Of a stretch of 64,000 bases of DNA, positions 1 through 64,000 are shown piece after piece. Origin of the DNA: Butyrivibrio sp. GTDB taxonomy: Bacteria > Bacillota > Clostridia > Lachnospirales > Lachnospiraceae. The notes below the pieces were generated by a model. It made no database searches. It had not been told where the DNA came from and worked only from the letters and a program-made list of their open reading frames with translations. Position 1 is the stretch's first letter, and every line of letters begins with the position of its first letter. Location of the stretch: positions 1 through 64,000 of the forward strand of contig JAILJR010000192.1 of assembly GCA_024694565.1 (NCBI GenBank), read 5' to 3'. The position numbers were made by a program, and so were the translations under genes.

Positions 1-37
1 TGCTATAATTATGAGCCTTACTGATTGCGCAAGGCAA

Positions 38-126
38 CGCAGAAGGAGGGATTTGAACCCTCGCGCCGCTATTAACGACCTGCACCCTTTCCAGGGGTGT
101 CTCTTCAACCACTTGAGTACTTCTGC
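38..126 (-). tRNA. tRNA-Ser (anticodon GGA)
   Basis: Reverse complement has a GCAGAAG...CTTCTGC acceptor stem, a T-arm (GGGTTCAAATCCCTCC), a long variable arm and anticodon loop CCTGGAAAG. Confidence 0.93.
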
Positions 127-178
127 AAAATAGTTGATCCAATAAAATTATGTTATTAACAGCGTGTTCATAATTAAG

Positions 179-264
179 CGGAGCGAAAGGGATTCGAACC
201 CTTGTGGCGTTGCCGCCAAACGGTTTTCAAGACCGCCTCGTTATGACCGCTTCGATATCGCTCC
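179..264 (-). tRNA. tRNA-Ser (anticodon TGA)
   Basis: Reverse complement has a GGAGCGA...CGCTCC acceptor stem, T-arm GGGTTCGAATCCC and anticodon loop GTCTTGAAAAC; long variable arm. Confidence 0.93.
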
Positions 265-576
265 GAGTGTCTTATTTGAAATCTCAGATAAGAACCTGTC
301 TGTGCAAGTTATTTATATGTGATGCACAGCGCAAGAATTATATTAACAAAAACCCTCCCAGGTGTCAAGCATGTTTTTCAAAAAAAATTATTTTTTTGAA
401 TTTTTTAAAAAAGCGCCATTTTATGCGGCTTCTGACCGAATTAAAATTTATAATGTTTATGTAAAACATACTGCTGCTTTTTTTATTCAGCTACTGCCGG
501 GATAGAAAAAATAATCACGACAGGTGGTTGTACAATATGCACAGCTGGATGGGCGAGCTTTTGACCGCCGTCTCAT

Positions 577-1656
577 TTAATCATTACAGACCTTTTTGTA
601 AAAACCAATCAGATCCTCACTCAGCTTCTCTATCGAATATTTCCCGAGAGCCTTTTTCACACCATTACATGAAAGCTTATCGGCAAGCTCTGCGTCCTTC
701 ATTACCCTTTCGAGACCGTTTTTCAGGGCCTGTGTACTCTTTGGCTCAATGAGAATGCCATCCTCTCCGTCCTCAACAATATCAGGAATCCCTCCCACCT
801 TACTTGCTACAACGCAGCATCCGTGAAGCATTCCTTCAATCAGTGTCACCGGAAGTCCCTCAAAGTATGATGGAAGCGCCAGCATTCCACACTTCCTTAG
901 CATTTTTTCTTTTTCATCCCCGGATACCCATCCGATATATTTAATAAAACCGCTGTTCTTTTCAATTATTTCCCGGAGCTTATCATCTTCAAAAATGCCG
1001 CCCATATACAGACGGACAGAGCTGTTTTCCCGGTGCAGCTTTTCAACTGCCCCGATCAGCTCATTTATACCTTTGTCCACACAAATCCGCCCAAGGAAAA
1101 GAATACTGTTCATGTCCTTGGGATCGCCTTTTTCATAAACCTTTACATTCTTTGTGACAACACCGTTGGGAAGTACATAAATCTTGTCCGGATCTGTAAG
1201 CCTTGAGAAAAACTCCTTCCAGCTCTTTGTCAGGACCAACATCACATCACCCATGCCAAGAATTTTTTTCACATATTTTCTTCCCCGGCCGTCAAGCTCG
1301 TTTCTGTAATAGTTCCTGAAATCTCCTCCGTGCTGGTGAAGTATGATCTTTTTCCCGCGGCGCTTCGCTATTCTGATAAAAAGAGATTTCCTCATAAAGC
1401 TGGAATCAGAAGAAAAATTAGCGTGCACAATATCACAGCTGTTCACACACACACTAAACCTTATCAGTGCGCATGCAGCCACAAACAGCTTTTTGAGCCT
1501 GCTGCCTTCCTTCATGGTCCCTATATACTTAAGTTCGACTTTCTTATCAAGTCCGGCCTCATAATAGCTGTTCACCAGCGCCGAAATCCCGCCATGAACA
1601 GACCTGTCCGGCCCTATCATCAGAACCCTGATCTTATCTTCCATATTCCTGATCAT
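577..1656 (-). CDS. Glycosyltransferase family 4 protein
   Basis: 359 aa; GT4 signatures 'LFLGRICVDKGINELIGAVEKL' and 'ALPSYFEGLPVTLIEGMLHGCCVVASKVGGIPDIVEDG'. Confidence 0.9.
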   Translation of the reverse strand: MIRNMEDKIRVLMIGPDRSVHGGISALVNSYYEAGLDKKVELKYIGTMKEGSRLKKLFVAACALIRFSVCVNSCDIVHANFSSDSSFMRKSLFIRIAKRRGKKIILHQHGGDFRNYYRNELDGRGRKYVKKILGMGDVMLVLTKSWKEFFSRLTDPDKIYVLPNGVVTKNVKVYEKGDPKDMNSILFLGRICVDKGINELIGAVEKLHRENSSVRLYMGGIFEDDKLREIIEKNSGFIKYIGWVSGDEKEKMLRKCGMLALPSYFEGLPVTLIEGMLHGCCVVASKVGGIPDIVEDGEDGILIEPKSTQALKNGLERVMKDAELADKLSCNGVKKALGKYSIEKLSEDLIGFYKKVCND

Positions 1657-1743
1657 AAAAATCCGGCTATCAGCAATCTCAATGATGCACTCCGACTGCC
1701 AAAATTACAACAGCAGTGTCACTGCCATATAGCAGGATCTTTT

Positions 1744-2451
1744 TTATCTCCTGTTAAGTATTGCCTCCGCCAGGGCTATGTCCTCCGGAGTTGTTATCTT
1801 GATGTTGTCATAGGAGCCTTCCACCAGTCTGACCTTCGTGTCAGTATAGTACTCCACTACCATGGCATCATCTGTTATATTTATCCCCTTTGCCATGAGC
1901 TCTCCCTCATCCCGGTCGAGTCGCTGGTATAACTCAAGAATCATCTTGTAGGAAAAGACCTGTGGTGTCTGAACTATCCAGGCGCGGTCTCTGTTTGGCG
2001 TTGACTCTGCAAATCCTTTTTCATCGGCAATCTTAATGGTATCCTTTGCAGGCATGCCGACTACACAGGCCCTGTACTGTTTAACCGCTGTGAGGGCATC
2101 CATTATGATCTGTCTTGTGACAAAAGGCCTTGCTCCGTCATGGATGAAAGCATAATCGCATGTGGGATCAGCAGCCATAAGCCCAAGGCGAACGCTGTGA
2201 TATCTGGCCATTCCTCCGCTGACAACCGCAGTTACCTTATCAAAGCCGTATTTTTGCACAATATCCTTTTTAACATAGTCAATATCGCTCCTGGAAACTA
2301 CAAGAACGATATCATCGATCACACTCTCCTCAAACGCCTTGATCGAATAGTAAATGAGCGGCTTACCACCGATGTTTATATACTGCTTCTTCACATCACT
2401 CTTCATTCTGCTGCCGCTTCCGGCGGCAAGGATAATCGCAACTGTCTTCAT
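1744..2451 (-). CDS. ispD: 2-C-methyl-D-erythritol 4-phosphate cytidylyltransferase
   Basis: 'MKTVAIILAAGSGSRMKSDVKKQY', 'FIHDGARPFVT' and 'RDRAWIVQTPQVF' are IspD-type; start placed at the internal ATG (2451) directly before the nucleotide-binding motif. Confidence 0.9.
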   Translation of the reverse strand: MKTVAIILAAGSGSRMKSDVKKQYINIGGKPLIYYSIKAFEESVIDDIVLVVSRSDIDYVKKDIVQKYGFDKVTAVVSGGMARYHSVRLGLMAADPTCDYAFIHDGARPFVTRQIIMDALTAVKQYRACVVGMPAKDTIKIADEKGFAESTPNRDRAWIVQTPQVFSYKMILELYQRLDRDEGELMAKGINITDDAMVVEYYTDTKVRLVEGSYDNIKITTPEDIALAEAILNRR

Positions 2452-2505
2452 ACGTAACCTCGCTTTCTGTTTTTTGTCAGGGCACATTTTGAGCGCAGCA
2501 CGTCT

Positions 2506-3720
2506 TTATCTCTGCCCTGCGTGGAATCTTCGTTCTCTGTCACCCAGAGGAAGATTTGGCATCGCGTTCATGTCAAGCCCGAAGCGAACGCCCTTTTTAT
2601 ATTCGTAATATGCCGCAGCACCTATCATTGCAGCATTATCTGTACACAGCACAGGACTTGGCCTGAAAAATCTTATTCCGTTTTTTGCGCACTCCTTTTC
2701 ACACAGCTCTCTGAGCGCAGAGTTTGAAGCAACGCCTCCCGCTATGGCAAGACTGTCAAATCCATATTCCCTGCAGGCTTTTACAGCATGTCCGGCAAGG
2801 ACCTCAACTACCGCCCTCTGGAAGGATGCAGCTATGTCCGCCTGATTGAGTTCTATTCCCTGCATCTTAGCCTGGTTGATCAGATTCAGGACTGCAGACT
2901 TAAGCCCCGAAAAAGAGAAGTCATACTCGGCATCCGGTATCTTTGCCTGGGGAAAAGTATATGCGTCGGGATTTCCTTCCCGTGCAGCCTTGTCAATCTT
3001 GGGTCCTCCCGGGTAACCAAGACCTATTGCCCTTGCCACCTTGTCAAATGCCTCTCCTGCAGCATCATCCCTTGTCTGGCCAATGATCTCGTATTCTCCG
3101 TAGTCCCTTACAACCACCAGATGCGAGTGGCCGCCTGAAACGACAAGACAGATGAACGGAGGCTTTAAGTCCTTATTTTCAATGAAATTCGCACTTATAT
3201 GTCCCTCAATATGGTGCACGCCAATAAGAGGCTTACCGGTTGCAAACGCTATCGCCTTCGCCTCCGATACGCCCACCAGAAGAGCTCCAACAAGCCCGGG
3301 GCCGTAAGTAACCGCAACTGCATCGATATCGGAAAGAGTCAGTTTTGCCTCTGAGAGCGCCGCCCTGATGCAGCCGTTTATCTTTTCCACATGCTTTCTC
3401 GATGCAATCTCGGGAACCACTCCGCCGTAGATTGTATGAAGAGCAATCTGGGAAGAAATGATGTTTGACATAACCTCCCTTCCGTTTCTGACAACTGCGG
3501 CTGCAGTCTCATCGCATGAGCTCTCTATGGCAAGTATGGTAACGTCCCCTGCATCAGCATGGTCCGCTTCGGATTTTTCCTTTACAGACATAAAGATGAC
3601 ACCGTCATCCTCAACATTTTTCCTAATTTCCATATAATCTGCTTTCTCCCCTTCCAAAGAAAGGATGCTTTTGGTGAAGTCTGACATGACATTGAGGCCG
3701 GGCTGTATTTTAAGGAGCAT
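2506..3720 (-). CDS. tsaD: tRNA N6-adenosine threonylcarbamoyltransferase TsaD
   Basis: '[16 protein letters not shown]', 'VSGGHSHLV' and '[12 protein letters not shown]' are Kae1/TsaD motifs. The N-terminal ~45 aa of the ORF may be non-native; an internal Met before VKEKSEAD is plausible. Confidence 0.93.
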
Positions 3721-3730
3721 AGCTCTTGCT

Positions 3731-3924
3731 TTTACACGGCGGTCTGCTGATAAAATATGGCCTCTGTTTTACCGGTTGTAAGGCGTCCCTGCTACTGTCT
3801 TTATGTTGAACAACCCCTCTGTTTTACCTGTTATCAGGCGCCGCCCCACACGGTCTTCTGTTTAAAAGGCCCTCTGTTTTGGCGGTTGTAAGACACCCCC
3901 GCACGGACTTCTGTCATATTGTTT
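3731..3924. repeat. 55-bp imperfect tandem repeat (three copies plus a partial)
   Basis: 'CCTCTGTTTT' starts at 3761, 3816 and 3871 (exact 55-nt spacing), followed each time by related [ac]c[gt]gTTgtaaggc...cacggtcttctgt; a partial unit tail is at 3731-3760. Confidence 0.8.
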
Positions 3925-4804
3925 CTTTACCAAACCTCTTAAGCGCCTCAGCCTCTTTTGCCCTGTTTGATGCATTGGTGCAAAGAAAATCGATGTCATC
4001 CCTGCTGGTCAGCTTAGCTGCATCTTCGCTTTCGGTTACATCCCCCGGATGGAAAAGTATCTCCATGTCACTAAGGCCTCTGTCAGGCATTATATCTGCA
4101 GCAATCGGAATCAGTGCCTTAAGATTGTCATAGAACATATGCCCTGACAGCATGACACCCATGAAAAGCTTTTCCTCTAATCCAAGGTCTCTTAGCGTCT
4201 CGTTATACTTTCGGATATTTCTCCTGCACAGTGCATTCAGCACAAGAACCTTGATGATATTTATGGGCTTTATATCCCTGACACCTTTTGCCTTCCTGTA
4301 AATCTCAAGCTCCTCCTTAGGAAACCTGATATAGGAAACCTCAAGATGATCATTCTTTATCACTTCCATAAGCGCATCAAAAACAAGGGGCAGCATGTGG
4401 AAATGTACGTGACCGTCTATTCTGAATTTGCCCTCGTTCATATATTTTTCACAGGCATGAAGCTGAGCCTCAATCTCCCTGTACAGCTCCCTGTAATACA
4501 GCTTCCTGAGAACGGGAACAAAGCCTATCAGAAGGTATTTTCCAAAGCCCACGCCAAAATTGCCGTTCTTGTCCGTAAGACGCGTGCATTTTTTTCCGGT
4601 AAGCGGCTTTCCTTCAACAAAATTCAGGTGCACGGTCACAAAAAGCTTTTCTCTTATGCCCTGAATCTCCTCCATACATTCCCGAAGGTAAGGACTGTTG
4701 GGCATTATGCTAATTCCATTCAGTGCTCCGCTGTGGTAGCACTCCATTATATGTCTGCTCTGGGTCTTAAAGAGCCCATAGTCATCAGCATGATATTCAA
4801 TCAT
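3914..4804 (-). CDS. ChbG/HpnK (YdjC-like) carbohydrate deacetylase family protein
   Basis: N-terminal 'YHADDYGLFKTQSRHIMECY', internal 'FRIDGHVHFHMLPLVFDAL' and 'LFHPGD' fit the YdjC/ChbG metal-dependent deacetylase family. Confidence 0.82.
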   Translation of the reverse strand: MIEYHADDYGLFKTQSRHIMECYHSGALNGISIMPNSPYLRECMEEIQGIREKLFVTVHLNFVEGKPLTGKKCTRLTDKNGNFGVGFGKYLLIGFVPVLRKLYYRELYREIEAQLHACEKYMNEGKFRIDGHVHFHMLPLVFDALMEVIKNDHLEVSYIRFPKEELEIYRKAKGVRDIKPINIIKVLVLNALCRRNIRKYNETLRDLGLEEKLFMGVMLSGHMFYDNLKALIPIAADIMPDRGLSDMEILFHPGDVTESEDAAKLTSRDDIDFLCTNASNRAKEAEALKRFGKETI

Positions 4805-5383
4805 TTACTCATCTTCCTTTATCGTCCAGCCAAGTATCTTCCATTTGCCCTCGCTGTCCTTGCGAAGGATAAACTGATAATAGTTGGCCACAGTTCCGTT
4901 TGTTCCGTGCCGCAGCGAAAAGAGGCAGTCGACAGAACACATCTTGTCTTCGCCAACCTTTACCTCCTCCGGGTCCTTGCCCTGCACCACATATGCTGAA
5001 ATTGAGTAGCCGCCTTCCTTCCGGTCCCTGACCTCTTTCTTGACAGACTGCTCCATATTGGGATTGACTGAAAGGAATTCATCATCCATGATGCCTTTCA
5101 GTACCGCTATCATCTTGTCCTGCTGGTCGTTCGAATAGTTCTCGCGGTAGAGCACCTGCATGGTCTTAGCATAAAGATCTACTACCTTCCTTGGGTCAGC
5201 CGGATAGTTTTTATCAAGATTTACGGTCGTTATCTCGTCAACCACGGTAATCTGATAGTTGTCCTCCACCGGAGTCTTCTTGTTCCTTGTAAACAAAAGA
5301 AACAGCCCCAGCACTACAATGATCGCAAGGATACCAAGGACGATAGATTTGATTATCGCAGAGCCTGTACCTTCTTTTTCCAC
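4805..5383 (-). CDS. Membrane-anchored protein of unknown function
   Basis: 192 aa with one N-terminal TM segment (SIVLGILAIIVVLGLFLLF) and an extracytoplasmic domain; start lies next to the end of the rnz unit. Confidence 0.7.
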   Translation of the reverse strand: MEKEGTGSAIIKSIVLGILAIIVVLGLFLLFTRNKKTPVEDNYQITVVDEITTVNLDKNYPADPRKVVDLYAKTMQVLYRENYSNDQQDKMIAVLKGIMDDEFLSVNPNMEQSVKKEVRDRKEGGYSISAYVVQGKDPEEVKVGEDKMCSVDCLFSLRHGTNGTVANYYQFILRKDSEGKWKILGWTIKEDE

Positions 5384-5413
5384 GGCTAATGATCTCCCCT
5401 CAAAAAAATTGTG

Positions 5414-6337
5414 CTAATCCTCTGTAAATCTAAGCTCAAAGCTGCGTCCATCCTTCGCAGCGATAGTATTTGGGAATATTTTCTTTGTCTCCTGCATAAA
5501 ATCAACCGGATTGACCAGCGACGGGCTGTAGTGGGTAAGCCACAGCTCTTTTACCTGTGCATCCCTTGCCATTCCGGCAGCCTCATAGAAGGTCATATGC
5601 TTGTTCTCCCTGGCCTTTGCCAGCTTGTCCATTTCACCGTACATGCCTTCACAGATAAAGAGATCGGATCCGGCTGCGTTTCTGACGATACTGTCAGTGG
5701 GCCTTGAATCCGTTGTGTAGGTAAGCCTGATTCCCTTCCTCTCTGCTCCGAGAACCATATCCGGAGTAAAAGTCCTCCCGTCGTCGGAAACCACCGTCTC
5801 GCCCTTCTGAAGACTGTTCCAATATTTTTTGTCTATGCCATGGGAACCGGCGGCCTCCACGTCGAATTTCCCCTGTCGCCTGAGGTTAAAGCTGTAACCA
5901 TAGCATGTCACATTGTGATTTACTTTAAAAGCAGTGACGGTAAATTCGGGATTTCCCTCCATGTGAAAAGACATCTCGTCCCCTGTAAGCTCCATAAATC
6001 TGATCTCAAACGGAAGCTCCGGGGCAATTACCCTGAGTGAATTGACCACTCTCTCAAGTCCCTTCGGTCCCACCATGAGAAGAGGCTCCGTTCTTTCGGC
6101 ATTGCCCATCGTAAGCAGCATTCCGGGCAGTCCTGAGATATGGTCAGCATGGTAATGCGTAAAGCACATAACATCTATGGGCTTGGCACTGTGCCCTCTC
6201 CTTTTCATGGCTATCTGGGTACCCTCACCGCAGTCAACCAGTATGCATTTCCCGTTGTATCTCACTAAAAGAGCTGTGAGATATCTGTTCGGAAGAGGCA
6301 TCATACCGCCAGTTCCCAGCAAACAAACATCTATCAT
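5414..6337 (-). CDS. rnz: Ribonuclease Z (MBL-fold tRNA 3' endonuclease)
   Basis: 'LLGTGGMMPLPNRYLTALLV', 'DCGEGTQIAMKRRG' and 'FTHYHADHISGLPGML' are RNase Z motifs. Confidence 0.9.
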   Translation of the reverse strand: MIDVCLLGTGGMMPLPNRYLTALLVRYNGKCILVDCGEGTQIAMKRRGHSAKPIDVMCFTHYHADHISGLPGMLLTMGNAERTEPLLMVGPKGLERVVNSLRVIAPELPFEIRFMELTGDEMSFHMEGNPEFTVTAFKVNHNVTCYGYSFNLRRQGKFDVEAAGSHGIDKKYWNSLQKGETVVSDDGRTFTPDMVLGAERKGIRLTYTTDSRPTDSIVRNAAGSDLFICEGMYGEMDKLAKARENKHMTFYEAAGMARDAQVKELWLTHYSPSLVNPVDFMQETKKIFPNTIAAKDGRSFELRFTED

Positions 6338-7569
6338 GAGTCCTTCCTTTTCCAGTAAATTACAGCGTCATCCTTGGGGCCGTCATAAAACCCCGGTCTG
6401 ACTCCCTCGCTCTTAAAGCCAAGCTTCTCATACAGAGCTATTGCAGGCCCGTTTGAAGCTCTCACCTCAAGGGTGTAGTCATTAATGCCAATCCCGTACC
6501 CTCGCTGAAGGAGCTGTCTCACCATCTTGTAGCCGGTACCCATACGCCTGACATCTCCGGCTACAGAGACGTTGGTTATCTCGCCATCGCCGGATATATT
6601 CTGTACACCGCAAAGTCCCACGATCCTGCCTGCCATCTCAGCCACAAGATATACCGTATCGTCTCTGGTCATGGCATCCAGAAGCTGCTTCTGTGACCAG
6701 GCCTCCCTTCCAAGGTTGACGCTCTCAAGTTTCGCAGCGTCTTCAACATCCTCTGCGGTCATCTGCCTGATACGGACCTTTCCGGGATTGTTTCTTGCTT
6801 CAAGGCGCCTTTCCATGGAAGATCCTGCGTCATCCCCGGCACTCTTTTCACCGGCAGTGCGCTCTGCCTGCGATGGCCTCAGGTACTCAGGCGCAAACTC
6901 ATCTGCACTCACAAACAGTCCGTCCCTTGCATAAACATTTGCAAGAGCAAGGAGCGACGCCGCGCTCTGTCTGTTCTGGTGAAGCGGCGCCAGTGAGTAG
7001 GGCACCTTCAGCTTTTTCTCGATAACATCCCTGTAGACAGGAACACCGTCGCCAAGCAGGACTGTAGGTTTGCCGATAGCCGACAGCGTTTCCGTCATAT
7101 CCTCTATAGAAGTCGCAAACTGTGATTTTATGACCCGCATGTCAAAAAAGCGTTCGTTGCCTTTTTCCTCTGTTGCTGCCGGCACAAAGGTATAAATCCC
7201 GGTGTAGACCTGGTTCCTCCTTGCGTCCATCATAGGGCAGATGATCTTCTCATTGCCGTAGAGGTTATAGGCAAGACCGTCTACGGTAGGAACAGGGATG
7301 ATCGGCTTATCAAGCGCAAGTGCCAGGCCCTTTGCCGTTGCACTTCCTATTCGCAGTCCGGTAAAAGAGCCGGGACCTTTTGCAACAGCTATGGCATCAA
7401 TGGTCTTAATATCAAGATTAATCTTTTTGGAAATATCCTCAAGCATGGGCAGGAGGATCTCTGAATGTGTAGTCTTATACTGTATCTGAAACTGAGCAAC
7501 CAGAATATCGCCGTCAGATATGGCGACGGTTCCCATCAGTCCCGATGTATCAATCGCTAGTATCTTCAT
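6334..7569 (-). CDS. Fusion of TsaB (t6A biosynthesis) and RimI-like ribosomal-protein-alanine N-acetyltransferase
   Basis: N-terminal half 'ILAIDTSGLMGTVAISDG', 'VAKGPGSFTGLRIGSATAKGLA' (TsaB); C-terminal half is GNAT ('VSVAGDVRRMGTGYKMVRQLL', 'LEVRASNGPAIALYEKLGFKSEGVRPGFY', RimI-like). Confidence 0.92.
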   Translation of the reverse strand: MKILAIDTSGLMGTVAISDGDILVAQFQIQYKTTHSEILLPMLEDISKKINLDIKTIDAIAVAKGPGSFTGLRIGSATAKGLALALDKPIIPVPTVDGLAYNLYGNEKIICPMMDARRNQVYTGIYTFVPAATEEKGNERFFDMRVIKSQFATSIEDMTETLSAIGKPTVLLGDGVPVYRDVIEKKLKVPYSLAPLHQNRQSAASLLALANVYARDGLFVSADEFAPEYLRPSQAERTAGEKSAGDDAGSSMERRLEARNNPGKVRIRQMTAEDVEDAAKLESVNLGREAWSQKQLLDAMTRDDTVYLVAEMAGRIVGLCGVQNISGDGEITNVSVAGDVRRMGTGYKMVRQLLQRGYGIGINDYTLEVRASNGPAIALYEKLGFKSEGVRPGFYDGPKDDAVIYWKRKDS

Positions 7570-7572
7570 GAT

Positions 7573-8022
7573 TTACCTTTTTGTCATTGTAATAAGTCTG
7601 TAGTCAAAGCCCTTTTCCAGGTTCTTCTCTATAACTATCTCTGTGTAGTGCTCAGGCAGAAGATCCTCTATGAGGTTTGCCCACTCAATAAAGCAGACGC
7701 CGTTTCCGTAAAAATAATCCTCGTAACCAATCTCATCCATCTCGCTCTCGTCCCCTATCCGGTAGACATCAAAATGGTAAAACGGGATCCGCCCATCTTC
7801 ATAAACCTGAAGTATGGTAAATGTCGGGCTGCTGACCGGTCCGTTTATCCCAAGTCCCCCGGCGACCCCCTGTGTAAGAACAGTCTTACCCACTCCAAGG
7901 TCTCCAATCAGAGTATAAACTGCCCCGGGACGGGCACTCTCACCTATTCTCCGCCCCAATTCAAACGTCTCCTGTGCACTGAACGTCTCCTGTCTGGTCA
8001 CAATTTCCATAGTATCTCCCAC
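7573..8022 (-). CDS. tsaE: tRNA threonylcarbamoyladenosine biosynthesis ATPase TsaE
   Basis: 'IGDLGVGKTVLTQGVAGGLGI', 'PVSSPTFTILQVYE', 'FYHFDVYRI' and 'VCFIEWANLIEDLLP'. Confidence 0.92.
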   Translation of the reverse strand: MGDTMEIVTRQETFSAQETFELGRRIGESARPGAVYTLIGDLGVGKTVLTQGVAGGLGINGPVSSPTFTILQVYEDGRIPFYHFDVYRIGDESEMDEIGYEDYFYGNGVCFIEWANLIEDLLPEHYTEIVIEKNLEKGFDYRLITMTKR

Positions 8023-8238
8023 TTTTCAAATGGCCCGGCACTCGCAAGGGCCTCTTGGTTTCTTTTGCAATATGCACAGCCGAAGCCGGCCAGACGAGTT
8101 TTTGTCGGTCAGCTCTTCAAATCATGTTACATAGATATATGATATCACGAAAACTCCTCCAATGCGAGAAGCTCTGAGCTCCTTGAAAATGGACAGATTC
8201 CGCACTTACATCCGGAAAAACATGTCTTAAACGTTCAT

Positions 8239-8275
8239 TGAGCCGACTAACAAAAGTACTTTGTTAATCGGCTCA
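8239..8275. terminator. Strong intergenic hairpin between ribU and tsaE (possible attenuator or terminator)
   Basis: TGAGCCGACTAACAAA...TTTGTTAATCGGCTCA nearly perfect ~16-bp stem; no strong U-tract seen, so the role is uncertain. Confidence 0.5.
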
Positions 8276-8296
8276 TTACATACATTTTCACTTTCT

Positions 8297-9070
8297 TCAG
8301 GCTTTTGCCTCCTTGCGCACTGATGCGGGTCCTGATTTGAGGATGGGACTTAGCTGCTTGTAAACAAGGAAGGTAAGTGCGCTGTCTGCCACTCCCTTTA
8401 AGAGATTAAAGGGCGCAACGCAGAGCGCGCAAAATGTAAACAGGTTGTTTACCGCAGGATTAATTGCTGTCCCTGCCGCAATAAAGGAATCAATTCCCTG
8501 TCCAAATGCAATGGCATATGCAGGAAGCAGGAAGAACGCATTGAGAAGCGCTCCGACCAGCGTGATGCACAGCGTCCCGACTGCGCAGCTTATAAGCGCA
8601 GACTTTCTCGTCTTATTAAACCTGTATATAACAGTGGCAGGAATAATAAAGGCCGAACCCACAACAAAATTTGCAATCTCTCCCACAAATCCGGGTGTAG
8701 GTCCCTGGATGGCAACATTCAGTGTGACCTTTATAAACTCGATCATGACTCCAACAAGCGGTCCTGCCGCAAAGCCGGCTATGAGTGCAGGAATGTCGCT
8801 AAAATCAAATTTGTAGAACCCGGGAGCAAATGGCAGCGGAAATTCAAAGAGCATCAGTACAAAAGCGATCGCGGAAAAAACTCCTATGATAGCGATCTTT
8901 CTGGTGCTAAACAGTGGCTCATGCGTCTGGCTGTCCCCGTTTTCCCTCTTTCCTGCCAGCCTTTCTGCAAAATAAGCAATTGCAAAGGCCGCAAGAATCA
9001 GCAGCAGAAGTGCAACAAAGTGCCCGGTGCTGTTTTTAACAGTGTCAAGTGTTTTAGATAATTGTTCCAT
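8297..9070 (-). CDS. ribU: ECF transporter S component, riboflavin-specific (RibU-like)
   Basis: 'IAIIGVFSAIAFVLMLFEFPLPFAPGFYKFDFSDIPALIAGFAAGPLVGVMIEFIK' is RibU-like; start moved to MEQLSKT (9070) with upstream GAAGGAG because the longer ORF reads into the riboswitch. Confidence 0.9.
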   Translation of the reverse strand: MEQLSKTLDTVKNSTGHFVALLLLILAAFAIAYFAERLAGKRENGDSQTHEPLFSTRKIAIIGVFSAIAFVLMLFEFPLPFAPGFYKFDFSDIPALIAGFAAGPLVGVMIEFIKVTLNVAIQGPTPGFVGEIANFVVGSAFIIPATVIYRFNKTRKSALISCAVGTLCITLVGALLNAFFLLPAYAIAFGQGIDSFIAAGTAINPAVNNLFTFCALCVAPFNLLKGVADSALTFLVYKQLSPILKSGPASVRKEAKA

Positions 9071-9121
9071 ATTCTCCTTCTTTCTCATCGGGTAAATTAT
9101 TGTCAGAAGTACAGAGAAAAA

Positions 9122-9160
9122 GAAATAAAAAAGACCCAAGTCATCGATAAAGACCTGGGG
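9122..9160 (-). terminator. Rho-independent terminator / expression platform downstream of the FMN riboswitch
   Basis: Minus strand CCCCAGGTCTTTATCGATGACTTGGGTCTTTTTTATTTC: hairpin followed by a U-tract between aptamer and ribU start. Confidence 0.8.
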
Positions 9161-9180
9161 CAACCAAAAAGAAATTGCAC

Positions 9181-9293
9181 ATTCTTCTCTCATCCAGACT
9201 ATACTGTCGGTTCCGGAATCAAACCGGATCAGCCGCCTAAGCGGGTCGCGGACTATACCGCCGGTTGGGAATCTCACCCCACCCCGAAGAATT
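9181..9293 (-). promoter_or_regulatory. FMN riboswitch (RFN element)
   Basis: Minus strand 'CTTCGGGGTGGGGTGAGATTCCCAACCGGCGGTATAGTCCGCGACCCGC...GATTCCGGAACCGACAGTATAGTCTGGATGAGAGAAGAAT' matches the conserved RFN core. Confidence 0.96.
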
Positions 9294-9340
9294 TTATTTG
9301 ATTTCATATTAATACATTGCGCAAAATCTGTCAACCGGCC

Positions 9341-9544
9341 TGTTACAATTCAGTGGACAGCCAGCCTGAACAGGCCGGAACAAGTGAAAGGCTGAACCAG
9401 TGTGCCTTGAAAAACGTCGGTACTTAGCGCACGTATTTTGGGCGATTAGTACCGCTACGTTTTTCATGGAGCGAAAGCGCCACCCCGGGCAGACTTGCAC
9501 TTGTGACTGACTGCTCAGGCTTGCCTGGCCACTGAATTGTAACA
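9341..9544. repeat. ~204-bp long inverted-repeat element (MITE-like)
   Basis: Ends TGTTACAATTCAGTGG...CCACTGAATTGTAACA; arms continue imperfectly through AGCCTGA[AG]CAG, ACAAGTG and inner TGAAAAACGT..GGTACT / AGTACC..ACGTTTTTCA. Confidence 0.8.
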
Positions 9545-9669
9545 TCGGTATGTACGGCAACATAATTGTATCTGTTTGACAAGTGTATTTATCACATTTT
9601 ATAATTATTATGGTATTATAGCCAATTTTTTAGGCAAAAATACAAATATATTGACTGTTAAGAGGTACT

Positions 9670-10755
9670 ATGAAGCGAGTTATTACCAAAAAACTCCTGC
9701 CCGGCATGATCCTTGCCAATGATGTTGTCACCTATGACTCAAATACAAGGCTTTTAGACAAGGGTACGGTTCTTACCGAAAAAGACATTGCCAGACTTGC
9801 GTTTTACTCAATAATTGATGTTCTCATCGAGGATATGCCCGCTGAGAACAAGGAGGCGCAGGACCATGAAAGCGCTTCGCTGACTTACGGCGAAAGGCTC
9901 AAGAAGTCAAAGGAATTTGTTGAGTTCAAGCAGGATTTCGAGGAATGCGCTTCAAGGTTTGAACACACAGTCAAGGACATCATTGACGGCAACCGGGACC
10001 TTGATATTGACGAAATGATGACGCCCATCTACTCTCTTATCGGAGAGGGACGTACCACCTCCAATATCTTTGATATGCTCCACAATTTAAGGCTTTATGA
10101 CGACGCCACATATACCCATTGCATAAATGTAGCACTAATCACAAACATCCTGGCCCAGTGGCTAAAATGGAGTGAATCTGAGATTGAACTGGCTACTCAG
10201 GCCGGTCTTTTCCACGACATAGGCAAGCTCCTCATTCCTGACTCGATAATAACCAAGCCCGGGCAGCTTACCGACAAGGAGTATAGCATCATAAAGACCC
10301 ACCCCCAGAAAGGGTATGAGGCCATGAGATCTCTTGAGATAAGCAACCACGTAAAAAATGCGTGCCTTATGCATCATGAGAGATGTGACGGTACAGGCTA
10401 TCCACTACGTTTAAAAGGGCCCCAGATAGACAAATTTGCAAAGGCGGTAGCCATCGCAGATGTTTATGATGCCATGACCAGTTCAAGGTATTATCGCGGT
10501 CCCCTCTGTCCGTTTATCGCAATCTCAATGTTCGAAGAGGAGGGCTTCAAGCGGTATGATACGGAGATGATACTGGCTTTTCTGCACAATATAGTCAATA
10601 CATATCTGCTTAATACTGTGAGGCTTAATACCGGAGAGATCGGTGAGATAATCTTTGTCAACGTCACACACCTCTCCCGCCCCACCATCAAGGTTGGAAA
10701 CGATTATATCGACCTTGCCAAATGTCCCGGCGTATACATCCAGGAAATCTTATAG
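9670..10755 (+). CDS. HD-GYP domain protein (probable cyclic-di-GMP phosphodiesterase)
   Basis: 'GLFHDIGKLLIPDSIITKPGQLTDKEYSIIKTHPQKGYEAM' and 'HHERCDGTGYPLRLKG' plus 'AVAIADVYDAMTSSRYYRG'. Confidence 0.93.
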   Translation: MKRVITKKLLPGMILANDVVTYDSNTRLLDKGTVLTEKDIARLAFYSIIDVLIEDMPAENKEAQDHESASLTYGERLKKSKEFVEFKQDFEECASRFEHTVKDIIDGNRDLDIDEMMTPIYSLIGEGRTTSNIFDMLHNLRLYDDATYTHCINVALITNILAQWLKWSESEIELATQAGLFHDIGKLLIPDSIITKPGQLTDKEYSIIKTHPQKGYEAMRSLEISNHVKNACLMHHERCDGTGYPLRLKGPQIDKFAKAVAIADVYDAMTSSRYYRGPLCPFIAISMFEEEGFKRYDTEMILAFLHNIVNTYLLNTVRLNTGEIGEIIFVNVTHLSRPTIKVGNDYIDLAKCPGVYIQEIL

Positions 10756-10764
10756 CGACAAAAA

Positions 10765-10806
10765 AAGCTGAAGCACAGCTTAACCGTGCTTCAGCTTAAA
10801 TTTTTG
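10765..10806. terminator. Bidirectional Rho-independent terminator shared by the HD-GYP gene and murA
   Basis: AAGCTGAAGCAC-agcttaacc-GTGCTTCAGCTT with A/T tracts on both sides; lies between convergent genes and overlaps the murA 3' end. Confidence 0.88.
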
Positions 10807-12072
10807 TATAGAACGGTCATCGTCGACCTTCTCAATCTGAGCTCCCAACTCTTGCAATTTCTTGTCGAAATCTTCATACCCTCGTTCAATGTATTTGATG
10901 TCCTCAACTGTTGAAAAGCCTTCAGCAGTAAGTGCAGCAATAACAAGTGCAGCCCCGGCCCTCAGGTCAGGCGCTGAAACTGTGGCTCCTGTGTATCTCT
11001 CTACTCCCTCGACAATGGCTGTGCTTCCCTCAACCTTGATGCTGGCCCCCATGCGGGTAAGCTCATCCACATATTTGAAGCGGTTTTCAAAGATACTTTC
11101 AGTGACAATACTTATGCCACTGGCCAATCCGAGAGCTACCGTGATCTGTGGCTGCATATCCGTGGGATAACCGGGATAAGGAAGTGTCTTTACATGAGTG
11201 TTCTGAAGTCTTCTTGTCGCAACAACTCTCACTTCATCGTCAGACTCATGTATCTGGCATCCCATCTCTATCAGCTTGGCACTTATGGACTCCAGATGCT
11301 TGGGGATGACATTCTTGACTGTCACATCACCTCTTGTTGCAGCTGCAGCTATCATAAATGTTCCGGCCTCGATCTGGTCAGGTATTATTGTGTATTCTGT
11401 TCCGTGGAGCTTCTCAACGCCCCTTATACGGATCACATCGGTACCTGCGCCCTTGATGTTGGCTCCCATGCTGTTCAAGAAGTTGGCAAAATCTACCACA
11501 TGAGGTTCCTTCGCTGCATTTTCAATTATTGTCTTTCCCTCAGCCATGCAGGCAGCCATCATGATATTGATAGTGGCTCCCACACTCACAACGTCCAGGT
11601 AGATATGACTTCCTACAAGCCTGTCAGCCCTTGCATCTATTATGCCATGTTCAATGCTGACCTGGGCACCAAGCGCAGTAAAGCCCTTGATATGCTGGTC
11701 GATCGGCCTGAGACCGATGTTGCAGCCGCCCGGCAGAACTACTCCTGCCTGCTTGTACTTGCCGAGCAGAGCTCCCAAAAGATAATAGGATGCCCTGATC
11801 TTCTTGATATAATCGTTTTCAATGGTAAAGCCGTTGATCTGTGATGCATTGATCTTGACAGAATGTCTGCCTGTCCTGTCGACATAAGCTCCTGTGCTTG
11901 CAATTGCCTGCAGCATAACGTTTGTATCTGATGCATCAGGCATATTATCGATATAAACAGTCTCATCTGTCATGGTAGCAGCTGCCAGAATTGCAAGAGC
12001 TGCATTCTTTGCACCACCTATCCAGACCTCACCAACCAGCGGATTTCCGCCTTTTATCACATATTTTTCCAT
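10780..12072 (-). CDS. murA: UDP-N-acetylglucosamine 1-carboxyvinyltransferase
   Basis: 430 aa; 'GGNPLVGEVWIGGAKNAALAILAAAT', 'VLPGGCNIGLRPIDQHIKGF', 'PYPGYPTDMQPQ', 'DLRAGAALVIAAL'. Confidence 0.95.
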   Translation of the reverse strand: MEKYVIKGGNPLVGEVWIGGAKNAALAILAAATMTDETVYIDNMPDASDTNVMLQAIASTGAYVDRTGRHSVKINASQINGFTIENDYIKKIRASYYLLGALLGKYKQAGVVLPGGCNIGLRPIDQHIKGFTALGAQVSIEHGIIDARADRLVGSHIYLDVVSVGATINIMMAACMAEGKTIIENAAKEPHVVDFANFLNSMGANIKGAGTDVIRIRGVEKLHGTEYTIIPDQIEAGTFMIAAAATRGDVTVKNVIPKHLESISAKLIEMGCQIHESDDEVRVVATRRLQNTHVKTLPYPGYPTDMQPQITVALGLASGISIVTESIFENRFKYVDELTRMGASIKVEGSTAIVEGVERYTGATVSAPDLRAGAALVIAALTAEGFSTVEDIKYIERGYEDFDKKLQELGAQIEKVDDDRSIQKFKLKHG

Positions 12073-12145
12073 AGGTATCTCTCTTTTTCCCCTTGAACAA
12101 ATACTAGTTATACCACAAACATTTGAATTTGTAAAACTAATATTT

Positions 12146-13735
12146 TCAGTTCAGGTAATTTAGTGGATTTACCTGGCTTCCATTTATCAGGATCTCAAAG
12201 TGCAGATGCGGTCCTGTAGATACACCTGTATTCCCGGAAAGAGCTATCCTCTGTCCCTGGGATACGGACTGTCCCACTGAGACAAGCACTTTGGACAGAT
12301 GACCATATCTCGTCTCCTTGCCGTCTGAATGTTTAATGTATACACAGTAACCATATCCGCTGCCCCATCCGGCTCTTGTAACAACACCTGAGGACGAAGC
12401 AACTACCGAAGTACCAACCGGTGTTGCCCAGTCCACGCCCTTGTGGTACGTGCTGGCACCCTTCTTGGGAGCAGATCTCCTTCCGAATCCGGATGAGAGT
12501 CTTCCACCTGAAATAGGTTTTATATAAGTCGGAGGCACAATGGTTCCTCTCTCAATGATCTTGGGAACAGCCTGATATGTGACCTCTTCCTTCTCTATCA
12601 CCCTGCCCTCTTCGCTGTTGTCCACATAATCCACCTGTACAACAACCTTTCTGTGGCCGGCTGAAGGCTCCTGTATTACCTTGCTCTGTGTGGTGTACCA
12701 CGAATCATTGTCAATATACTGAACGTCTGCCTCATAGTCCTCCTCATAGTATTCGAGGGCTGTGTATGCAACAGACAGCTCCGGCTCGGGAACGGTTACA
12801 ACAAGGTTGTCCTGCACCCTTATGGTGCTTCTCTCATCCTCAAGGGATTCGTTCATTTTGACAAGGTCATCCACTGAGAGATTAAACTTCAGCGCAATGG
12901 CACCCAAAGTGTCACCCGACTGAACCTCATAGACCTGATTTGTCTCTTTATCCTTGGTGACCTCCTGAATTGCAGTTGATACATCTGTTATCTCACTGTC
13001 GGGCAGATAGCTTTCAACAATCTCCACCTTGTCAGCAAATTTCATATCCATTATGCCCAGGTTATAGTCAGAAAAATCCTTATCATAGGCAAGAGGCTTC
13101 GCCTCATTGACGACCTGTGTCACATCGTCCTGGAACCCGGCCTCGGGCATTTTGGTCTCGGCTATCTCCTCAACCTTTTTTACCTCCTCCTTGCTCATTA
13201 CAAGAGGAGTGAGGACATTAACCTCCCTGTCGTTGTCAAGCACAAGAGAGACGTTATATGCATTCTCTTTATCATACGCTGAGAGCGCCACGGAAAGAAG
13301 CTTCATCACATCGTCAATATTTCCCAGATTGACGGAAAACTCGTTAATTTTGATGGAATAAGCCCTGTTAAGGGTGCTCCTTTCATTGTTCTTTAAAAGG
13401 TCTGTCATGGTGCGGGTCATTGAAGAAACCGAGTCAACCTCTCCAAAGATCACATTTCCGCCCTCTACAGACAGATCAGCATTGGAAAGAACCAGCTCTT
13501 TTCTGTCTCCTGCCAGATTTCTTCTGGCGTTTCTGTACGCCTCATAAGCCTCATCAATCGTGGCGGCCGTTCCCACTACCGTATTATTCAGTTTAACAGT
13601 AAAAATATTGTCTTCGCCCTTTTCAAACGGCACTATGTTAGGCATAAAGAGTATGCAGAGCACAATTACCACAAGCGCCGATTGAAGATACCATATCCTC
13701 ACCTTGCGGCGAAACACCGATCCATTAAAGTTCAT
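12146..13735 (-). CDS. LysM / G5 / M23 peptidoglycan endopeptidase
   Basis: N-terminal TM, LysM 'YEVQSGDTLGAIALKFNLSVDDLVKMN', G5-like 'EEGRVIEKEEVTYQAVPKIIERGT', M23 'GASTYHKGVDWATPVGTSVVASSSGVVTRAGWGSGYGYCVYIKHSDGKETRYGHLSK...GPHLHFEI'. Confidence 0.92.
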   Translation of the reverse strand: MNFNGSVFRRKVRIWYLQSALVVIVLCILFMPNIVPFEKGEDNIFTVKLNNTVVGTAATIDEAYEAYRNARRNLAGDRKELVLSNADLSVEGGNVIFGEVDSVSSMTRTMTDLLKNNERSTLNRAYSIKINEFSVNLGNIDDVMKLLSVALSAYDKENAYNVSLVLDNDREVNVLTPLVMSKEEVKKVEEIAETKMPEAGFQDDVTQVVNEAKPLAYDKDFSDYNLGIMDMKFADKVEIVESYLPDSEITDVSTAIQEVTKDKETNQVYEVQSGDTLGAIALKFNLSVDDLVKMNESLEDERSTIRVQDNLVVTVPEPELSVAYTALEYYEEDYEADVQYIDNDSWYTTQSKVIQEPSAGHRKVVVQVDYVDNSEEGRVIEKEEVTYQAVPKIIERGTIVPPTYIKPISGGRLSSGFGRRSAPKKGASTYHKGVDWATPVGTSVVASSSGVVTRAGWGSGYGYCVYIKHSDGKETRYGHLSKVLVSVGQSVSQGQRIALSGNTGVSTGPHLHFEILINGSQVNPLNYLN

Positions 13736-14578
13736 TTAAAAAATTCCCAAAATCCTAAGTAAATTTAAAATAAGGCTGACCGCCGAAACTCCCAGCGTTG
13801 CGATGATAAGCGGCATCATTGAGCTGTTCTTGTTCTCTACCGCAAACTGTATCGTCTCCAGCTTTCCGCTGATGTCCTTTAGCTTCTCAGCCAGCTTCTC
13901 GTTTTCTTTGTCGTCGCTCTTTGCATCTTCAACTGACTTTTTGACTTCTTCAAGCTGCCTGGTTATCTCCTCAAACTGTTTGTCATTTTTTTCCTGTGAT
14001 CTTTCTATGACAGCCTGTACATTTCTGTAAACCTGAACACCTACATCGTGAGTCTTGGACTCTGTGCCGTCAATCCTGTCCGAAAGAGCACTGAGTGACG
14101 ACTTCGTATCATCGATGCTTCCGGAGAGAGTTTCAATTGACTGCCTGGTCTCATCGAATCTTCCTGACAGCGTCGCCAGAGACTGCTTTGTCTCTTCAAA
14201 TCCGGCAGATACATCAGACAGGGACTGCCTGGTCTCATCTATCCTGCCCGACAATGCTGACAAAGACTCATTTGTTTCATTAATTCGTCCCGACAGGGAA
14301 GACAAAGACTGGCTTGTATCGTCCATCCTTCCTGTGATGGACGACAGGGACTGCCTGGTTTCATCTATTCTTCCGGTGAGCGCAGCCAGTGACTGCCTGG
14401 TTTCCTCGGCTGCCTCCCTGTGCTCCTTTTCATTCTGACGAAGTTCATCAAGCTGGATCTTGAACTGCTCAGCCTCCTGCCTGATCCGCTCAGCTTCCGC
14501 TGCCTCTGCCTGTGCATTGGCTCTGATGATATCCTGACCACTGATTTTTTCTGTGAACCTACTCATAAAGTTATCCAC
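13736..14578 (-). CDS. Coiled-coil repeat protein with C-terminal TM anchor
   Basis: 280 aa; eight tandem 14-aa units of type RQSLSxLSGRIDET (residues 61-172), then a charged coiled coil and C-terminal hydrophobic SSMMPLIIATLGVSAVSLILNLLRILGIF. Confidence 0.8.
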   Translation of the reverse strand: MDNFMSRFTEKISGQDIIRANAQAEAAEAERIRQEAEQFKIQLDELRQNEKEHREAAEETRQSLAALTGRIDETRQSLSSITGRMDDTSQSLSSLSGRINETNESLSALSGRIDETRQSLSDVSAGFEETKQSLATLSGRFDETRQSIETLSGSIDDTKSSLSALSDRIDGTESKTHDVGVQVYRNVQAVIERSQEKNDKQFEEITRQLEEVKKSVEDAKSDDKENEKLAEKLKDISGKLETIQFAVENKNSSMMPLIIATLGVSAVSLILNLLRILGIF

Positions 14579-14854
14579 TTTCTCTCCTCCTCTTAATACA
14601 GGTTTATATCCTTTACTCCTGCAGAATGAAAATGTCTGAATAAGCAGGATTGTTAATCCGCTTTATATTACCCCGAAATCAGAATACAATACCTGTTTAG
14701 CTTACAATTATTATGCAAATTATACAAGTTTCAATTGTTCAAAAATGATTTCTTTGTTGATTTTACTATTTGTTTACGTAAAATTCATAATTTATTCATA
14801 ATTGTTTTGTATATTATTTTTGTAGCCACGATGAATGGCTGCCTTACAAAAAAA

Positions 14855-14899
14855 GATAGATTTTTTCATAATAGGGTAGGTGCGGCAACGTGCCTACCC
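14855..14899 (-). terminator. Rho-independent terminator downstream of the RelA/SpoT synthetase gene
   Basis: GGGTAGG...CCTACCC hairpin, followed on the minus strand by an A/T-rich stretch ending in TTTTTTT. Confidence 0.6.
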
Positions 14900-14924
14900 A
14901 CTCCTCATTTTATAGGTTTTATCT

Positions 14925-15578
14925 CTACCTCTCAGCTTCTATCGACAATATCTCCTCATTCAAAGACAACATGCGTGCATCCAGATTTGCAACCATCATG
15001 GCACATTCATGAAGCTCCGAATTGATGTGTGTCGGAGCCTTACCCTCAAATTTGTACTGTATCTTGTGCTCCAGGGATGCCCAGAAATCCATTGCAACAG
15101 TCCGGATCTGGATCTCCACCTTAACATTGACAATTCTGTCAGAAAGATACACCGGAAGAGATACTATCATATGATAGCTCCTATAGCCGCTGTCTTTGGG
15201 GTTCATGATATAGTCCTTGACAATAAGGACACGGATGTCCTTCTGGCTGCTGATCATCTCGGCAATCCTGTATATATCGGAAGTAAAGGAACAGATTATC
15301 CTTATTCCCGCAATATCGTTGACATACCTCACCATGTTTTCAATGGTAGATTCGTATCCGTTTCTCCTTAATTTTTTTACAATGCTCTCAGGTGCCTTAA
15401 GCCTGGACTTGATGTGCTCTATCGGGTTGTACCTGTGAACCTCCTGAAATTCCTCGTTAAGGATCTCAATCTTTGTCCTGATCTGCTTAAGGGCAGCATT
15501 ATAAAGGAGGTTTACTTCCTCCCATGTGTTGATATCATCGGATATCTTTATATCAATGCCGGATAAATCCAGTTCCAT
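14925..15578 (-). CDS. Small alarmone synthetase (RelA/SpoT nucleotidyltransferase domain)
   Basis: 'IKSRLKAPESIVKKLRRNGYESTIENMVRYVNDIAGIRIIC', 'PKDSGYRSYHMIVSLPV', 'VKVEIQIRTVAMDFWASLEHKIQYKF'. Confidence 0.9.
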   Translation of the reverse strand: MELDLSGIDIKISDDINTWEEVNLLYNAALKQIRTKIEILNEEFQEVHRYNPIEHIKSRLKAPESIVKKLRRNGYESTIENMVRYVNDIAGIRIICSFTSDIYRIAEMISSQKDIRVLIVKDYIMNPKDSGYRSYHMIVSLPVYLSDRIVNVKVEIQIRTVAMDFWASLEHKIQYKFEGKAPTHINSELHECAMMVANLDARMLSLNEEILSIEAER

Positions 15579-15599
15579 ATTATCTCCTCTATAAACGAA

Positions 15600-15676
15600 T
15601 GTTTATATCTGACTTATTCCGGTCGGATGCAGGAGCCGTAAGCGCCCAATGCACGTGCTCCGGTGGTATCCTGCTC
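15600..15676. repeat. Intergenic repeat family R77, copy 1
   Basis: tgtttatatctgacttattccggtcggatgcaggagccgtaagcgcccaa...ggtggtatcctgctc aligns gap-free over 77 nt with 28169-28245. Confidence 0.65.
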
Positions 15677-16612
15677 CTACTTTTTATTCCAGTACTCCTT
15701 GTTCATGGAAAAAGATCTCACAAGTCCTCCGGGGAGCTTCCTGTAATTCCTGCCCAGCTTATAGCCAAGAAATCTGCTGGCACACATAATAATATAGCCC
15801 GGTATCAGATATGCCTTCCCAATCTGTCTGAAGTGCTCGATCGTCTGCGAGACCATTTTTTTGCCCTCGGATTCTGAACTGATCGAGCCGAAAATCTCAG
15901 GATGATCCGTCTGGGACACCCCTATGTCAAAATTTCTGCTAAACTGCTGTGCGTAGCTGTAATTGTGCGAGTGTATCACCCCGGCAGTCGGCACATAGCA
16001 GATAGCATATCCCTTCTGGCAGGCAGTCCCGGCATATACCATATCCTCGTTAAAGATTGTCTTTTTTGTAAAACCGCCAAGCCTGTCAAAAATATCCCTT
16101 CTGTACATGGCACAGACGTTGGAACAGAAGTAGGTTTTTATCCCCAGCCTTCCAATGTCCGCCTGCGTCTTTTTCATCGGCTCATTTGGATAGTTGAACT
16201 TCCTTGAATATCTCTCTGCAAGATTGCAGTCAGTCTTGGGATACTGCCTTGCATAAGCGGCAGCAACATCCTCAGCAAGCACCTTGGCAAGGCTTGAAAT
16301 CAGCATCTTGTCCCTCGGAAAAGCGTCCTGCGTCATCATGAGGAAGAAATCCGCATCAGAAAGCGCAACTCCCTGATTTCTGGTATTGCCATGATCAAAT
16401 TCCGCCTTCGAAACATGTTTTAAGATAATGTTGTCATATTTTGATGTCGGATCTTCAGAAGATGAAGCCACAAGCTCCTTCCAATATTTTTCCTCCGTGT
16501 TCATTATGATTATATGAGAAGGTGCAAGTGCCTGCTTTTCAAGGTCATCTATAAGCCTGAAAAGAGAGACATCCGGTTTGTAGGTTGGAATGATTATGTC
16601 TACTGTACTCAT
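15677..16612 (-). CDS. GT2 family glycosyltransferase (rhamnosyltransferase-like)
   Basis: 'VDIIIPTYKPDVSLFRLIDDLEKQ', 'DADFFLMMTQDAFPRD', 'RDIFDRLGGFTKKTIFNEDMVYAGTA'. Confidence 0.87.
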   Translation of the reverse strand: MSTVDIIIPTYKPDVSLFRLIDDLEKQALAPSHIIIMNTEEKYWKELVASSSEDPTSKYDNIILKHVSKAEFDHGNTRNQGVALSDADFFLMMTQDAFPRDKMLISSLAKVLAEDVAAAYARQYPKTDCNLAERYSRKFNYPNEPMKKTQADIGRLGIKTYFCSNVCAMYRRDIFDRLGGFTKKTIFNEDMVYAGTACQKGYAICYVPTAGVIHSHNYSYAQQFSRNFDIGVSQTDHPEIFGSISSESEGKKMVSQTIEHFRQIGKAYLIPGYIIMCASRFLGYKLGRNYRKLPGGLVRSFSMNKEYWNKK

Positions 16613-16751
16613 TTTTTCCCTTCATCTCTTAGGAAATCTGCAATTCAATACAACAAGAGCCAGGCCCAAATTTTGTCCAGCCCAGCCCTATTATTTAGGA
16701 ACTGTATTAATGTAGATATATCTTTACACAGTTCCTTCGTGTGAAAGAACG

Positions 16752-17906
16752 TCACTTCGTAATGTACTTGTCCACATCTGCCTGAATCTTATCGCTGTAT
16801 TTCTGTACGTCTGCTGTTACTTCATATTCTGCATCATCAAACAGGAACTGATGAAGCCACTTGACATTGCCCTTTAAGTCAACAGGAAGAACGCAGCTTC
16901 CCGCTTTGCCCATTGTACCTGTAGCACGCATTTCCTCATAAGGGAAGCCGCTGTTGTCAACAACACGGTAATTCGCTATGTTCTTAAGAAGCTCAAGTAT
17001 CTCGCTCAGATCAAGGGAGGTATAGGTCTCCTTAAATGCGCTGTTTGCAACTGCTTCAAGCTGTGAATAGCTCATCTTCTGCGCTTTGTCAAGGCATGCC
17101 ATGAGCACGGTCCTCTGCCTCTCGGCACGTTTGAAATCGTCACCCGCCGTGTATCTTATACGGCAGTAGGCTGTCGCCTGAAGTCCGTTAAGTGTCTGCA
17201 ATCCTGCGTTTGTAACGGGTGTATATTTGAGCTTCAGCTCCGTTGCCATTGTCGACTGGTAGTTGTTAAGATGCGGTATCTCAGCGTCAGTCAGCTCTAT
17301 CGGAACTCCTCCGAGTGCATCAACAACATCAGTAAGACCTCTGAATCCTATGGTTATGAAGTCCTCAATATCCATGTCAAGATTCATGTTCAGCATTGAA
17401 ATTGCCTGCTCGGGGCCACCCTGAGCATATGCTGCATTACATTTCGTGTAGGTGTCATTACTCAGGTTAAGATATGTGTCACGATATACAGAACAGAGTC
17501 TGATATCGCCGGTTGCATTGTTGATCGAAGCGATGATGATCGAGTCTGATCTGGTATTCTTGGTCAGCTCTTCCTCTCGTGAATCAACGCCGAAAAGTGC
17601 AAGATTGGTATAGCCAACCATCTGCTCATTAGTAGCAACGCCCTCGTTGATACTCTGAGAAATGACCTCCTCATTCATCTCAACCTTGCCGACCTTAGTG
17701 ACATCAACCTTGAAGAAAAGAGTATATGCCACATATACAAGTCCGCATGCGATCAGGATCTCCGCTGCCAGCAGAATAATCGCTCTGGTGTTGTTTTTCT
17801 TTTTTACCGGTGCAGCATCTGCCTCATATACAGGCTCAGGTCTTCTGTGCTGCGCAGGTCTTCTGTGCCCACTTCCCCTTGTGGGTCTGTCATCCATATT
17901 AGACAT
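16752..17906 (-). CDS. LytR-CpsA-Psr (LCP) family protein
   Basis: 'NLALFGVDSREEELTKNTRSDSIIIASINNATGDIRLCSVYRDTYL', 'DALGGVPIELTDAEI', 'GLQATAYCRIRYTAGDDFKRAERQRTVL'. Confidence 0.93.
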   Translation of the reverse strand: MSNMDDRPTRGSGHRRPAQHRRPEPVYEADAAPVKKKNNTRAIILLAAEILIACGLVYVAYTLFFKVDVTKVGKVEMNEEVISQSINEGVATNEQMVGYTNLALFGVDSREEELTKNTRSDSIIIASINNATGDIRLCSVYRDTYLNLSNDTYTKCNAAYAQGGPEQAISMLNMNLDMDIEDFITIGFRGLTDVVDALGGVPIELTDAEIPHLNNYQSTMATELKLKYTPVTNAGLQTLNGLQATAYCRIRYTAGDDFKRAERQRTVLMACLDKAQKMSYSQLEAVANSAFKETYTSLDLSEILELLKNIANYRVVDNSGFPYEEMRATGTMGKAGSCVLPVDLKGNVKWLHQFLFDDAEYEVTADVQKYSDKIQADVDKYITK

Positions 17907-18016
17907 AACTTTACTCCTTAGCCAACTAAACTTTTTTCCTTTTACTGTTTACGATGAAACAGTTCCCCTCATTTTGATTTTACCTCAAATTTCAACTTAT
18001 TTAAACATAAATCAGG

Positions 18017-19423
18017 TCAGTATGCATTCTTATTTACAAAACCATGCCGTATAGTTCCGATCATGATCTTGAGGTCGAATGCCATGCTCCAGTTCTCAAT
18101 GTAGTAAATGTCGTAGTCTATCCTCTTACGGATGGATGTGTCCCCTCTGTAGCCGTTGATCTGCGCCCAGCCCGTAAGTCCGGGTCTCACCTGGTGCTTG
18201 ACCATATATCTGGGTATCTGCTCCTTAAACTTCTCAACAAACTGAGGCCTCTCAGGTCTTGGGCCCACCAGAGACATCTGTCCGATAAAGATGTTAAAGA
18301 ACTGCGGCATCTCATCTATACTCGTCCGCCTCAGAAAAGCTCCGATCCCCGTAACTCTCGGATCGCCCTTCGTGGTCCAGCCCTTTTTCTCATCAGCAGC
18401 TGTCTGAACCTTCATGGTCCTGAACTTGTACATCATGAAGGGCACTCCGTTAAGACCTATTCTCTCCTGCTTGAAAATAATGGGTCCGGGGCTCGTAAGC
18501 TTGACCCCTATGGCAGCTGCTGCCATGATCGGTGAAAACAGTATGATCGCAAATAAAGATCCGATGATATCAACCAGTCTCTTGGAATATTTGTTGAACG
18601 AATTGGTAAGCGGAACATAGCGAATGTTTATGACCGGCAGTCCCTGAACATCCTCAGTGTATGGATTGCTCGGGAAAAGAGATGAATAATCCGGGATAAA
18701 CTTGGTGTGAACTCCGGATTTCTCGCACTTATCCACCAGCTCCTCCAGCCTGTCATAGTAGTCCAGCGGAAGCGTTATCGTAATCTCATCATAGTTGTTG
18801 TGCTCAAGATAATCTTCGAGCTGATCGATCTTTCCGACCACCTTCACGCCGTGATAGCTTGTACCAACCGGAACAAAATCATCAAGTACGCCTGCCACAA
18901 TATATCCCCACTGAGGGTTGTCCAGAATCCTGCTTATATACGCCTCAGCGGCTCTGGAATACCCTACAAGCAGGATATGCTTGATGTTATAGCCTTTTTT
19001 CCTTATATACCTCAGAAACTTCCTGAGAAGCCAGTGCGCAATAGTAGTCAGAACAATGTTCAGGATAAAGAAGATAAATATCATCGACCTGGAAAAGTCC
19101 GGCTGGTTGATTATGTACAGAACAACCAGAAAGCCGATGACGCCCATCACATTGGCCTGAACAATATCCACAAACTCATTCCATAGCCGCAGCGCCCTCC
19201 TTGAGGTATAGAGCTGCACCATGTAATAAAGAAGAAGATAACACGGAACAAGAAAATAGAGCGCAGAAAAGTAGACTTCCGGGGGGAGATGCCCTCCGGG
19301 GGCCTTATCTGCGAAAACCGATTCAAATTTTAAATAATAGGACAGCGCATAGGATCCGACCACCAAAATGCCATCAACTATGACATGTGCCCTATTTAAA
19401 TGCACCTGATTATCTTTGATCAC
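18017..19423 (-). CDS. Polyprenyl-phosphate sugar phosphotransferase (WcaJ/WbaP-like priming enzyme)
   Basis: N-terminal TM bundle and CoA-binding-like domain; C-terminal 'KRLVDIIGSLFAIILFSPIMAAAAIGVKLTSPGPIIFKQERIGLNG', 'VGPRPERPQFVEKFKEQIPRYMVKHQVRPGLTGWAQINGYRGD'. Confidence 0.93.
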   Translation of the reverse strand: MIKDNQVHLNRAHVIVDGILVVGSYALSYYLKFESVFADKAPGGHLPPEVYFSALYFLVPCYLLLYYMVQLYTSRRALRLWNEFVDIVQANVMGVIGFLVVLYIINQPDFSRSMIFIFFILNIVLTTIAHWLLRKFLRYIRKKGYNIKHILLVGYSRAAEAYISRILDNPQWGYIVAGVLDDFVPVGTSYHGVKVVGKIDQLEDYLEHNNYDEITITLPLDYYDRLEELVDKCEKSGVHTKFIPDYSSLFPSNPYTEDVQGLPVINIRYVPLTNSFNKYSKRLVDIIGSLFAIILFSPIMAAAAIGVKLTSPGPIIFKQERIGLNGVPFMMYKFRTMKVQTAADEKKGWTTKGDPRVTGIGAFLRRTSIDEMPQFFNIFIGQMSLVGPRPERPQFVEKFKEQIPRYMVKHQVRPGLTGWAQINGYRGDTSIRKRIDYDIYYIENWSMAFDLKIMIGTIRHGFVNKNAY

Positions 19424-19483
19424 TGTATTAAACCAAAACTGTCTCCCAACAACAACTTCACAAACATTCTATACCAAAATCAC

Positions 19484-20467
19484 TTAAATTGAAAGCGCCC
19501 GCCTTGCGCAATTTACCCACAGCTCAATCTGGAGCCGGAAAGCATTGAGCAATTCTGTCTTTCCGAACCTGACTTTTCTGTCAGAATGCTGTATTATCTT
19601 TTTAAGCCCGGATATAAGGCCCTTTACATGTGCCTTTCCAAGTCCCCTTTTTGAGTAAAACACATGCTTTATCAATAATCCGGCAATAATAAGCGGAAGA
19701 TTCAGAAGCATCTGCAATACCGGCATGTTCTTATATATCAGGTAAATATTGTTCCCAGCAGTCAGCTCAACCTTGAAATCGTTGTACCTTGAGCCGCTGG
19801 AGGCACTGGCAGCATGATAGACTATCGCCCCCGGCTCCATTACGTTTGCATAGCCCTTGAGCCTTGCCCTGTAGCCGATATCGATGTCCTCAAGGTAGCA
19901 GAAGTGCACATCGTCAAAATATCCCACTTCATCGAAGCACTCTTTCCTGTAGATAGCAGCGCCTGCACATGCGGCTGTGATGGCCTCCCTCACCGAAAAC
20001 CTGTGACAGTCCTGATCTCTTGCCGGCGAAAATGCCCATCCAAGCGAACAGTACAGATCTCCGGCATCGTCGATATTATGGGGTTCCTTCATCTGCAGAA
20101 GCTTTGCCTGTGCGGAAAAGAGCTTCTTGTTTCTCTCCATGATGTATATGAGCCGCTCAACAGCCCTCTCGTCACACATAGTGTCGTTGTTGAGCAAAAA
20201 GACATATCTGCTGTCCGCATCCTTTATTCCAACATTTACCGCATTGGCAAAGCCGGTATTCTCGGGAAGCTCTATCACATGTACCTCCGGAAACCTCTTT
20301 CGCAAAAACTCCACACTTCCGTCAACAGAGCCGTTGTCGACTACTGTTACGGAAAAGTTCTTGAAGCTCTGCTTGCGAAGGCTCCGCAGGCATCCGTCCA
20401 GATGATTTTTCCCGTTATAGTTTGGTATTATTACTGTCAGCATTTCCATTGACAGGTTTCCTCTCAT
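19484..20467 (-). CDS. GT2 family glycosyltransferase
   Basis: 'LTVIIPNYNGKNHLDGCLRSLRKQSFKNFSVTVVDNGSVDGSVEFLRKRFPEVHVIELPENTGFANAVNVGI', 'EVGYFDDVHFCYLEDIDIGYRARLKGY'; start may be the internal MEMLTV. Confidence 0.92.
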   Translation of the reverse strand: MRGNLSMEMLTVIIPNYNGKNHLDGCLRSLRKQSFKNFSVTVVDNGSVDGSVEFLRKRFPEVHVIELPENTGFANAVNVGIKDADSRYVFLLNNDTMCDERAVERLIYIMERNKKLFSAQAKLLQMKEPHNIDDAGDLYCSLGWAFSPARDQDCHRFSVREAITAACAGAAIYRKECFDEVGYFDDVHFCYLEDIDIGYRARLKGYANVMEPGAIVYHAASASSGSRYNDFKVELTAGNNIYLIYKNMPVLQMLLNLPLIIAGLLIKHVFYSKRGLGKAHVKGLISGLKKIIQHSDRKVRFGKTELLNAFRLQIELWVNCARRALSI

Positions 20468-20626
20468 CGATCTTTATGATGTTGAAATCAAAAGTCACCT
20501 TTATTGCAAGCTACTTATCCGTTCCCCGAATTACTTTGTGCCAGGGTAAAGTAACTTCTGCATTACACAAGCCGCCGGACAAAAGCCCTGGCGGGTCATT
20601 ACATATATAGCAAAAAACGCTTCAGT

Positions 20627-22006
20627 TCAGATTCTCAAAACCATCCCAGGGTCCCACAGGATACGGTATCCAAGCTTTTTTACCTCACCGGCAAAATCAA
20701 GGCTCAGCCTCCTTACCTCCTCGGGGCTTTTGCCTGCAAGGAGCAGCTCGCCCTCCCTGTATTTTTCTTCCGTTAACCTTTCAAAAACTGGTATAAGCTC
20801 TTTTCGCAAAAGTACACATCGAAGATCCACCGCAAAGGCGTCCTGAGTAAGAACTGCCCTGTGCTGCAGTCCTCCGCTGTAGCCTTCAAAGAGCCCCTCA
20901 AAGACTACCCTTCCTTCCTTTGTGTACATTCCACCTGCCAGCCTGTTCCTGCGGTTTAACAGCTTTCCTCCCACACACCCGATGTCGGGTCTTGCGCTAA
21001 AGACATCCGGCTCGTACTCAACCCTGTAAAAGCCCACATGCGGAAGCTGTTCCACCCTTCCGCTTATTCCGTTTTCAGAAAGAAAGGCCTCAAGCACTCT
21101 CTGTCCGGCTTCATAGGCATATGTCTTGCTCCCCGGATTGGCAGCCGTCGACTGGCTGTGACACCTCCAGTGGTACAAAACCCTGTCGATATGCACTATC
21201 TGCGCCCCTGAATCAGGCGTCTTAAGAGCTGCCTCGGCACATGCCCGCAGGATCAGGTCATAGTCCTGTGCACCGTCAAAGCTGCCCCTCTCCTTTAATC
21301 TCTTTATCACATCTGCCCTTATCATCGTGAAATGACATATATAGTTATTGGACAGTAAATAATCCATGTTAAAAGAAGGCTTTTGATGGTGCTCATAAAA
21401 CCTTCCCGTATCAGCGTCAAACTTATCCTCATCGGAGTAGATAAGCCGGATCGGACAGTCAGAAAAACGCGAAAGCCTGTTCTTTTTCATGCTCCTTCTG
21501 ATCACGCGGGACATCTCGTAGAGAGCATCGCTTGTCAGAAGGTCGTCGTGGTCAAGAAGGCCTATATAATCACCGGTGGCTTTTTCAATGCCGCGGTTGG
21601 TATTTTCAGAAATCCCGTCGTTTTTTCCAAGATAAAAGTATTTGATCCTCGGATCAGTCTTTGTGTACTCTTCTGCAGCCGCAAGCGGTGATGGCGAAGC
21701 ATCCGCAAGGACCAGCTCCCAGTTCCCGTAGCTCTGCGCCGAAACAGATTCTATCATTTCCCGAAGATACTTTTCCGGGGTATTAAAAAGAGGTACCACA
21801 ATGCCAAAACGCACCGTGTTACCCGCTTCTGCAAGAAGTCTATACTCCTTTTTCTGCTCCTTTAAGGCTGCATCTGAGACCGGGACAAAAGTATAATTCT
21901 CATTCCGGTTGTCATGGAGTCTTTCAAGGGCAGCAAAAAATGCGGCCCTCAAACCATTGCGCTTATAATATGCAATTGTCTTTTGGACCGCATTTTTAAT
22001 TCCCAT
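20627..22006 (-). CDS. GT2 family glycosyltransferase with a divergent C-terminal module
   Basis: 'VRFGIVVPLFNTPEKYLREMIESVSAQSYGNWELVLADASPS', 'YIGLLDHDDLLTSDAL'; C-terminus resembles only the second half of another GT2 domain. Confidence 0.88.
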   Translation of the reverse strand: MGIKNAVQKTIAYYKRNGLRAAFFAALERLHDNRNENYTFVPVSDAALKEQKKEYRLLAEAGNTVRFGIVVPLFNTPEKYLREMIESVSAQSYGNWELVLADASPSPLAAAEEYTKTDPRIKYFYLGKNDGISENTNRGIEKATGDYIGLLDHDDLLTSDALYEMSRVIRRSMKKNRLSRFSDCPIRLIYSDEDKFDADTGRFYEHHQKPSFNMDYLLSNNYICHFTMIRADVIKRLKERGSFDGAQDYDLILRACAEAALKTPDSGAQIVHIDRVLYHWRCHSQSTAANPGSKTYAYEAGQRVLEAFLSENGISGRVEQLPHVGFYRVEYEPDVFSARPDIGCVGGKLLNRRNRLAGGMYTKEGRVVFEGLFEGYSGGLQHRAVLTQDAFAVDLRCVLLRKELIPVFERLTEEKYREGELLLAGKSPEEVRRLSLDFAGEVKKLGYRILWDPGMVLRI

Positions 22007-22029
22007 AAAAAGCCTTTATGTTTTTATTA

Positions 22030-23772
22030 TTACTGTTCTACTACCTCTTTTACAGCAGCTGTGAGCTCATCAAGAAGCTTTGCTGAATCATCCAGATCCT
22101 TGCCCTTTACGCCCATGTAGAACTTGATCTTGGGCTCTGTTCCCGAAGGTCTTGCACAGCACCATGCGTCATTGTCAAGCTCGAAGTAAAGAACGTTTGA
22201 AGTAGGAAGACCTGTATCGGTCTCCTCTCCGGTTGCCATGTCCACCATCTTGTGAGTCTTGTAATCACGGAACTCAAGAACCTTCCACTGACCAAGCTCC
22301 TTTGGAGGATTGCTGCGAAGCTTGTCCATAAGTGCTGCAATCTGCTCAGCGCCCTCTTTGCCCTTCATGGTAATGGAGTACTGGCCCTCTCTGTAATAGC
22401 CGTATTTCTCGTACAGGTCGATCATTGCATCCCATACAGTCTTGCCCTGTTTCTTGTAGAAAGCAGCAAGCTCGCAGAGCATCATAACAGCAACGACCGC
22501 ATCCTTATCCCTGGCATGTGTTCCGGCAAGGCATCCGTAGGACTCCTCGAGACCGAATACATAGTTATAGTGCTGCTCAGCCTGTTCAAAGAGCTTGATC
22601 TGCTCACCGATGTACTTAAAGCCTGTAAGAACCTCGATGTACTTAAGGCCATAGTACTCAGCAACTGCCTTGGCCATGTTTGTGGTAACGATTGTGGTAA
22701 CAAATGCAGGATTTTCAGGCATTGTATTTGTTGCCTCATCCTCTCTCAAAATGTAATCGCCGATGAGCATTCCGGACATGTTACCTGTGAAAGCAACATA
22801 TTCGCCGGTCTTCGAATCCTTTGCATAGATTCCGAGACGGTCTGCGTCAGGGTCTGTTGCGAGAACGATGTCTGCATCCTTCTCCTTAGCCAGCTTAAGA
22901 GCAAGCTCAAATGCCTTGGGATCCTCGGGGTTAGGATACTCAAGTGTAGTGAAATCAGGATCAGGAAGCTCCTGCTCCGGAACAACATATACGTTCTTGA
23001 ATCCGAGCTCCTTGAGGACACGTCTTACAGGGATATTTCCTGTTCCGTGGAAAGGAGTATAAACGATGGTAAATTTGTCTGCCATCTCATCAATGACATC
23101 CTGGTGGATGATCTGCTTCTTGAGCTCGATCATGTACTTGTCGTCGATATCCTCGCCGAATGTAACGTACAGTCCCTGAGCAATAGCATCCTCCTTGGAC
23201 ATTGTCTTTACATCATGATAGTCTGTTATGGCAACGACCTCACTGATGATACCTGTGTCATGAGGTGGTGTTACCTGGGCGCCGTCCTCCCAGTAAACCT
23301 TGTAGCCGTTGTACTCAGGCGGATTGTGAGAAGCTGTGATCATGACACCTGCGATACATCTGAACTCCCTGAGCGCGAAAGAAAGCTCGGGTGTGGGACG
23401 GAGCATATCGCTGACATATGCCTTGATGCCGTTGGCTGCGAGGCAAAGTGCTGTCTCGTCAGCAAATTCAGGAGAAAACTTTCTGCAATCAAAAGAAATA
23501 GCAACACCTTTTTTGGCTGCATCCGGGCCGCCGTTCTTTTTGATATAATTGGCAAGTCCCTGTGTAGCCTTGCGCACAGTGTACTTGTTCATTCTGTTTG
23601 TACCTGCACCGATGACACCACGAAGTCCGCCTGTACCGAATTCAAGCTCTCTGTAGAACCTGTCTTCAACCTCTGCCTCGTCATTGCGGATCGAAAGGAG
23701 CTCATTTTTGGTCTCCTCATCGAAGTAATCATCATTTAACCAGTATTCCAGTTGCTTTGTTGCTTCGCTCAT
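22030..23772 (-). CDS. Phospho-sugar mutase (phosphoglucomutase/phosphomannomutase)
   Basis: 580 aa; 'FGTGGLRGVIGAGTNRMN', 'GVMITASHNPPEYNGYKVYWEDGAQ', 'LATDPDADRLGIY', 'CCARPSGTEPKIKFYMG'. Confidence 0.94.
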   Translation of the reverse strand: MSEATKQLEYWLNDDYFDEETKNELLSIRNDEAEVEDRFYRELEFGTGGLRGVIGAGTNRMNKYTVRKATQGLANYIKKNGGPDAAKKGVAISFDCRKFSPEFADETALCLAANGIKAYVSDMLRPTPELSFALREFRCIAGVMITASHNPPEYNGYKVYWEDGAQVTPPHDTGIISEVVAITDYHDVKTMSKEDAIAQGLYVTFGEDIDDKYMIELKKQIIHQDVIDEMADKFTIVYTPFHGTGNIPVRRVLKELGFKNVYVVPEQELPDPDFTTLEYPNPEDPKAFELALKLAKEKDADIVLATDPDADRLGIYAKDSKTGEYVAFTGNMSGMLIGDYILREDEATNTMPENPAFVTTIVTTNMAKAVAEYYGLKYIEVLTGFKYIGEQIKLFEQAEQHYNYVFGLEESYGCLAGTHARDKDAVVAVMMLCELAAFYKKQGKTVWDAMIDLYEKYGYYREGQYSITMKGKEGAEQIAALMDKLRSNPPKELGQWKVLEFRDYKTHKMVDMATGEETDTGLPTSNVLYFELDNDAWCCARPSGTEPKIKFYMGVKGKDLDDSAKLLDELTAAVKEVVEQ

Positions 23773-23866
23773 GCTCTTTCCTCCTAGTTTTACGCAATAT
23801 AATACTAAGTTGTAAATGGTTCCTTAATCATATCATAAATTGTAAAATGTGACAATTCTGTTGTAA

Positions 23867-25957
23867 CTACTGAACCCGAAGGCTGGAGTAGCCTTCTACG
23901 TTCAGGGAAAAATCACTTCTGTCCAATGAGAAGTTTGGATTGTAATAGGGGTCTCCTTTGTCCAGAACTGCTTTCCACTTTTTGCGGAAGTGTTTGGCTT
24001 CACCCTTGTAGCGCTCGGCGTTCCTGCCTTCAAGGTCGAGCCCTCTTGACAGGGACTCGTAGTGGTAGAGCTCAGCAAAGGGCGTAAATACGTTGAGATA
24101 CCCCTTTTCGCGAAGCTTCAGGCAGAAGTCCACGTCGTTAAGGCTAACCTCAAAGCTCTCATCAAAGCCGCCAACCTCGTCATACTTAGCCCTTGAGACC
24201 ATAAGGCATGCACCCGTCACAGCACTTACATCCTGTGCGTAGCAGAGCCGTCCCATGTAGCCGAGGTTCATTCCCGCCTGTCCGTAGTGAGAATGACCAG
24301 CAGTCCTGTGGGCACCGAGCTTTAATACCACGCCTGCATGCTGGATCTTTCTGTCGGGGAAGTAGAGCTTGGCACCTACAGCTCCCACATCACTCCTCTG
24401 GGCATACATAAGGAGCTCCTCCATCCAGTTCACGGTGATGACCTGAGTGTCGTTATTAAGCAGGATGACAAATTCACCTGTGGATTGGGAGACACCGTAA
24501 TTGACAACCGCAGAGTAGTTGAACGCAGGCTTCTGATCACCTGTCTTTTCCCTCACATAATCGTTGTAATTGACAACCCTGACTATATCCTTGAGTGCGC
24601 CTGTCCCGAGCTCCTCATAATAGCCTCTTATCTCTGCACCTGTGGAATTATTCTCAACGACAATGATCTCATAGTTGTCATAGACAGACTTCTCATAAAT
24701 CGAGTCAATGCACCTCTTAAGGTCCTCTGCGTGCTCGCAGTTGGGGATGATCACAGATATCTTTGGTGTGCCCTTTACCTCATAGGTTATCTTGAAAATA
24801 GTCTCAAAGGCTCTGGTACTTGTGATCTTGAAGTGATCATAACCGTGCCGGCGGAGGTGGTCAGCTACTGCCCCCTTCGCTGCATCTATAGCATAGGGCT
24901 TGGCATTTATGTTTGACGCAACAGATCCCGCATGGCTTCTCCAGTAATACAAAAGCTTCGGCACATGAACAATATGCTGCGCCCTGTCTGTCAGACGCAG
25001 TATCATGTCATGATCCTGGCTTCCGTCAAACCTGGGTCTGAAAAGCTCCGTGCCATCAAGGAGCTCTCTCTTAAATACACTGAAATGACAAATATAATTA
25101 TTTGCCCTCAGGTTGTCGATCGCATAATCAGGCTTGAAGTGCATGGTTATCATCCTGTTGATGTCATCACCCTTAAAGGTGGTCTCGTCGCAGTAGATGT
25201 AATCTGCATTCTCTTCATTTATTGCCTTGATATACCAGTAAAGTGCCTCCGGATGAAGGATGTCATCATGATCAAAAAGACCTATGTACTCTCCCTCTGC
25301 AAGTGTCAGACACTGATTTGTATTGCCCGAAATTCCCTCATTCTTTGCAAGCTTCTTATATACGATCCTGCAGCTTCCGTCAGGCCTTATTGCTCTCTTA
25401 TCGGCCTGGTATTCCTTTACAATCGCACTGACCTGTCCTACATGTTCATTGTCAGATCCATCTGCAAGACACAGCTGCCAGTTGCTGTAGGTCTGGTCAA
25501 GTACCGAGCTGATCATATCCCTGAGAAACTTTTCCGGGGTATTGTAAAGCGGCACCAGAATAGACACCATTGGCATCTTCTCAAAGGTCGCGCTCTCCTG
25601 CTGCCTTCTTGTCTCCTCAGACGGAAAGCTCTCGGTCCCGTAGTGGGTCATCGCCCTTTTTTCAATCTGCTTGTACCTGATCTTGGCAATAACACCCTTT
25701 AAAGATCCCTGATTCCTGACTCTGTCCCTCTGTCTTATCACCCAGTGCATTGCATTTCTGGCCGGTGTAGATGCCTTCCATATCGGGTTATTCTTTATGC
25801 GGTTCAGCTTAAACTCAAGCTCCTGGTTCTTGTCCTCAAGCTCAGCAATCCTGCCCGCCAGGTCCGCAGCCTTGAGCTTCTCCCGCTCATACGCGGCCTT
25901 ATAATCCATCTCTGACATATCCAATCTCCATTCATCTTTTTTCTTATCAGGAAACAA
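23867..25957 (-). CDS. Large GT2 protein with tandem glycosyltransferase domains
   Basis: 696 aa; first domain 'VSILVPLYNTPEKFLRDMISSVLDQTYSNWQLCLADGS', second 'KISVIIPNCEHAEDLKRCIDSIYEKSVYDNYEIIVVENNS' plus 'SLNDVDFCLKLREKGYLNVFTPFAELYHYES'. Confidence 0.92.
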   Translation of the reverse strand: MFPDKKKDEWRLDMSEMDYKAAYEREKLKAADLAGRIAELEDKNQELEFKLNRIKNNPIWKASTPARNAMHWVIRQRDRVRNQGSLKGVIAKIRYKQIEKRAMTHYGTESFPSEETRRQQESATFEKMPMVSILVPLYNTPEKFLRDMISSVLDQTYSNWQLCLADGSDNEHVGQVSAIVKEYQADKRAIRPDGSCRIVYKKLAKNEGISGNTNQCLTLAEGEYIGLFDHDDILHPEALYWYIKAINEENADYIYCDETTFKGDDINRMITMHFKPDYAIDNLRANNYICHFSVFKRELLDGTELFRPRFDGSQDHDMILRLTDRAQHIVHVPKLLYYWRSHAGSVASNINAKPYAIDAAKGAVADHLRRHGYDHFKITSTRAFETIFKITYEVKGTPKISVIIPNCEHAEDLKRCIDSIYEKSVYDNYEIIVVENNSTGAEIRGYYEELGTGALKDIVRVVNYNDYVREKTGDQKPAFNYSAVVNYGVSQSTGEFVILLNNDTQVITVNWMEELLMYAQRSDVGAVGAKLYFPDRKIQHAGVVLKLGAHRTAGHSHYGQAGMNLGYMGRLCYAQDVSAVTGACLMVSRAKYDEVGGFDESFEVSLNDVDFCLKLREKGYLNVFTPFAELYHYESLSRGLDLEGRNAERYKGEAKHFRKKWKAVLDKGDPYYNPNFSLDRSDFSLNVEGYSSLRVQ

Positions 25958-25980
25958 CGATGAAAATAAATTCTGTTATT

Positions 25981-26020
25981 TGTTATAATTCAGTTGCCAG
26001 CCATCCTGAGCAGTTTATCA
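25981..26020. repeat. Solo arm related to the 9341-9544 inverted-repeat element
   Basis: TGTTATAATTCAGTTGCCAGCCATCCTGAGCAGTTTATCAC matches the right-arm complement TGTTACAATTCAGTGGCCAGGCAAGCCTGAGCAGTCAGTCAC. Confidence 0.65.
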
Positions 26021-28150
26021 CCTTGATCCCCTTATTTTTAATATGTTTGGAACCCAGTTGATCAGTTTCAGACGGCTGGTCTTGTCGATAGCCAGCATTC
26101 CAATCTGATAGTAGCCAGGCGGAAGCGCCCCCTTCTCTATTCGCAGCTTATATCCCGTCAGATCCACATTGACCTGATCTCCGAGCCTGACCCTGATGTC
26201 AGGACGATACCAGATATAAGGGTCAAAGGAATATACCTTTTCTCCAACAGGACCTGCTCCGTCCTCGTTCCGTGCTACAAGACGAAGAAGAAGCTTCTTT
26301 TCAAAAATTGCGTTGTCCGAGCCTATGACGAAGGAATATCCCTTGAGGTAATACCCCTCCTCACAGCCTGTGGCAGTAACTCCGTACAGCCAGTTGTCCA
26401 TGGTTCCGTTGTATTCACAGCCAACTCTCAGGCACTGATCCTCTCTTGCCCCGCGTATGCCCTTTTCATGGATTGAGACCGATGCATAGGGCAGATCCTC
26501 AACCGGAGTGTAGTCCTCCCTTGGTATGATTGCCGATATAGTCTCATCCTCCGTCAGGTGCGGACTGTAGAAAGGATCCTCGTTGTAGAGGTGGGAGTGC
26601 CTTGTCATGAGAAGGTCACCCTCCCGGGCAAGTCTTTCCATCTTTTTGGGATCAAGGTTGTCAAGTCCGCGGGTCAGCGACTCATGGTGATAGAGATAGA
26701 TGTGATTGCAGCACACATTGTAATACCCGCGTTCATGCATCTGATAGCAGAAATCAACATCATTGAAGGCAACCTTGAGATCCTCGCAAAAGCCCCCTAT
26801 GTCATTAAACTTCTTCCTGCTGATCATGAGGCAGGCAGCCGTGGAGCCTATTGTGTTGTGTATTCCCCTGTTATAGCCAAAATAATGGTTTTTGCCGTCG
26901 TGCATCTTCTGGAGCTTGTGCACGGGGCCACGCCTTACATTGGCAATTCCCGCGTGCTGGATCAGATCGCTGTCAGGGTAGATGAGCTTTGCCCCTACCA
27001 CGCCGACATGCTTAAGCTGAGCCTGTGACAGCATCTCCCGAAGCCAGCCCTCCCTGGCACACTCAATGTCATCATTCATGAAAAGCAGGAACTCACCCAT
27101 CGAGTTCCTTGCCCCCTGATTGCACATGGACGAAAAATTAAAATCCTGAAGCTTGTAGATATAATTTATCTTTACAAGCCCGTTCTTGCGTTCAGCCCGC
27201 GATGCATAAACGCCGTATTTTACACGGTTCGCTGCGCTTGAGCCGTTGTCGATGATAACTATGTCGTATCTGATGTCATCACCGGCTGTTGTGCTTATTA
27301 TGGAATCAAGACACTGCTTGAGTATCTCGGGATGATCCCTGGAAGGTATGATTATGCTCACGGTTGCAGGCTTTAAAAGCATATGCCTCGATGAATGGAA
27401 GCTTCTCCCGTAAAAGACATCCTGCTCCGGATCTCTGTGAAAGAGCACTTCCCTGATGTGCCCGATCGGAAAATCAAGTCCGGTCCTCTTTCCGAAGGCA
27501 TGTTCATGTATTGCCAGCATGCAGAACATTACATCAGCTGACAAAAGAGATGCTTCAAGCCCCGCCTGCTCAACAGACCCTCGCTTTCCGGATGTACCTC
27601 CGAGCATTTTGACCGCATTGTCATATTCCGGTGCGGAATCATGCATCACACCTGACCTGCAGGCAAAAAAGCTTCCAATGTAAAAAGCATTCAGATATGA
27701 ATCCGGAGACCAGTCCGGCTTAAAATACGGATGGATGTATTTTCCACCCTTGCCGCTCTCATCCTCATCACCATAGACCACGTTGTGCTCCGGGTGCGCT
27801 ATGAAATACTGCTTAACGACCTCAGCGGCTTTTTTAACCAGCTTTCCCTTTGGACTTACAAAGAGATAAACTGTATTCTCATCACCCCTGTCATCCTGTA
27901 CATCCCATATCTTCCCATAAGGAACTACCTTTACCTCCGGCTCGGGAAGCTTGTGCGGAATCAGCTCTCCGTTAGCAGCTGTCTCATACTGAATAGGAGC
28001 TTCACCCGACACAGGCGGCTCTTTTTCCACTTCTTTCTGCCATCTGTCGTAGGCAGACGACTTCGCGGCCAGAAGCCTGTTGTATTTTGTTGTACTCTTT
28101 TTCACCAGAGCTGCCTTGGCCAGCTTCTTAAACATTCCCCTTACCTTCAC
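26018..28150 (-). CDS. Large GT2 protein with a C-terminal beta-rich domain
   Basis: 'TVSIIIPSRDHPEILKQCLDSIISTTAGDDIRYDIVIIDNGSS', 'VAFNDVDFCYQMHERGYYNVCCNHIYLYHHESLTRG'; ~170-aa C-terminal region beyond the GT fold. Confidence 0.9.
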   Translation of the reverse strand: MKVRGMFKKLAKAALVKKSTTKYNRLLAAKSSAYDRWQKEVEKEPPVSGEAPIQYETAANGELIPHKLPEPEVKVVPYGKIWDVQDDRGDENTVYLFVSPKGKLVKKAAEVVKQYFIAHPEHNVVYGDEDESGKGGKYIHPYFKPDWSPDSYLNAFYIGSFFACRSGVMHDSAPEYDNAVKMLGGTSGKRGSVEQAGLEASLLSADVMFCMLAIHEHAFGKRTGLDFPIGHIREVLFHRDPEQDVFYGRSFHSSRHMLLKPATVSIIIPSRDHPEILKQCLDSIISTTAGDDIRYDIVIIDNGSSAANRVKYGVYASRAERKNGLVKINYIYKLQDFNFSSMCNQGARNSMGEFLLFMNDDIECAREGWLREMLSQAQLKHVGVVGAKLIYPDSDLIQHAGIANVRRGPVHKLQKMHDGKNHYFGYNRGIHNTIGSTAACLMISRKKFNDIGGFCEDLKVAFNDVDFCYQMHERGYYNVCCNHIYLYHHESLTRGLDNLDPKKMERLAREGDLLMTRHSHLYNEDPFYSPHLTEDETISAIIPREDYTPVEDLPYASVSIHEKGIRGAREDQCLRVGCEYNGTMDNWLYGVTATGCEEGYYLKGYSFVIGSDNAIFEKKLLLRLVARNEDGAGPVGEKVYSFDPYIWYRPDIRVRLGDQVNVDLTGYKLRIEKGALPPGYYQIGMLAIDKTSRLKLINWVPNILKIRGSR

Positions 28151-28168
28151 TCCTCATCTGTAAATGCC

Positions 28169-28245
28169 TGTTTGTATCTGAATTATTTCGATATGACGCA
28201 GATACCGTAAGTGCCCAAAAGACATACGCAAACGGCATCCTGCTT
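28169..28245. repeat. Intergenic repeat family R77, copy 2
   Basis: Gap-free 77-nt alignment with 15600-15676, in the same position relative to a minus-strand start codon. Confidence 0.65.
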
Positions 28246-28290
28246 CTTTGTGATCACTGCTTCATTATTTGGCTGCGCTATTTGGCTTCA

Positions 28291-30459
28291 TCACTCGTCG
28301 TCGAATTCATCCCCATAAGAATCATCCCCACGTCGTGAAAGAAGCTTTTTGCCTATCCTGCCAAAGATATTTTCCTTCTTCGGCTCCTCTTTGGGTGCAC
28401 TGCTGTGGATCGATGCCACAACAGCATCTGCGCTGCTCTTTGGAATAAGTGTTGTCAGGAGTCTGAGCCTTAGCTGGTTTTTCTCCTGGACACTCAGCTT
28501 GTTGCTTGTCAGACCAAATTCAATATTGGGGTCATTCGTGTTAAATACCATGCTGTCGTCGGATATCCACTCTCCGTTGACCGGATGGATATCAATGCTG
28601 ATATCATTTTCCGAAATCTGCTCTCCGTTCCAGCTCGCATCACGAATAGTGACCATACATGGCGAAAAAGCGGGATCAACGCGCACTACCCTGCAGTCGG
28701 AACTAACCTTTATATTGAGGCTTATCTCATTCTTGTCATTGTAGCGCTCCTTAGGAAAGATCGAATCATCCTCCGAGTATCCGTCTCCCTCGTCAAGATA
28801 GATCTGCACCGTATTGTCAGCTCTGACGCCCGTGTCGGAACCCTGTATCTCTTTTGGCACCTCTGACTTTTTACCGATGCTCTTCCAGATCTCAACCATT
28901 GATTTGCGGTTGCCCGTCACATATTTCTGGAAGGCATATTCTTCCTTGAGAAGAATATCTATGTCCTCTCCGGTTATCTTCAGCTTTTCATATACAGGTC
29001 TTGGGTCGAAGCTCTCCCTCTTCCTGTCCTCGAGCCTGTAGCAGTAGAGCGCCCTCCACACCTGTTCCTTCACCGGAATGCACTTTCCGTAGGTCCACTC
29101 ATAGTCTATTATAGTCCAAATGGGACCATTGACCAGAATATTTGAAAAGATGAGATCGTAATCCGACACCGGATATTCCTGATTGTAGCCTATCCTTGTA
29201 ATGTAATCCCTGATTAGCTGGTAAAAGCCCTCCCGGTCATCCTTCTCAAGACATTCATCCAGGAGCGATGAGAGCGGCACGCCGTTTACAAAAGAGAAAA
29301 CCGCACACCCTTCCTCTTCATCTATCTGACAGTCATTGATCTCTATGTTGCCGCCCCTGAACCTGTCTACCAGTCCCTCATAGGCAGCACGAATACTGTA
29401 GATATGATCCAGCGCCGCATCTGTGAGAGGATATTTTCTGATGGTAAGATGCCCTTCCTCATCCTTTACAATGTCGGTCCTTATCTTAAAATCATCTATC
29501 CTGTCGTTGGAATACTTACTGTAGACGGTATCAAAGCCGGGTCCTAAGATGACCTCAAACGAGTTGGCAAATTCACCGTACAGCCCGTCAGCTATCATGG
29601 TCTCAAATGCATGCTTCTCATTGAAGAGGACCATTCTGTCCCTGTCATAGTTCCTGACATTGTCCGACAGCTCTCCGTAGGACGGGAAGTAGTCGTCGGA
29701 ATGAAGCACATTCATCAGCTTGTAATCGGGATACGGATAGTAGAAGTGGTAATCCTCCATTCCGCACCTTTTGAAAATATTTATCAGGCCGCGCCTTGAG
29801 AAGGTCCTGACGACACTGTCCGCGGGATACCCCTCGATCCCTGAAAAATATGTACTGAGATGATCCTCAACGCAGCCGGCAAAATACTTAAGTCCAAGTC
29901 TGTTCTCAATTGCGATGACGATCCTGCCGTCGTCCTTTAAATGATTTTTGAGCATCATAAGAAATTTCTCATAGGGGTTGTCCGAACCGATATATCCCTG
30001 ACCATATTCAAAAACTCCGATGAGAAAGATATAATCAAAGTCATCAGGCAGGTCAGGCTCAATATCCCTGAAGTTGCCCACGTGAATGGTGACATTGTCA
30101 TACTCCGCATTCCTGGTCGCATTAATTTCAGAGCGCCTCTTTGAAAGGTCGCATGCCACAACCTCTCCGGCCTTGCGGGCCAGGGTTCCTGTAACAGCGC
30201 CGCACCCTGCTCCAACCTCCAGAACCTTTGCTCCCGGATCCATTGGAATCCACTCTACAATATTCCCCCTAAGGTCAGAGAGATGGTAGAGTATGGGCCA
30301 CGATTTGCTCTCCTCAATTATCCTCTGATAATCCTCTTTTTTATACTTCCTGACAATCTCAAGAAGATCATTCTCCACATTTCCGTCACTGTAGAGATCA
30401 ACTCCCGAATAGTGTTTAAAATTCAGGCAAACGCCTCCTATCATCATATCATCCTGCAT
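28291..30459 (-). CDS. SAM-dependent methyltransferase with central kinase/phosphotransferase-like region (WbdD-like architecture)
   Basis: Class I MT 'AKVLEVGAGCGAVTGTLARKAGEVVACDLSKRRSE', 'FDYIFLIGVFEYGQGYIG'; downstream 'CAVFSFVNGVPLSSLLDE', 'SDYDLIFSNILVNGPIWTIIDYEW' resembles an APH/kinase catalytic loop; C-terminal beta-rich region. Confidence 0.8.
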   Translation of the reverse strand: MQDDMMIGGVCLNFKHYSGVDLYSDGNVENDLLEIVRKYKKEDYQRIIEESKSWPILYHLSDLRGNIVEWIPMDPGAKVLEVGAGCGAVTGTLARKAGEVVACDLSKRRSEINATRNAEYDNVTIHVGNFRDIEPDLPDDFDYIFLIGVFEYGQGYIGSDNPYEKFLMMLKNHLKDDGRIVIAIENRLGLKYFAGCVEDHLSTYFSGIEGYPADSVVRTFSRRGLINIFKRCGMEDYHFYYPYPDYKLMNVLHSDDYFPSYGELSDNVRNYDRDRMVLFNEKHAFETMIADGLYGEFANSFEVILGPGFDTVYSKYSNDRIDDFKIRTDIVKDEEGHLTIRKYPLTDAALDHIYSIRAAYEGLVDRFRGGNIEINDCQIDEEEGCAVFSFVNGVPLSSLLDECLEKDDREGFYQLIRDYITRIGYNQEYPVSDYDLIFSNILVNGPIWTIIDYEWTYGKCIPVKEQVWRALYCYRLEDRKRESFDPRPVYEKLKITGEDIDILLKEEYAFQKYVTGNRKSMVEIWKSIGKKSEVPKEIQGSDTGVRADNTVQIYLDEGDGYSEDDSIFPKERYNDKNEISLNIKVSSDCRVVRVDPAFSPCMVTIRDASWNGEQISENDISIDIHPVNGEWISDDSMVFNTNDPNIEFGLTSNKLSVQEKNQLRLRLLTTLIPKSSADAVVASIHSSAPKEEPKKENIFGRIGKKLLSRRGDDSYGDEFDDE

Positions 30460-31870
30460 AATCTTCCACCTTACATGTCGATTCCATATCGAAGTAGCCC
30501 ACGGTATTTTTATCTGATACTACGGTTACATTAAGTGCATCATACAATCTGTGATATACGGTAAAGTCATTCTTTTCAAAGCCTGTCACTCCGAAGCTCA
30601 GAAGGTACTCGCCCCCCTGAAGAGTCATCTTCTGGGTAAAAGAGATGTCCTTCACATCACCGCTGCTGACCGGTTCAAGAAAGGCCTTCTCAACCATAGA
30701 GTTGGTTCCTGTTATCTCAATGCCCATGATATTTTTGAAGGTAAAGGCAAATATCGGTGCAGCAACATCCCTCTTAAAGCGAACTCTCATATGTACGGTA
30801 AACTCTGTTCCCTTTATTACGGAGTTCGACCTTACGCCCCTGTCGTCCGTCACCCAGAATTCCTCGATTGCAGCTGCGCCATCTCCGTATTCCAAAGTGT
30901 CCGGGTTTTCCGTATGCTGCTTATCCGGCCTTTCTGCGGCTTCATTTCCCTTCGGACTATCTGCTTCTTTGCCCTTTTGTGCCTTGCCGGATTTCTTTTT
31001 ATCTCCCGGTCCGGTATTTTTCACAGAAGCTTCCTGATAGGGCTCATCCTTCTTCCCTGCCTTTCTTGCGGCAGCTTCCCTGACTTCCTCATCGTCTAGA
31101 AGGTTTTGCACATCGCTCTTTGGAAGCGGGAACTGACCGACAAGTACCTGCTTGTAGATATCAATCATTTTCTTGGGAGTACCCTCGCCGAGCAGGACTC
31201 CCTGATTGAGAAGCACAGCCCTGTCGCAGTATTTGCTGATGCTTGAAAGGTCATGGGATACGAAGAGTATGGTCTTTCCCTGCTTTTTGAACTCCTCGAA
31301 TTTGTGGTAGCACTTTGCCTGGAAAAACACATCGCCAACTGACAGCGCCTCATCTACTATGAGAATCTCAGGGTCAATGTTGATTGCCACTGCAAATGCA
31401 AGTCTGACAAACATACCGCTTGAATACGTCTTCACCGGCTGGTAAACATAGTCGCCGATGTCAGCAAATTCAAGGATTGCAGAGAGCCTTCTGGTAATCT
31501 CTTCCTCGGAAAAGCCAATCATCATTCCGTTTAAATAAATATTGTCAATGCCGTTGTATTCCATGTTGAAGCCGGCACCGAGCTCTAAAAGAGCTGAAAT
31601 ATGGCCGTCCACGCTGACCTCACCCTGTGTAGGGGTAAGCACCCCGGTGATGATCTTTAAGATTGTTGATTTCCCTGAGCCGTTGGTACCAATAATGCCA
31701 ACAGTCTCTCCCTTTTTTACCTTGAGATTTACATTATTGAGGGCAAGATGCTCCTTGAACCTTCTGCCCATTGACAGCCCCAGGGAATCCTTCAGCCTGT
31801 CGATTGGCTTGTCATAAAGCTTATAAACTTTTGTGAGGTTCTTCACCTCTATCGCAATGTCTTTTTCCAT
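30449..31870 (-). CDS. Polysaccharide ABC exporter ATP-binding protein (Wzt/TagH-like) with C-terminal Wzt-type domain
   Basis: Walker A 'GIIGTNGSGKSTILKIITGVLTPTQGEVSVDGHISALLELGAGF', 'YSSGMFVRLAFAVAINIDPEILIVDEALSVGD'; long charged linker and C-terminal beta-domain 'FAFTFKNIMGIEITGTNS...GGEYLLSFGVTG'. Confidence 0.92.
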   Translation of the reverse strand: MEKDIAIEVKNLTKVYKLYDKPIDRLKDSLGLSMGRRFKEHLALNNVNLKVKKGETVGIIGTNGSGKSTILKIITGVLTPTQGEVSVDGHISALLELGAGFNMEYNGIDNIYLNGMMIGFSEEEITRRLSAILEFADIGDYVYQPVKTYSSGMFVRLAFAVAINIDPEILIVDEALSVGDVFFQAKCYHKFEEFKKQGKTILFVSHDLSSISKYCDRAVLLNQGVLLGEGTPKKMIDIYKQVLVGQFPLPKSDVQNLLDDEEVREAAARKAGKKDEPYQEASVKNTGPGDKKKSGKAQKGKEADSPKGNEAAERPDKQHTENPDTLEYGDGAAAIEEFWVTDDRGVRSNSVIKGTEFTVHMRVRFKRDVAAPIFAFTFKNIMGIEITGTNSMVEKAFLEPVSSGDVKDISFTQKMTLQGGEYLLSFGVTGFEKNDFTVYHRLYDALNVTVVSDKNTVGYFDMESTCKVEDYAG

Positions 31871-31888
31871 AGTATTCCCTGTATTCCA

Positions 31889-32887
31889 TCACAGAACATC
31901 GGCAAAATGAGGCTTGCTGCGCTTGAAAATCAGTGCTCCAAAGCAGAATGCAGCGACCACAAATATCCAGAAGTATGTGGATGAGTAGAAGTGCTCAAAA
32001 AACCATGTATCTCCGTAGATGGTGTTTCTGAAGCCCTCCACTATGTATGTCATTGGATTTAACTTGATTATCCACTTGTACCTGTCAGGTACGATATCAA
32101 TATTCCAAAGAATAGGGGTCGCCCACTGGAAGAGCTGCAGGCCTATGGATATAATCTGCAGAAGATCCCTGAAGAACACCACAATCGAGCAGGTAGCGTA
32201 GCTTAGCGACAGCACCAGGATAAACTCACAGCCCACATAGTATATGAACTGAAGCCAGTAAATAGTCGGATAATACCCGTAAATAATTGCTATGAGCATG
32301 AGCACCCCAATGAAGAAGATGTGAATGAACATGGCTGCAATTATCTTGATAATGGGCAGGATGCTTATCTTGAAAAGAACCTTCTTTACAAGATAATTGT
32401 ACTCAAGAAGGGACGTGGTCCCGTTTGTGAGTGCCTCAGTAAAGAAAAACCAGGGCACAAGTCCGGCCGTCAAAAACAGGACGTATGGTACCTCCACACC
32501 TCCTGAAACAGCCTGAGCCCTGGACTGGAATATTACATCAAAGACAATATAGTACATGCAGACAGTGACCACCGGCTGAGCCAGCGCCCACACTATCCCC
32601 ATGTATGAGCCGGCATATCGCTTCTTGAAATCATTTATTGCCAGCCTCTTTATGAGCTTCCTTGAGTTGTATAACTCCAGAGGAAGGACCATAAGCCTGT
32701 CATACCACAAAAAGACAAGGATGCAGCTTATACCGATAAGCAGGCATCCACATACCTTTTTGAGCAGCTCCGTATCCGGATCCGCCAGCGGATTATCATG
32801 AAAGATAAGCAGCAGCGCCAGGATGAGTGCCAGGCTGTAAAAAATACAAAGACCTCTCGATTTGGGGAGCCTTTTTGTCATACTCAT
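31889..32887 (-). CDS. Polysaccharide ABC exporter permease (Wzm/TagG-like ABC-2)
   Basis: 'NDFKKRYAGSYMGIVWALAQPVVTVCMYYIVFDVIFQSRA', 'VPYVLFLTAGLVPWFFFTEALTNGTTSLLEYNYLVKKVLFKISILPI'; ATG at 32887 overlaps the rmlC stop (ATGA). Confidence 0.93.
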   Translation of the reverse strand: MSMTKRLPKSRGLCIFYSLALILALLLIFHDNPLADPDTELLKKVCGCLLIGISCILVFLWYDRLMVLPLELYNSRKLIKRLAINDFKKRYAGSYMGIVWALAQPVVTVCMYYIVFDVIFQSRAQAVSGGVEVPYVLFLTAGLVPWFFFTEALTNGTTSLLEYNYLVKKVLFKISILPIIKIIAAMFIHIFFIGVLMLIAIIYGYYPTIYWLQFIYYVGCEFILVLSLSYATCSIVVFFRDLLQIISIGLQLFQWATPILWNIDIVPDRYKWIIKLNPMTYIVEGFRNTIYGDTWFFEHFYSSTYFWIFVVAAFCFGALIFKRSKPHFADVL

Positions 32888-33432
32888 CAATACTCCTTGA
32901 TTCCTCCCCACTTTGTATCCTTCTCAGAAAGATTCAGCTCTATACCATCCCACAGAGGCCACTCAACTCCGATATCAGGATCGTTCCAGATAAGACCACC
33001 CTCATCATTTGGGTGATAAAAGTCAGAACACTTATATGCAAACTCAGCGTATTCGGAGAGCACAAGAAAGCCGTGTGCAAAGCCCTTGGGTATAAAGAAC
33101 TGCTTCTTATTCTCTGCTGTGAGAGTTACACCAAACCATTTCCCGAAGGTCTTTGAGTCTCTTCTGAGGTCGACAGCAACATCGAAAACCTCACCGTTTA
33201 TGCAGCGAACAAGCTTATCCTGCGGAAACTTTTTCTGAAAATGAAGACCGCGGAGCACACCGCGTTTACTTGCCGACTGGTTATCCTGCACAAATTCCAT
33301 GTCTATGCCGGCTTCGACAAAGTCGTTCTTATTATAGGTCTCGACAAAATAGCCTCTGGCGTCGCCGAACACAGTCGGGGTGATCACCTTCAGGCCTTCA
33401 ATTTCACAAGTTTCAACAGTTATTTTTCCCAT
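32887..33432 (-). CDS. rfbC: dTDP-4-dehydrorhamnose 3,5-epimerase
   Basis: 'DARGYFVETYNKNDFVEAGID', 'FVQDNQSASKRGVLRGLHFQ', 'FFIPKGFAHGFLVLSEYAEFAYKCSDFY'. Confidence 0.95.
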   Translation of the reverse strand: MGKITVETCEIEGLKVITPTVFGDARGYFVETYNKNDFVEAGIDMEFVQDNQSASKRGVLRGLHFQKKFPQDKLVRCINGEVFDVAVDLRRDSKTFGKWFGVTLTAENKKQFFIPKGFAHGFLVLSEYAEFAYKCSDFYHPNDEGGLIWNDPDIGVEWPLWDGIELNLSEKDTKWGGIKEY

Positions 33433-33501
33433 TGTTTTTCTTCTCCGATCATGTTTGATTTTTCGAATGAGTTATTTGCTCCGGTCAGCCTGCGTTGTAA
33501 A

Positions 33502-34350
33502 TTACGGAATACCGACGGGAGTCCCGGTAATGGTTTGTGATGCGGGGATGTAGTCATCGTAAGTGCTTTGCAGGTAACCGGTGGAACTGCTTATTGTGCC
33601 GGAGCTGACGCTTGCCGAACTATCGGGCGATAAGCTGACAGATATGCCTGTCGAACCCGCCGGAGTGCCTTGAAAGCCCTGTGGTGTACCTGACGAACCC
33701 ACAGATGTACCTGATGGACTTACAGGTGTGTTTGACGAACCCGCTGATATACCTGTCGAACCCGCCGTTGATGTGCCTGGCGTATAGCTTCCGGGATTTA
33801 GGGATGCTCCGCTTAGGGAATTGGCTCCTGTAGAAAGTGAATTGTCATAGGCCGATACTCCACCAGCCGCTCCCATGGCTCCGTCGTATGAGTCTGACAG
33901 GGAGGTGTCAGCTGAGTAGGGGTTAAAATTGCCTGTGGAATAATAGCCTGCTTCGGGGTTTGGATTTATGAGGTCCCCGACTATTGCCATTCCCGTTCCG
34001 GTAGGCTCCTGTTCAGAAGAAAGGTTCTCAGCAGCTGCCGCATCCACCTTATCTCCTGACTCGGTATTTTTCCTTCTTACTACAACTGCAGGTACACGCT
34101 CGGTCGGATCAAAAAAATCCGCATCAAGCTCAAAGCCGGACAGATTGTCTCCAATCTGGGTCGGGCTGAATTTACCGCTGACCTGCTCATCAACTGATAT
34201 TTCTTCTGTACTCTGAGGTCCGCTCTTATCTTTTCCCCCGCCAAACAGCGCCGAAAGCTTATCAACATTGGTGGCATATACAATGACAAGCACCAGTATA
34301 AAAGCACTGATGATCATCAGGATTGCCATCCTGAAAACCTTTGCATCCAT
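33502..34350 (-). CDS. Membrane-anchored low-complexity Ser/Gly/Thr/Pro-rich protein
   Basis: 282 aa, N-terminal TM 'MAILMIISAFILVLVIVYAT', then degenerate repeats such as TPGTSTAGSTGISAGSSNTPVSPSGTSVGSSGTPQGFQGTPAGSTGIS. Confidence 0.7.
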   Translation of the reverse strand: MDAKVFRMAILMIISAFILVLVIVYATNVDKLSALFGGGKDKSGPQSTEEISVDEQVSGKFSPTQIGDNLSGFELDADFFDPTERVPAVVVRRKNTESGDKVDAAAAENLSSEQEPTGTGMAIVGDLINPNPEAGYYSTGNFNPYSADTSLSDSYDGAMGAAGGVSAYDNSLSTGANSLSGASLNPGSYTPGTSTAGSTGISAGSSNTPVSPSGTSVGSSGTPQGFQGTPAGSTGISVSLSPDSSASVSSGTISSSTGYLQSTYDDYIPASQTITGTPVGIP

Positions 34351-34498
34351 CTATTTCCCCAAACAGACCGGTCTCGGGTAATATGCATAAGCCCCTTAAC
34401 GGTCTGTTTTTCATAACACACTTTTTAAATCCCCAAATCAGGACTTTCCGTACAAAACAGGGAAAATCCCTCTTTTGCACACAGAAAGCCAAAATTTA

Positions 34499-35368
34499 TT
34501 ACAGTCCGTTTGCCACCTCTACAAGGTAGTTGCCGTAGTCTGTCTTCATCAGCGGCTCAGCCAGCTTAAGAAGCTGCTCCTTGTCGATAAAGCCACGCTT
34601 ATAGGCTATCTCTTCTATACAGGATATGTACAGGCCCTGTCTCTTCTGGAATGCACAGACAAAATCAGATGCATCAAGAAGCGAGTCATGGTTTCCTGTA
34701 TCAAGCCATGCAAAGCCTCGGCCCATGGTCTCAACCCTGAGCTCGCCGCGGCTTAGATACTCGTTATTTATGCTGGTGATCTCAATTTCGCCTCTGGAAG
34801 AGGGCTTTACATTTGCAGCAATCTCAACAACCTTGTTGTCATAGAAGTAAAGTCCGGGAACCGCATAATTACTCTTTGGATGCTCCGGCTTTTCCTCTAT
34901 GCTGATTGCCTTGCCGTTCTCGTCAAATTCAACAACGCCGTAAGCCCTTGGATCCCTGACATAGTAGCCAAATATTGTAGCTCCGCTCTCTCTGGCTGCA
35001 ACCTCACGAAGGAGCCTGGAAAAGCTCTGGCCGTAAAAGATATTATCGCCAAGAACCAGCGCAACAGAATCACTTCCAATAAAATCCGCACCGATAATAA
35101 ATGCATCGGCAAGTCCCCTCGGCTTGTCCTGAACTGCGTAGCTGAACTTCATGCCAAGCTGCTCACCCGTGCCGAAAAGCTCCTCAAAGACCGGCAGATC
35201 CCTTGGAGTTGATATAATAAGCACCTCTCTGATACCTGCAAGCATAAGCGTTGAGAGAGGATAATAGATCATCGGTTTGTCATAAACAGGCATCATCTGC
35301 TTGGACATTGCCCTTGTAAGAGGATAAAGACGTGTTCCCGATCCTCCGGCCAAAATAATACCTTTCAT
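34499..35368 (-). CDS. rfbA: Glucose-1-phosphate thymidylyltransferase
   Basis: '[46 protein letters not shown]', '[19 protein letters not shown]'; start at internal ATG 35368. Confidence 0.95.
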
Positions 35369-35382
35369 AGGTTGCTCCTTTC

Positions 35383-36468
35383 TTAGCGGTTTGAGTACAT
35401 CTTTTCGTAGTACTTCTCGTAGTCGCCGCTGGTTACGTGTTCCATCCACTCCTGGTTGTCAAAGTACCACTTGATGGTCTTGCGGATACCATCCTTGAAC
35501 ATGGTCTCAGGCTCCCAGCCGATTTCTGCCTTGATCTTGTCAGGAGCGATTGCGTAGCGCCTGTCATGTCCCTTTCTGTCTGCAACATATGTAATAAGGT
35601 CATAGTTCAGATGCTCTTTTCTCGGATCGGAATCATCCAGCTCTTCCCTGAGGATATCAATAATAGTCTTTACAATCTCAATGTTCTGCTTCTCATTGTG
35701 TCCGCCTACATTATAGGTCTCAAACAGGCGTCCCTTCTCCTGCACCATATCGATAGCCTTGGCGTGATCCTCAACATAGAGCCAGTCGCGGACATTCTTG
35801 CCATCACCGTATACAGGAAGCTTCTTGCCCTCAAGAGCATTGTGTATGATGAGAGGAATGAGCTTCTCCGGAAACTGGAAAGGTCCATAGTTGTTTGAGC
35901 AGTTGGTAATGTTGGCCGGGAACCTGTAGGTGTCCATATATGCCTTCACCAGCATGTCTGAGCTTGCCTTGCTTGCTGAGTAAGGGCTGTGAGGTGAATA
36001 AGGTGTTGTCTCATAGAAAAATGCTGTTGGATCATCATCCAGTGAACCATATACCTCATCTGTAGAAACATGGAGGAACTTCTTGCCCTCCTTAAAGGTT
36101 CCGTCAGGGAGCTCCCATGCCTTCTTTGCAGCATTGAGCATTGTAGCTGTTCCAAGAACATTGGTCTGCACAAACACCTCAGGGTTAACGATTGACCTGT
36201 CCACATGACTCTCAGCCGCAAAATGAACAACCCTGTCTATATCATTTTCTTCAAAAATCCTGTTGATGGCATCCCTGTCGCAGATGTCTGCCTTGATAAA
36301 CGTATAATTCTCTCTCCCCTCAACATCCTTGAGGTTCTCAAGATTCCCCGCATAAGTAAGCACATCAACATTGATTATCCTTATCTCGTTGTCATACTTC
36401 TTAAACATGTAATTAATATAATTTGACCCAATAAACCCAGCTCCTCCGGTAACTAAATAAGTTCTCAT
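35383..36468 (-). CDS. rfbB: dTDP-glucose 4,6-dehydratase
   Basis: '[19 protein letters not shown]', '[26 protein letters not shown]', '[11 protein letters not shown]', '[25 protein letters not shown]'. Confidence 0.95.
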
Positions 36469-36655
36469 CTCAGCTTTCCTTTCTGTGTTATTTTTTATGA
36501 AATAAAGTCCTGTAAAGACTCATCCACTTTGTTGTCTTATACCTGTGGATATGCTCGCAGGTGCTTCTGAAGCTGCTTGTTCAATATGCACAGCAAAAGC
36601 CATCCGGGCAGACTTTTGCAGGTCGGCTCGATAAATTACCAAACTGCGCTTCTTT

Positions 36656-38185
36656 TCACTGACATAGTATATCACAAGACAAAGCGAGGTAAAAGAGTCC
36701 CATACTGTAGCACATATACCGGGGCTGCGGAAATATCATGGATCCTGTCACCACGCAGTTAATAAGCAGCCCGCTGATCACCACGAAGCTCATCACCAGA
36801 TATCTTCTGCGCAGCGTCGTAAGCTCTTTGTCCCTGCCCTTTTCATCAGTCCTGTAAAGCGCCTTTGTCCGCACAAGCAGCAAAACAAACACTACGAAAA
36901 ATATAATATAAATGATAAATGACACGCTGACAAGTACCCTTGGACTAATATTAGCATTCGAAATAACCATAGCCTTTAACAGATTTGCTGTAAAGACATA
37001 AACTACTCCCCCGTCTTCGCCTGAAGCTATTTTGGAAAAAGAATTCGACAGAAGCCTCTTAAACAGCTCTGCCTCCACCTCATTTTCCTTTATCATGGCC
37101 ATTGGCCCGGAAAGCCCCGGAAAGTGCTGTGAAACATACTCATCGCACCTTGGAAGAACGACATCAAAGCCTATAACATCATAGCTCTCCGCATAATGAC
37201 TTGCCATTGCGACCCAGTCCGAATTCAGGACATTTGACTTCTCCTTCAGCTCATAGCCCGGTGCATAATCAATTGTCAGCTTTTGAGAGACGCAGTCATT
37301 ATATATCTCAGAATAAAGAAGCGTGATTTCGGGGAACTTCTCAGGATCAGAATCCTCGAATATAACTGCATCCTGGTAATCTGCAGTATACAGGAGCGTA
37401 CAAAGTCCGCCCTTACTGTTTCCTGTGTGTCCTGCAAACACACCTCTCACAGCCAGATTGTAGGTGCAGTCAAGAATGTTGATCAGAAAGAATGCCACAA
37501 CTACCGCGATCGCTGTGTAACTGAATCTGTTCAGGGAACGGTATTTTTTAACAAAAAGATGCAGTACAAATGAGGTAAAGCCCCACATTATGAGCACTAT
37601 CAGCATCTGCTTTCGGATGCTCCCCATCAGTACCGCCAGAGCAGCAAGCTCAAGGCACTTCTTTTTATCATAATCATCAAAGCTCTTTTGGAGCAGCACC
37701 GTAAATATGACAAAGAGCGGCATCGCAAGTGACTCTGTCATTATAGCCTCTGAGTACATCGACCCTCTTCCTGCCACAAATCTGTTGAGGGCTGAAACTG
37801 CCACCTGAAGTCCCATGGCAATCGCCGATAATATAAGCGCCCTCTTATCTGAAAGAGCTCTCGCAGAAATGTCAAAGACATACTTTCCAAGCACAATTGC
37901 CGCAGCTATCCACAGAATGCTCTGGAGTATTATCGCTGCAGTCAGGTAGGCCGGCTGTCCGTAGGGCTGTGCCGTTATCTTCAGCATCTCACATATTTTT
38001 CTGAGCGCCAAAAGAAACAGTGGATAGACCGGCTCCCTGGAAAAATCCATGGATTCGTAGCTCGGACTGTCCACGCACCACTCGGGCCCGTCATAGAGCC
38101 CCACGCCAATATAGAATAATGTCAAGAGAGCAAAGGCAGGGACGTATGGAAACGTCCCGCCTTTGCTCATTTTTGATGAAACCAT
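36656..38185 (-). CDS. Polytopic membrane protein (GT-C-like) of the glycan locus
   Basis: 509 aa, many hydrophobic segments; early acidic motif 'CVDSPSYESMDFSREPVYPLFL' typical of membrane glycosyltransferase-like proteins. Confidence 0.65.
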   Translation of the reverse strand: MVSSKMSKGGTFPYVPAFALLTLFYIGVGLYDGPEWCVDSPSYESMDFSREPVYPLFLLALRKICEMLKITAQPYGQPAYLTAAIILQSILWIAAAIVLGKYVFDISARALSDKRALILSAIAMGLQVAVSALNRFVAGRGSMYSEAIMTESLAMPLFVIFTVLLQKSFDDYDKKKCLELAALAVLMGSIRKQMLIVLIMWGFTSFVLHLFVKKYRSLNRFSYTAIAVVVAFFLINILDCTYNLAVRGVFAGHTGNSKGGLCTLLYTADYQDAVIFEDSDPEKFPEITLLYSEIYNDCVSQKLTIDYAPGYELKEKSNVLNSDWVAMASHYAESYDVIGFDVVLPRCDEYVSQHFPGLSGPMAMIKENEVEAELFKRLLSNSFSKIASGEDGGVVYVFTANLLKAMVISNANISPRVLVSVSFIIYIIFFVVFVLLLVRTKALYRTDEKGRDKELTTLRRRYLVMSFVVISGLLINCVVTGSMIFPQPRYMCYSMGLFYLALSCDILCQ

Positions 38186-38276
38186 TTAATCTCCTTATTT
38201 AAACCGACATATCCGGTAAGCCTGTGTAAGCTTCCGGGGCCGTACGACCTTATCACCATAAACAGGTGATTTGAAC

Positions 38277-38493
38277 ATCTGATGATGGCACCGGCGAAAC
38301 TCAATTTTTTAATCCGGCATGAACATATTTCACAAGCGGCTGAGTGGGTCTTTGTGCTCGTTGGCACTTAGGCACTGTACTTTAGTGCCTTAGTACCAAC
38401 GAGCACAACTCAGCGGTAGCGTCCCCGAAGCGATTGGGCAATATGTTCACGCCCTCGATACACTACAGGCTTTTACAGGTGGCATCATCTGAC
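38277..38493. repeat. ~217-bp nested inverted-repeat element
   Basis: Outer arms TCTGATGATGGCACC / GGTGGCATCATCTGA, middle GGCATGAACATATT / AATATGTTCACGCC, inner GTGCTCGTTGGCACTTAGGCACT / AGTGCCTTAGTACCAACGAGCAC. Confidence 0.8.
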
Positions 38494-38501
38494 TCCAATT
38501 A

Positions 38502-41500
38502 TCAGTTGTTGTAGAGAATATTCATATCAACATCTCCGGAAATACCTGAAACCTTTCCCTTTGATGTGTACTGCCACATGTCATATCTTGACTTGGTATA
38601 AGTAACTGATGCGGCATACTGTGCAAGCCAGATCTTGTAGTTCGTCAGCTCGGAAACATTGATCTTCTCGGTAAACCAGGTCTTGTTGGCATAGACGCCT
38701 GCCCTGTAACCGGCATTCTGGATTGTTCCGCAGAACGCTTTGATATTGGCTGTACGCTGGCTTACGCTTATGGAGTCTGCTCTTCCGTTGCTGGCTTCTA
38801 CGTCAAGATAGATAGGGAAGCTGAGGCTGTAGCCGCTTACCAGGTCAAGTACCATTGATGCCTCTTCAACTGCCTCAACCTCGTTGATAGCCTGTGTAAA
38901 GAAATATACACCAACCCTGAGTCCTGCGTTGATCGCCCCCTGGATATTTGTCCTGAACTTGGGATCTTCGATGAGGGCACCCTCTGAAGAGCCTCTGTAG
39001 CCACATCTTATAATAACAAATTGTACTCCTGAATTCTTAACCTTGTTCCAGTCAATGCTGCCATTCCATTTGCTGACATCGATTCCCATCGTTCCTGAAG
39101 CAGTGGTCAGAACACCATTTTTATCAAATGTGTACTTCGCTCCCTGAATTACCTGCTCACCCGTTACCGGTTTGCCATCCTTATCATAGTAATAGGTCTT
39201 GCCGTCGATGGTCTGCCAGCCTGTATACTTGTAGTTCGTTGAAGTCGAACCAGAGGACTTCTTGGTGTAGAACTTGGTTCCGTTGAAGTAGTCGTCAACA
39301 GTTGCTATTCTGTAGGTTCCGTCGGCATTTTTTACATAAACGGTATTTCCATCATTGTCCTTTAACTGGGTTGTATTGTCAATGATCTTTACACCGACCT
39401 TAGCATCATTGTAGCCGTCTGCGGAAACAGTGATCTGTGATATTCCAAGGCCGACTCCCTTTACGGTTCCGTCCGCTGCCACTGTTGCCACCTGGGTGTT
39501 GCCCGATGTGAATTTTGCTTTGATCGAAGAATCCTCAAGCTCGATCTTAACCGTTCTGCCCTTGGCAGTTGTAATCTCTGTCTTCTTAACCTTTATGTCC
39601 TTATCAGCCTTTTTGACAACTGTTACCTTTACAACCGCATCATTGTAGCCCTCTGCTGATACTGTGATATTTGCAGTACCCTCTGACATTGCAGCCACCT
39701 GGCCATTCTCATCAACGATGGCTACAAGCTGGTTGCTGGAAGTAAATGTGGCTGACTTAGGGCCTGTAACTGCAATGAAATCAAGTGAGCCAACTGTCAT
39801 CTTGAGCTGTGATGTGCTAAGGGACATGTTTGACTGGTTTGCATTGACAACCTTGACCTCAACCTCTGCAAAATGCTCATTGTCAGTATATACAATGATC
39901 TTTGTCTTTCCCTCTTTGTTGCCGCCAACCTGTCCGTCAGCTGTCACGATAGCTATGCTCTCGTCCTGTGACTGATAAATGATTGGCTTGCCGGCTGTTG
40001 CAGCAATCTTTCCTACTTCACCAACCTTAAGCGTAAGGCTCTTTGTTTTGCAGCTGAACGTGCCGTCCGTAGTCTGCTGAGTCTGCTGCCCAGCCTTCTT
40101 TACTGTGACCACAACGCCTGCATCAGCACATCCCTCTGATGAAACCCTGACAGCAGTCGTTCCCTCGGAAATACCTGCCACAGTTCCGTCTCCTGCCACC
40201 TGAACGATGGAATTATCTTCCGAGGAGAAGCTCACTGCACCGGGTGCAGAAGCCTGTATCTTACCAAATCCTCCTACTTCAAGTGTAATGCTCGTTGTAT
40301 CCAGCTGAATCTGTCCCTGTGTCTGCCCTGCGCCTTCTGCGTTTCCTGCATTTTGCTGGTTGTACAGTTCAACAAGCTGCTGTAGCTGCTCATCAGTAAA
40401 TGTTGCAACTGCCGGAGCTCTCAAAACAGCTTTTGCTATCGACGAAGCGGTAAATGCCCTGTCGTTTGACACTGTTCCTGTCTTTGCAGTCAAAACTTCA
40501 CCGGACAGTGCATAGTTTTTCATCTGAACAACTGTAGTAAAGGCACCGGTGCCATTTTCGCCGCTGCGCTCAAGCTTTCCGCTGAGTGTCGGATCAACAA
40601 TTGCAGACTTGTCTATCTCCTGGAACTCAAATTCACCCTCGCCTGCCACTGTTCCCTGTGTTGTGGGAGCAGCCGGTGTCGTCTCGGGCTGAGTCTGGGT
40701 TGTCTCAGGCTGAGTCTGGGTCTGGGTTTGAGTCTGGGTTTGAGTCTGGGTCTGCTGAGTATTCTCGGTCTTTGCAGGAGCTTCCGGTGTCTTTGTGCTC
40801 TCTACATACTCAACTGTATCCTTGAGCTGTGATTCAACCACTGTCTGTACCTGGGTATCTTCAGCAGCTGCATTTACCTCTGATTCCTTCTTGACCTCGT
40901 TGCTGACATCGACCTTCTTCATTGCCACAGTCCCTTTAACAGAAAGAGACTCGGTCCTGGTGTCCATTGTATAATTGGCATAATCTTCAGAAAGTGCCAC
41001 AGGAGTTATCTTGTATGTACCTGACGTGAGATTGTTCTTGTAGATGATGCCATCCATATCGTGGTCATCATAGGTAATTGTCGTCCCGTCAGGGTTAACT
41101 ACCGTCACCTCAAAGTGCACGCCGCTTATGAGCTTGCCGTTTGCGGCATTGGTGAACTTTATCTTCATGTCACTCTTTACGGATGTAAGTGAAACCTTAA
41201 CAGTGACATTCTTGTTTTCGTCCTCTTCCTCCAGCTCCCTTTCCTCGCCTTTAACCTCGGGAGTATCTGCTTCCTGAGCCTGCGCTGCAGCGTTTTCCTC
41301 AATCATCGCAGCGGCCATGGCTTTTGCACGCTCCGCATCGGCAATGGCTATAAGTCCGCTCTGTCCCACAACCTCAGAAACGCCAAAGGTCGACCCGACA
41401 TTGGAAAAAGAGCCCAGCTCTTCTGTCTTGGACAGCGCCTTTGAGTAAAATGAGAATGTGAAGATCGAGCCTGCCAGAAGCACAACTGCAACTGCCGCAG

Positions 41501-42251
41501 CAGCCCGCTCTACACCGGAGGAATTCTTTATGGCACCTATGATCCTTGCTCCAAGGCCTTCATCCGAACCATCATAGTCATCATAATCTCTCCTGCCCGG
41601 TCCATAGTCGTCGTAGTCATAGTCGTCATCATCCCGGTAGTCGTCATATTCCTCTTCATAATCCGGCTCATCACCGCGCTCATAGGCTTCGCGCTCCAGA
41701 TCCTCAGAGCTTTTTGTAAAGCGTCCCTCTTCCTCAAAGTCGCCATCCGCATAGCGGCTCTCCTCTTCGTCAGCATACTTCTCAGAGTCATCTTCTGCAT
41801 ACCGCTCAGAATTGTCTTCAGCATACCTTTCTGAATCCACTTCCGCATACTGCCTGGTGTCGTCTTCAGCATACCCATCAGAGACCCCTGCGGCATAACG
41901 CCCGTCTTCCTCATATGAGTACTGCCCGGCCCTGCCATTATCAGGGTCGTCTTCATAGCGCTCGCTCACGGCATCTCTATTATCATCATAATAATTCCCG
42001 CTCGCAGCGTTATCAGAGTCATCATCGTAACGCTCATCCGGGATATCACCGGGATCGTCAGAGTGGTCAGCTTCTCTGTCATATGCATTATGACCGGCCT
42101 CTACATCTCCCCCGACATAGTCGTCATCCTCTGCATAAGCTTTGTCACCGCACTCGTCATCGTCGTCATATTCAAGATCGAGGTCAATGATGTCCTCATC
42201 AACCATTTGACTCTTAACCTTCTTTCCAAACAGATTGATACTTTTTTTCAT
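38502..42251 (-). CDS. Membrane-anchored GH25 lysozyme with BIG2-like repeats and acidic N-terminal tail
   Basis: C-terminal GH25 'MGIDVSKWNGSIDWNKVKNSGVQFVIIRCGYRGSSEG...FPIYLDVEAS...YDMWQYTS'; choline-binding-type repeat 'GWQTIDGKTYYYDKDGKPVTG'; several BIG2-like repeats; internal TM 'AAAAVAVVLLAGSIFTFSFYS'; start at ATG 42251. Confidence 0.9.
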   Translation of the reverse strand: MKKSINLFGKKVKSQMVDEDIIDLDLEYDDDDECGDKAYAEDDDYVGGDVEAGHNAYDREADHSDDPGDIPDERYDDDSDNAASGNYYDDNRDAVSERYEDDPDNGRAGQYSYEEDGRYAAGVSDGYAEDDTRQYAEVDSERYAEDNSERYAEDDSEKYADEEESRYADGDFEEEGRFTKSSEDLEREAYERGDEPDYEEEYDDYRDDDDYDYDDYGPGRRDYDDYDGSDEGLGARIIGAIKNSSGVERAAAAVAVVLLAGSIFTFSFYSKALSKTEELGSFSNVGSTFGVSEVVGQSGLIAIADAERAKAMAAAMIEENAAAQAQEADTPEVKGEERELEEEDENKNVTVKVSLTSVKSDMKIKFTNAANGKLISGVHFEVTVVNPDGTTITYDDHDMDGIIYKNNLTSGTYKITPVALSEDYANYTMDTRTESLSVKGTVAMKKVDVSNEVKKESEVNAAAEDTQVQTVVESQLKDTVEYVESTKTPEAPAKTENTQQTQTQTQTQTQTQTQPETTQTQPETTPAAPTTQGTVAGEGEFEFQEIDKSAIVDPTLSGKLERSGENGTGAFTTVVQMKNYALSGEVLTAKTGTVSNDRAFTASSIAKAVLRAPAVATFTDEQLQQLVELYNQQNAGNAEGAGQTQGQIQLDTTSITLEVGGFGKIQASAPGAVSFSSEDNSIVQVAGDGTVAGISEGTTAVRVSSEGCADAGVVVTVKKAGQQTQQTTDGTFSCKTKSLTLKVGEVGKIAATAGKPIIYQSQDESIAIVTADGQVGGNKEGKTKIIVYTDNEHFAEVEVKVVNANQSNMSLSTSQLKMTVGSLDFIAVTGPKSATFTSSNQLVAIVDENGQVAAMSEGTANITVSAEGYNDAVVKVTVVKKADKDIKVKKTEITTAKGRTVKIELEDSSIKAKFTSGNTQVATVAADGTVKGVGLGISQITVSADGYNDAKVGVKIIDNTTQLKDNDGNTVYVKNADGTYRIATVDDYFNGTKFYTKKSSGSTSTNYKYTGWQTIDGKTYYYDKDGKPVTGEQVIQGAKYTFDKNGVLTTASGTMGIDVSKWNGSIDWNKVKNSGVQFVIIRCGYRGSSEGALIEDPKFRTNIQGAINAGLRVGVYFFTQAINEVEAVEEASMVLDLVSGYSLSFPIYLDVEASNGRADSISVSQRTANIKAFCGTIQNAGYRAGVYANKTWFTEKINVSELTNYKIWLAQYAASVTYTKSRYDMWQYTSKGKVSGISGDVDMNILYNN

Positions 42252-42463
42252 AACGTCCCCATTTCCTTCAGTGAAACCGAACAATACACTAACATCAACA
42301 TGTAGTAAATACTCGCAAATCCGCTCTAAATCTAGTAATACAGACTTATTCTATACTACATCTTAATGTGATAATAACATTTAAATTGTATACATTCAAC
42401 CTATTTCATGAAAAATTGAATTAATTTTCAGAAAACTGTCACATGTGTCACATGAATAAAATT

Positions 42464-42509
42464 AGCTATGCGGCAGTCAAAAATAAACAAACAAGACTAC
42501 CGCATAGCT
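42464..42509 (-). terminator. Hairpin terminator downstream of the SGNH-like gene
   Basis: AGCTATGCGGCAGTC...GACTACCGCATAGCT 15-bp stem followed on the minus strand by AATTTTATT. Confidence 0.75.
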
Positions 42510-42520
42510 TCTGCCATCAT

Positions 42521-43513
42521 TTAGTACTCCCCTCTATATACAACTGACACAAAGTGCTCCGCCATGTGTTCATTGCAGGCTGCATTCACATGTATATTAT
42601 CCAACAGCCACTCATCACTGTTGTCCTCGTGTATCGTACCATAGTAATTGTCTATAAAGGTCACCCCGGTTGCACCGGACACATCGATCATAAACTGTCT
42701 GTAAGTCGTTAGCCTTCCATTTCCAAAGTCAGACATGTCCCCACTTACAATAGCCCCTTCGGAGTTATATGCATAGCACATGGGAAAAGACATGCACACT
42801 ATCCTGATAAACGGGTACTTATCCTGCAGAAGCCTGATGCCTGCATAAAGCGCTCCACTATAGGTGATCGGGTCGGAATCATCATCCGGATTCATTCCAA
42901 TGCGAAGCTTAATATAGTCCTGGGCATCATAGAAGATAACCAGCGTATCCACACTGCTCATATCAAGGTCCTCAAGCAGCTTCGTGGTATTAGCATATGT
43001 CGGGTCATCAGTAAGTCCCGCAGCTTCCTCCATCAGTGCAAAGTCCCTGCTGACAATCGACCGGCTCACATTGTAAAAGCTGAATGCATCCATCGGAAAG
43101 CTTTCATCATACTGTGCATTCTTGTTAGCCACAGTGCTTCCCGTAAATCCGCCCTTGTAAACCCTGGCTCCGGTTTTTTGACCAACCTGCTCAACGAAGC
43201 CCTCATCGTTGTTGTAGAAGGTCAGAATATCATTTCCAAGAAACAGGATTGTCTCAACACCGTCATCCTCATGAAGGGCCTTCTTGTCCTCCGGCAGAAG
43301 AAACACCTGGTCCTCTACCTCTACCTCAAAATCCCCCTCCACAACACCCTCGGTCCTGACCGTGCCCATATTCCATCTGACCAGCCTGAAAACCGAAAAG
43401 GCGATGACTCCCAGGATCAGTGCAATAACAATGACATGCACATAAACAGGAATCCCGCCTTTGGATTCCTTCCCTGCTCTGCGCCTTTTCCCCCGTCTTC
43501 TTTCATCCTCCAT
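42521..43513 (-). CDS. Membrane-anchored SGNH-hydrolase-like protein
   Basis: N-terminal TM; 'VETILFLGNDILTFYNN' block I-like and 'LLDNIHVNAACNEHMAEHF' DxxH-like; no GDS serine seen. Confidence 0.65.
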   Translation of the reverse strand: MEDERRRGKRRRAGKESKGGIPVYVHVIVIALILGVIAFSVFRLVRWNMGTVRTEGVVEGDFEVEVEDQVFLLPEDKKALHEDDGVETILFLGNDILTFYNNDEGFVEQVGQKTGARVYKGGFTGSTVANKNAQYDESFPMDAFSFYNVSRSIVSRDFALMEEAAGLTDDPTYANTTKLLEDLDMSSVDTLVIFYDAQDYIKLRIGMNPDDDSDPITYSGALYAGIRLLQDKYPFIRIVCMSFPMCYAYNSEGAIVSGDMSDFGNGRLTTYRQFMIDVSGATGVTFIDNYYGTIHEDNSDEWLLDNIHVNAACNEHMAEHFVSVVYRGEY

Positions 43514-43531
43514 ATTTCTCTCCTCATCACA

Positions 43532-45061
43532 TCAGTCACTGCCCCAGACCGTATAATCTCTGTCCGTTACATATACGGTAAACGAGTCAAAGTCCATTTT
43601 ATCTATAATGTCCGGTTTTCCGCTCTTTTCAAATTCAGCAAATTCAGGGTCATGAGGCCTCGATACTACGTAACAGGTTGCCCCGCCAGCATCCTTTGCG
43701 GGCGGATACCAGGATGAATCAGTGAGCCACCTCGCCCCCTTAAGCTCTGTAAAGTTGTTCACCGCCCGCACCTTAACTGCATTGTTGCTGATGACTGTGA
43801 TCGTATTTGCATGGTCAAATGTCGAATATCCGTACTCATACCCGTTTTCCTCCATCCAGTCAGCAATCTGAGCGTACTCGGTCTCAGCAGAATGATCATT
43901 GATTATCAATTCCCGGTTAAAGACCAGTGCGGAAAAGGCTCCATATACTATGACCAATGCAGTCAAAACCAATGTGAGCTCATGTTTATACAACTCTGTC
44001 AGCAAGGCTGCACCAATCCCGACGCAAAACACCTGCATCAGATAATATCTCGGCGCTGCCTCTGCGGTAGTGAATGTAGTGGAGATTATCACCACGATAA
44101 CACCGAAGGGTACAGTCAGTGTGCTCCAGAGCTCTTTCTTTTCACCGAATTTTTTTATTCCAAGCGCATAACCTGCAACCGCCATCAGAACAAATATCAG
44201 AATGAGCCAGGGCATCCTTCCGTATCCCAGAACCTCCTTGAAGAAGGGAAGTACAATATCGAAGAACTTTTCCGGCGCATGCCTGAGGTTCCTGCTGACT
44301 TCTCCGGCAAAGTGATCACCGAATATCTTCACGGAAACAAGTGACAGCATTGAGATAGCCACAACCCATATGGTTAGCGAATTTTTCTCATTCTTCCTTT
44401 TAGTCACAAATGAAACGAGCCTTCTTAATATCTCAGCGCCCAGAAGCGGCATGTAAAAGAACATACTTGCATGCATTCCCTGTGCGCCATTCACTATCGC
44501 AAGCGGCACCGTGATCAGAACGTGCGGCAGATACAGCCCATCCTCCTTAAGCGCTCTCGCATAGAAGGCCAGGACAAGAAACATACAGGTGAAATGTCCC
44601 ACATAGTAGGATGAGTACAAAAACAGCATCCTCTGGGTCTCGTTTGCAGGGGACGACAGCACAAAAGAAAGCACTGCCATCACCAGACTCTCCATAAGCC
44701 CAAGTCCCAGCTGTCTGTTAAAGTAGAGCATTGAAGCAAGAAGCAGTATCATCATTATGCTGCAGGCCGCTCCGACAGAGACATTCAGATTTCCTCCGGT
44801 TGGTCCGTATAAAAATGAAGCCAGCATCGGCGGAGACAATATTCTTCTTCCTGTAGACATGTACCAGGTGTCCGGCTGAACGTGACCGTTTTCATAGAGT
44901 ACCTGGGCAAGCAGGGTCTCCGAGGCAATATCCGCCTCCATATAGGCAGTATAATGTTGAATGTTCGCGCAGGAGTATACATAAATTACTGCCAGCAAAA
45001 TCGCCAGCAGGCCAAAAGTCAGCACCCTTCTTGCAGGCTCGTATACCTTTTCCATAATCAT
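43532..45061 (-). CDS. Polytopic membrane protein, glycan-locus GT-C-like
   Basis: 509 aa, ~10 hydrophobic segments with a soluble C-terminal domain. Confidence 0.6.
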   Translation of the reverse strand: MIMEKVYEPARRVLTFGLLAILLAVIYVYSCANIQHYTAYMEADIASETLLAQVLYENGHVQPDTWYMSTGRRILSPPMLASFLYGPTGGNLNVSVGAACSIMMILLLASMLYFNRQLGLGLMESLVMAVLSFVLSSPANETQRMLFLYSSYYVGHFTCMFLVLAFYARALKEDGLYLPHVLITVPLAIVNGAQGMHASMFFYMPLLGAEILRRLVSFVTKRKNEKNSLTIWVVAISMLSLVSVKIFGDHFAGEVSRNLRHAPEKFFDIVLPFFKEVLGYGRMPWLILIFVLMAVAGYALGIKKFGEKKELWSTLTVPFGVIVVIISTTFTTAEAAPRYYLMQVFCVGIGAALLTELYKHELTLVLTALVIVYGAFSALVFNRELIINDHSAETEYAQIADWMEENGYEYGYSTFDHANTITVISNNAVKVRAVNNFTELKGARWLTDSSWYPPAKDAGGATCYVVSRPHDPEFAEFEKSGKPDIIDKMDFDSFTVYVTDRDYTVWGSD

Positions 45062-46542
45062 TCTCCCGCCTTCCTTGTACTTCTTATCGACTCAAGGCCA
45101 TAGGCCCAGGAGACAGCACTGTTTACGCGGTCGTCAGCAATATCAGAGAGAAAAAAGCTGTAGAAGTACTCAACAGACTCCGGATATGTTGCTATATCCG
45201 CCGTCACAGCTTCGCCCTCCCTTCCTTTAAGGCTATCCAGAAATTCGTTTGTGTCTATCCAGTTCTCCCTGTAGGTCCCGCTGACAAGCCCCTTTGCAAG
45301 CCTTACACTCCTGTATGACCAGGGGCTGAAGGGAACTGCCAGAACAATTATCAGAGAAATGATCAAAAGAGCTCCCGCAGGATATACACTTTTTTCAGCC
45401 AGCTTATTTCCAAGAAAATCCCCAAGCATAAGGGCAAAATTACCGTAGCTGAGCACAACTGTCACAAGAAAGATAAACTGGCATCGGTTTGGAAGCCAGG
45501 CGACGCCGTAGCCGAGAACTACAGGAAATATGGTCACAAGAGGTGTCAGCAGAGCAAATACCCCCGAAATATACCATGCCTTCCGGTTTAGCTTAAGCTT
45601 TTTTGAAAGAGCTATCCCGCACACAACAAGGAGCAGCAATATCGCAGCATAGTTTGTCGAAATAAAAAGATACTGCATCTCAGCTGCAAAAACGCTGAAG
45701 GTATTGCCGATGCTGTCAGTAAATGGCAGTCCTCCTCCGCTCTGCTCCACTTTCTGCCTTGCAAAATTTCCTGGAGCCGCTGCATTTATGAGCGAACCCG
45801 CAAACAGGCATGCAAACATCGCCAGCTTTTCAAAAGAAATCCGCCGGCTGTCCAAAAACCGGTAGATAATAACCACCAGCGCCGCGTAGCACAAAGTCCC
45901 GCTGACAGCAAGACTTCCTCCGGCAGATAAAAAACCTGTCACACAGGCAGAAACAATCAGAGAGCCACCTTTCTTTTTACTGTTAATATCAGGCCCAGAA
46001 ACCTTGTCACCGCCTGAAAGCATCATGAGGGATATGCTAAGCAGCCCCATAGCCAGCGGGATGCTGTTTACGGTTGCTCCCGTATACCAGAAAAATATCT
46101 CCGGAAATGTGTCATATTCTGCGACAGCAAATACCACGCATCCCATAATAACACACTCAAGCCAGTTCTTTTCCCCAAGCATCTTAAGGCAAAGGACATG
46201 TACAAAGAACAGTATTGCCGCATACACAAAAAGGGCATGAAGAACCATAACAATCCTGAACATCAGCGGGCCGCCTACATTTACCGGGTTGAGGATGGGA
46301 TTAAGGAACTCCGAAAAATAACTTCCCTGCCATGTCATGTACTCATGGGCCATTCTGCGCAGCGAAGCCAGAACATACAAAAATGCGTTGTCAGCCCTTC
46401 CCGTATCTGCCGCAAACCAGAAATCATCCGATACCGGAACGGAATATGAAGCAGAAACAGCCGTTATAAGTATCATCCCGGCTATCCCGGCAAGCGATAT
46501 TATGCCTGCTGTTTTGCATAGCTTTTCAGCTTTTATCATCAT
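45058..46542 (-). CDS. Polytopic membrane protein (DUF6056-like)
   Basis: 494 aa; N-terminal 'SASYSVPVSDDFWFAADTGR' acidic loop after TM1; overlaps the next gene by 4 nt (coupled). Confidence 0.6.
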   Translation of the reverse strand: MMIKAEKLCKTAGIISLAGIAGMILITAVSASYSVPVSDDFWFAADTGRADNAFLYVLASLRRMAHEYMTWQGSYFSEFLNPILNPVNVGGPLMFRIVMVLHALFVYAAILFFVHVLCLKMLGEKNWLECVIMGCVVFAVAEYDTFPEIFFWYTGATVNSIPLAMGLLSISLMMLSGGDKVSGPDINSKKKGGSLIVSACVTGFLSAGGSLAVSGTLCYAALVVIIYRFLDSRRISFEKLAMFACLFAGSLINAAAPGNFARQKVEQSGGGLPFTDSIGNTFSVFAAEMQYLFISTNYAAILLLLVVCGIALSKKLKLNRKAWYISGVFALLTPLVTIFPVVLGYGVAWLPNRCQFIFLVTVVLSYGNFALMLGDFLGNKLAEKSVYPAGALLIISLIIVLAVPFSPWSYRSVRLAKGLVSGTYRENWIDTNEFLDSLKGREGEAVTADIATYPESVEYFYSFFLSDIADDRVNSAVSWAYGLESIRSTRKAGE

Positions 46543-46550
46543 TCTTTACC

Positions 46551-47681
46551 TCATCTGTACTTCTCAAAGAGGCCGTCGAAATCAAAGCCCTCAACAATCT
46601 CTTTCATCCTGTCAAGCTCTTCAGCCATCTGCCCTGAGCTTTTAACCTCACAGCTTCCGTCCTCAAAGCACTCCACCATATACCGGTTTATCTCCGGCTT
46701 GTAGTGCGAGTAATCCGCATAATTATTGAGATCTGTCACAAAATCCCTGTTCTGGAAATAGAACAGGTGCACATTGTCATACTCTAGGAGCCTGTCGGCC
46801 ACGTACTGATACTGAAAAAATGCAGCGTCATAAAAATTCTCCCGCTTCAAATTGTGCCAGTACAGTATGGAATACGGCGGGAAAAAGAAATAAAACTGAG
46901 TATCCGGATTTTCTATAACAAAAGGCAGTATATTTTTTTCCAGGTTCTCCTTCGTAGCAGGAAGCACATCCTGCTCGGTAATCACCTTTTCTGCCTTCTC
47001 CGGTTCCTCGTAGGTATGCATCACCCAGTCAATGTTGTAGTAATCAGGCGTCCACCAGCTGAAATATATTTCAGACAAATCCGACCCCTTCCCCTGTATC
47101 ACGGGGCGCATTATATACTGCAGGATCACGTCCTTGTTCAGTACATAATTAACGTCATTGAGTATATTTTTATCATAGAGATACTCAGGCAGAGGATACT
47201 TTGTCGTATCGGTATCCGCAGTCATAGTGGGTATGTCCATGGCAAAAAACACTGCTTCCATCGGCCTGTTTTTCCTGGCATTGGTATTTTTGTCAAACAC
47301 AATCGACAGAATATTGTAGTCATCTCTGGGATAAGCCCCGCTGTAGCTTAGCTTTAAAGTATCATATCCCAAGAGCTCTCCAAAATCATCTGTATCAAAA
47401 TTCACAGTCATGGACGACCCTATGATACAGGCATTGTAGTCCATGTTTGCAGCCATGCCCGGATTCTGACTGAGCTGATTGTCCACTATGTAGGGAAAGC
47501 CCTTGACCGGCGCATGATAATGAAAAAAAGGATCCACGTAAACCACCATTGCAGCAGCCATCATCAGTCCCGCCCCTACAAGTACCAAAAGCAATATAAA
47601 GAGCCTCTTATACCGGTTCCTTTGAAACACAGGCTTATTGTTTATTAAATCATCTTTAATATTCATGCTAAATTCTATCAC
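46551..47681 (-). CDS. Extracytoplasmic SGNH/AlgX-like protein, likely partner of the MBOAT acyltransferase
   Basis: Single N-terminal TM; 'NACIIGSSMTVNFDTDDFGE' and 'NYADYSHYKPEINRYMVECF'; directly follows the MBOAT gene. Confidence 0.7.
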   Translation of the reverse strand: MIEFSMNIKDDLINNKPVFQRNRYKRLFILLLVLVGAGLMMAAAMVVYVDPFFHYHAPVKGFPYIVDNQLSQNPGMAANMDYNACIIGSSMTVNFDTDDFGELLGYDTLKLSYSGAYPRDDYNILSIVFDKNTNARKNRPMEAVFFAMDIPTMTADTDTTKYPLPEYLYDKNILNDVNYVLNKDVILQYIMRPVIQGKGSDLSEIYFSWWTPDYYNIDWVMHTYEEPEKAEKVITEQDVLPATKENLEKNILPFVIENPDTQFYFFFPPYSILYWHNLKRENFYDAAFFQYQYVADRLLEYDNVHLFYFQNRDFVTDLNNYADYSHYKPEINRYMVECFEDGSCEVKSSGQMAEELDRMKEIVEGFDFDGLFEKYR

Positions 47682-47714
47682 ATTAGATTCAAGATATTCG
47701 TTGATATGTCCTTA

Positions 47715-49184
47715 TCAGAAATTCATATACAAAAAGGTGCTGACCTGCGCAAAGCTGAGGATGCTCCACAGCATGAGGAATACTGTACACAGCGTTGTCC
47801 GCACGCCAATTTTGCAGGTTCTGGTAAATTCCGATGCATTTTTCATAAAAAAGATAACAACAACCGCCACAGCCGTAAAAAGCCACATGCAGAAATCCCA
47901 GGCAAAGCCAAGCTTCATCACAGGGGTCACCTTGAGTATATACCACAGCTCGTCCAGCTGAAAGACAGCAGAAAGCTTTGTCGCTATAGGGCCGACACCA
48001 CCTGTAAACACCCTTTCAAGGACTGTCATGGCATCCCCAACGGAAGGGGCTCTGAAAAACACCCAGGCTGCAGTCACATACGTAAAGGTCAGAAGTACCT
48101 TTACCGCATGATTTATCCTGCCCGCCACGCCCACAGCCGGCACCATATTCTTACTCTTTTCCCTCATCATCCACAGTCTTGTTATCACGAACAAAACACC
48201 GTGCATGGCTCCCCACACGATAAAGGTTATGCCGTTTCCATGCCAGAGACCGCTAAGGAGAAAGACTATCATGAAATTCACGCACATCCTTGCCCTCCCA
48301 CGACGGTTTCCGCCCAGGGGTATGTACACATATTTTGTAAAAAACCCTGTAAGAGTGATATGCCAGCGCTTCCAGAAATCCACAATGTTTACGGCCTTGT
48401 AAGGTGAATTGAAGTTTGCGGGAAGCTCAAAGCCGATCATGCAGCAGATTCCGCCCGCCATATCGCAGTAGCCCGAGAAATCAAAGTACAGCTGAAACGA
48501 GTAAAAAACAGCAACCAGCAGCGCCTCAATACTCCCAAGGCCCACAGCATCCTGATAACCAAAATCCACAGCCTTTCCGAAGGTATCCGCAAGAATGACC
48601 TTCTTGAACAGGCCTATGGAAAAGAGCAGCATCCCACGAAGCAGCCTCTCCCAGTCTGTTTCGCCCTCCATGCCGATCGCCCGGTCAAGACTTGTCACGA
48701 AATCCCTGTATCCCATCAGCGGTCCCTGAAGGAGCTTCGGGAAAAAGAGAATGTATGAGAGGTAATCCGGAAGGTCAAATTCTCCGATCTCGCCGCGCGA
48801 CATATCCACCAGATATGAGATCTGGCTGAAGGTAAAAAAGCTCACTGCCACCGGAAAGAAGGCAAAACCAATTCCCGGGATTTTTCCCCAGAATTTAAAG
48901 AAAAGAAGAGCTGCCACATTGATCAAAACTGCAAAGTAAATTCCCCCTTTTTTAACTGACCGGAATTTTCGGGCTATCAGCGCATTAAACAGAACACTCA
49001 AAAGAAGCACTGCCATGTTTTTTGCCCCAAAAGGAGCATAAAAAATCAGGGAGAGCGCAACAACTGTCCATTTGCACGCGCTCCCTCTTCCTGTTTTCCC
49101 ATATGTTGTCCTCCTAAGCTGCATAAAAGCAACAAGAAAGACAGGCATAAATACCAGTACAAAAATATAGGAATTAAAAAGCAT
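47715..49184 (-). CDS. MBOAT family O-acyltransferase (AlgI/DltB-like)
   Basis: 'LPDYLSYILFFPKLLQGPLMGYRDF', 'YFDFSGYCDMAGGICCMIGFELPANFNSPYKAVNIVDFWKRWHITLTGFFTKYVYIPLGGNRRGRARMCVNFMIVFLLSGLWHG'. Confidence 0.95.
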   Translation of the reverse strand: MLFNSYIFVLVFMPVFLVAFMQLRRTTYGKTGRGSACKWTVVALSLIFYAPFGAKNMAVLLLSVLFNALIARKFRSVKKGGIYFAVLINVAALLFFKFWGKIPGIGFAFFPVAVSFFTFSQISYLVDMSRGEIGEFDLPDYLSYILFFPKLLQGPLMGYRDFVTSLDRAIGMEGETDWERLLRGMLLFSIGLFKKVILADTFGKAVDFGYQDAVGLGSIEALLVAVFYSFQLYFDFSGYCDMAGGICCMIGFELPANFNSPYKAVNIVDFWKRWHITLTGFFTKYVYIPLGGNRRGRARMCVNFMIVFLLSGLWHGNGITFIVWGAMHGVLFVITRLWMMREKSKNMVPAVGVAGRINHAVKVLLTFTYVTAAWVFFRAPSVGDAMTVLERVFTGGVGPIATKLSAVFQLDELWYILKVTPVMKLGFAWDFCMWLFTAVAVVVIFFMKNASEFTRTCKIGVRTTLCTVFLMLWSILSFAQVSTFLYMNF

Positions 49185-49190
49185 CTCTTC

Positions 49191-49979
49191 TTACCCGTGC
49201 TCCATTATGACAGGGTCTAAATAAATGTTGTAATCACCCACTGTCTCAAAAAGCTCCAGTCCAAGCTCGGTCAGATCCTTGTCTATCTTCCTGTCCTTTC
49301 GAAGGACAATGTAGGTGCATTCAGTAAGCCTTGTGGCATCCAGCAGCTCCTTGGCATTAATGACCTCAGCCTTCTCCATCGCTTCATACACAACATTGTA
49401 ATAGTCCCACTGGGTCGCGATCATCTCACGCCCATACGGCATAAGTATTTTTGTGTCATACTGTCTGACAAAATGTACCATCTCCGAAGGAAACACTGCT
49501 CTTACTCTCGGTCCTCCTTCGCCCGGTGCTATTTTATCACAGACATCGATGACGCTCTGCGGAATGTGGTACAGGTTCTCCGCAACAGACATGTACTGGT
49601 TCATGTATACCAGCGATCCCGACATTGCAATCACGGCAAGGATGACAACGAGAGCTATCCTCTGCCACGCACTCTTTGAAAAGCTGAAAATAATCCTGCA
49701 GGCAGCGTAGCCAATCACCACGTACATGGGTATCAGCCACAGGATACGGTAATACGTATCGCTTCCGTCGTCAAGGGCAGCAACATACACCTTTTTTGTC
49801 ACAGGAAAAAGAAAGCCCGCCATGATCACAAGCGGCAGAATGCCTAGTATTATTTTTTTCCGAAGATCCTTCTCGGTGATGATCAGGTAGAGCGCTGAAG
49901 CCACCAGGAGGACAGCAAGCCAGGGTTTTCCAAAGTACAGTTTAAATGAAACCCAGCATTCCATAAAGATTCCATACAT
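49191..49979 (-). CDS. Membrane protein of unknown function
   Basis: 262 aa, N-terminal TM helices and soluble C-terminal region. Confidence 0.55.
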   Translation of the reverse strand: MYGIFMECWVSFKLYFGKPWLAVLLVASALYLIITEKDLRKKIILGILPLVIMAGFLFPVTKKVYVAALDDGSDTYYRILWLIPMYVVIGYAACRIIFSFSKSAWQRIALVVILAVIAMSGSLVYMNQYMSVAENLYHIPQSVIDVCDKIAPGEGGPRVRAVFPSEMVHFVRQYDTKILMPYGREMIATQWDYYNVVYEAMEKAEVINAKELLDATRLTECTYIVLRKDRKIDKDLTELGLELFETVGDYNIYLDPVIMEHG

Positions 49980-49995
49980 AAGAGCACTCCTATCT

Positions 49996-51195
49996 TTACG
50001 CCGGTCTGTTAAAGAGCGAAAAATACATTGCCAGATACAGAATATTAGGCAAGATGCAGCAAAATGCCCCGATCAGCACCGTCCATCTCTTTGAAAAGTA
50101 AAGCAGCACAAGTGTAAGGAGCGCAATCAGCACACTTCCGAATATGACTCCCATGGAACTGCATGCCCCTGAGAGCATATTAATTAGCCCCAGCATTATC
50201 CATGGAGAAATCCTGTTTCTGAAAAAGAGCACTCCGGTAACGGTATTCTTTACGCCCTCCCCGGCTGCAAGCTTTCTCTTTTCCACATCCTCAAGCATCC
50301 AGAAAAATACCCAGAAGATCATAGGGAACACCAGGTTGCCAACAAGAGCCTTGCCCTGCCAGGTCCTCATGAAAAAGAAGGTCGCCGGAGTATAAATTGA
50401 CACATTACCAAACATCAGGAGAAACGCGACAATTATCATAAAAACAGGTATGATATACTGCTTTGCCCTGAATATTATTCTCCCTATCTCAACGTACAAA
50501 AGATACACCAGTGGGAAAAAGAACAGCGGCATCACGACGTGTGAGACAATGGTCGCATGTATACCGCTCACCTTTGCAATAAAGGCTATCCACATGGTTA
50601 TCACGGCAAGAGCATGCCTTATATCAAGGGAGGTGGACACTCCGGTGTATGGAAGTATGGTATTCATCACATCTGCCTGCTGGGCAAGGAGGGATTCAAC
50701 CACATAATATGCATCGTCCCCGTCAAAGCTTGCCATAACAATGCTCATGACCATCTGAAATGCCAGAACCAGAAAAAATATACCCCAATAGACCATGCTC
50801 TCTTTGGAGTAGTAGAGCTTGAACAGCTTGAAGTCTGCCCTTGGGCTCATCATCTCCCTGGCTCCCGCCTTGGCTTCTCCGGGAAAAAGAGTGACATAGC
50901 TCTTTTCACCCTTCATGAGAAGAATATCGCTGCGAAGAATTCCGCCCGCTGCTATCGCAAGTGCAAGCACAGTGTAAATCCGGCAGCAATATGTGAAGGC
51001 AGAAAAGACAACTCTTGTCATGCACATGATGGCTACTACCTCAAATACGGCCATCTGGACAAGGAAACCGACGATGAAAGAGATACCGTAGGTTCTTCTT
51101 TCACGCGGCAATATGAAGTTAAATGAAAGTCCTGATAATCCCGGCACGATCAGAAGCCAGAATATCAGACTTAGTATCCCAACAATAGGTTGCAA
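49996..51195 (-). CDS. Polytopic membrane protein (DUF6077-like)
   Basis: 399 aa; 'ASFDGDDAYYVVESLLAQQ' acidic motif and multiple TM segments. Confidence 0.6.
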   Translation of the reverse strand: MQPIVGILSLIFWLLIVPGLSGLSFNFILPRERRTYGISFIVGFLVQMAVFEVVAIMCMTRVVFSAFTYCCRIYTVLALAIAAGGILRSDILLMKGEKSYVTLFPGEAKAGAREMMSPRADFKLFKLYYSKESMVYWGIFFLVLAFQMVMSIVMASFDGDDAYYVVESLLAQQADVMNTILPYTGVSTSLDIRHALAVITMWIAFIAKVSGIHATIVSHVVMPLFFFPLVYLLYVEIGRIIFRAKQYIIPVFMIIVAFLLMFGNVSIYTPATFFFMRTWQGKALVGNLVFPMIFWVFFWMLEDVEKRKLAAGEGVKNTVTGVLFFRNRISPWIMLGLINMLSGACSSMGVIFGSVLIALLTLVLLYFSKRWTVLIGAFCCILPNILYLAMYFSLFNRPA

Positions 51196-51217
51196 ATCAG
51201 TGACCTCGGTTAATAAT

Positions 51218-51847
51218 TTACTGCTTGTCCTCTACGAGCATCAGGTTCAGATGTTCCTGGAGGATTGAGATTCCGGTGTAGTTTTCTCCGCCGCGCGGAA
51301 TGATTATGTCGGCATATTTTTTGCTCGGCTCTACGAACTGCTCATGCATGGGCTTTACGGTTTCGGTGTACTGGGTCAGGATCGATTCGATGCTCCTTGC
51401 CCGTTCCACCATGTCTCTCCTTATTCTGCGCATGAGGCGTTCGTCTGCGTCGGTGTCTACAAAGATCTTGATGTCCATAAGGTCCCTCAGGGCCTTGCAT
51501 TCAAGGATCAGGATTCCCTCGACGATTATTACTCTTTTGGGAACTATGTGAACTGTTGCATCGGATCTGTTGTGGACCGTGTAGTCATAGACAGGCATGT
51601 CAATCGGGATGTTGTTCTTTAACCTTTTGACATCCTCTATCATAAGGTCAGTGTCAAAGGCTGACGGATGATCATAGTTGAGCCTTGTCCTGTCCTCATA
51701 TGAAAGGTCGTTGTGAGCCTTGTAATAAGAATCATGATTGATGACCACAATGTCGTCGCCAAACTTCTCCTTTATCCGCCTGACAATCGTCGACTTACCG
51801 GATGCAGTTCCACCGGCAATTCCGACTATACAAACCTTACCGCTCAT
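51218..51847 (-). CDS. udk: Uridine kinase
   Basis: 'GIAGGTASGKSTIVRRI', 'VINHDSYYK', 'RLNYDHPSAFDTDLM', 'PVYDYTVHNRSD'. Confidence 0.93.
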   Translation of the reverse strand: MSGKVCIVGIAGGTASGKSTIVRRIKEKFGDDIVVINHDSYYKAHNDLSYEDRTRLNYDHPSAFDTDLMIEDVKRLKNNIPIDMPVYDYTVHNRSDATVHIVPKRVIIVEGILILECKALRDLMDIKIFVDTDADERLMRRIRRDMVERARSIESILTQYTETVKPMHEQFVEPSKKYADIIIPRGGENYTGISILQEHLNLMLVEDKQ

Positions 51848-52008
51848 AACAACGCCTCCTTAGGTTTCTCTTCAAATCTGTTTCTCAACGAAACTACTCG
51901 GAGCCCACATTTGCATGCAGCTCCGAGCCGATAATAAATGCTGTGATATATGAATGATGTGGAGGACAAAAGTCACTTTGTGTCTCCGTGGCTATGCATA
52001 TTGTACAA

Positions 52009-53595
52009 TCAGTCTACTTCCATCTCGTCTTTTGCCTCTGCATTATCAGATGTCGACTCGTGGTACTCCTTCTCCGTGTTGACATTCCAGATATTGCTCC
52101 TGTCCTTGCGGCCGCTTATGATATTGCGCACTGCCTCGAAGGAGGTACACATTGAGTGGTCGATATTGTTGTATCTGTGCTGACCGTTTCGTCCTACACA
52201 GTAGAGGTTGTCGATAGTGTTGAGATAGTCAACCAGCTTGTCCATCTCATCATAGGTGTCAAAATAGGCGGGATAAGCCTTCTTGACTCTCTCCATGTGA
52301 TAGTCGATAACCTGCTTGGGGCTGCTGATGAGGTTTAAGGTAACCATCTCCGAGATTGCCATCTTTGCAAACTGATCCTCTGTCATGTTCCACATCGAAT
52401 CACCCTCAAAACAGAAATACTCAAGTCCCACCCACACAGTATTCTCAAGGTCCTTGACAAGATATGGTGACCAGTTGTTGTAGATCTGGAAACGTCCCAT
52501 CTTAACAGTTCTGTCCTGAACATATACCCAGTTGTCAGGGACAATATTGCCGATAGTCCTGATATTGGTCTTATTCCTGAGGTTGAGCTTTGGTACAAGA
52601 ACGCCAAGAGTCATGTAGTCACGATAAGGAAGCCCGGCAGCTATCCTGGCTGCATCTGCAGGAACATCATTCATACCTGCGATCAGGTCCTTTACCGGCA
52701 TGGAGCTGATCACTACATCGCCGTCCATTGTCGTTTCTTTTCCGTCCACAAGGTAGGTTACGCCCTTTATGTGAGCGCCACTCTTGCGGATGCCAACCAC
52801 CTTGGCATTCATTATGATCTTACCGCCAAGCTTCTCAATCTCCTCGGCGGTCACTTCCCACAGCTGTCCCGGACCAAGCTTGGGGTAAGAAAACTCCTCA
52901 ATAAGTGAGGTCTCAACCTTTCCGCCCTTCTTTCCGGATTTTTTCATAAATGCATTCTTCAGAACTGCAAGAATTGATACACCCTTTACCCTCTGAGCGC
53001 CCCATGAGGGGTCGATCTCTGAAGGATGCCTTCCCCAAAGATTCTCTGTGTAGTACTCAAAGAACATGGAATACAGCTTCTTGCCGAAGCGGTTTACATA
53101 GAAATCCTCAAGAGATTTCTCCTCTCTCTTGAAAAGCATGGCATGAAGATATGAAAAGCCGCATTCTATGGTCTTTACAAGACCCATATTCTTGAAGGTC
53201 TCGGCCTTTAATGAAATAGGATAATCATAGAATTTTTTGTCAAAAAAGATCCTGGAGACCCTGTTGCGCCTGAGCATAACCCTGTCTGTCTTCTCAGGGT
53301 CAGGCCCGCCCTTCTTCATCTTCATTGGTCTGTTCAGCACGATATCATCATATGTCGGAGAACCCTGCTGAGGAAGCATATTCTCCCACCATTCATTGAC
53401 CTCAGGGACCTTGGAAAAGAACCTGTGGCCTCCCATGTCCATTCGGTTTCCCTTATAGTTCACGGTTCTTGATATTCCGCCAAACTTGTCTGTCTCCTCA
53501 AGGATAGTAACCTCGTAATCCTTTGACTTTGTCAAAAGCTCATAAGCAGCTGTAAGTCCTGCGGGTCCCGCTCCGATGATAAGCGCTTTTTTCAT
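52009..53595 (-). CDS. NAD(P)/FAD-dependent oxidoreductase (UDP-galactopyranose mutase / protoporphyrinogen oxidase-like)
   Basis: '[20 protein letters not shown]' Rossmann start at ATG 53595; '[23 protein letters not shown]'. Confidence 0.85.
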
Positions 53596-53781
53596 ACTAT
53601 ATTCCTTCCTGATAAGGTTATTATTTGTCACAAAAACATCAAACTTAGTTTAACATATGGAAAGAGGCAAGGCAACCTGATGTCTGCCTCCGTCGGCCCT
53701 TCATATCCAATTTAGTTGCCGGCAGGAGCAGGGAGGAACAGGTATAAATCTCCCGGGGGCTTCGCTTTTACTTCATCCGTT

Positions 53782-55209
53782 TCAGTCCTGTCCGTCAGCC
53801 AAATTGCAGCCTGTTATTTTGATAAGCCACACTGAAAGAGCGAAGAATGTAATCGCTATCTCCCTGTACTCCATTGGAGGGTGGACAGCCGTGTGGTTTC
53901 GAACCAGAAGATAGTAAATAAACGGTATTGCTGCAATCATGAGATAGATACTGTTTGGTCTCAGATTGGATTTTATTGTGCTCAAAATTGCATTCCGGCC
54001 ATCTGCAGGGCCTGATACAACGCCCGTCGCAAAGCCTGATCCAGAATCAGCTGCAAAGCCCGATACGTCGTCCGGTGCTTTCCGGGCTTCAATCCCGGAT
54101 GCACGCTTTCTGTATAACCTGATGACGCCGGCGGTCATAACAAAGAGCATCAGGAATATTACTATGAGCATGGACCTGTCGCAGGCGATACCAAAAACCA
54201 CTTTGAGGACTGCGCCGAAGGATGTATCCCCTACTTCGCCGAAATCTGTCTGGGTGCCGGCGCGGTAAAGGACCCGGGAAATGCCGTCCTGTATTGTGTT
54301 GTCATCGGTCAGAAGCTCGCAGATTATCCACTTTCCTGCCCACATTCCCACGTACCCAAAGAGCCAGGAAAAAGTGCACTCTGCCATGTGAAACAGACGC
54401 AGCTTCAAGGATGGCCACTCAAGCACAATGCACATGGCAACAAGCGGGAAGCACAGTGCAACGACAGGGTAGGTGTACAGGTCGAAATACGCAACTGCTA
54501 TTCCGTTCAGCGCCCATAATACATAGCGCCGGCTTGCAGTCATTGTCCGATAGTGCCTTAGTATGATCAGCATATTGACAAGTGTAACCACATACACCGG
54601 GGCGAGGTTAAAGGACAAGCCCATAGAAATCGGCGACATGACAAGAGCAGAAAGCGTAAAAGCAAAGGACAGGGAGCGCCCGTACTTTGACAGCTCCAGG
54701 ATAACCGCAACAAACAGCAGCATCTCGATAGAAAAAAGCAGGATTTTCAGTTGTCCGTAGCCCAATATCTCAAGTCCCGGCAAAAGAAATATAAGATAAC
54801 CATGCCAGTATCTTGAATAGTTGTAAATTGACTCAGGCAAATATTTATCCCCTGCCAGAACCTTAAGCAGGTTGTCAGGCATATATACATCCTCTATCTC
54901 AAGATGGGGATTTTTCATGGCATTTTCAAGTACCGAGCCATAGGGCCTGAAAACTGCAGTGTTGAGCATGAGTGAATCAGTGTAGACGTCGAGCCAGCCA
55001 ATGCCCAGCTCATCCGTTCCTCCCCATTCAGCCCAGTTATAGAGGATATTTCCTCCGAACATATGCCTTGAATCACTTACATTGTTGAAGATTCTCTCCG
55101 TCGGCAGCGAATAAGCTGCAAGCATCAAAAGAGCGCCTGCAATCACAGACGCTACTGTCACAACAAAAATCCTCATAAACTGACGAAGTTTAAGATCGCC
55201 TTTAAACAT
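53782..55209 (-). CDS. Polytopic membrane protein, glycan-locus GT-C-like
   Basis: Start reassigned to MFKGDLKLRQFM (55209); many TM segments. Confidence 0.6.
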   Translation of the reverse strand: MFKGDLKLRQFMRIFVVTVASVIAGALLMLAAYSLPTERIFNNVSDSRHMFGGNILYNWAEWGGTDELGIGWLDVYTDSLMLNTAVFRPYGSVLENAMKNPHLEIEDVYMPDNLLKVLAGDKYLPESIYNYSRYWHGYLIFLLPGLEILGYGQLKILLFSIEMLLFVAVILELSKYGRSLSFAFTLSALVMSPISMGLSFNLAPVYVVTLVNMLIILRHYRTMTASRRYVLWALNGIAVAYFDLYTYPVVALCFPLVAMCIVLEWPSLKLRLFHMAECTFSWLFGYVGMWAGKWIICELLTDDNTIQDGISRVLYRAGTQTDFGEVGDTSFGAVLKVVFGIACDRSMLIVIFLMLFVMTAGVIRLYRKRASGIEARKAPDDVSGFAADSGSGFATGVVSGPADGRNAILSTIKSNLRPNSIYLMIAAIPFIYYLLVRNHTAVHPPMEYREIAITFFALSVWLIKITGCNLADGQD

Positions 55210-55409
55210 AATATCTCCTAAAATGCTCACCCCGGCGCAAGGGTACAATCCATTTCCTTTGCCTTTTCGGCAGCTGAATTGCAGCACCTCCCCGCCCGGG
55301 CGAGCTTTCTTAGTCATTGACGACTGATGACAACGCGGCAGCCGGAATAATTATCGGTGGATTTGTATCGGTTATTTATTGTCCGGTGTACAGGAACCAC
55401 TCGCCACAA

Positions 55410-56696
55410 TTAACCAAACAGTTCCAGAGCCTGCTCCGAAGGCTGGGCGAGAGGGAATTTGCCCTTGATATATTTCTCCCAGGATTCAGGGAAGTACTCC
55501 TTCATCATAAGCTCATCATACCTGTAATCTTCCTCAGGGTCAAACTCCGCAATATTGATATAGTCTGTCTCAAGATAGCAGTAAGGTTCGTTTCCTTCTA
55601 TGAAATTTACATAGTGGGCAAGGAGTCTTCCCATGATCTGCCTTCCCTTCAGTGACAGATGAAGATTGTCCGAAAGATACTGGTCAGCCGTGTCAAGGTA
55701 GAGATCACACTTGGTCATGAACATACCGTCAAAGATGTAGGTTTCCTTGTCCTGTGAGACATTCTGCACCTTCTGTGCATACTGGGACAAAGTGCCGATA
55801 CCATTGCTCACAATGTATGAGTCACCGATATATGTCCCGTCGTTGTCAACATAAATACCGTAAAACGGAGTCATGAGAAGTATCTTCGCCTTGGGGCTTA
55901 TCTCCCTCAATACGTCTATTCCCATGCACATGGCATTGTAAAGAGCTCTTGTCTGGTCCTGCTCATACGCCGAGTTGTCCAGTGCAATACCGTTTAAAAA
56001 GTCATTCGTCCCATATGAAAGGAAATAGTAATCAACATCCTTGGGATTGATCGAATTCATTGTCTGGAGTATTCCCGGGTAAGGAGCGAGTGACGCCTCC
56101 CTGTCTGACATTCCCGCAAAGGCATATACCATGCCAAGGAAGCAGTTTGATGTCATACTTCCGGGATCATTATTTGTATTGGACTTTTCAAGCGTGGCTG
56201 TTGTTCCGCCTATAGCCATATTGTAGATATTGGACTTTGGTATTCTCCTTCCTATCTGGGAAGGTATATCCGTGTGATCATCCCTGCCGTTGGCAAGCTG
56301 GCTGTCTCCAAAAAAGACAATATTCACAGGTTTTATCTTGTCATAAAGGCTCTGTAGATGCTCCTGGTAGCTTGCCTCTGCCGCAGCCGCATCAGAAGCT
56401 GCCGCTGCTGCTGCCAAAGACGCCGCCTCTGCTGCGTCATCAGAAGCTCCGGTTACCGCCTTGTCCCCCTCGAGTATTGGTTCAAACAGCTCATTTTTAC
56501 TTACAACAACGGTCGATGCTGCCATGCTGGCATATTCCTCTGCCAGCGATGCCGCCTCGGATGCCCTGTCACTAAAATACTCCGTAGCCTTGGCAGCCTC
56601 CGTATCCGCTCCCTCGCATCCGGCAGCCAGAATCGAAACTGCCGAAAGACATGCAACCAATATCATATTCTTTTTTTTCATAAATCTTTTTCTCAT
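55410..56696 (-). CDS. SGNH/GDSL-like lipoprotein
   Basis: Lipobox 'LAAGC'; 'NIVFFGDSQLANGRDD', 'YLSYGTNDFLNG' and 'DNLHLSLKGRQIMG'. Confidence 0.82.
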   Translation of the reverse strand: MRKRFMKKKNMILVACLSAVSILAAGCEGADTEAAKATEYFSDRASEAASLAEEYASMAASTVVVSKNELFEPILEGDKAVTGASDDAAEAASLAAAAAASDAAAAEASYQEHLQSLYDKIKPVNIVFFGDSQLANGRDDHTDIPSQIGRRIPKSNIYNMAIGGTTATLEKSNTNNDPGSMTSNCFLGMVYAFAGMSDREASLAPYPGILQTMNSINPKDVDYYFLSYGTNDFLNGIALDNSAYEQDQTRALYNAMCMGIDVLREISPKAKILLMTPFYGIYVDNDGTYIGDSYIVSNGIGTLSQYAQKVQNVSQDKETYIFDGMFMTKCDLYLDTADQYLSDNLHLSLKGRQIMGRLLAHYVNFIEGNEPYCYLETDYINIAEFDPEEDYRYDELMMKEYFPESWEKYIKGKFPLAQPSEQALELFG

Positions 56697-56760
56697 ATAT
56701 TGTACTCCTCACTTCTATCCCCTATTCTATCATTTCAAATGGATTTGAAAACACTTTAGC

Positions 56761-56821
56761 TGAAAAATTAAGAAAATCTGCCGCTAATCTTAAGAAAGTC
56801 TTAAGAAATTAACGGCAGATT
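56761..56821 (-). terminator. Rho-independent terminator downstream of GT2 56832-57779
   Basis: AATCTGCCGTTAATTTCTTAAGACTTTCTTAAGATTAGCGGCAGATTTTCTTAATTTTT on the minus strand. Confidence 0.8.
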
Positions 56822-56831
56822 GATAATTCAT

Positions 56832-57779
56832 TTACTCTTTTTTAGCCAAATCCATCTCCTTGTGCCTCTGAAGCATATTGAGCTGCATCTCAAACTCTCT
56901 CCTGTTGTTTATGGCAAGAGTCGACAGTATGATCCCCGCAAACATGGACAGCGCCGCCGCCATCATCACAAAGCAGCAGACAATAAGTGTCGGAAACCTG
57001 GGAACTGTGTGTGTCAGCCAGAATTCCTGCAGTATCGGGATAAAGAAAATGATTGAGATAAGCGCAAGAAATGCTGCAATTATGCTAAAGAACCCAAAGG
57101 GCTTATAGCTCCTGTAAAGCCTTGCGATAGTCTTTAGAACCTTAAAGCCGTCCGCATAGGTGTTGAGCTTGGAAACAGAGCCCTCCGGTCTGTCACGGTA
57201 ATCAATGACCACGTTGTCGATCTGCATGTTGTTGTATACGGCATGTATGGTCATCTCAGTCTCTATCTCAAATCCCTTGGAAAGCACCGGAAAGGTCTTT
57301 ACAAACTCATACGAGAACGCCCTAAAGCCTGTCATGATGTCCCTGATATTGCAGCCAAAGAGCTTGTTTATACTGCCTCTCACCAGATTGTTTCCAAAGT
57401 TGTGGAAGGGTCTCTTGTTCTCCTGATAATAGGTGGATGAGAGCCGATCCCCCACCACCATGTCTGCGTTGTGGTTAAGGACAAGTTCGACCATCTCGGG
57501 AGCCGCCTCCATCGGATAGGTGTCATCTCCGTCCACCATCACATAGACAAGAGCATCGATCTCACGGAACATACGCCTTATGACATTTCCCTTCCCCTGC
57601 ATGTACTCGTTGCGGACGACTGCACCGGCCTCTTTTGCTATCTCGTAGGTCCTGTCCTTTGAGTTATTGTTGTAGACGTAAATCGTCGCCTCGGGAAGAG
57701 CAGCCTTCGCATCGGCAATGACCTTTCCTATGGTCTTCTCCTCATTGTAACAGGGTATCAAAACCGCTATCTTGTCCAA
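56832..57779 (-). CDS. GT2 polyprenyl-phosphate glycosyltransferase (GtrB/DPM1-like) with C-terminal TM pair
   Basis: 'IAVLIPCYNEEKTIGKVIADAKAALPEATIYVYNNNSKDRTYEIA', 'YVMVDGDDTYPMEAAPEMV', 'DIMTGFRAFSYEFVKTFPVLSKGFEIETEMTIHA'. Confidence 0.92.
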   Translation of the reverse strand: MDKIAVLIPCYNEEKTIGKVIADAKAALPEATIYVYNNNSKDRTYEIAKEAGAVVRNEYMQGKGNVIRRMFREIDALVYVMVDGDDTYPMEAAPEMVELVLNHNADMVVGDRLSSTYYQENKRPFHNFGNNLVRGSINKLFGCNIRDIMTGFRAFSYEFVKTFPVLSKGFEIETEMTIHAVYNNMQIDNVVIDYRDRPEGSVSKLNTYADGFKVLKTIARLYRSYKPFGFFSIIAAFLALISIIFFIPILQEFWLTHTVPRFPTLIVCCFVMMAAALSMFAGIILSTLAINNRREFEMQLNMLQRHKEMDLAKKE

Positions 57780-57883
57780 AATACTTCCTCCAGAATACCT
57801 TTAGCGTTAAGTCCGGCCACCTGCCGGAATATCATCTTTAAAACATGTTTTTTATAATTTTCAGCTACAGCTCTGACCGCTTA

Positions 57884-58903
57884 TCACTTTATGCCGTCAT
57901 CGCTGTTGTTCTTTTTTCCGATCTTCATTCTCTCGTGACCGCCGATCTTATTTGCAGCCTCCTGATTGCCGCTGAGGATCGCATTTACAAGCTGCATCCT
58001 GAAGCCTGCGTCAATGAAATCACAGTGTCTGCAGAACGGATAGTTCTGACGGCCCTCTGCGATCTTTCTCCTAACCGCCTGAAACTTTTCAGAACCCCAT
58101 GCTTCCTTCAGAGTCATCTTGTTCAGATCACCGAAATCCGTGGTCTCGAAGTTGTCACAGCAGCACAGTCCCATCTTGCCGTTCGGCATTATCCACATAT
58201 CAGTGAAGGGCAAAAGACAGGTTTCTCTTATCACCTTCTCCGTCTCCTTCTTGTTTGGCGCCGAACCCGCACGGTTCGTGAGGACCTCCTGGAGATATCT
58301 CATCTGAATCTGGATGTCCAGATCCTTGAACTCATCAGGATGAGCCTTTACATAGTCATAGATCTCCTGAAGATTCTTGTGAAGCTTCATCTCAAGTGAA
58401 TAGTTGTTGATGATGAGCTGGTTGATGTATGGAGCTATCTCCTTCACATTCTCAATCGTCAGGATAAGGCCGTTCGTAGACATGAAAATAAAGCTGTCCG
58501 GGAGCTTCTCCCTGGCATATTTGTGCCTCTCCACTATCTTGGTATCAAGCCATGGCTCGTTGTTTCCGTAAAGAGTCAGATGTCCCTTGTAGCCCCAGTC
58601 TGCGAGCTGGTCTATAATGCTCCTGTAAAGATCATCGTCAATCTTGGCAAGCGGTCTCTTCTCAGCATGAACATTTGCTGTGCAGAAGGCACAGGTTGAA
58701 TTGCATCTGTTGATAGTCTCAATATTCACCACATTTGGCATAGGAACTTCACTTGCATTAAGGAAATAATCGCAATAAGCCTTCTGAGACTTGGACCTTG
58801 TGATGAACTGCAGCTTAAGATATGCATTGCTGGCAAGCATCGGAAAATGCTTTCTGGCAAACCAGCCGAACTTTCCCATAAAACTGTTAACTCTTATTGG
58901 CAT
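57884..58903 (-). CDS. Radical SAM/SPASM domain protein
   Basis: CX3CX2C motif 'NRCNSTCAFCTANVHAEKRP', 'LTLYGNNEPWLDTKIVE', C-terminal Cys-rich 'LPFTDMWIMPNGKMGLCCCDN...YPFCRHCDF'. Confidence 0.92.
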   Translation of the reverse strand: MPIRVNSFMGKFGWFARKHFPMLASNAYLKLQFITRSKSQKAYCDYFLNASEVPMPNVVNIETINRCNSTCAFCTANVHAEKRPLAKIDDDLYRSIIDQLADWGYKGHLTLYGNNEPWLDTKIVERHKYAREKLPDSFIFMSTNGLILTIENVKEIAPYINQLIINNYSLEMKLHKNLQEIYDYVKAHPDEFKDLDIQIQMRYLQEVLTNRAGSAPNKKETEKVIRETCLLPFTDMWIMPNGKMGLCCCDNFETTDFGDLNKMTLKEAWGSEKFQAVRRKIAEGRQNYPFCRHCDFIDAGFRMQLVNAILSGNQEAANKIGGHERMKIGKKNNSDDGIK

Positions 58904-58934
58904 TTTTACTCCTCCTCAATAAACATATGTTTAT

Positions 58935-59014
58935 ATCTGATGATGACCCCGGCAAAAGATCAATATGTTCATGCCCTCGATACACTATAGGCTTTTGTCA
59001 GTGCCATAATCTGA
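58935..59014. repeat. Short derivative of the 38277-38493 element, lacking the central hairpin
   Basis: atctgatgatgaccccggcaaaagat joined directly to caatatgttcatgccctcgatacactataggcttttgtcagtgccataatctgat, matching left and right arms of the larger copy. Confidence 0.75.
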
Positions 59015-59022
59015 TTTTCATC

Positions 59023-60585
59023 TCAGTTCTCCCAGGCGGGATTCTGATTTCTCCGGTACAAGTAGTAAGTCTGGTCAAAATTGTAAAACTCACACCGCTC
59101 CTTCATTACAAGATCATATCTGTCGCCTGTTCCCTCGGCCTCATACTCACTTGTCACCACAAAATCAGCTTCACCGCTGTGAAGGTACTGCTTCTGATAC
59201 TCCAGAACCTCTTCCATATTCAGTGTCTGTGTCTGAAAGTAATAGCAGATGGGTTCAACATCCAGAACAGTATAAAGTCCAACATCGAAGCTGAACTGAT
59301 TGATGATTCCCGGATGCTCGACGCCTGATTGTACAATATAATCCCTGAACTTGTAAAGCCAAAGATCCTCCGCCTTAAGCCCCATCACCCTGACATTCAT
59401 CGACAGCAGCCAGATCAGTCCCATCGACAGGGCAAAAGAAAAACCTGCAATCGGCACATATTGTTCAAGGAACCTTTCTATTATATAACAAAACGGAATA
59501 AATCCAAACAATACAAACGCATTAATTGGAAATGAATAGTAGGGCAGGCTCACACCTCCGATAAATATCACAAGTGTCAGGAAAAAGAACATCACCCCGA
59601 GGTTAATGAGCTCAATTATGCCGACCGGCACAAATACAGCCGTCCTCCCCTTCATGATTATCTCATCCTTCCTGACAAGAAAGGCCACCGCAGCTGCAAT
59701 AAAATAAACACCCCCGATAAATATCAGGACAAAGACAACCTCATTTCTGAAAAAGTGGTCCTTTAAAATCTCATATATTGCTGATGCTCTCTCTGCAAAA
59801 GTCAGCTTTTTTGAGTACTCGAAGACGTTTTTGTATATGTAGACATACATCCAGTCCCCAATCGCCCCGTTCACCCCAAAGTAAATGATCCAGGGAAGCG
59901 TTGCAGCAAGCATTCCGAAGAGAAATACAAAGCAGCTGGTAAAGGCTTTTCCGACGGCCTTTGCCCCCTGCGCAAAAAGATCTCCGAAAAAGACCATCGC
60001 CATCCATCCAAAGAAAAATCCAAGTGAGTTGAACTTGATGTTAAATACACAGCCCGCAAGTATCCCTCCGATAAATACTGTGGAATAGCTCATCAGAGAA
60101 TCTCTCTCCAGCCTGAAGTGCTTTACCGACAGGTAAAGCCCCCACATGATAAAGGGGAAAAGAAATTCCTCAGCACTTCCGCCCCACCAGAAATTGTTGG
60201 ACGAATAGATCACAGCTCCTGTAATTGGCATCAGAATATATGGAGAAGTCCTGGGATTTAAAAACAAACGGTAGATCTTCAGTATCGCCCACAGAGAAAA
60301 AAAAGCCGCGATCACCTCAAATACAAACACGCCTCTGAAGGTAGTCGGTGATATAAGAGATGAAAGACCATAGATAAAATACAGCATTATCCCCTTCTGG
60401 TCAAAGAGGTCCCTGTAGGGCACAAAGCCCCTGAATATACATTTCCCGACGGTGAAATAGCTGTTGGCGTCATCCCACAGGTTAAAGACGTAGAGAAATG
60501 AAGACCTTGAACAGAGCAGCATGATAAAGAAAGCGCAGAAAAGACTCCAGAGTATTCCCTTTGTCCCGCCCTCCTTAAACTCCAT
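59023..60585 (-). CDS. Polytopic membrane glycosyltransferase-like protein (GT39/ArnT-like)
   Basis: 'YFTVGKCIFRGFVPYRDLFDQKGIMLYFIYGL' motif typical of GT-C enzymes; start placed at MEFKEGG (60585). Confidence 0.7.
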   Translation of the reverse strand: MEFKEGGTKGILWSLFCAFFIMLLCSRSSFLYVFNLWDDANSYFTVGKCIFRGFVPYRDLFDQKGIMLYFIYGLSSLISPTTFRGVFVFEVIAAFFSLWAILKIYRLFLNPRTSPYILMPITGAVIYSSNNFWWGGSAEEFLFPFIMWGLYLSVKHFRLERDSLMSYSTVFIGGILAGCVFNIKFNSLGFFFGWMAMVFFGDLFAQGAKAVGKAFTSCFVFLFGMLAATLPWIIYFGVNGAIGDWMYVYIYKNVFEYSKKLTFAERASAIYEILKDHFFRNEVVFVLIFIGGVYFIAAAVAFLVRKDEIIMKGRTAVFVPVGIIELINLGVMFFFLTLVIFIGGVSLPYYSFPINAFVLFGFIPFCYIIERFLEQYVPIAGFSFALSMGLIWLLSMNVRVMGLKAEDLWLYKFRDYIVQSGVEHPGIINQFSFDVGLYTVLDVEPICYYFQTQTLNMEEVLEYQKQYLHSGEADFVVTSEYEAEGTGDRYDLVMKERCEFYNFDQTYYLYRRNQNPAWEN

Positions 60586-60586
60586 A

Positions 60587-62152
60587 TCAATGTCTATTTT
60601 TCCGTATGAGGAATTTTTCAATACGTCCAAGCAGCACCTTCAATCCGAATGCCCCATAGGGCAGCCAATAAATGTAATACCTCATTGCATATCTGGATGA
60701 CCCCTCCCAGAACTGATGAAAGATTATTCCACCAAAGATCAGTACCGGCAAAAGCATCTCCTGATAAGTAAACTTTCTTCCCTTGATTATTCCAAACAGA
60801 TACACCGAAACCCCGGCATAGCATACCGGCATAAATACGTTCATTATCCAGCAAAGCACCCTTGACCCCTTTCCAAAAACCAGGAAGTCGCAAAGCGCCG
60901 GCTGATTCTCAACATGCCTCGACACAAGATCAAGATTGTGGGTCGATATGGCAACAGAATCCGCCCATTGAGTGGTGAATTTTCTGACGAAAAAGCGAGC
61001 GGCATAAAGAGGATTCTCAGCGAATTTTTCAAGCGTCTGCCTTATATTCTCCTTAGCCTCTCTCGCAGTAGCCTCAGAGTCGTAGTTGTTCTCCCTGAAA
61101 ACCCGGTAGTTATATCCATTATACCATCCGTCCTCAAGATCGCTCTCCTGAAGCCCCATTGCAATGTGCGACCACGAGGGACTGCCCTTGGGTATTTCAG
61201 ACAGACCGCTGACACTGCAGTAATATGCGTTTATGGCCTCCTTGAAGACAAAAGTCAGCGCAAGGAAAAGAGCTGCAAGCGCAAGTGCTTTCACAGTTTT
61301 TTTCAGGTCGAAGCCTGCAGCTTTTTCCTCTTTCGAAGCAAAAACTCCCTCCAGTATCAGTATTCCCACAAGTGCTATCAGCGTTACCTCGCAGTTTGTC
61401 TTTAAAAGGACCGCAAGGGCGATGGCGATTGCTGACACAACGGCATATACCGTCTTTTTCCTCTTAAGGTACAGCACCATCATGTAAATAGCCAGCGTCT
61501 GAGGCGCCATGCTCAGTATGTCGCCATAAATAAATGTCACATAATTGTAAAAGAAAAGAGCCCCGAAGGACATGAGTCCTGCAATGCCGCAGACCACCCT
61601 GTCGCCAAACAGCTCCCAGGTTATGCGGTAGATAAGGAACATGGTCACCAGTATGCATAAAAGCTGAACCAGCTCCCATGCAAGAAAATTACTCTCTCCA
61701 AACAAAAGCGCCATTATCTGCCCAAAAGCAGTATATCCCAGCTGAAACGGCCAGATAAAAAGATATCCCCCCGGCTTTGTAAGTGATGTGTAATCACCTG
61801 CCATGAACTCATTTATGCAGGCATCAACCAAAAGTGCATCGTCCACAGCTCTGGGCCTGATTGCCCACAGAAGCATCAGACTGTAAAGCGTAATAAAAAC
61901 AAGACTTCCGGCGGTGAATATCCTGTATTTTTCAAAACAGCTTTTCATATACAGGACAAAAAATACACCGAGCGTAAGAAGCAGCAGAATAATAAGCCGT
62001 GGTATGTTCTCGGAGCCATATATGGGCCGGTCTACGTCCGAGTGCATCTCATAGTAGATAGTGGTCAGTGAGCTCACTACCAGAACCACTATGGACGTGG
62101 CAAGGAGGAAGAATACCATTATTTTGAATAGGTATGATACGCCTCTGTTCAA
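60587..62152 (-). CDS. Polytopic membrane glycosyltransferase-like protein (GT-C)
   Basis: 521 aa; 'AVDDALLVDACINEFMAGDYTSLTKPGGYLFIWPFQLGY', many TM segments. Confidence 0.68.
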   Translation of the reverse strand: MNRGVSYLFKIMVFFLLATSIVVLVVSSLTTIYYEMHSDVDRPIYGSENIPRLIILLLLTLGVFFVLYMKSCFEKYRIFTAGSLVFITLYSLMLLWAIRPRAVDDALLVDACINEFMAGDYTSLTKPGGYLFIWPFQLGYTAFGQIMALLFGESNFLAWELVQLLCILVTMFLIYRITWELFGDRVVCGIAGLMSFGALFFYNYVTFIYGDILSMAPQTLAIYMMVLYLKRKKTVYAVVSAIAIALAVLLKTNCEVTLIALVGILILEGVFASKEEKAAGFDLKKTVKALALAALFLALTFVFKEAINAYYCSVSGLSEIPKGSPSWSHIAMGLQESDLEDGWYNGYNYRVFRENNYDSEATAREAKENIRQTLEKFAENPLYAARFFVRKFTTQWADSVAISTHNLDLVSRHVENQPALCDFLVFGKGSRVLCWIMNVFMPVCYAGVSVYLFGIIKGRKFTYQEMLLPVLIFGGIIFHQFWEGSSRYAMRYYIYWLPYGAFGLKVLLGRIEKFLIRKNRH

Positions 62153-62166
62153 TTAAGTTACTCCCC

Positions 62167-63261
62167 TCAATATCTGTTACACAGGTCAATGACAAGAGAT
62201 ACCTCGTCATCACTCATCTCCGGAAACAGCGGAAGGGTCGCACAGTGATCTGCAAGCTTTTCTGCATTCGGACAGTCCCCCTGCCTGTATCCAAGATCCG
62301 AATACGCCTTCTGAAGATGGCAGGGAACAGGGTAATGCCTGTTGCACTCCACATCATGCTCGCCCATGTATCTGAGGAAATCCTCAGGGTCAGGGACCTG
62401 AACCTCAAAGAGATGATATACAGGAGTTGTGTTTGCGGGATGTGCCTGCAAAATGAATTTGTCGTTTGTTATTTCGCGGCAGTATCTCTCCCCGATTTCC
62501 TGTCTTCTCTTTGTCCAGCCGTCAAGGTACTTAAGACTCACCGAAAGGACAGCCCCCTGGATACCCTCAAGCCGCATGTTGTAGCCCACGCGTTCATGGT
62601 AATATCTTACCCTGCAGCCCTGGTTTTTAAGAACATTGATCGTGTCTATATATTCCTCATTGTCTGAGGTGCAGGCTCCGCCCTCTCCAAAGGCATACAG
62701 GTTTTTGCCCGGGTAAAAAGAAAAGCAGCCTATATCTCCGAGACTCCCCACGCGCTTTCCCTCAAACAATGCGCCGTGGGCCTGAGCGCAGTCCTCAACG
62801 ACAAAGAGTGAGTGTCTGTCAGCAATTTCCTTAACTCTCTTAAAGTCAAAGGGCTGACCGTAAAGATGGACACCGATGATTCCCTTTGTCCTGTCTGTGA
62901 TCTTCTCCTCAATCCTGTCAGGATCTATCTCCCAGGTATCAGCTGTACAGTCCGCAAACACTGGAGTTGCGCCGGCGTGAGTAACACCCCAGGCGGTTGC
63001 GATATAGGTATTTGCCGGGACAATGACCTCATCCCCCGCACCCACTCCAAGAGCTATCATCGCAGCCTGCAGCGCGGTGGTTCCGTTATTGACTCCGGTG
63101 CAGTATTTCACATTGCAGTAGCCTGCAAACTCTTTTGCAAACTCATCCGCAAACCTTCCGCCTGAATATGCAGTCTCCACACAGACCTTCTCAATTGCAG
63201 AGAGGTACTCATCCCTGTGCCTGTCGAAATCTCTTTTAAGATCAATCCTTGGAAGTAACAT
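62167..63261 (-). CDS. DegT/DnrJ/EryC1/StrS family sugar aminotransferase
   Basis: 'CTGVNNGTTALQAAMIALGVGAGDEVIVPANTYIATAWGVTHAGATPVFAD', 'VVEDCAQAHGALFEGKRVGSLGDIGCFSFYPGKNLYAFGEGGA'. Confidence 0.94.
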   Translation of the reverse strand: MLLPRIDLKRDFDRHRDEYLSAIEKVCVETAYSGGRFADEFAKEFAGYCNVKYCTGVNNGTTALQAAMIALGVGAGDEVIVPANTYIATAWGVTHAGATPVFADCTADTWEIDPDRIEEKITDRTKGIIGVHLYGQPFDFKRVKEIADRHSLFVVEDCAQAHGALFEGKRVGSLGDIGCFSFYPGKNLYAFGEGGACTSDNEEYIDTINVLKNQGCRVRYYHERVGYNMRLEGIQGAVLSVSLKYLDGWTKRRQEIGERYCREITNDKFILQAHPANTTPVYHLFEVQVPDPEDFLRYMGEHDVECNRHYPVPCHLQKAYSDLGYRQGDCPNAEKLADHCATLPLFPEMSDDEVSLVIDLCNRY

Positions 63262-63370
63262 CTTTCACCTCTGACTATGCGTCTACCATACATTTTACTA
63301 TATCTTCGGTCGTCTCAATCCTATGATGGTGCCCGACAAAAGCTCACCAGTCAAGCTTTTGTGGAGCGAC

Positions 63371-64000
63371 TCATCCTATATGATATCTGAATTTCAGCGA
63401 ATCCTCTTTTATAAATTCTTTCTTTAGCCTTAGAATGTTTTTCAGGTAATTTTTAATGGTTTTAGGAATGTTGACTGTGGTGTCGTAGTCCTCCGTCCAC
63501 TTAACCGGCATGTCATATATCTTCATTCCGTCCCGCTCAGCGCGAAGAAGGAACTCTATCATATAAAACCAGCCATTGTCATTGCTGCACTCTCTCACAA
63601 GATGCTCTGCCTGAGGCCTTCTGACAAAGGTAAAGCCGCAGATTGCATCTGTGCTCTTCATTCCAAGGATCCCCTTCAACAGTATCAGAAGCCCCTTACT
63701 TGTGATCTTCCTGTACCACTTTCTTCCTGCAACGTCGGATTTTCTCGAAAATCTCGATGCATTTATATATACAATGTCCTCTCTCTTTTCAAAAATATGT
63801 ATCATCTTTTTGATGTACCTGATATCAGTCGAGAGGTCAATGTCCATGTAGCCCACAATATCGCCGGTGCTCTTTTCAACTCCGGCTCTGAAGGCTATGC
63901 CCACGCCGCGTTCTTCAAGCCTTATGAATCTGACCTTTATATAGTCATCAAGGCTCTCATATTCCTTCACAAGGCGCCCTGCTATATCCGGTGTGTCATC
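63371..64000 (-). CDS. GT2 family glycosyltransferase (partial, N-terminus outside the window)
   Basis: Frame stays open to the window edge (DDTPDIAGRLVKEYESLDDYIKVRF...); 'GVGIAFRAGVEKSTGDIVGYMDIDLSTDIRYIKKMI', 'AICGFTFVRR'. Confidence 0.85.
   Translation of the reverse strand, partial: DDTPDIAGRLVKEYESLDDYIKVRFIRLEERGVGIAFRAGVEKSTGDIVGYMDIDLSTDIRYIKKMIHIFEKREDIVYINASRFSRKSDVAGRKWYRKITSKGLLILLKGILGMKSTDAICGFTFVRRPQAEHLVRECSNDNGWFYMIEFLLRAERDGMKIYDMPVKWTEDYDTTVNIPKTIKNYLKNILRLKKEFIKEDSLKFRYHIG

Follow-up and report, generated by a model that had tools for sequence, protein, structure and literature searches.

Chain capping with phosphate plus methyl as a prelude to export is known from Gram-negative bacteria. 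In Escherichia coli O9a, whose glycan is a mannan, WbdD has a methyltransferase and then a kinase in one chain, a trimeric coiled-coil ruler, and a C-terminus that recruits WbdA, and it adjoins a Wzt with a cap-binding domain; its catalytic residues are D351, N356, and D369 (PMC3482155). In ORF6 of Klebsiella pneumoniae O7, a methyltransferase is followed by a kinase that lacked annotation (D441), an Ig-like CBM, a coiled coil, and a pair of GT2 domains; this enzyme was shown to add phosphate, then methyl, at O3 of the terminal rhamnose (Kelly et al., 2024; PMC11231755). The residues of its SAM site are Y28, Y66, G91, G93, E112, and Y158, and its orthologues were found in alpha- and gammaproteobacteria, cyanobacteria, and one archaeon, with none in Gram-positive bacteria (PMC11231755).

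Capped-chain export in a Gram-positive organism is not new in itself, because the rhamnose glycan that Geobacillus stearothermophilus transfers onto its S-layer protein carries a 2-O-methyl cap and is served by a Wzm-Wzt pair (PMC2943079). The methyltransferase involved there, WsaE, has no kinase. Butyrivibrio proteoclasticus has been described as Gram-positive, and rhamnose is among the sugars of the exopolysaccharides of Butyrivibrio strains (PMC2914790). Here we describe a Butyrivibrio locus in which a methyltransferase-kinase adjoins Wzt and Wzm.

The locus and the domains of the 722-aa protein

The window, that is, the whole stretch of 64,000 nucleotides of Butyrivibrio sp. DNA that was analysed, carries the genes listed in Table 1. 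The sequence-only reading had placed the 722-aa ORF, Wzt, and Wzm in it correctly: Wzm lies upstream of Wzt, and the start of the 722-aa ORF lies inside the end of the Wzt ORF, with an overlap of 11 nt (30449-30459). Of the two candidate starts of Wzm, that reading had chosen the ATG. A homologue of RmlD was found on a separate contig (C120) of the same genome (PF04321, 1.2e-90). The nearest named relatives of the 722-aa protein are from Butyrivibrio and are up to 72% identical to it over its length; among the cultured strains that carry the gene are CB08, NC2007, and XPD2002.

Table 1. Genes, domains, and motif of the locus, with the basis of each assignment
Feature	Coordinates	Strand	Basis
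722-aa methyltransferase-kinase, predicted chain terminator	28291..30459	-	ORF, domains, homology to O7-type terminators
Class I SAM methyltransferase domain, residues 1-300	29560..30459	-	Pfam
Protein-kinase-like domain, residues 305-515 (K342, D435, N440, D452, E454)	28915..29547	-	kinase-only profile; invariant residues
Beta-sandwich domain, residues 546-672, possible glycan-binding module	28444..28824	-	AF2 pLDDT 87; Ig-like CBM reported behind the ORF6 kinase (PMC11231755)
Short basic C-terminal helix, residues 699-710, possible membrane contact	28330..28365	-	AF2, low-confidence stretch
Wzt, 473 aa: ABC ATPase and predicted C-terminal cap-binding domain	30449..31870	-	PF00005, PF14524
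Wzt_C domain, Wzt residues 326-462, after ABC_tran	30485..30895	-	PF14524 (E 1.5e-38, 132 bits, cut-off 30.4)
R441-L-Y443-D444 of Wzt, candidate cap-type signature	30539..30550	-	RYD conservation; Trp in methyl-cap Wzt
Wzm permease	31889..32911	-	PF01061 (ABC2_membrane); start GTG 32911 or ATG 32887
RmlC, dTDP-4-dehydrorhamnose 3,5-epimerase	32887..33432	-	PF00908 (4.5e-74)
RmlA-like nucleotidyltransferase	34499..35449	-	PF00483
RmlB-like dehydratase	35383..36468	-	PF16363
710-aa GT2 glycosyltransferase	26018..28150	-	PF00535
696-aa predicted polymerase: short N-terminal heptad region (20-57), two GT2 domains	23867..25957	-	likeness to fused relatives
GT2 glycosyltransferase	20627..22006	-	PF00535
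GT2 glycosyltransferase	19484..20467	-	PF00535
Polyprenyl-phosphate sugar-1-phosphate transferase (initiating enzyme)	18017..19423	-	PF02397 (4e-70), PF13727
LytR-CpsA-Psr (LCP) ligase, predicted peptidoglycan attachment	16752..17906	-	PF03816 (6.6e-32)

A class I SAM methyltransferase, a kinase-like centre, and a beta-rich tail had been proposed for the 722-aa protein, and each was confirmed. Pfam places the methyltransferase at residues 79-182 (PF08242, 7e-11; PF13649, 2e-9), and E81, G83, G85, Y58, and Y152 are nearly invariant in the family alignment. Pfam and NCBIfam assign no kinase family to the central domain, and among 39 members this domain gave only one weak APH and one weak choline kinase match. 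A profile confined to the central domain and built from 39 kinase regions reached significant scores in the PDB with protein kinases only (JAK1, 3e-5; GCN2, 3e-4; PKR, 1.5e-3), in alignments covering the beta3 Lys and the D-x4-N catalytic loop. None of the 159 sequences, split genes included, departs from K342, D435, N440, D452, and E454; the motifs singled out in the sequence-only reading hold D435 and N440 (SDYDLIFSN) and D452 (IIDYEW). The central region is kinase-like in profile and in fold, and its catalytic residues do not vary.

An AlphaFold2 model built on a 40-sequence alignment had a mean pLDDT of 88.9. When this model was compared with the PDB by Foldseek, the first four ranks were taken by the four WbdD crystal structures, aligned over ~500-580 columns with both domains in one alignment (best match 4azt, E 7e-11, 553 columns). 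Because the whole-chain TM against WbdD is low (0.19/0.30, rmsd 18.7) and matches to the methyltransferase alone follow closely (6e-9), the model agrees with WbdD in the order of the domains and gives no support for their relative placement. The tail is predicted to be a beta-sandwich without a confident fold match in the PDB (the best, E 0.009, was set aside), and short helices only follow residue 672. Neither a heuristic heptad scan nor the model revealed a coiled coil in the 722-aa protein, including the part after the kinase, and the protein has no membrane segment.

Relationship to O7-type terminators and to WbdD

The protein had been called WbdD-like, a term that holds for the order of the folds and for the logic of the system, but neither for the sequence family, in which the relatives are O7-type (K. 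pneumoniae ORF6-O7), nor for the coiled-coil ruler. Direct membership in the WbdD family was considered and rejected: blastp returned nothing significant and the hhalign alignment (probability 41%) did not extend beyond 86 columns, all in the SAM fold, so the sequence likeness is confined to the generic SAM fold. E. coli HS WbdD has D351, N356, and D369 at nearly the spacing of D435, N440, and D452. The Butyrivibrio protein shares with O9a WbdD the methyltransferase-then-kinase order and an adjoining Wzt whose Wzt_C is similar to that of O9a (2r5o), whereas the trimeric ruler and the WbdA-recruiting C-terminus are absent and the predicted product is a rhamnose glycan instead of mannan.

In contrast, homology over both domains was found to proteins of Citrobacter braakii pF217-3 (28%, E 8e-42) and Pseudomonas asturiensis pCC1524 (26%, E 6e-47). 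The former is encoded in the order rmlBACD-Wzm-Wzt-terminator-GT; the latter is a 1457-aa fusion with GT2 domains at its end, and fused relatives in this respect resemble ORF6 with its two C-terminal GT2 domains. All six methyltransferase residues of ORF6 occur in the Pseudomonas protein as the same letters at the same positions, and ORF6 D441 is two positions off (D443). Through this relative, the SAM-site residues and the catalytic Asp of the 722-aa protein fall in register with those of ORF6, as Y23, Y58, G83, G85, D104, and Y152 in the methyltransferase and D435 (D-x4-N), which aligns with Pseudomonas D443 as the equivalent of ORF6 D441, in the kinase. The link to O7 was drawn from the published ORF6 residue numbers together with these two related plasmid loci. 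A search of E. coli genomes for an O7-like locus gave nothing but ABC ATPase DNA among the matches listed.

The 722-aa protein also has the methyltransferase, unannotated kinase, and beta domain in the same order as ORF6, a predicted rhamnose-containing glycan, and the Wzm-Wzt-terminator order seen in the O7-type relatives. It differs in belonging to a Gram-positive Lachnospiraceae, in being unfused to a polymerase, in having no coiled-coil ruler, and in the predicted attachment of the glycan to peptidoglycan as against LPS in K. pneumoniae O7. Because the coiled coil after the beta domain is absent, it is, judging from its sequence, a relative or variant of the O7 type rather than a full member.

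Some relatives fuse methyltransferase, kinase, and glycosyltransferases in one chain of 1238-1890 aa. The 696-aa enzyme, encoded two genes downstream of the terminator, shares 58.6% identity over 572 aa with the GT2-GT2 end of one of these fusions (L042) and 38.6% with the Pseudomonas fusion. The existence of these fusions suggests that terminator and polymerase are functionally linked. The heptad stretch that the heuristic scan found in the 696-aa enzyme is present in the fused relatives as well, and since no heptads follow the kinase of the 722-aa protein, a ruler, if there is any, would lie on the polymerase side.

The Wzt C-terminal domain and its association with the kinase

The C-terminal domain proposed for Wzt is a genuine Wzt_C domain: in addition to the PF14524 match, a profile built on 51 loci hits three jelly-roll structures (2r5o, 7k2t, and 5hno), and among solved Wzt_C domains E. 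coli O9a (2r5o) scored best (86 bits, E 1.9e-23), followed by Aquifex (39) and Raoultella (27). R133, Y135, and D136 of this domain, R441, Y443, and D444 in the numbering of Wzt, do not vary among the 51 loci, including the two Gram-negative ones. The R-x-Y-D (RYD) motif was found in 143/145 Wzt proteins linked to a methyltransferase-kinase and is absent from 27 of 31 Wzt_C copies outside this set (30 from genomes without a methyltransferase-kinase match and one from a second locus of the present genome). The Wzt of E. coli O9a, which handles a methylphosphate cap, reads DRRYD, and Trp occupies the Arg position in the Wzt_C of the methyl-cap systems of E. coli O8 (IAI1 locus) and Aquifex aeolicus, in the latter of which the methyl of the cap is stacked against Trp362 (PMC9445017). 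One RYD-bearing Wzt (L198) has no detectable methyltransferase-kinase nearby. In our Wzt_C tree all RYD copies fall to one side of a branch with a weak support of 58, and the association of motif and kinase may therefore reflect common descent and not independent events. RYD thus marks a lineage, in agreement with cap type, and does not represent a set of independent origins.

Of 299 Lachnospiraceae genomes, nearly all of different genera, 152 had a methyltransferase-kinase match (1e-10) and 176 had Wzt_C; in a 300-genome sample of the phylum, five matches at 1e-20 lay outside the family. The co-occurrence of the two, a check suggested in the sequence-only reading, proved very strong, with both in 146 genomes, the methyltransferase-kinase alone in 6, Wzt_C alone in 30, and neither in 117 (Fisher p 7e-46, relatedness ignored; counts are of genomes and not of independent events). 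Three of the four Wzt_C-only genomes with the same Wzt_C subtype have a diverged methyltransferase-kinase adjoining. Wzt_C lies upstream on the same strand within 6 kb of 113 of 121 placed methyltransferase-kinase hits and within 1 kb of 104 (median gap, 74 nt), and the order Wzm-Wzt-methyltransferase-kinase is kept in nearly all loci. Homologues are also contained in three unannotated "Bacteriophage sp." records of human faecal origin, which most likely represent stray bacterial DNA.

Proposed pathway, alternatives, and significance

From the observed domains, catalytic residues, synteny, Wzt_C subtype, fusions, and O7 homology, we infer the cap chemistry, the sugar, the order of the reactions, and LCP ligation: in our judgment the 722-aa protein is likely to be an O7-type terminator that places a methylphosphate on the chains of a rhamnose-containing glycan, which is exported by the ABC transporter and probably ligated to peptidoglycan by LCP. 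The sequence-only reading had suggested capped-chain logic of this kind in a Gram-positive lineage, and the computational evidence supports it. That reading had named two grounds on which it would fall, and neither applies: the central region is kinase-like, and the Wzt_C domain is genuine and matches jelly-roll structures by profile. The initiating transferase, GT2 enzymes, rml genes, and LCP gene lie in one cluster, and the simplest pathway would run from initiation through elongation, capping, and export to ligation, gene content being what is observed. The linked phosphosugar transferase would initiate the chain on polyprenol phosphate, and the linked GT2 enzymes would elongate the polyprenol-linked glycan at the cytoplasmic face. 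The kinase domain would then phosphorylate the non-reducing terminal sugar, probably rhamnose, and the methyltransferase domain would methylate the terminal phosphate. The resulting methylphosphate would halt elongation and serve as an export ticket, to be bound by the R-x-Y-D Wzt_C, which would load the chain into Wzm-Wzt. Enzymes of the LCP family join wall glycopolymers to peptidoglycan (PMC7831098), and the linked LCP enzyme probably attaches the exported chain in this way.

The cap might instead be phosphate alone, or something else other than methylphosphate, with the kinase terminating the chain and the methyltransferase acting elsewhere or in some lineages only. Phosphorylation by itself suffices for termination in E. 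coli O9a (PMC3482155), and whereas the kinase residues are invariant in all sequences, a few members (L045 and L048) have an eroded SAM motif, so that methylation cannot be universal in the family. We nevertheless consider such a cap unlikely, because the methyltransferase is intact in the 722-aa protein and most of its relatives, because O7-type homology predicts methylation of the phosphate, and because the two genes adjoin where they are split: in 20/20 split loci, picked for having a separate methyltransferase gene, the kinase ORF directly follows that gene. That a methyl group is the whole cap, as in E. coli O8 or with Geobacillus WsaE, and the kinase-like domain inactive, has a Gram-positive precedent in the 2-O-methyl rhamnose cap exported by Wzm-Wzt (PMC2943079), but is made very improbable by the invariant kinase residues and by a Wzt_C of the RYD type, methyl-cap transporters being of the Trp type.

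Gram-positive rhamnans bear internal phosphate decorations, e.g., glycerol phosphate, and the enzyme could be imagined to decorate internal residues of the glycan, leaving the chain end untouched and Wzt_C to recognise something else. However, the glycerol phosphate of the Streptococcus mutans rhamnan is added after export (PMC11754754), the 722-aa protein is without a membrane segment and genomically tied to Wzt_C, and its O7 relatives modify the non-reducing end; we give internal decoration hardly any credence. Methylphosphate capping of the chain end remains our preferred reading.

In the literature searched, we found neither a methylphosphate cap nor a kinase linked to Wzt for any Gram-positive bacterium, Lachnospiraceae included. 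Relative to that literature, what is new is an O7-type methyltransferase-kinase in Gram-positives, with about half of the sampled Lachnospiraceae genera having one, together with a terminator that has no coiled coil of its own and the correspondence of RYD and Trp in Wzt_C. A wider proposal, which we find plausible and put forward tentatively, is that about half of these genera make methylphosphate-ended wall glycans, the first in Gram-positives, whose length is determined by some means other than a ruler in the terminator, and that R-x-Y-D versus Trp is a general code for cap type (phosphate or methyl). A terminator without a coiled-coil ruler would also call for another account of chain-length control. 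If the proposal is true, the one-position rule (Arg versus Trp in Wzt_C) would make cap type testable from genomes alone, there would be a concrete end group to seek, and the retention of Wzt_C by these ABC transporters would be explained. A termination mechanism described for Gram-negative O antigens would then be central to the way in which a major Gram-positive family of the gut and rumen builds its surface glycans.

Wzm-Wzt pairs and predicted caps

The genome that holds the window carries a second Wzm-Wzt pair (L002, contig C240 of G000), and its Wzt_C domain lacks the R-x-Y-D motif; a single strain may therefore export two glycans that differ in their ends. The pair at L198 (G295, contig C74) has the motif, with no methyltransferase-kinase detectable downstream, and is either an orphan or misassembled. 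Two methyltransferase-kinase members (L045 and L048) retain intact kinase residues and have a degraded SAM-binding motif; they are candidates for a phosphate-only cap. Methyltransferase-kinase homologues with 38-48% identity are encoded by MT839147, MT836085, and MT836982, three contigs of human faecal origin that are filed as "Bacteriophage sp.", carry no annotation and are probably bacterial DNA.

Other genes of the window

The MBOAT acyltransferase is adjoined by a 376-aa protein without a Pfam match, in a region close to DUF6077 and DUF6056 membrane proteins; this is a possible O-acylation and side-chain module.

Coordinates of the features discussed
Feature	Position	Description
Extended Wzm	L047:6671-8053	N-terminal hydrophobic segment and ~150 additional residues
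Extended Wzm	L147:3529-4926	as L047
Extended Wzm	L152:3156-4547	as L047
Extended Wzm	L153:3528-4925	as L047
Extended Wzm	L162:513-1901	as L047
1260-aa protein	window 38502-42284	long, acidic, repetitive N-terminus; Big_2 domains; choline-binding repeat; GH25 lysozyme domain
MBOAT acyltransferase	window 47715-49184	within 46551-49184, with the 376-aa protein
Methyltransferase-kinase member	L045:9490-11514	
Methyltransferase-kinase member	L048:9151-12963	

Extended Wzm permeases

The additional residues of the L047 permease are similar to the beta tail of the methyltransferase-kinase (E 8e-4), and those of L153 are weakly so. Given this likeness, such a module would sit extracellularly at the channel.
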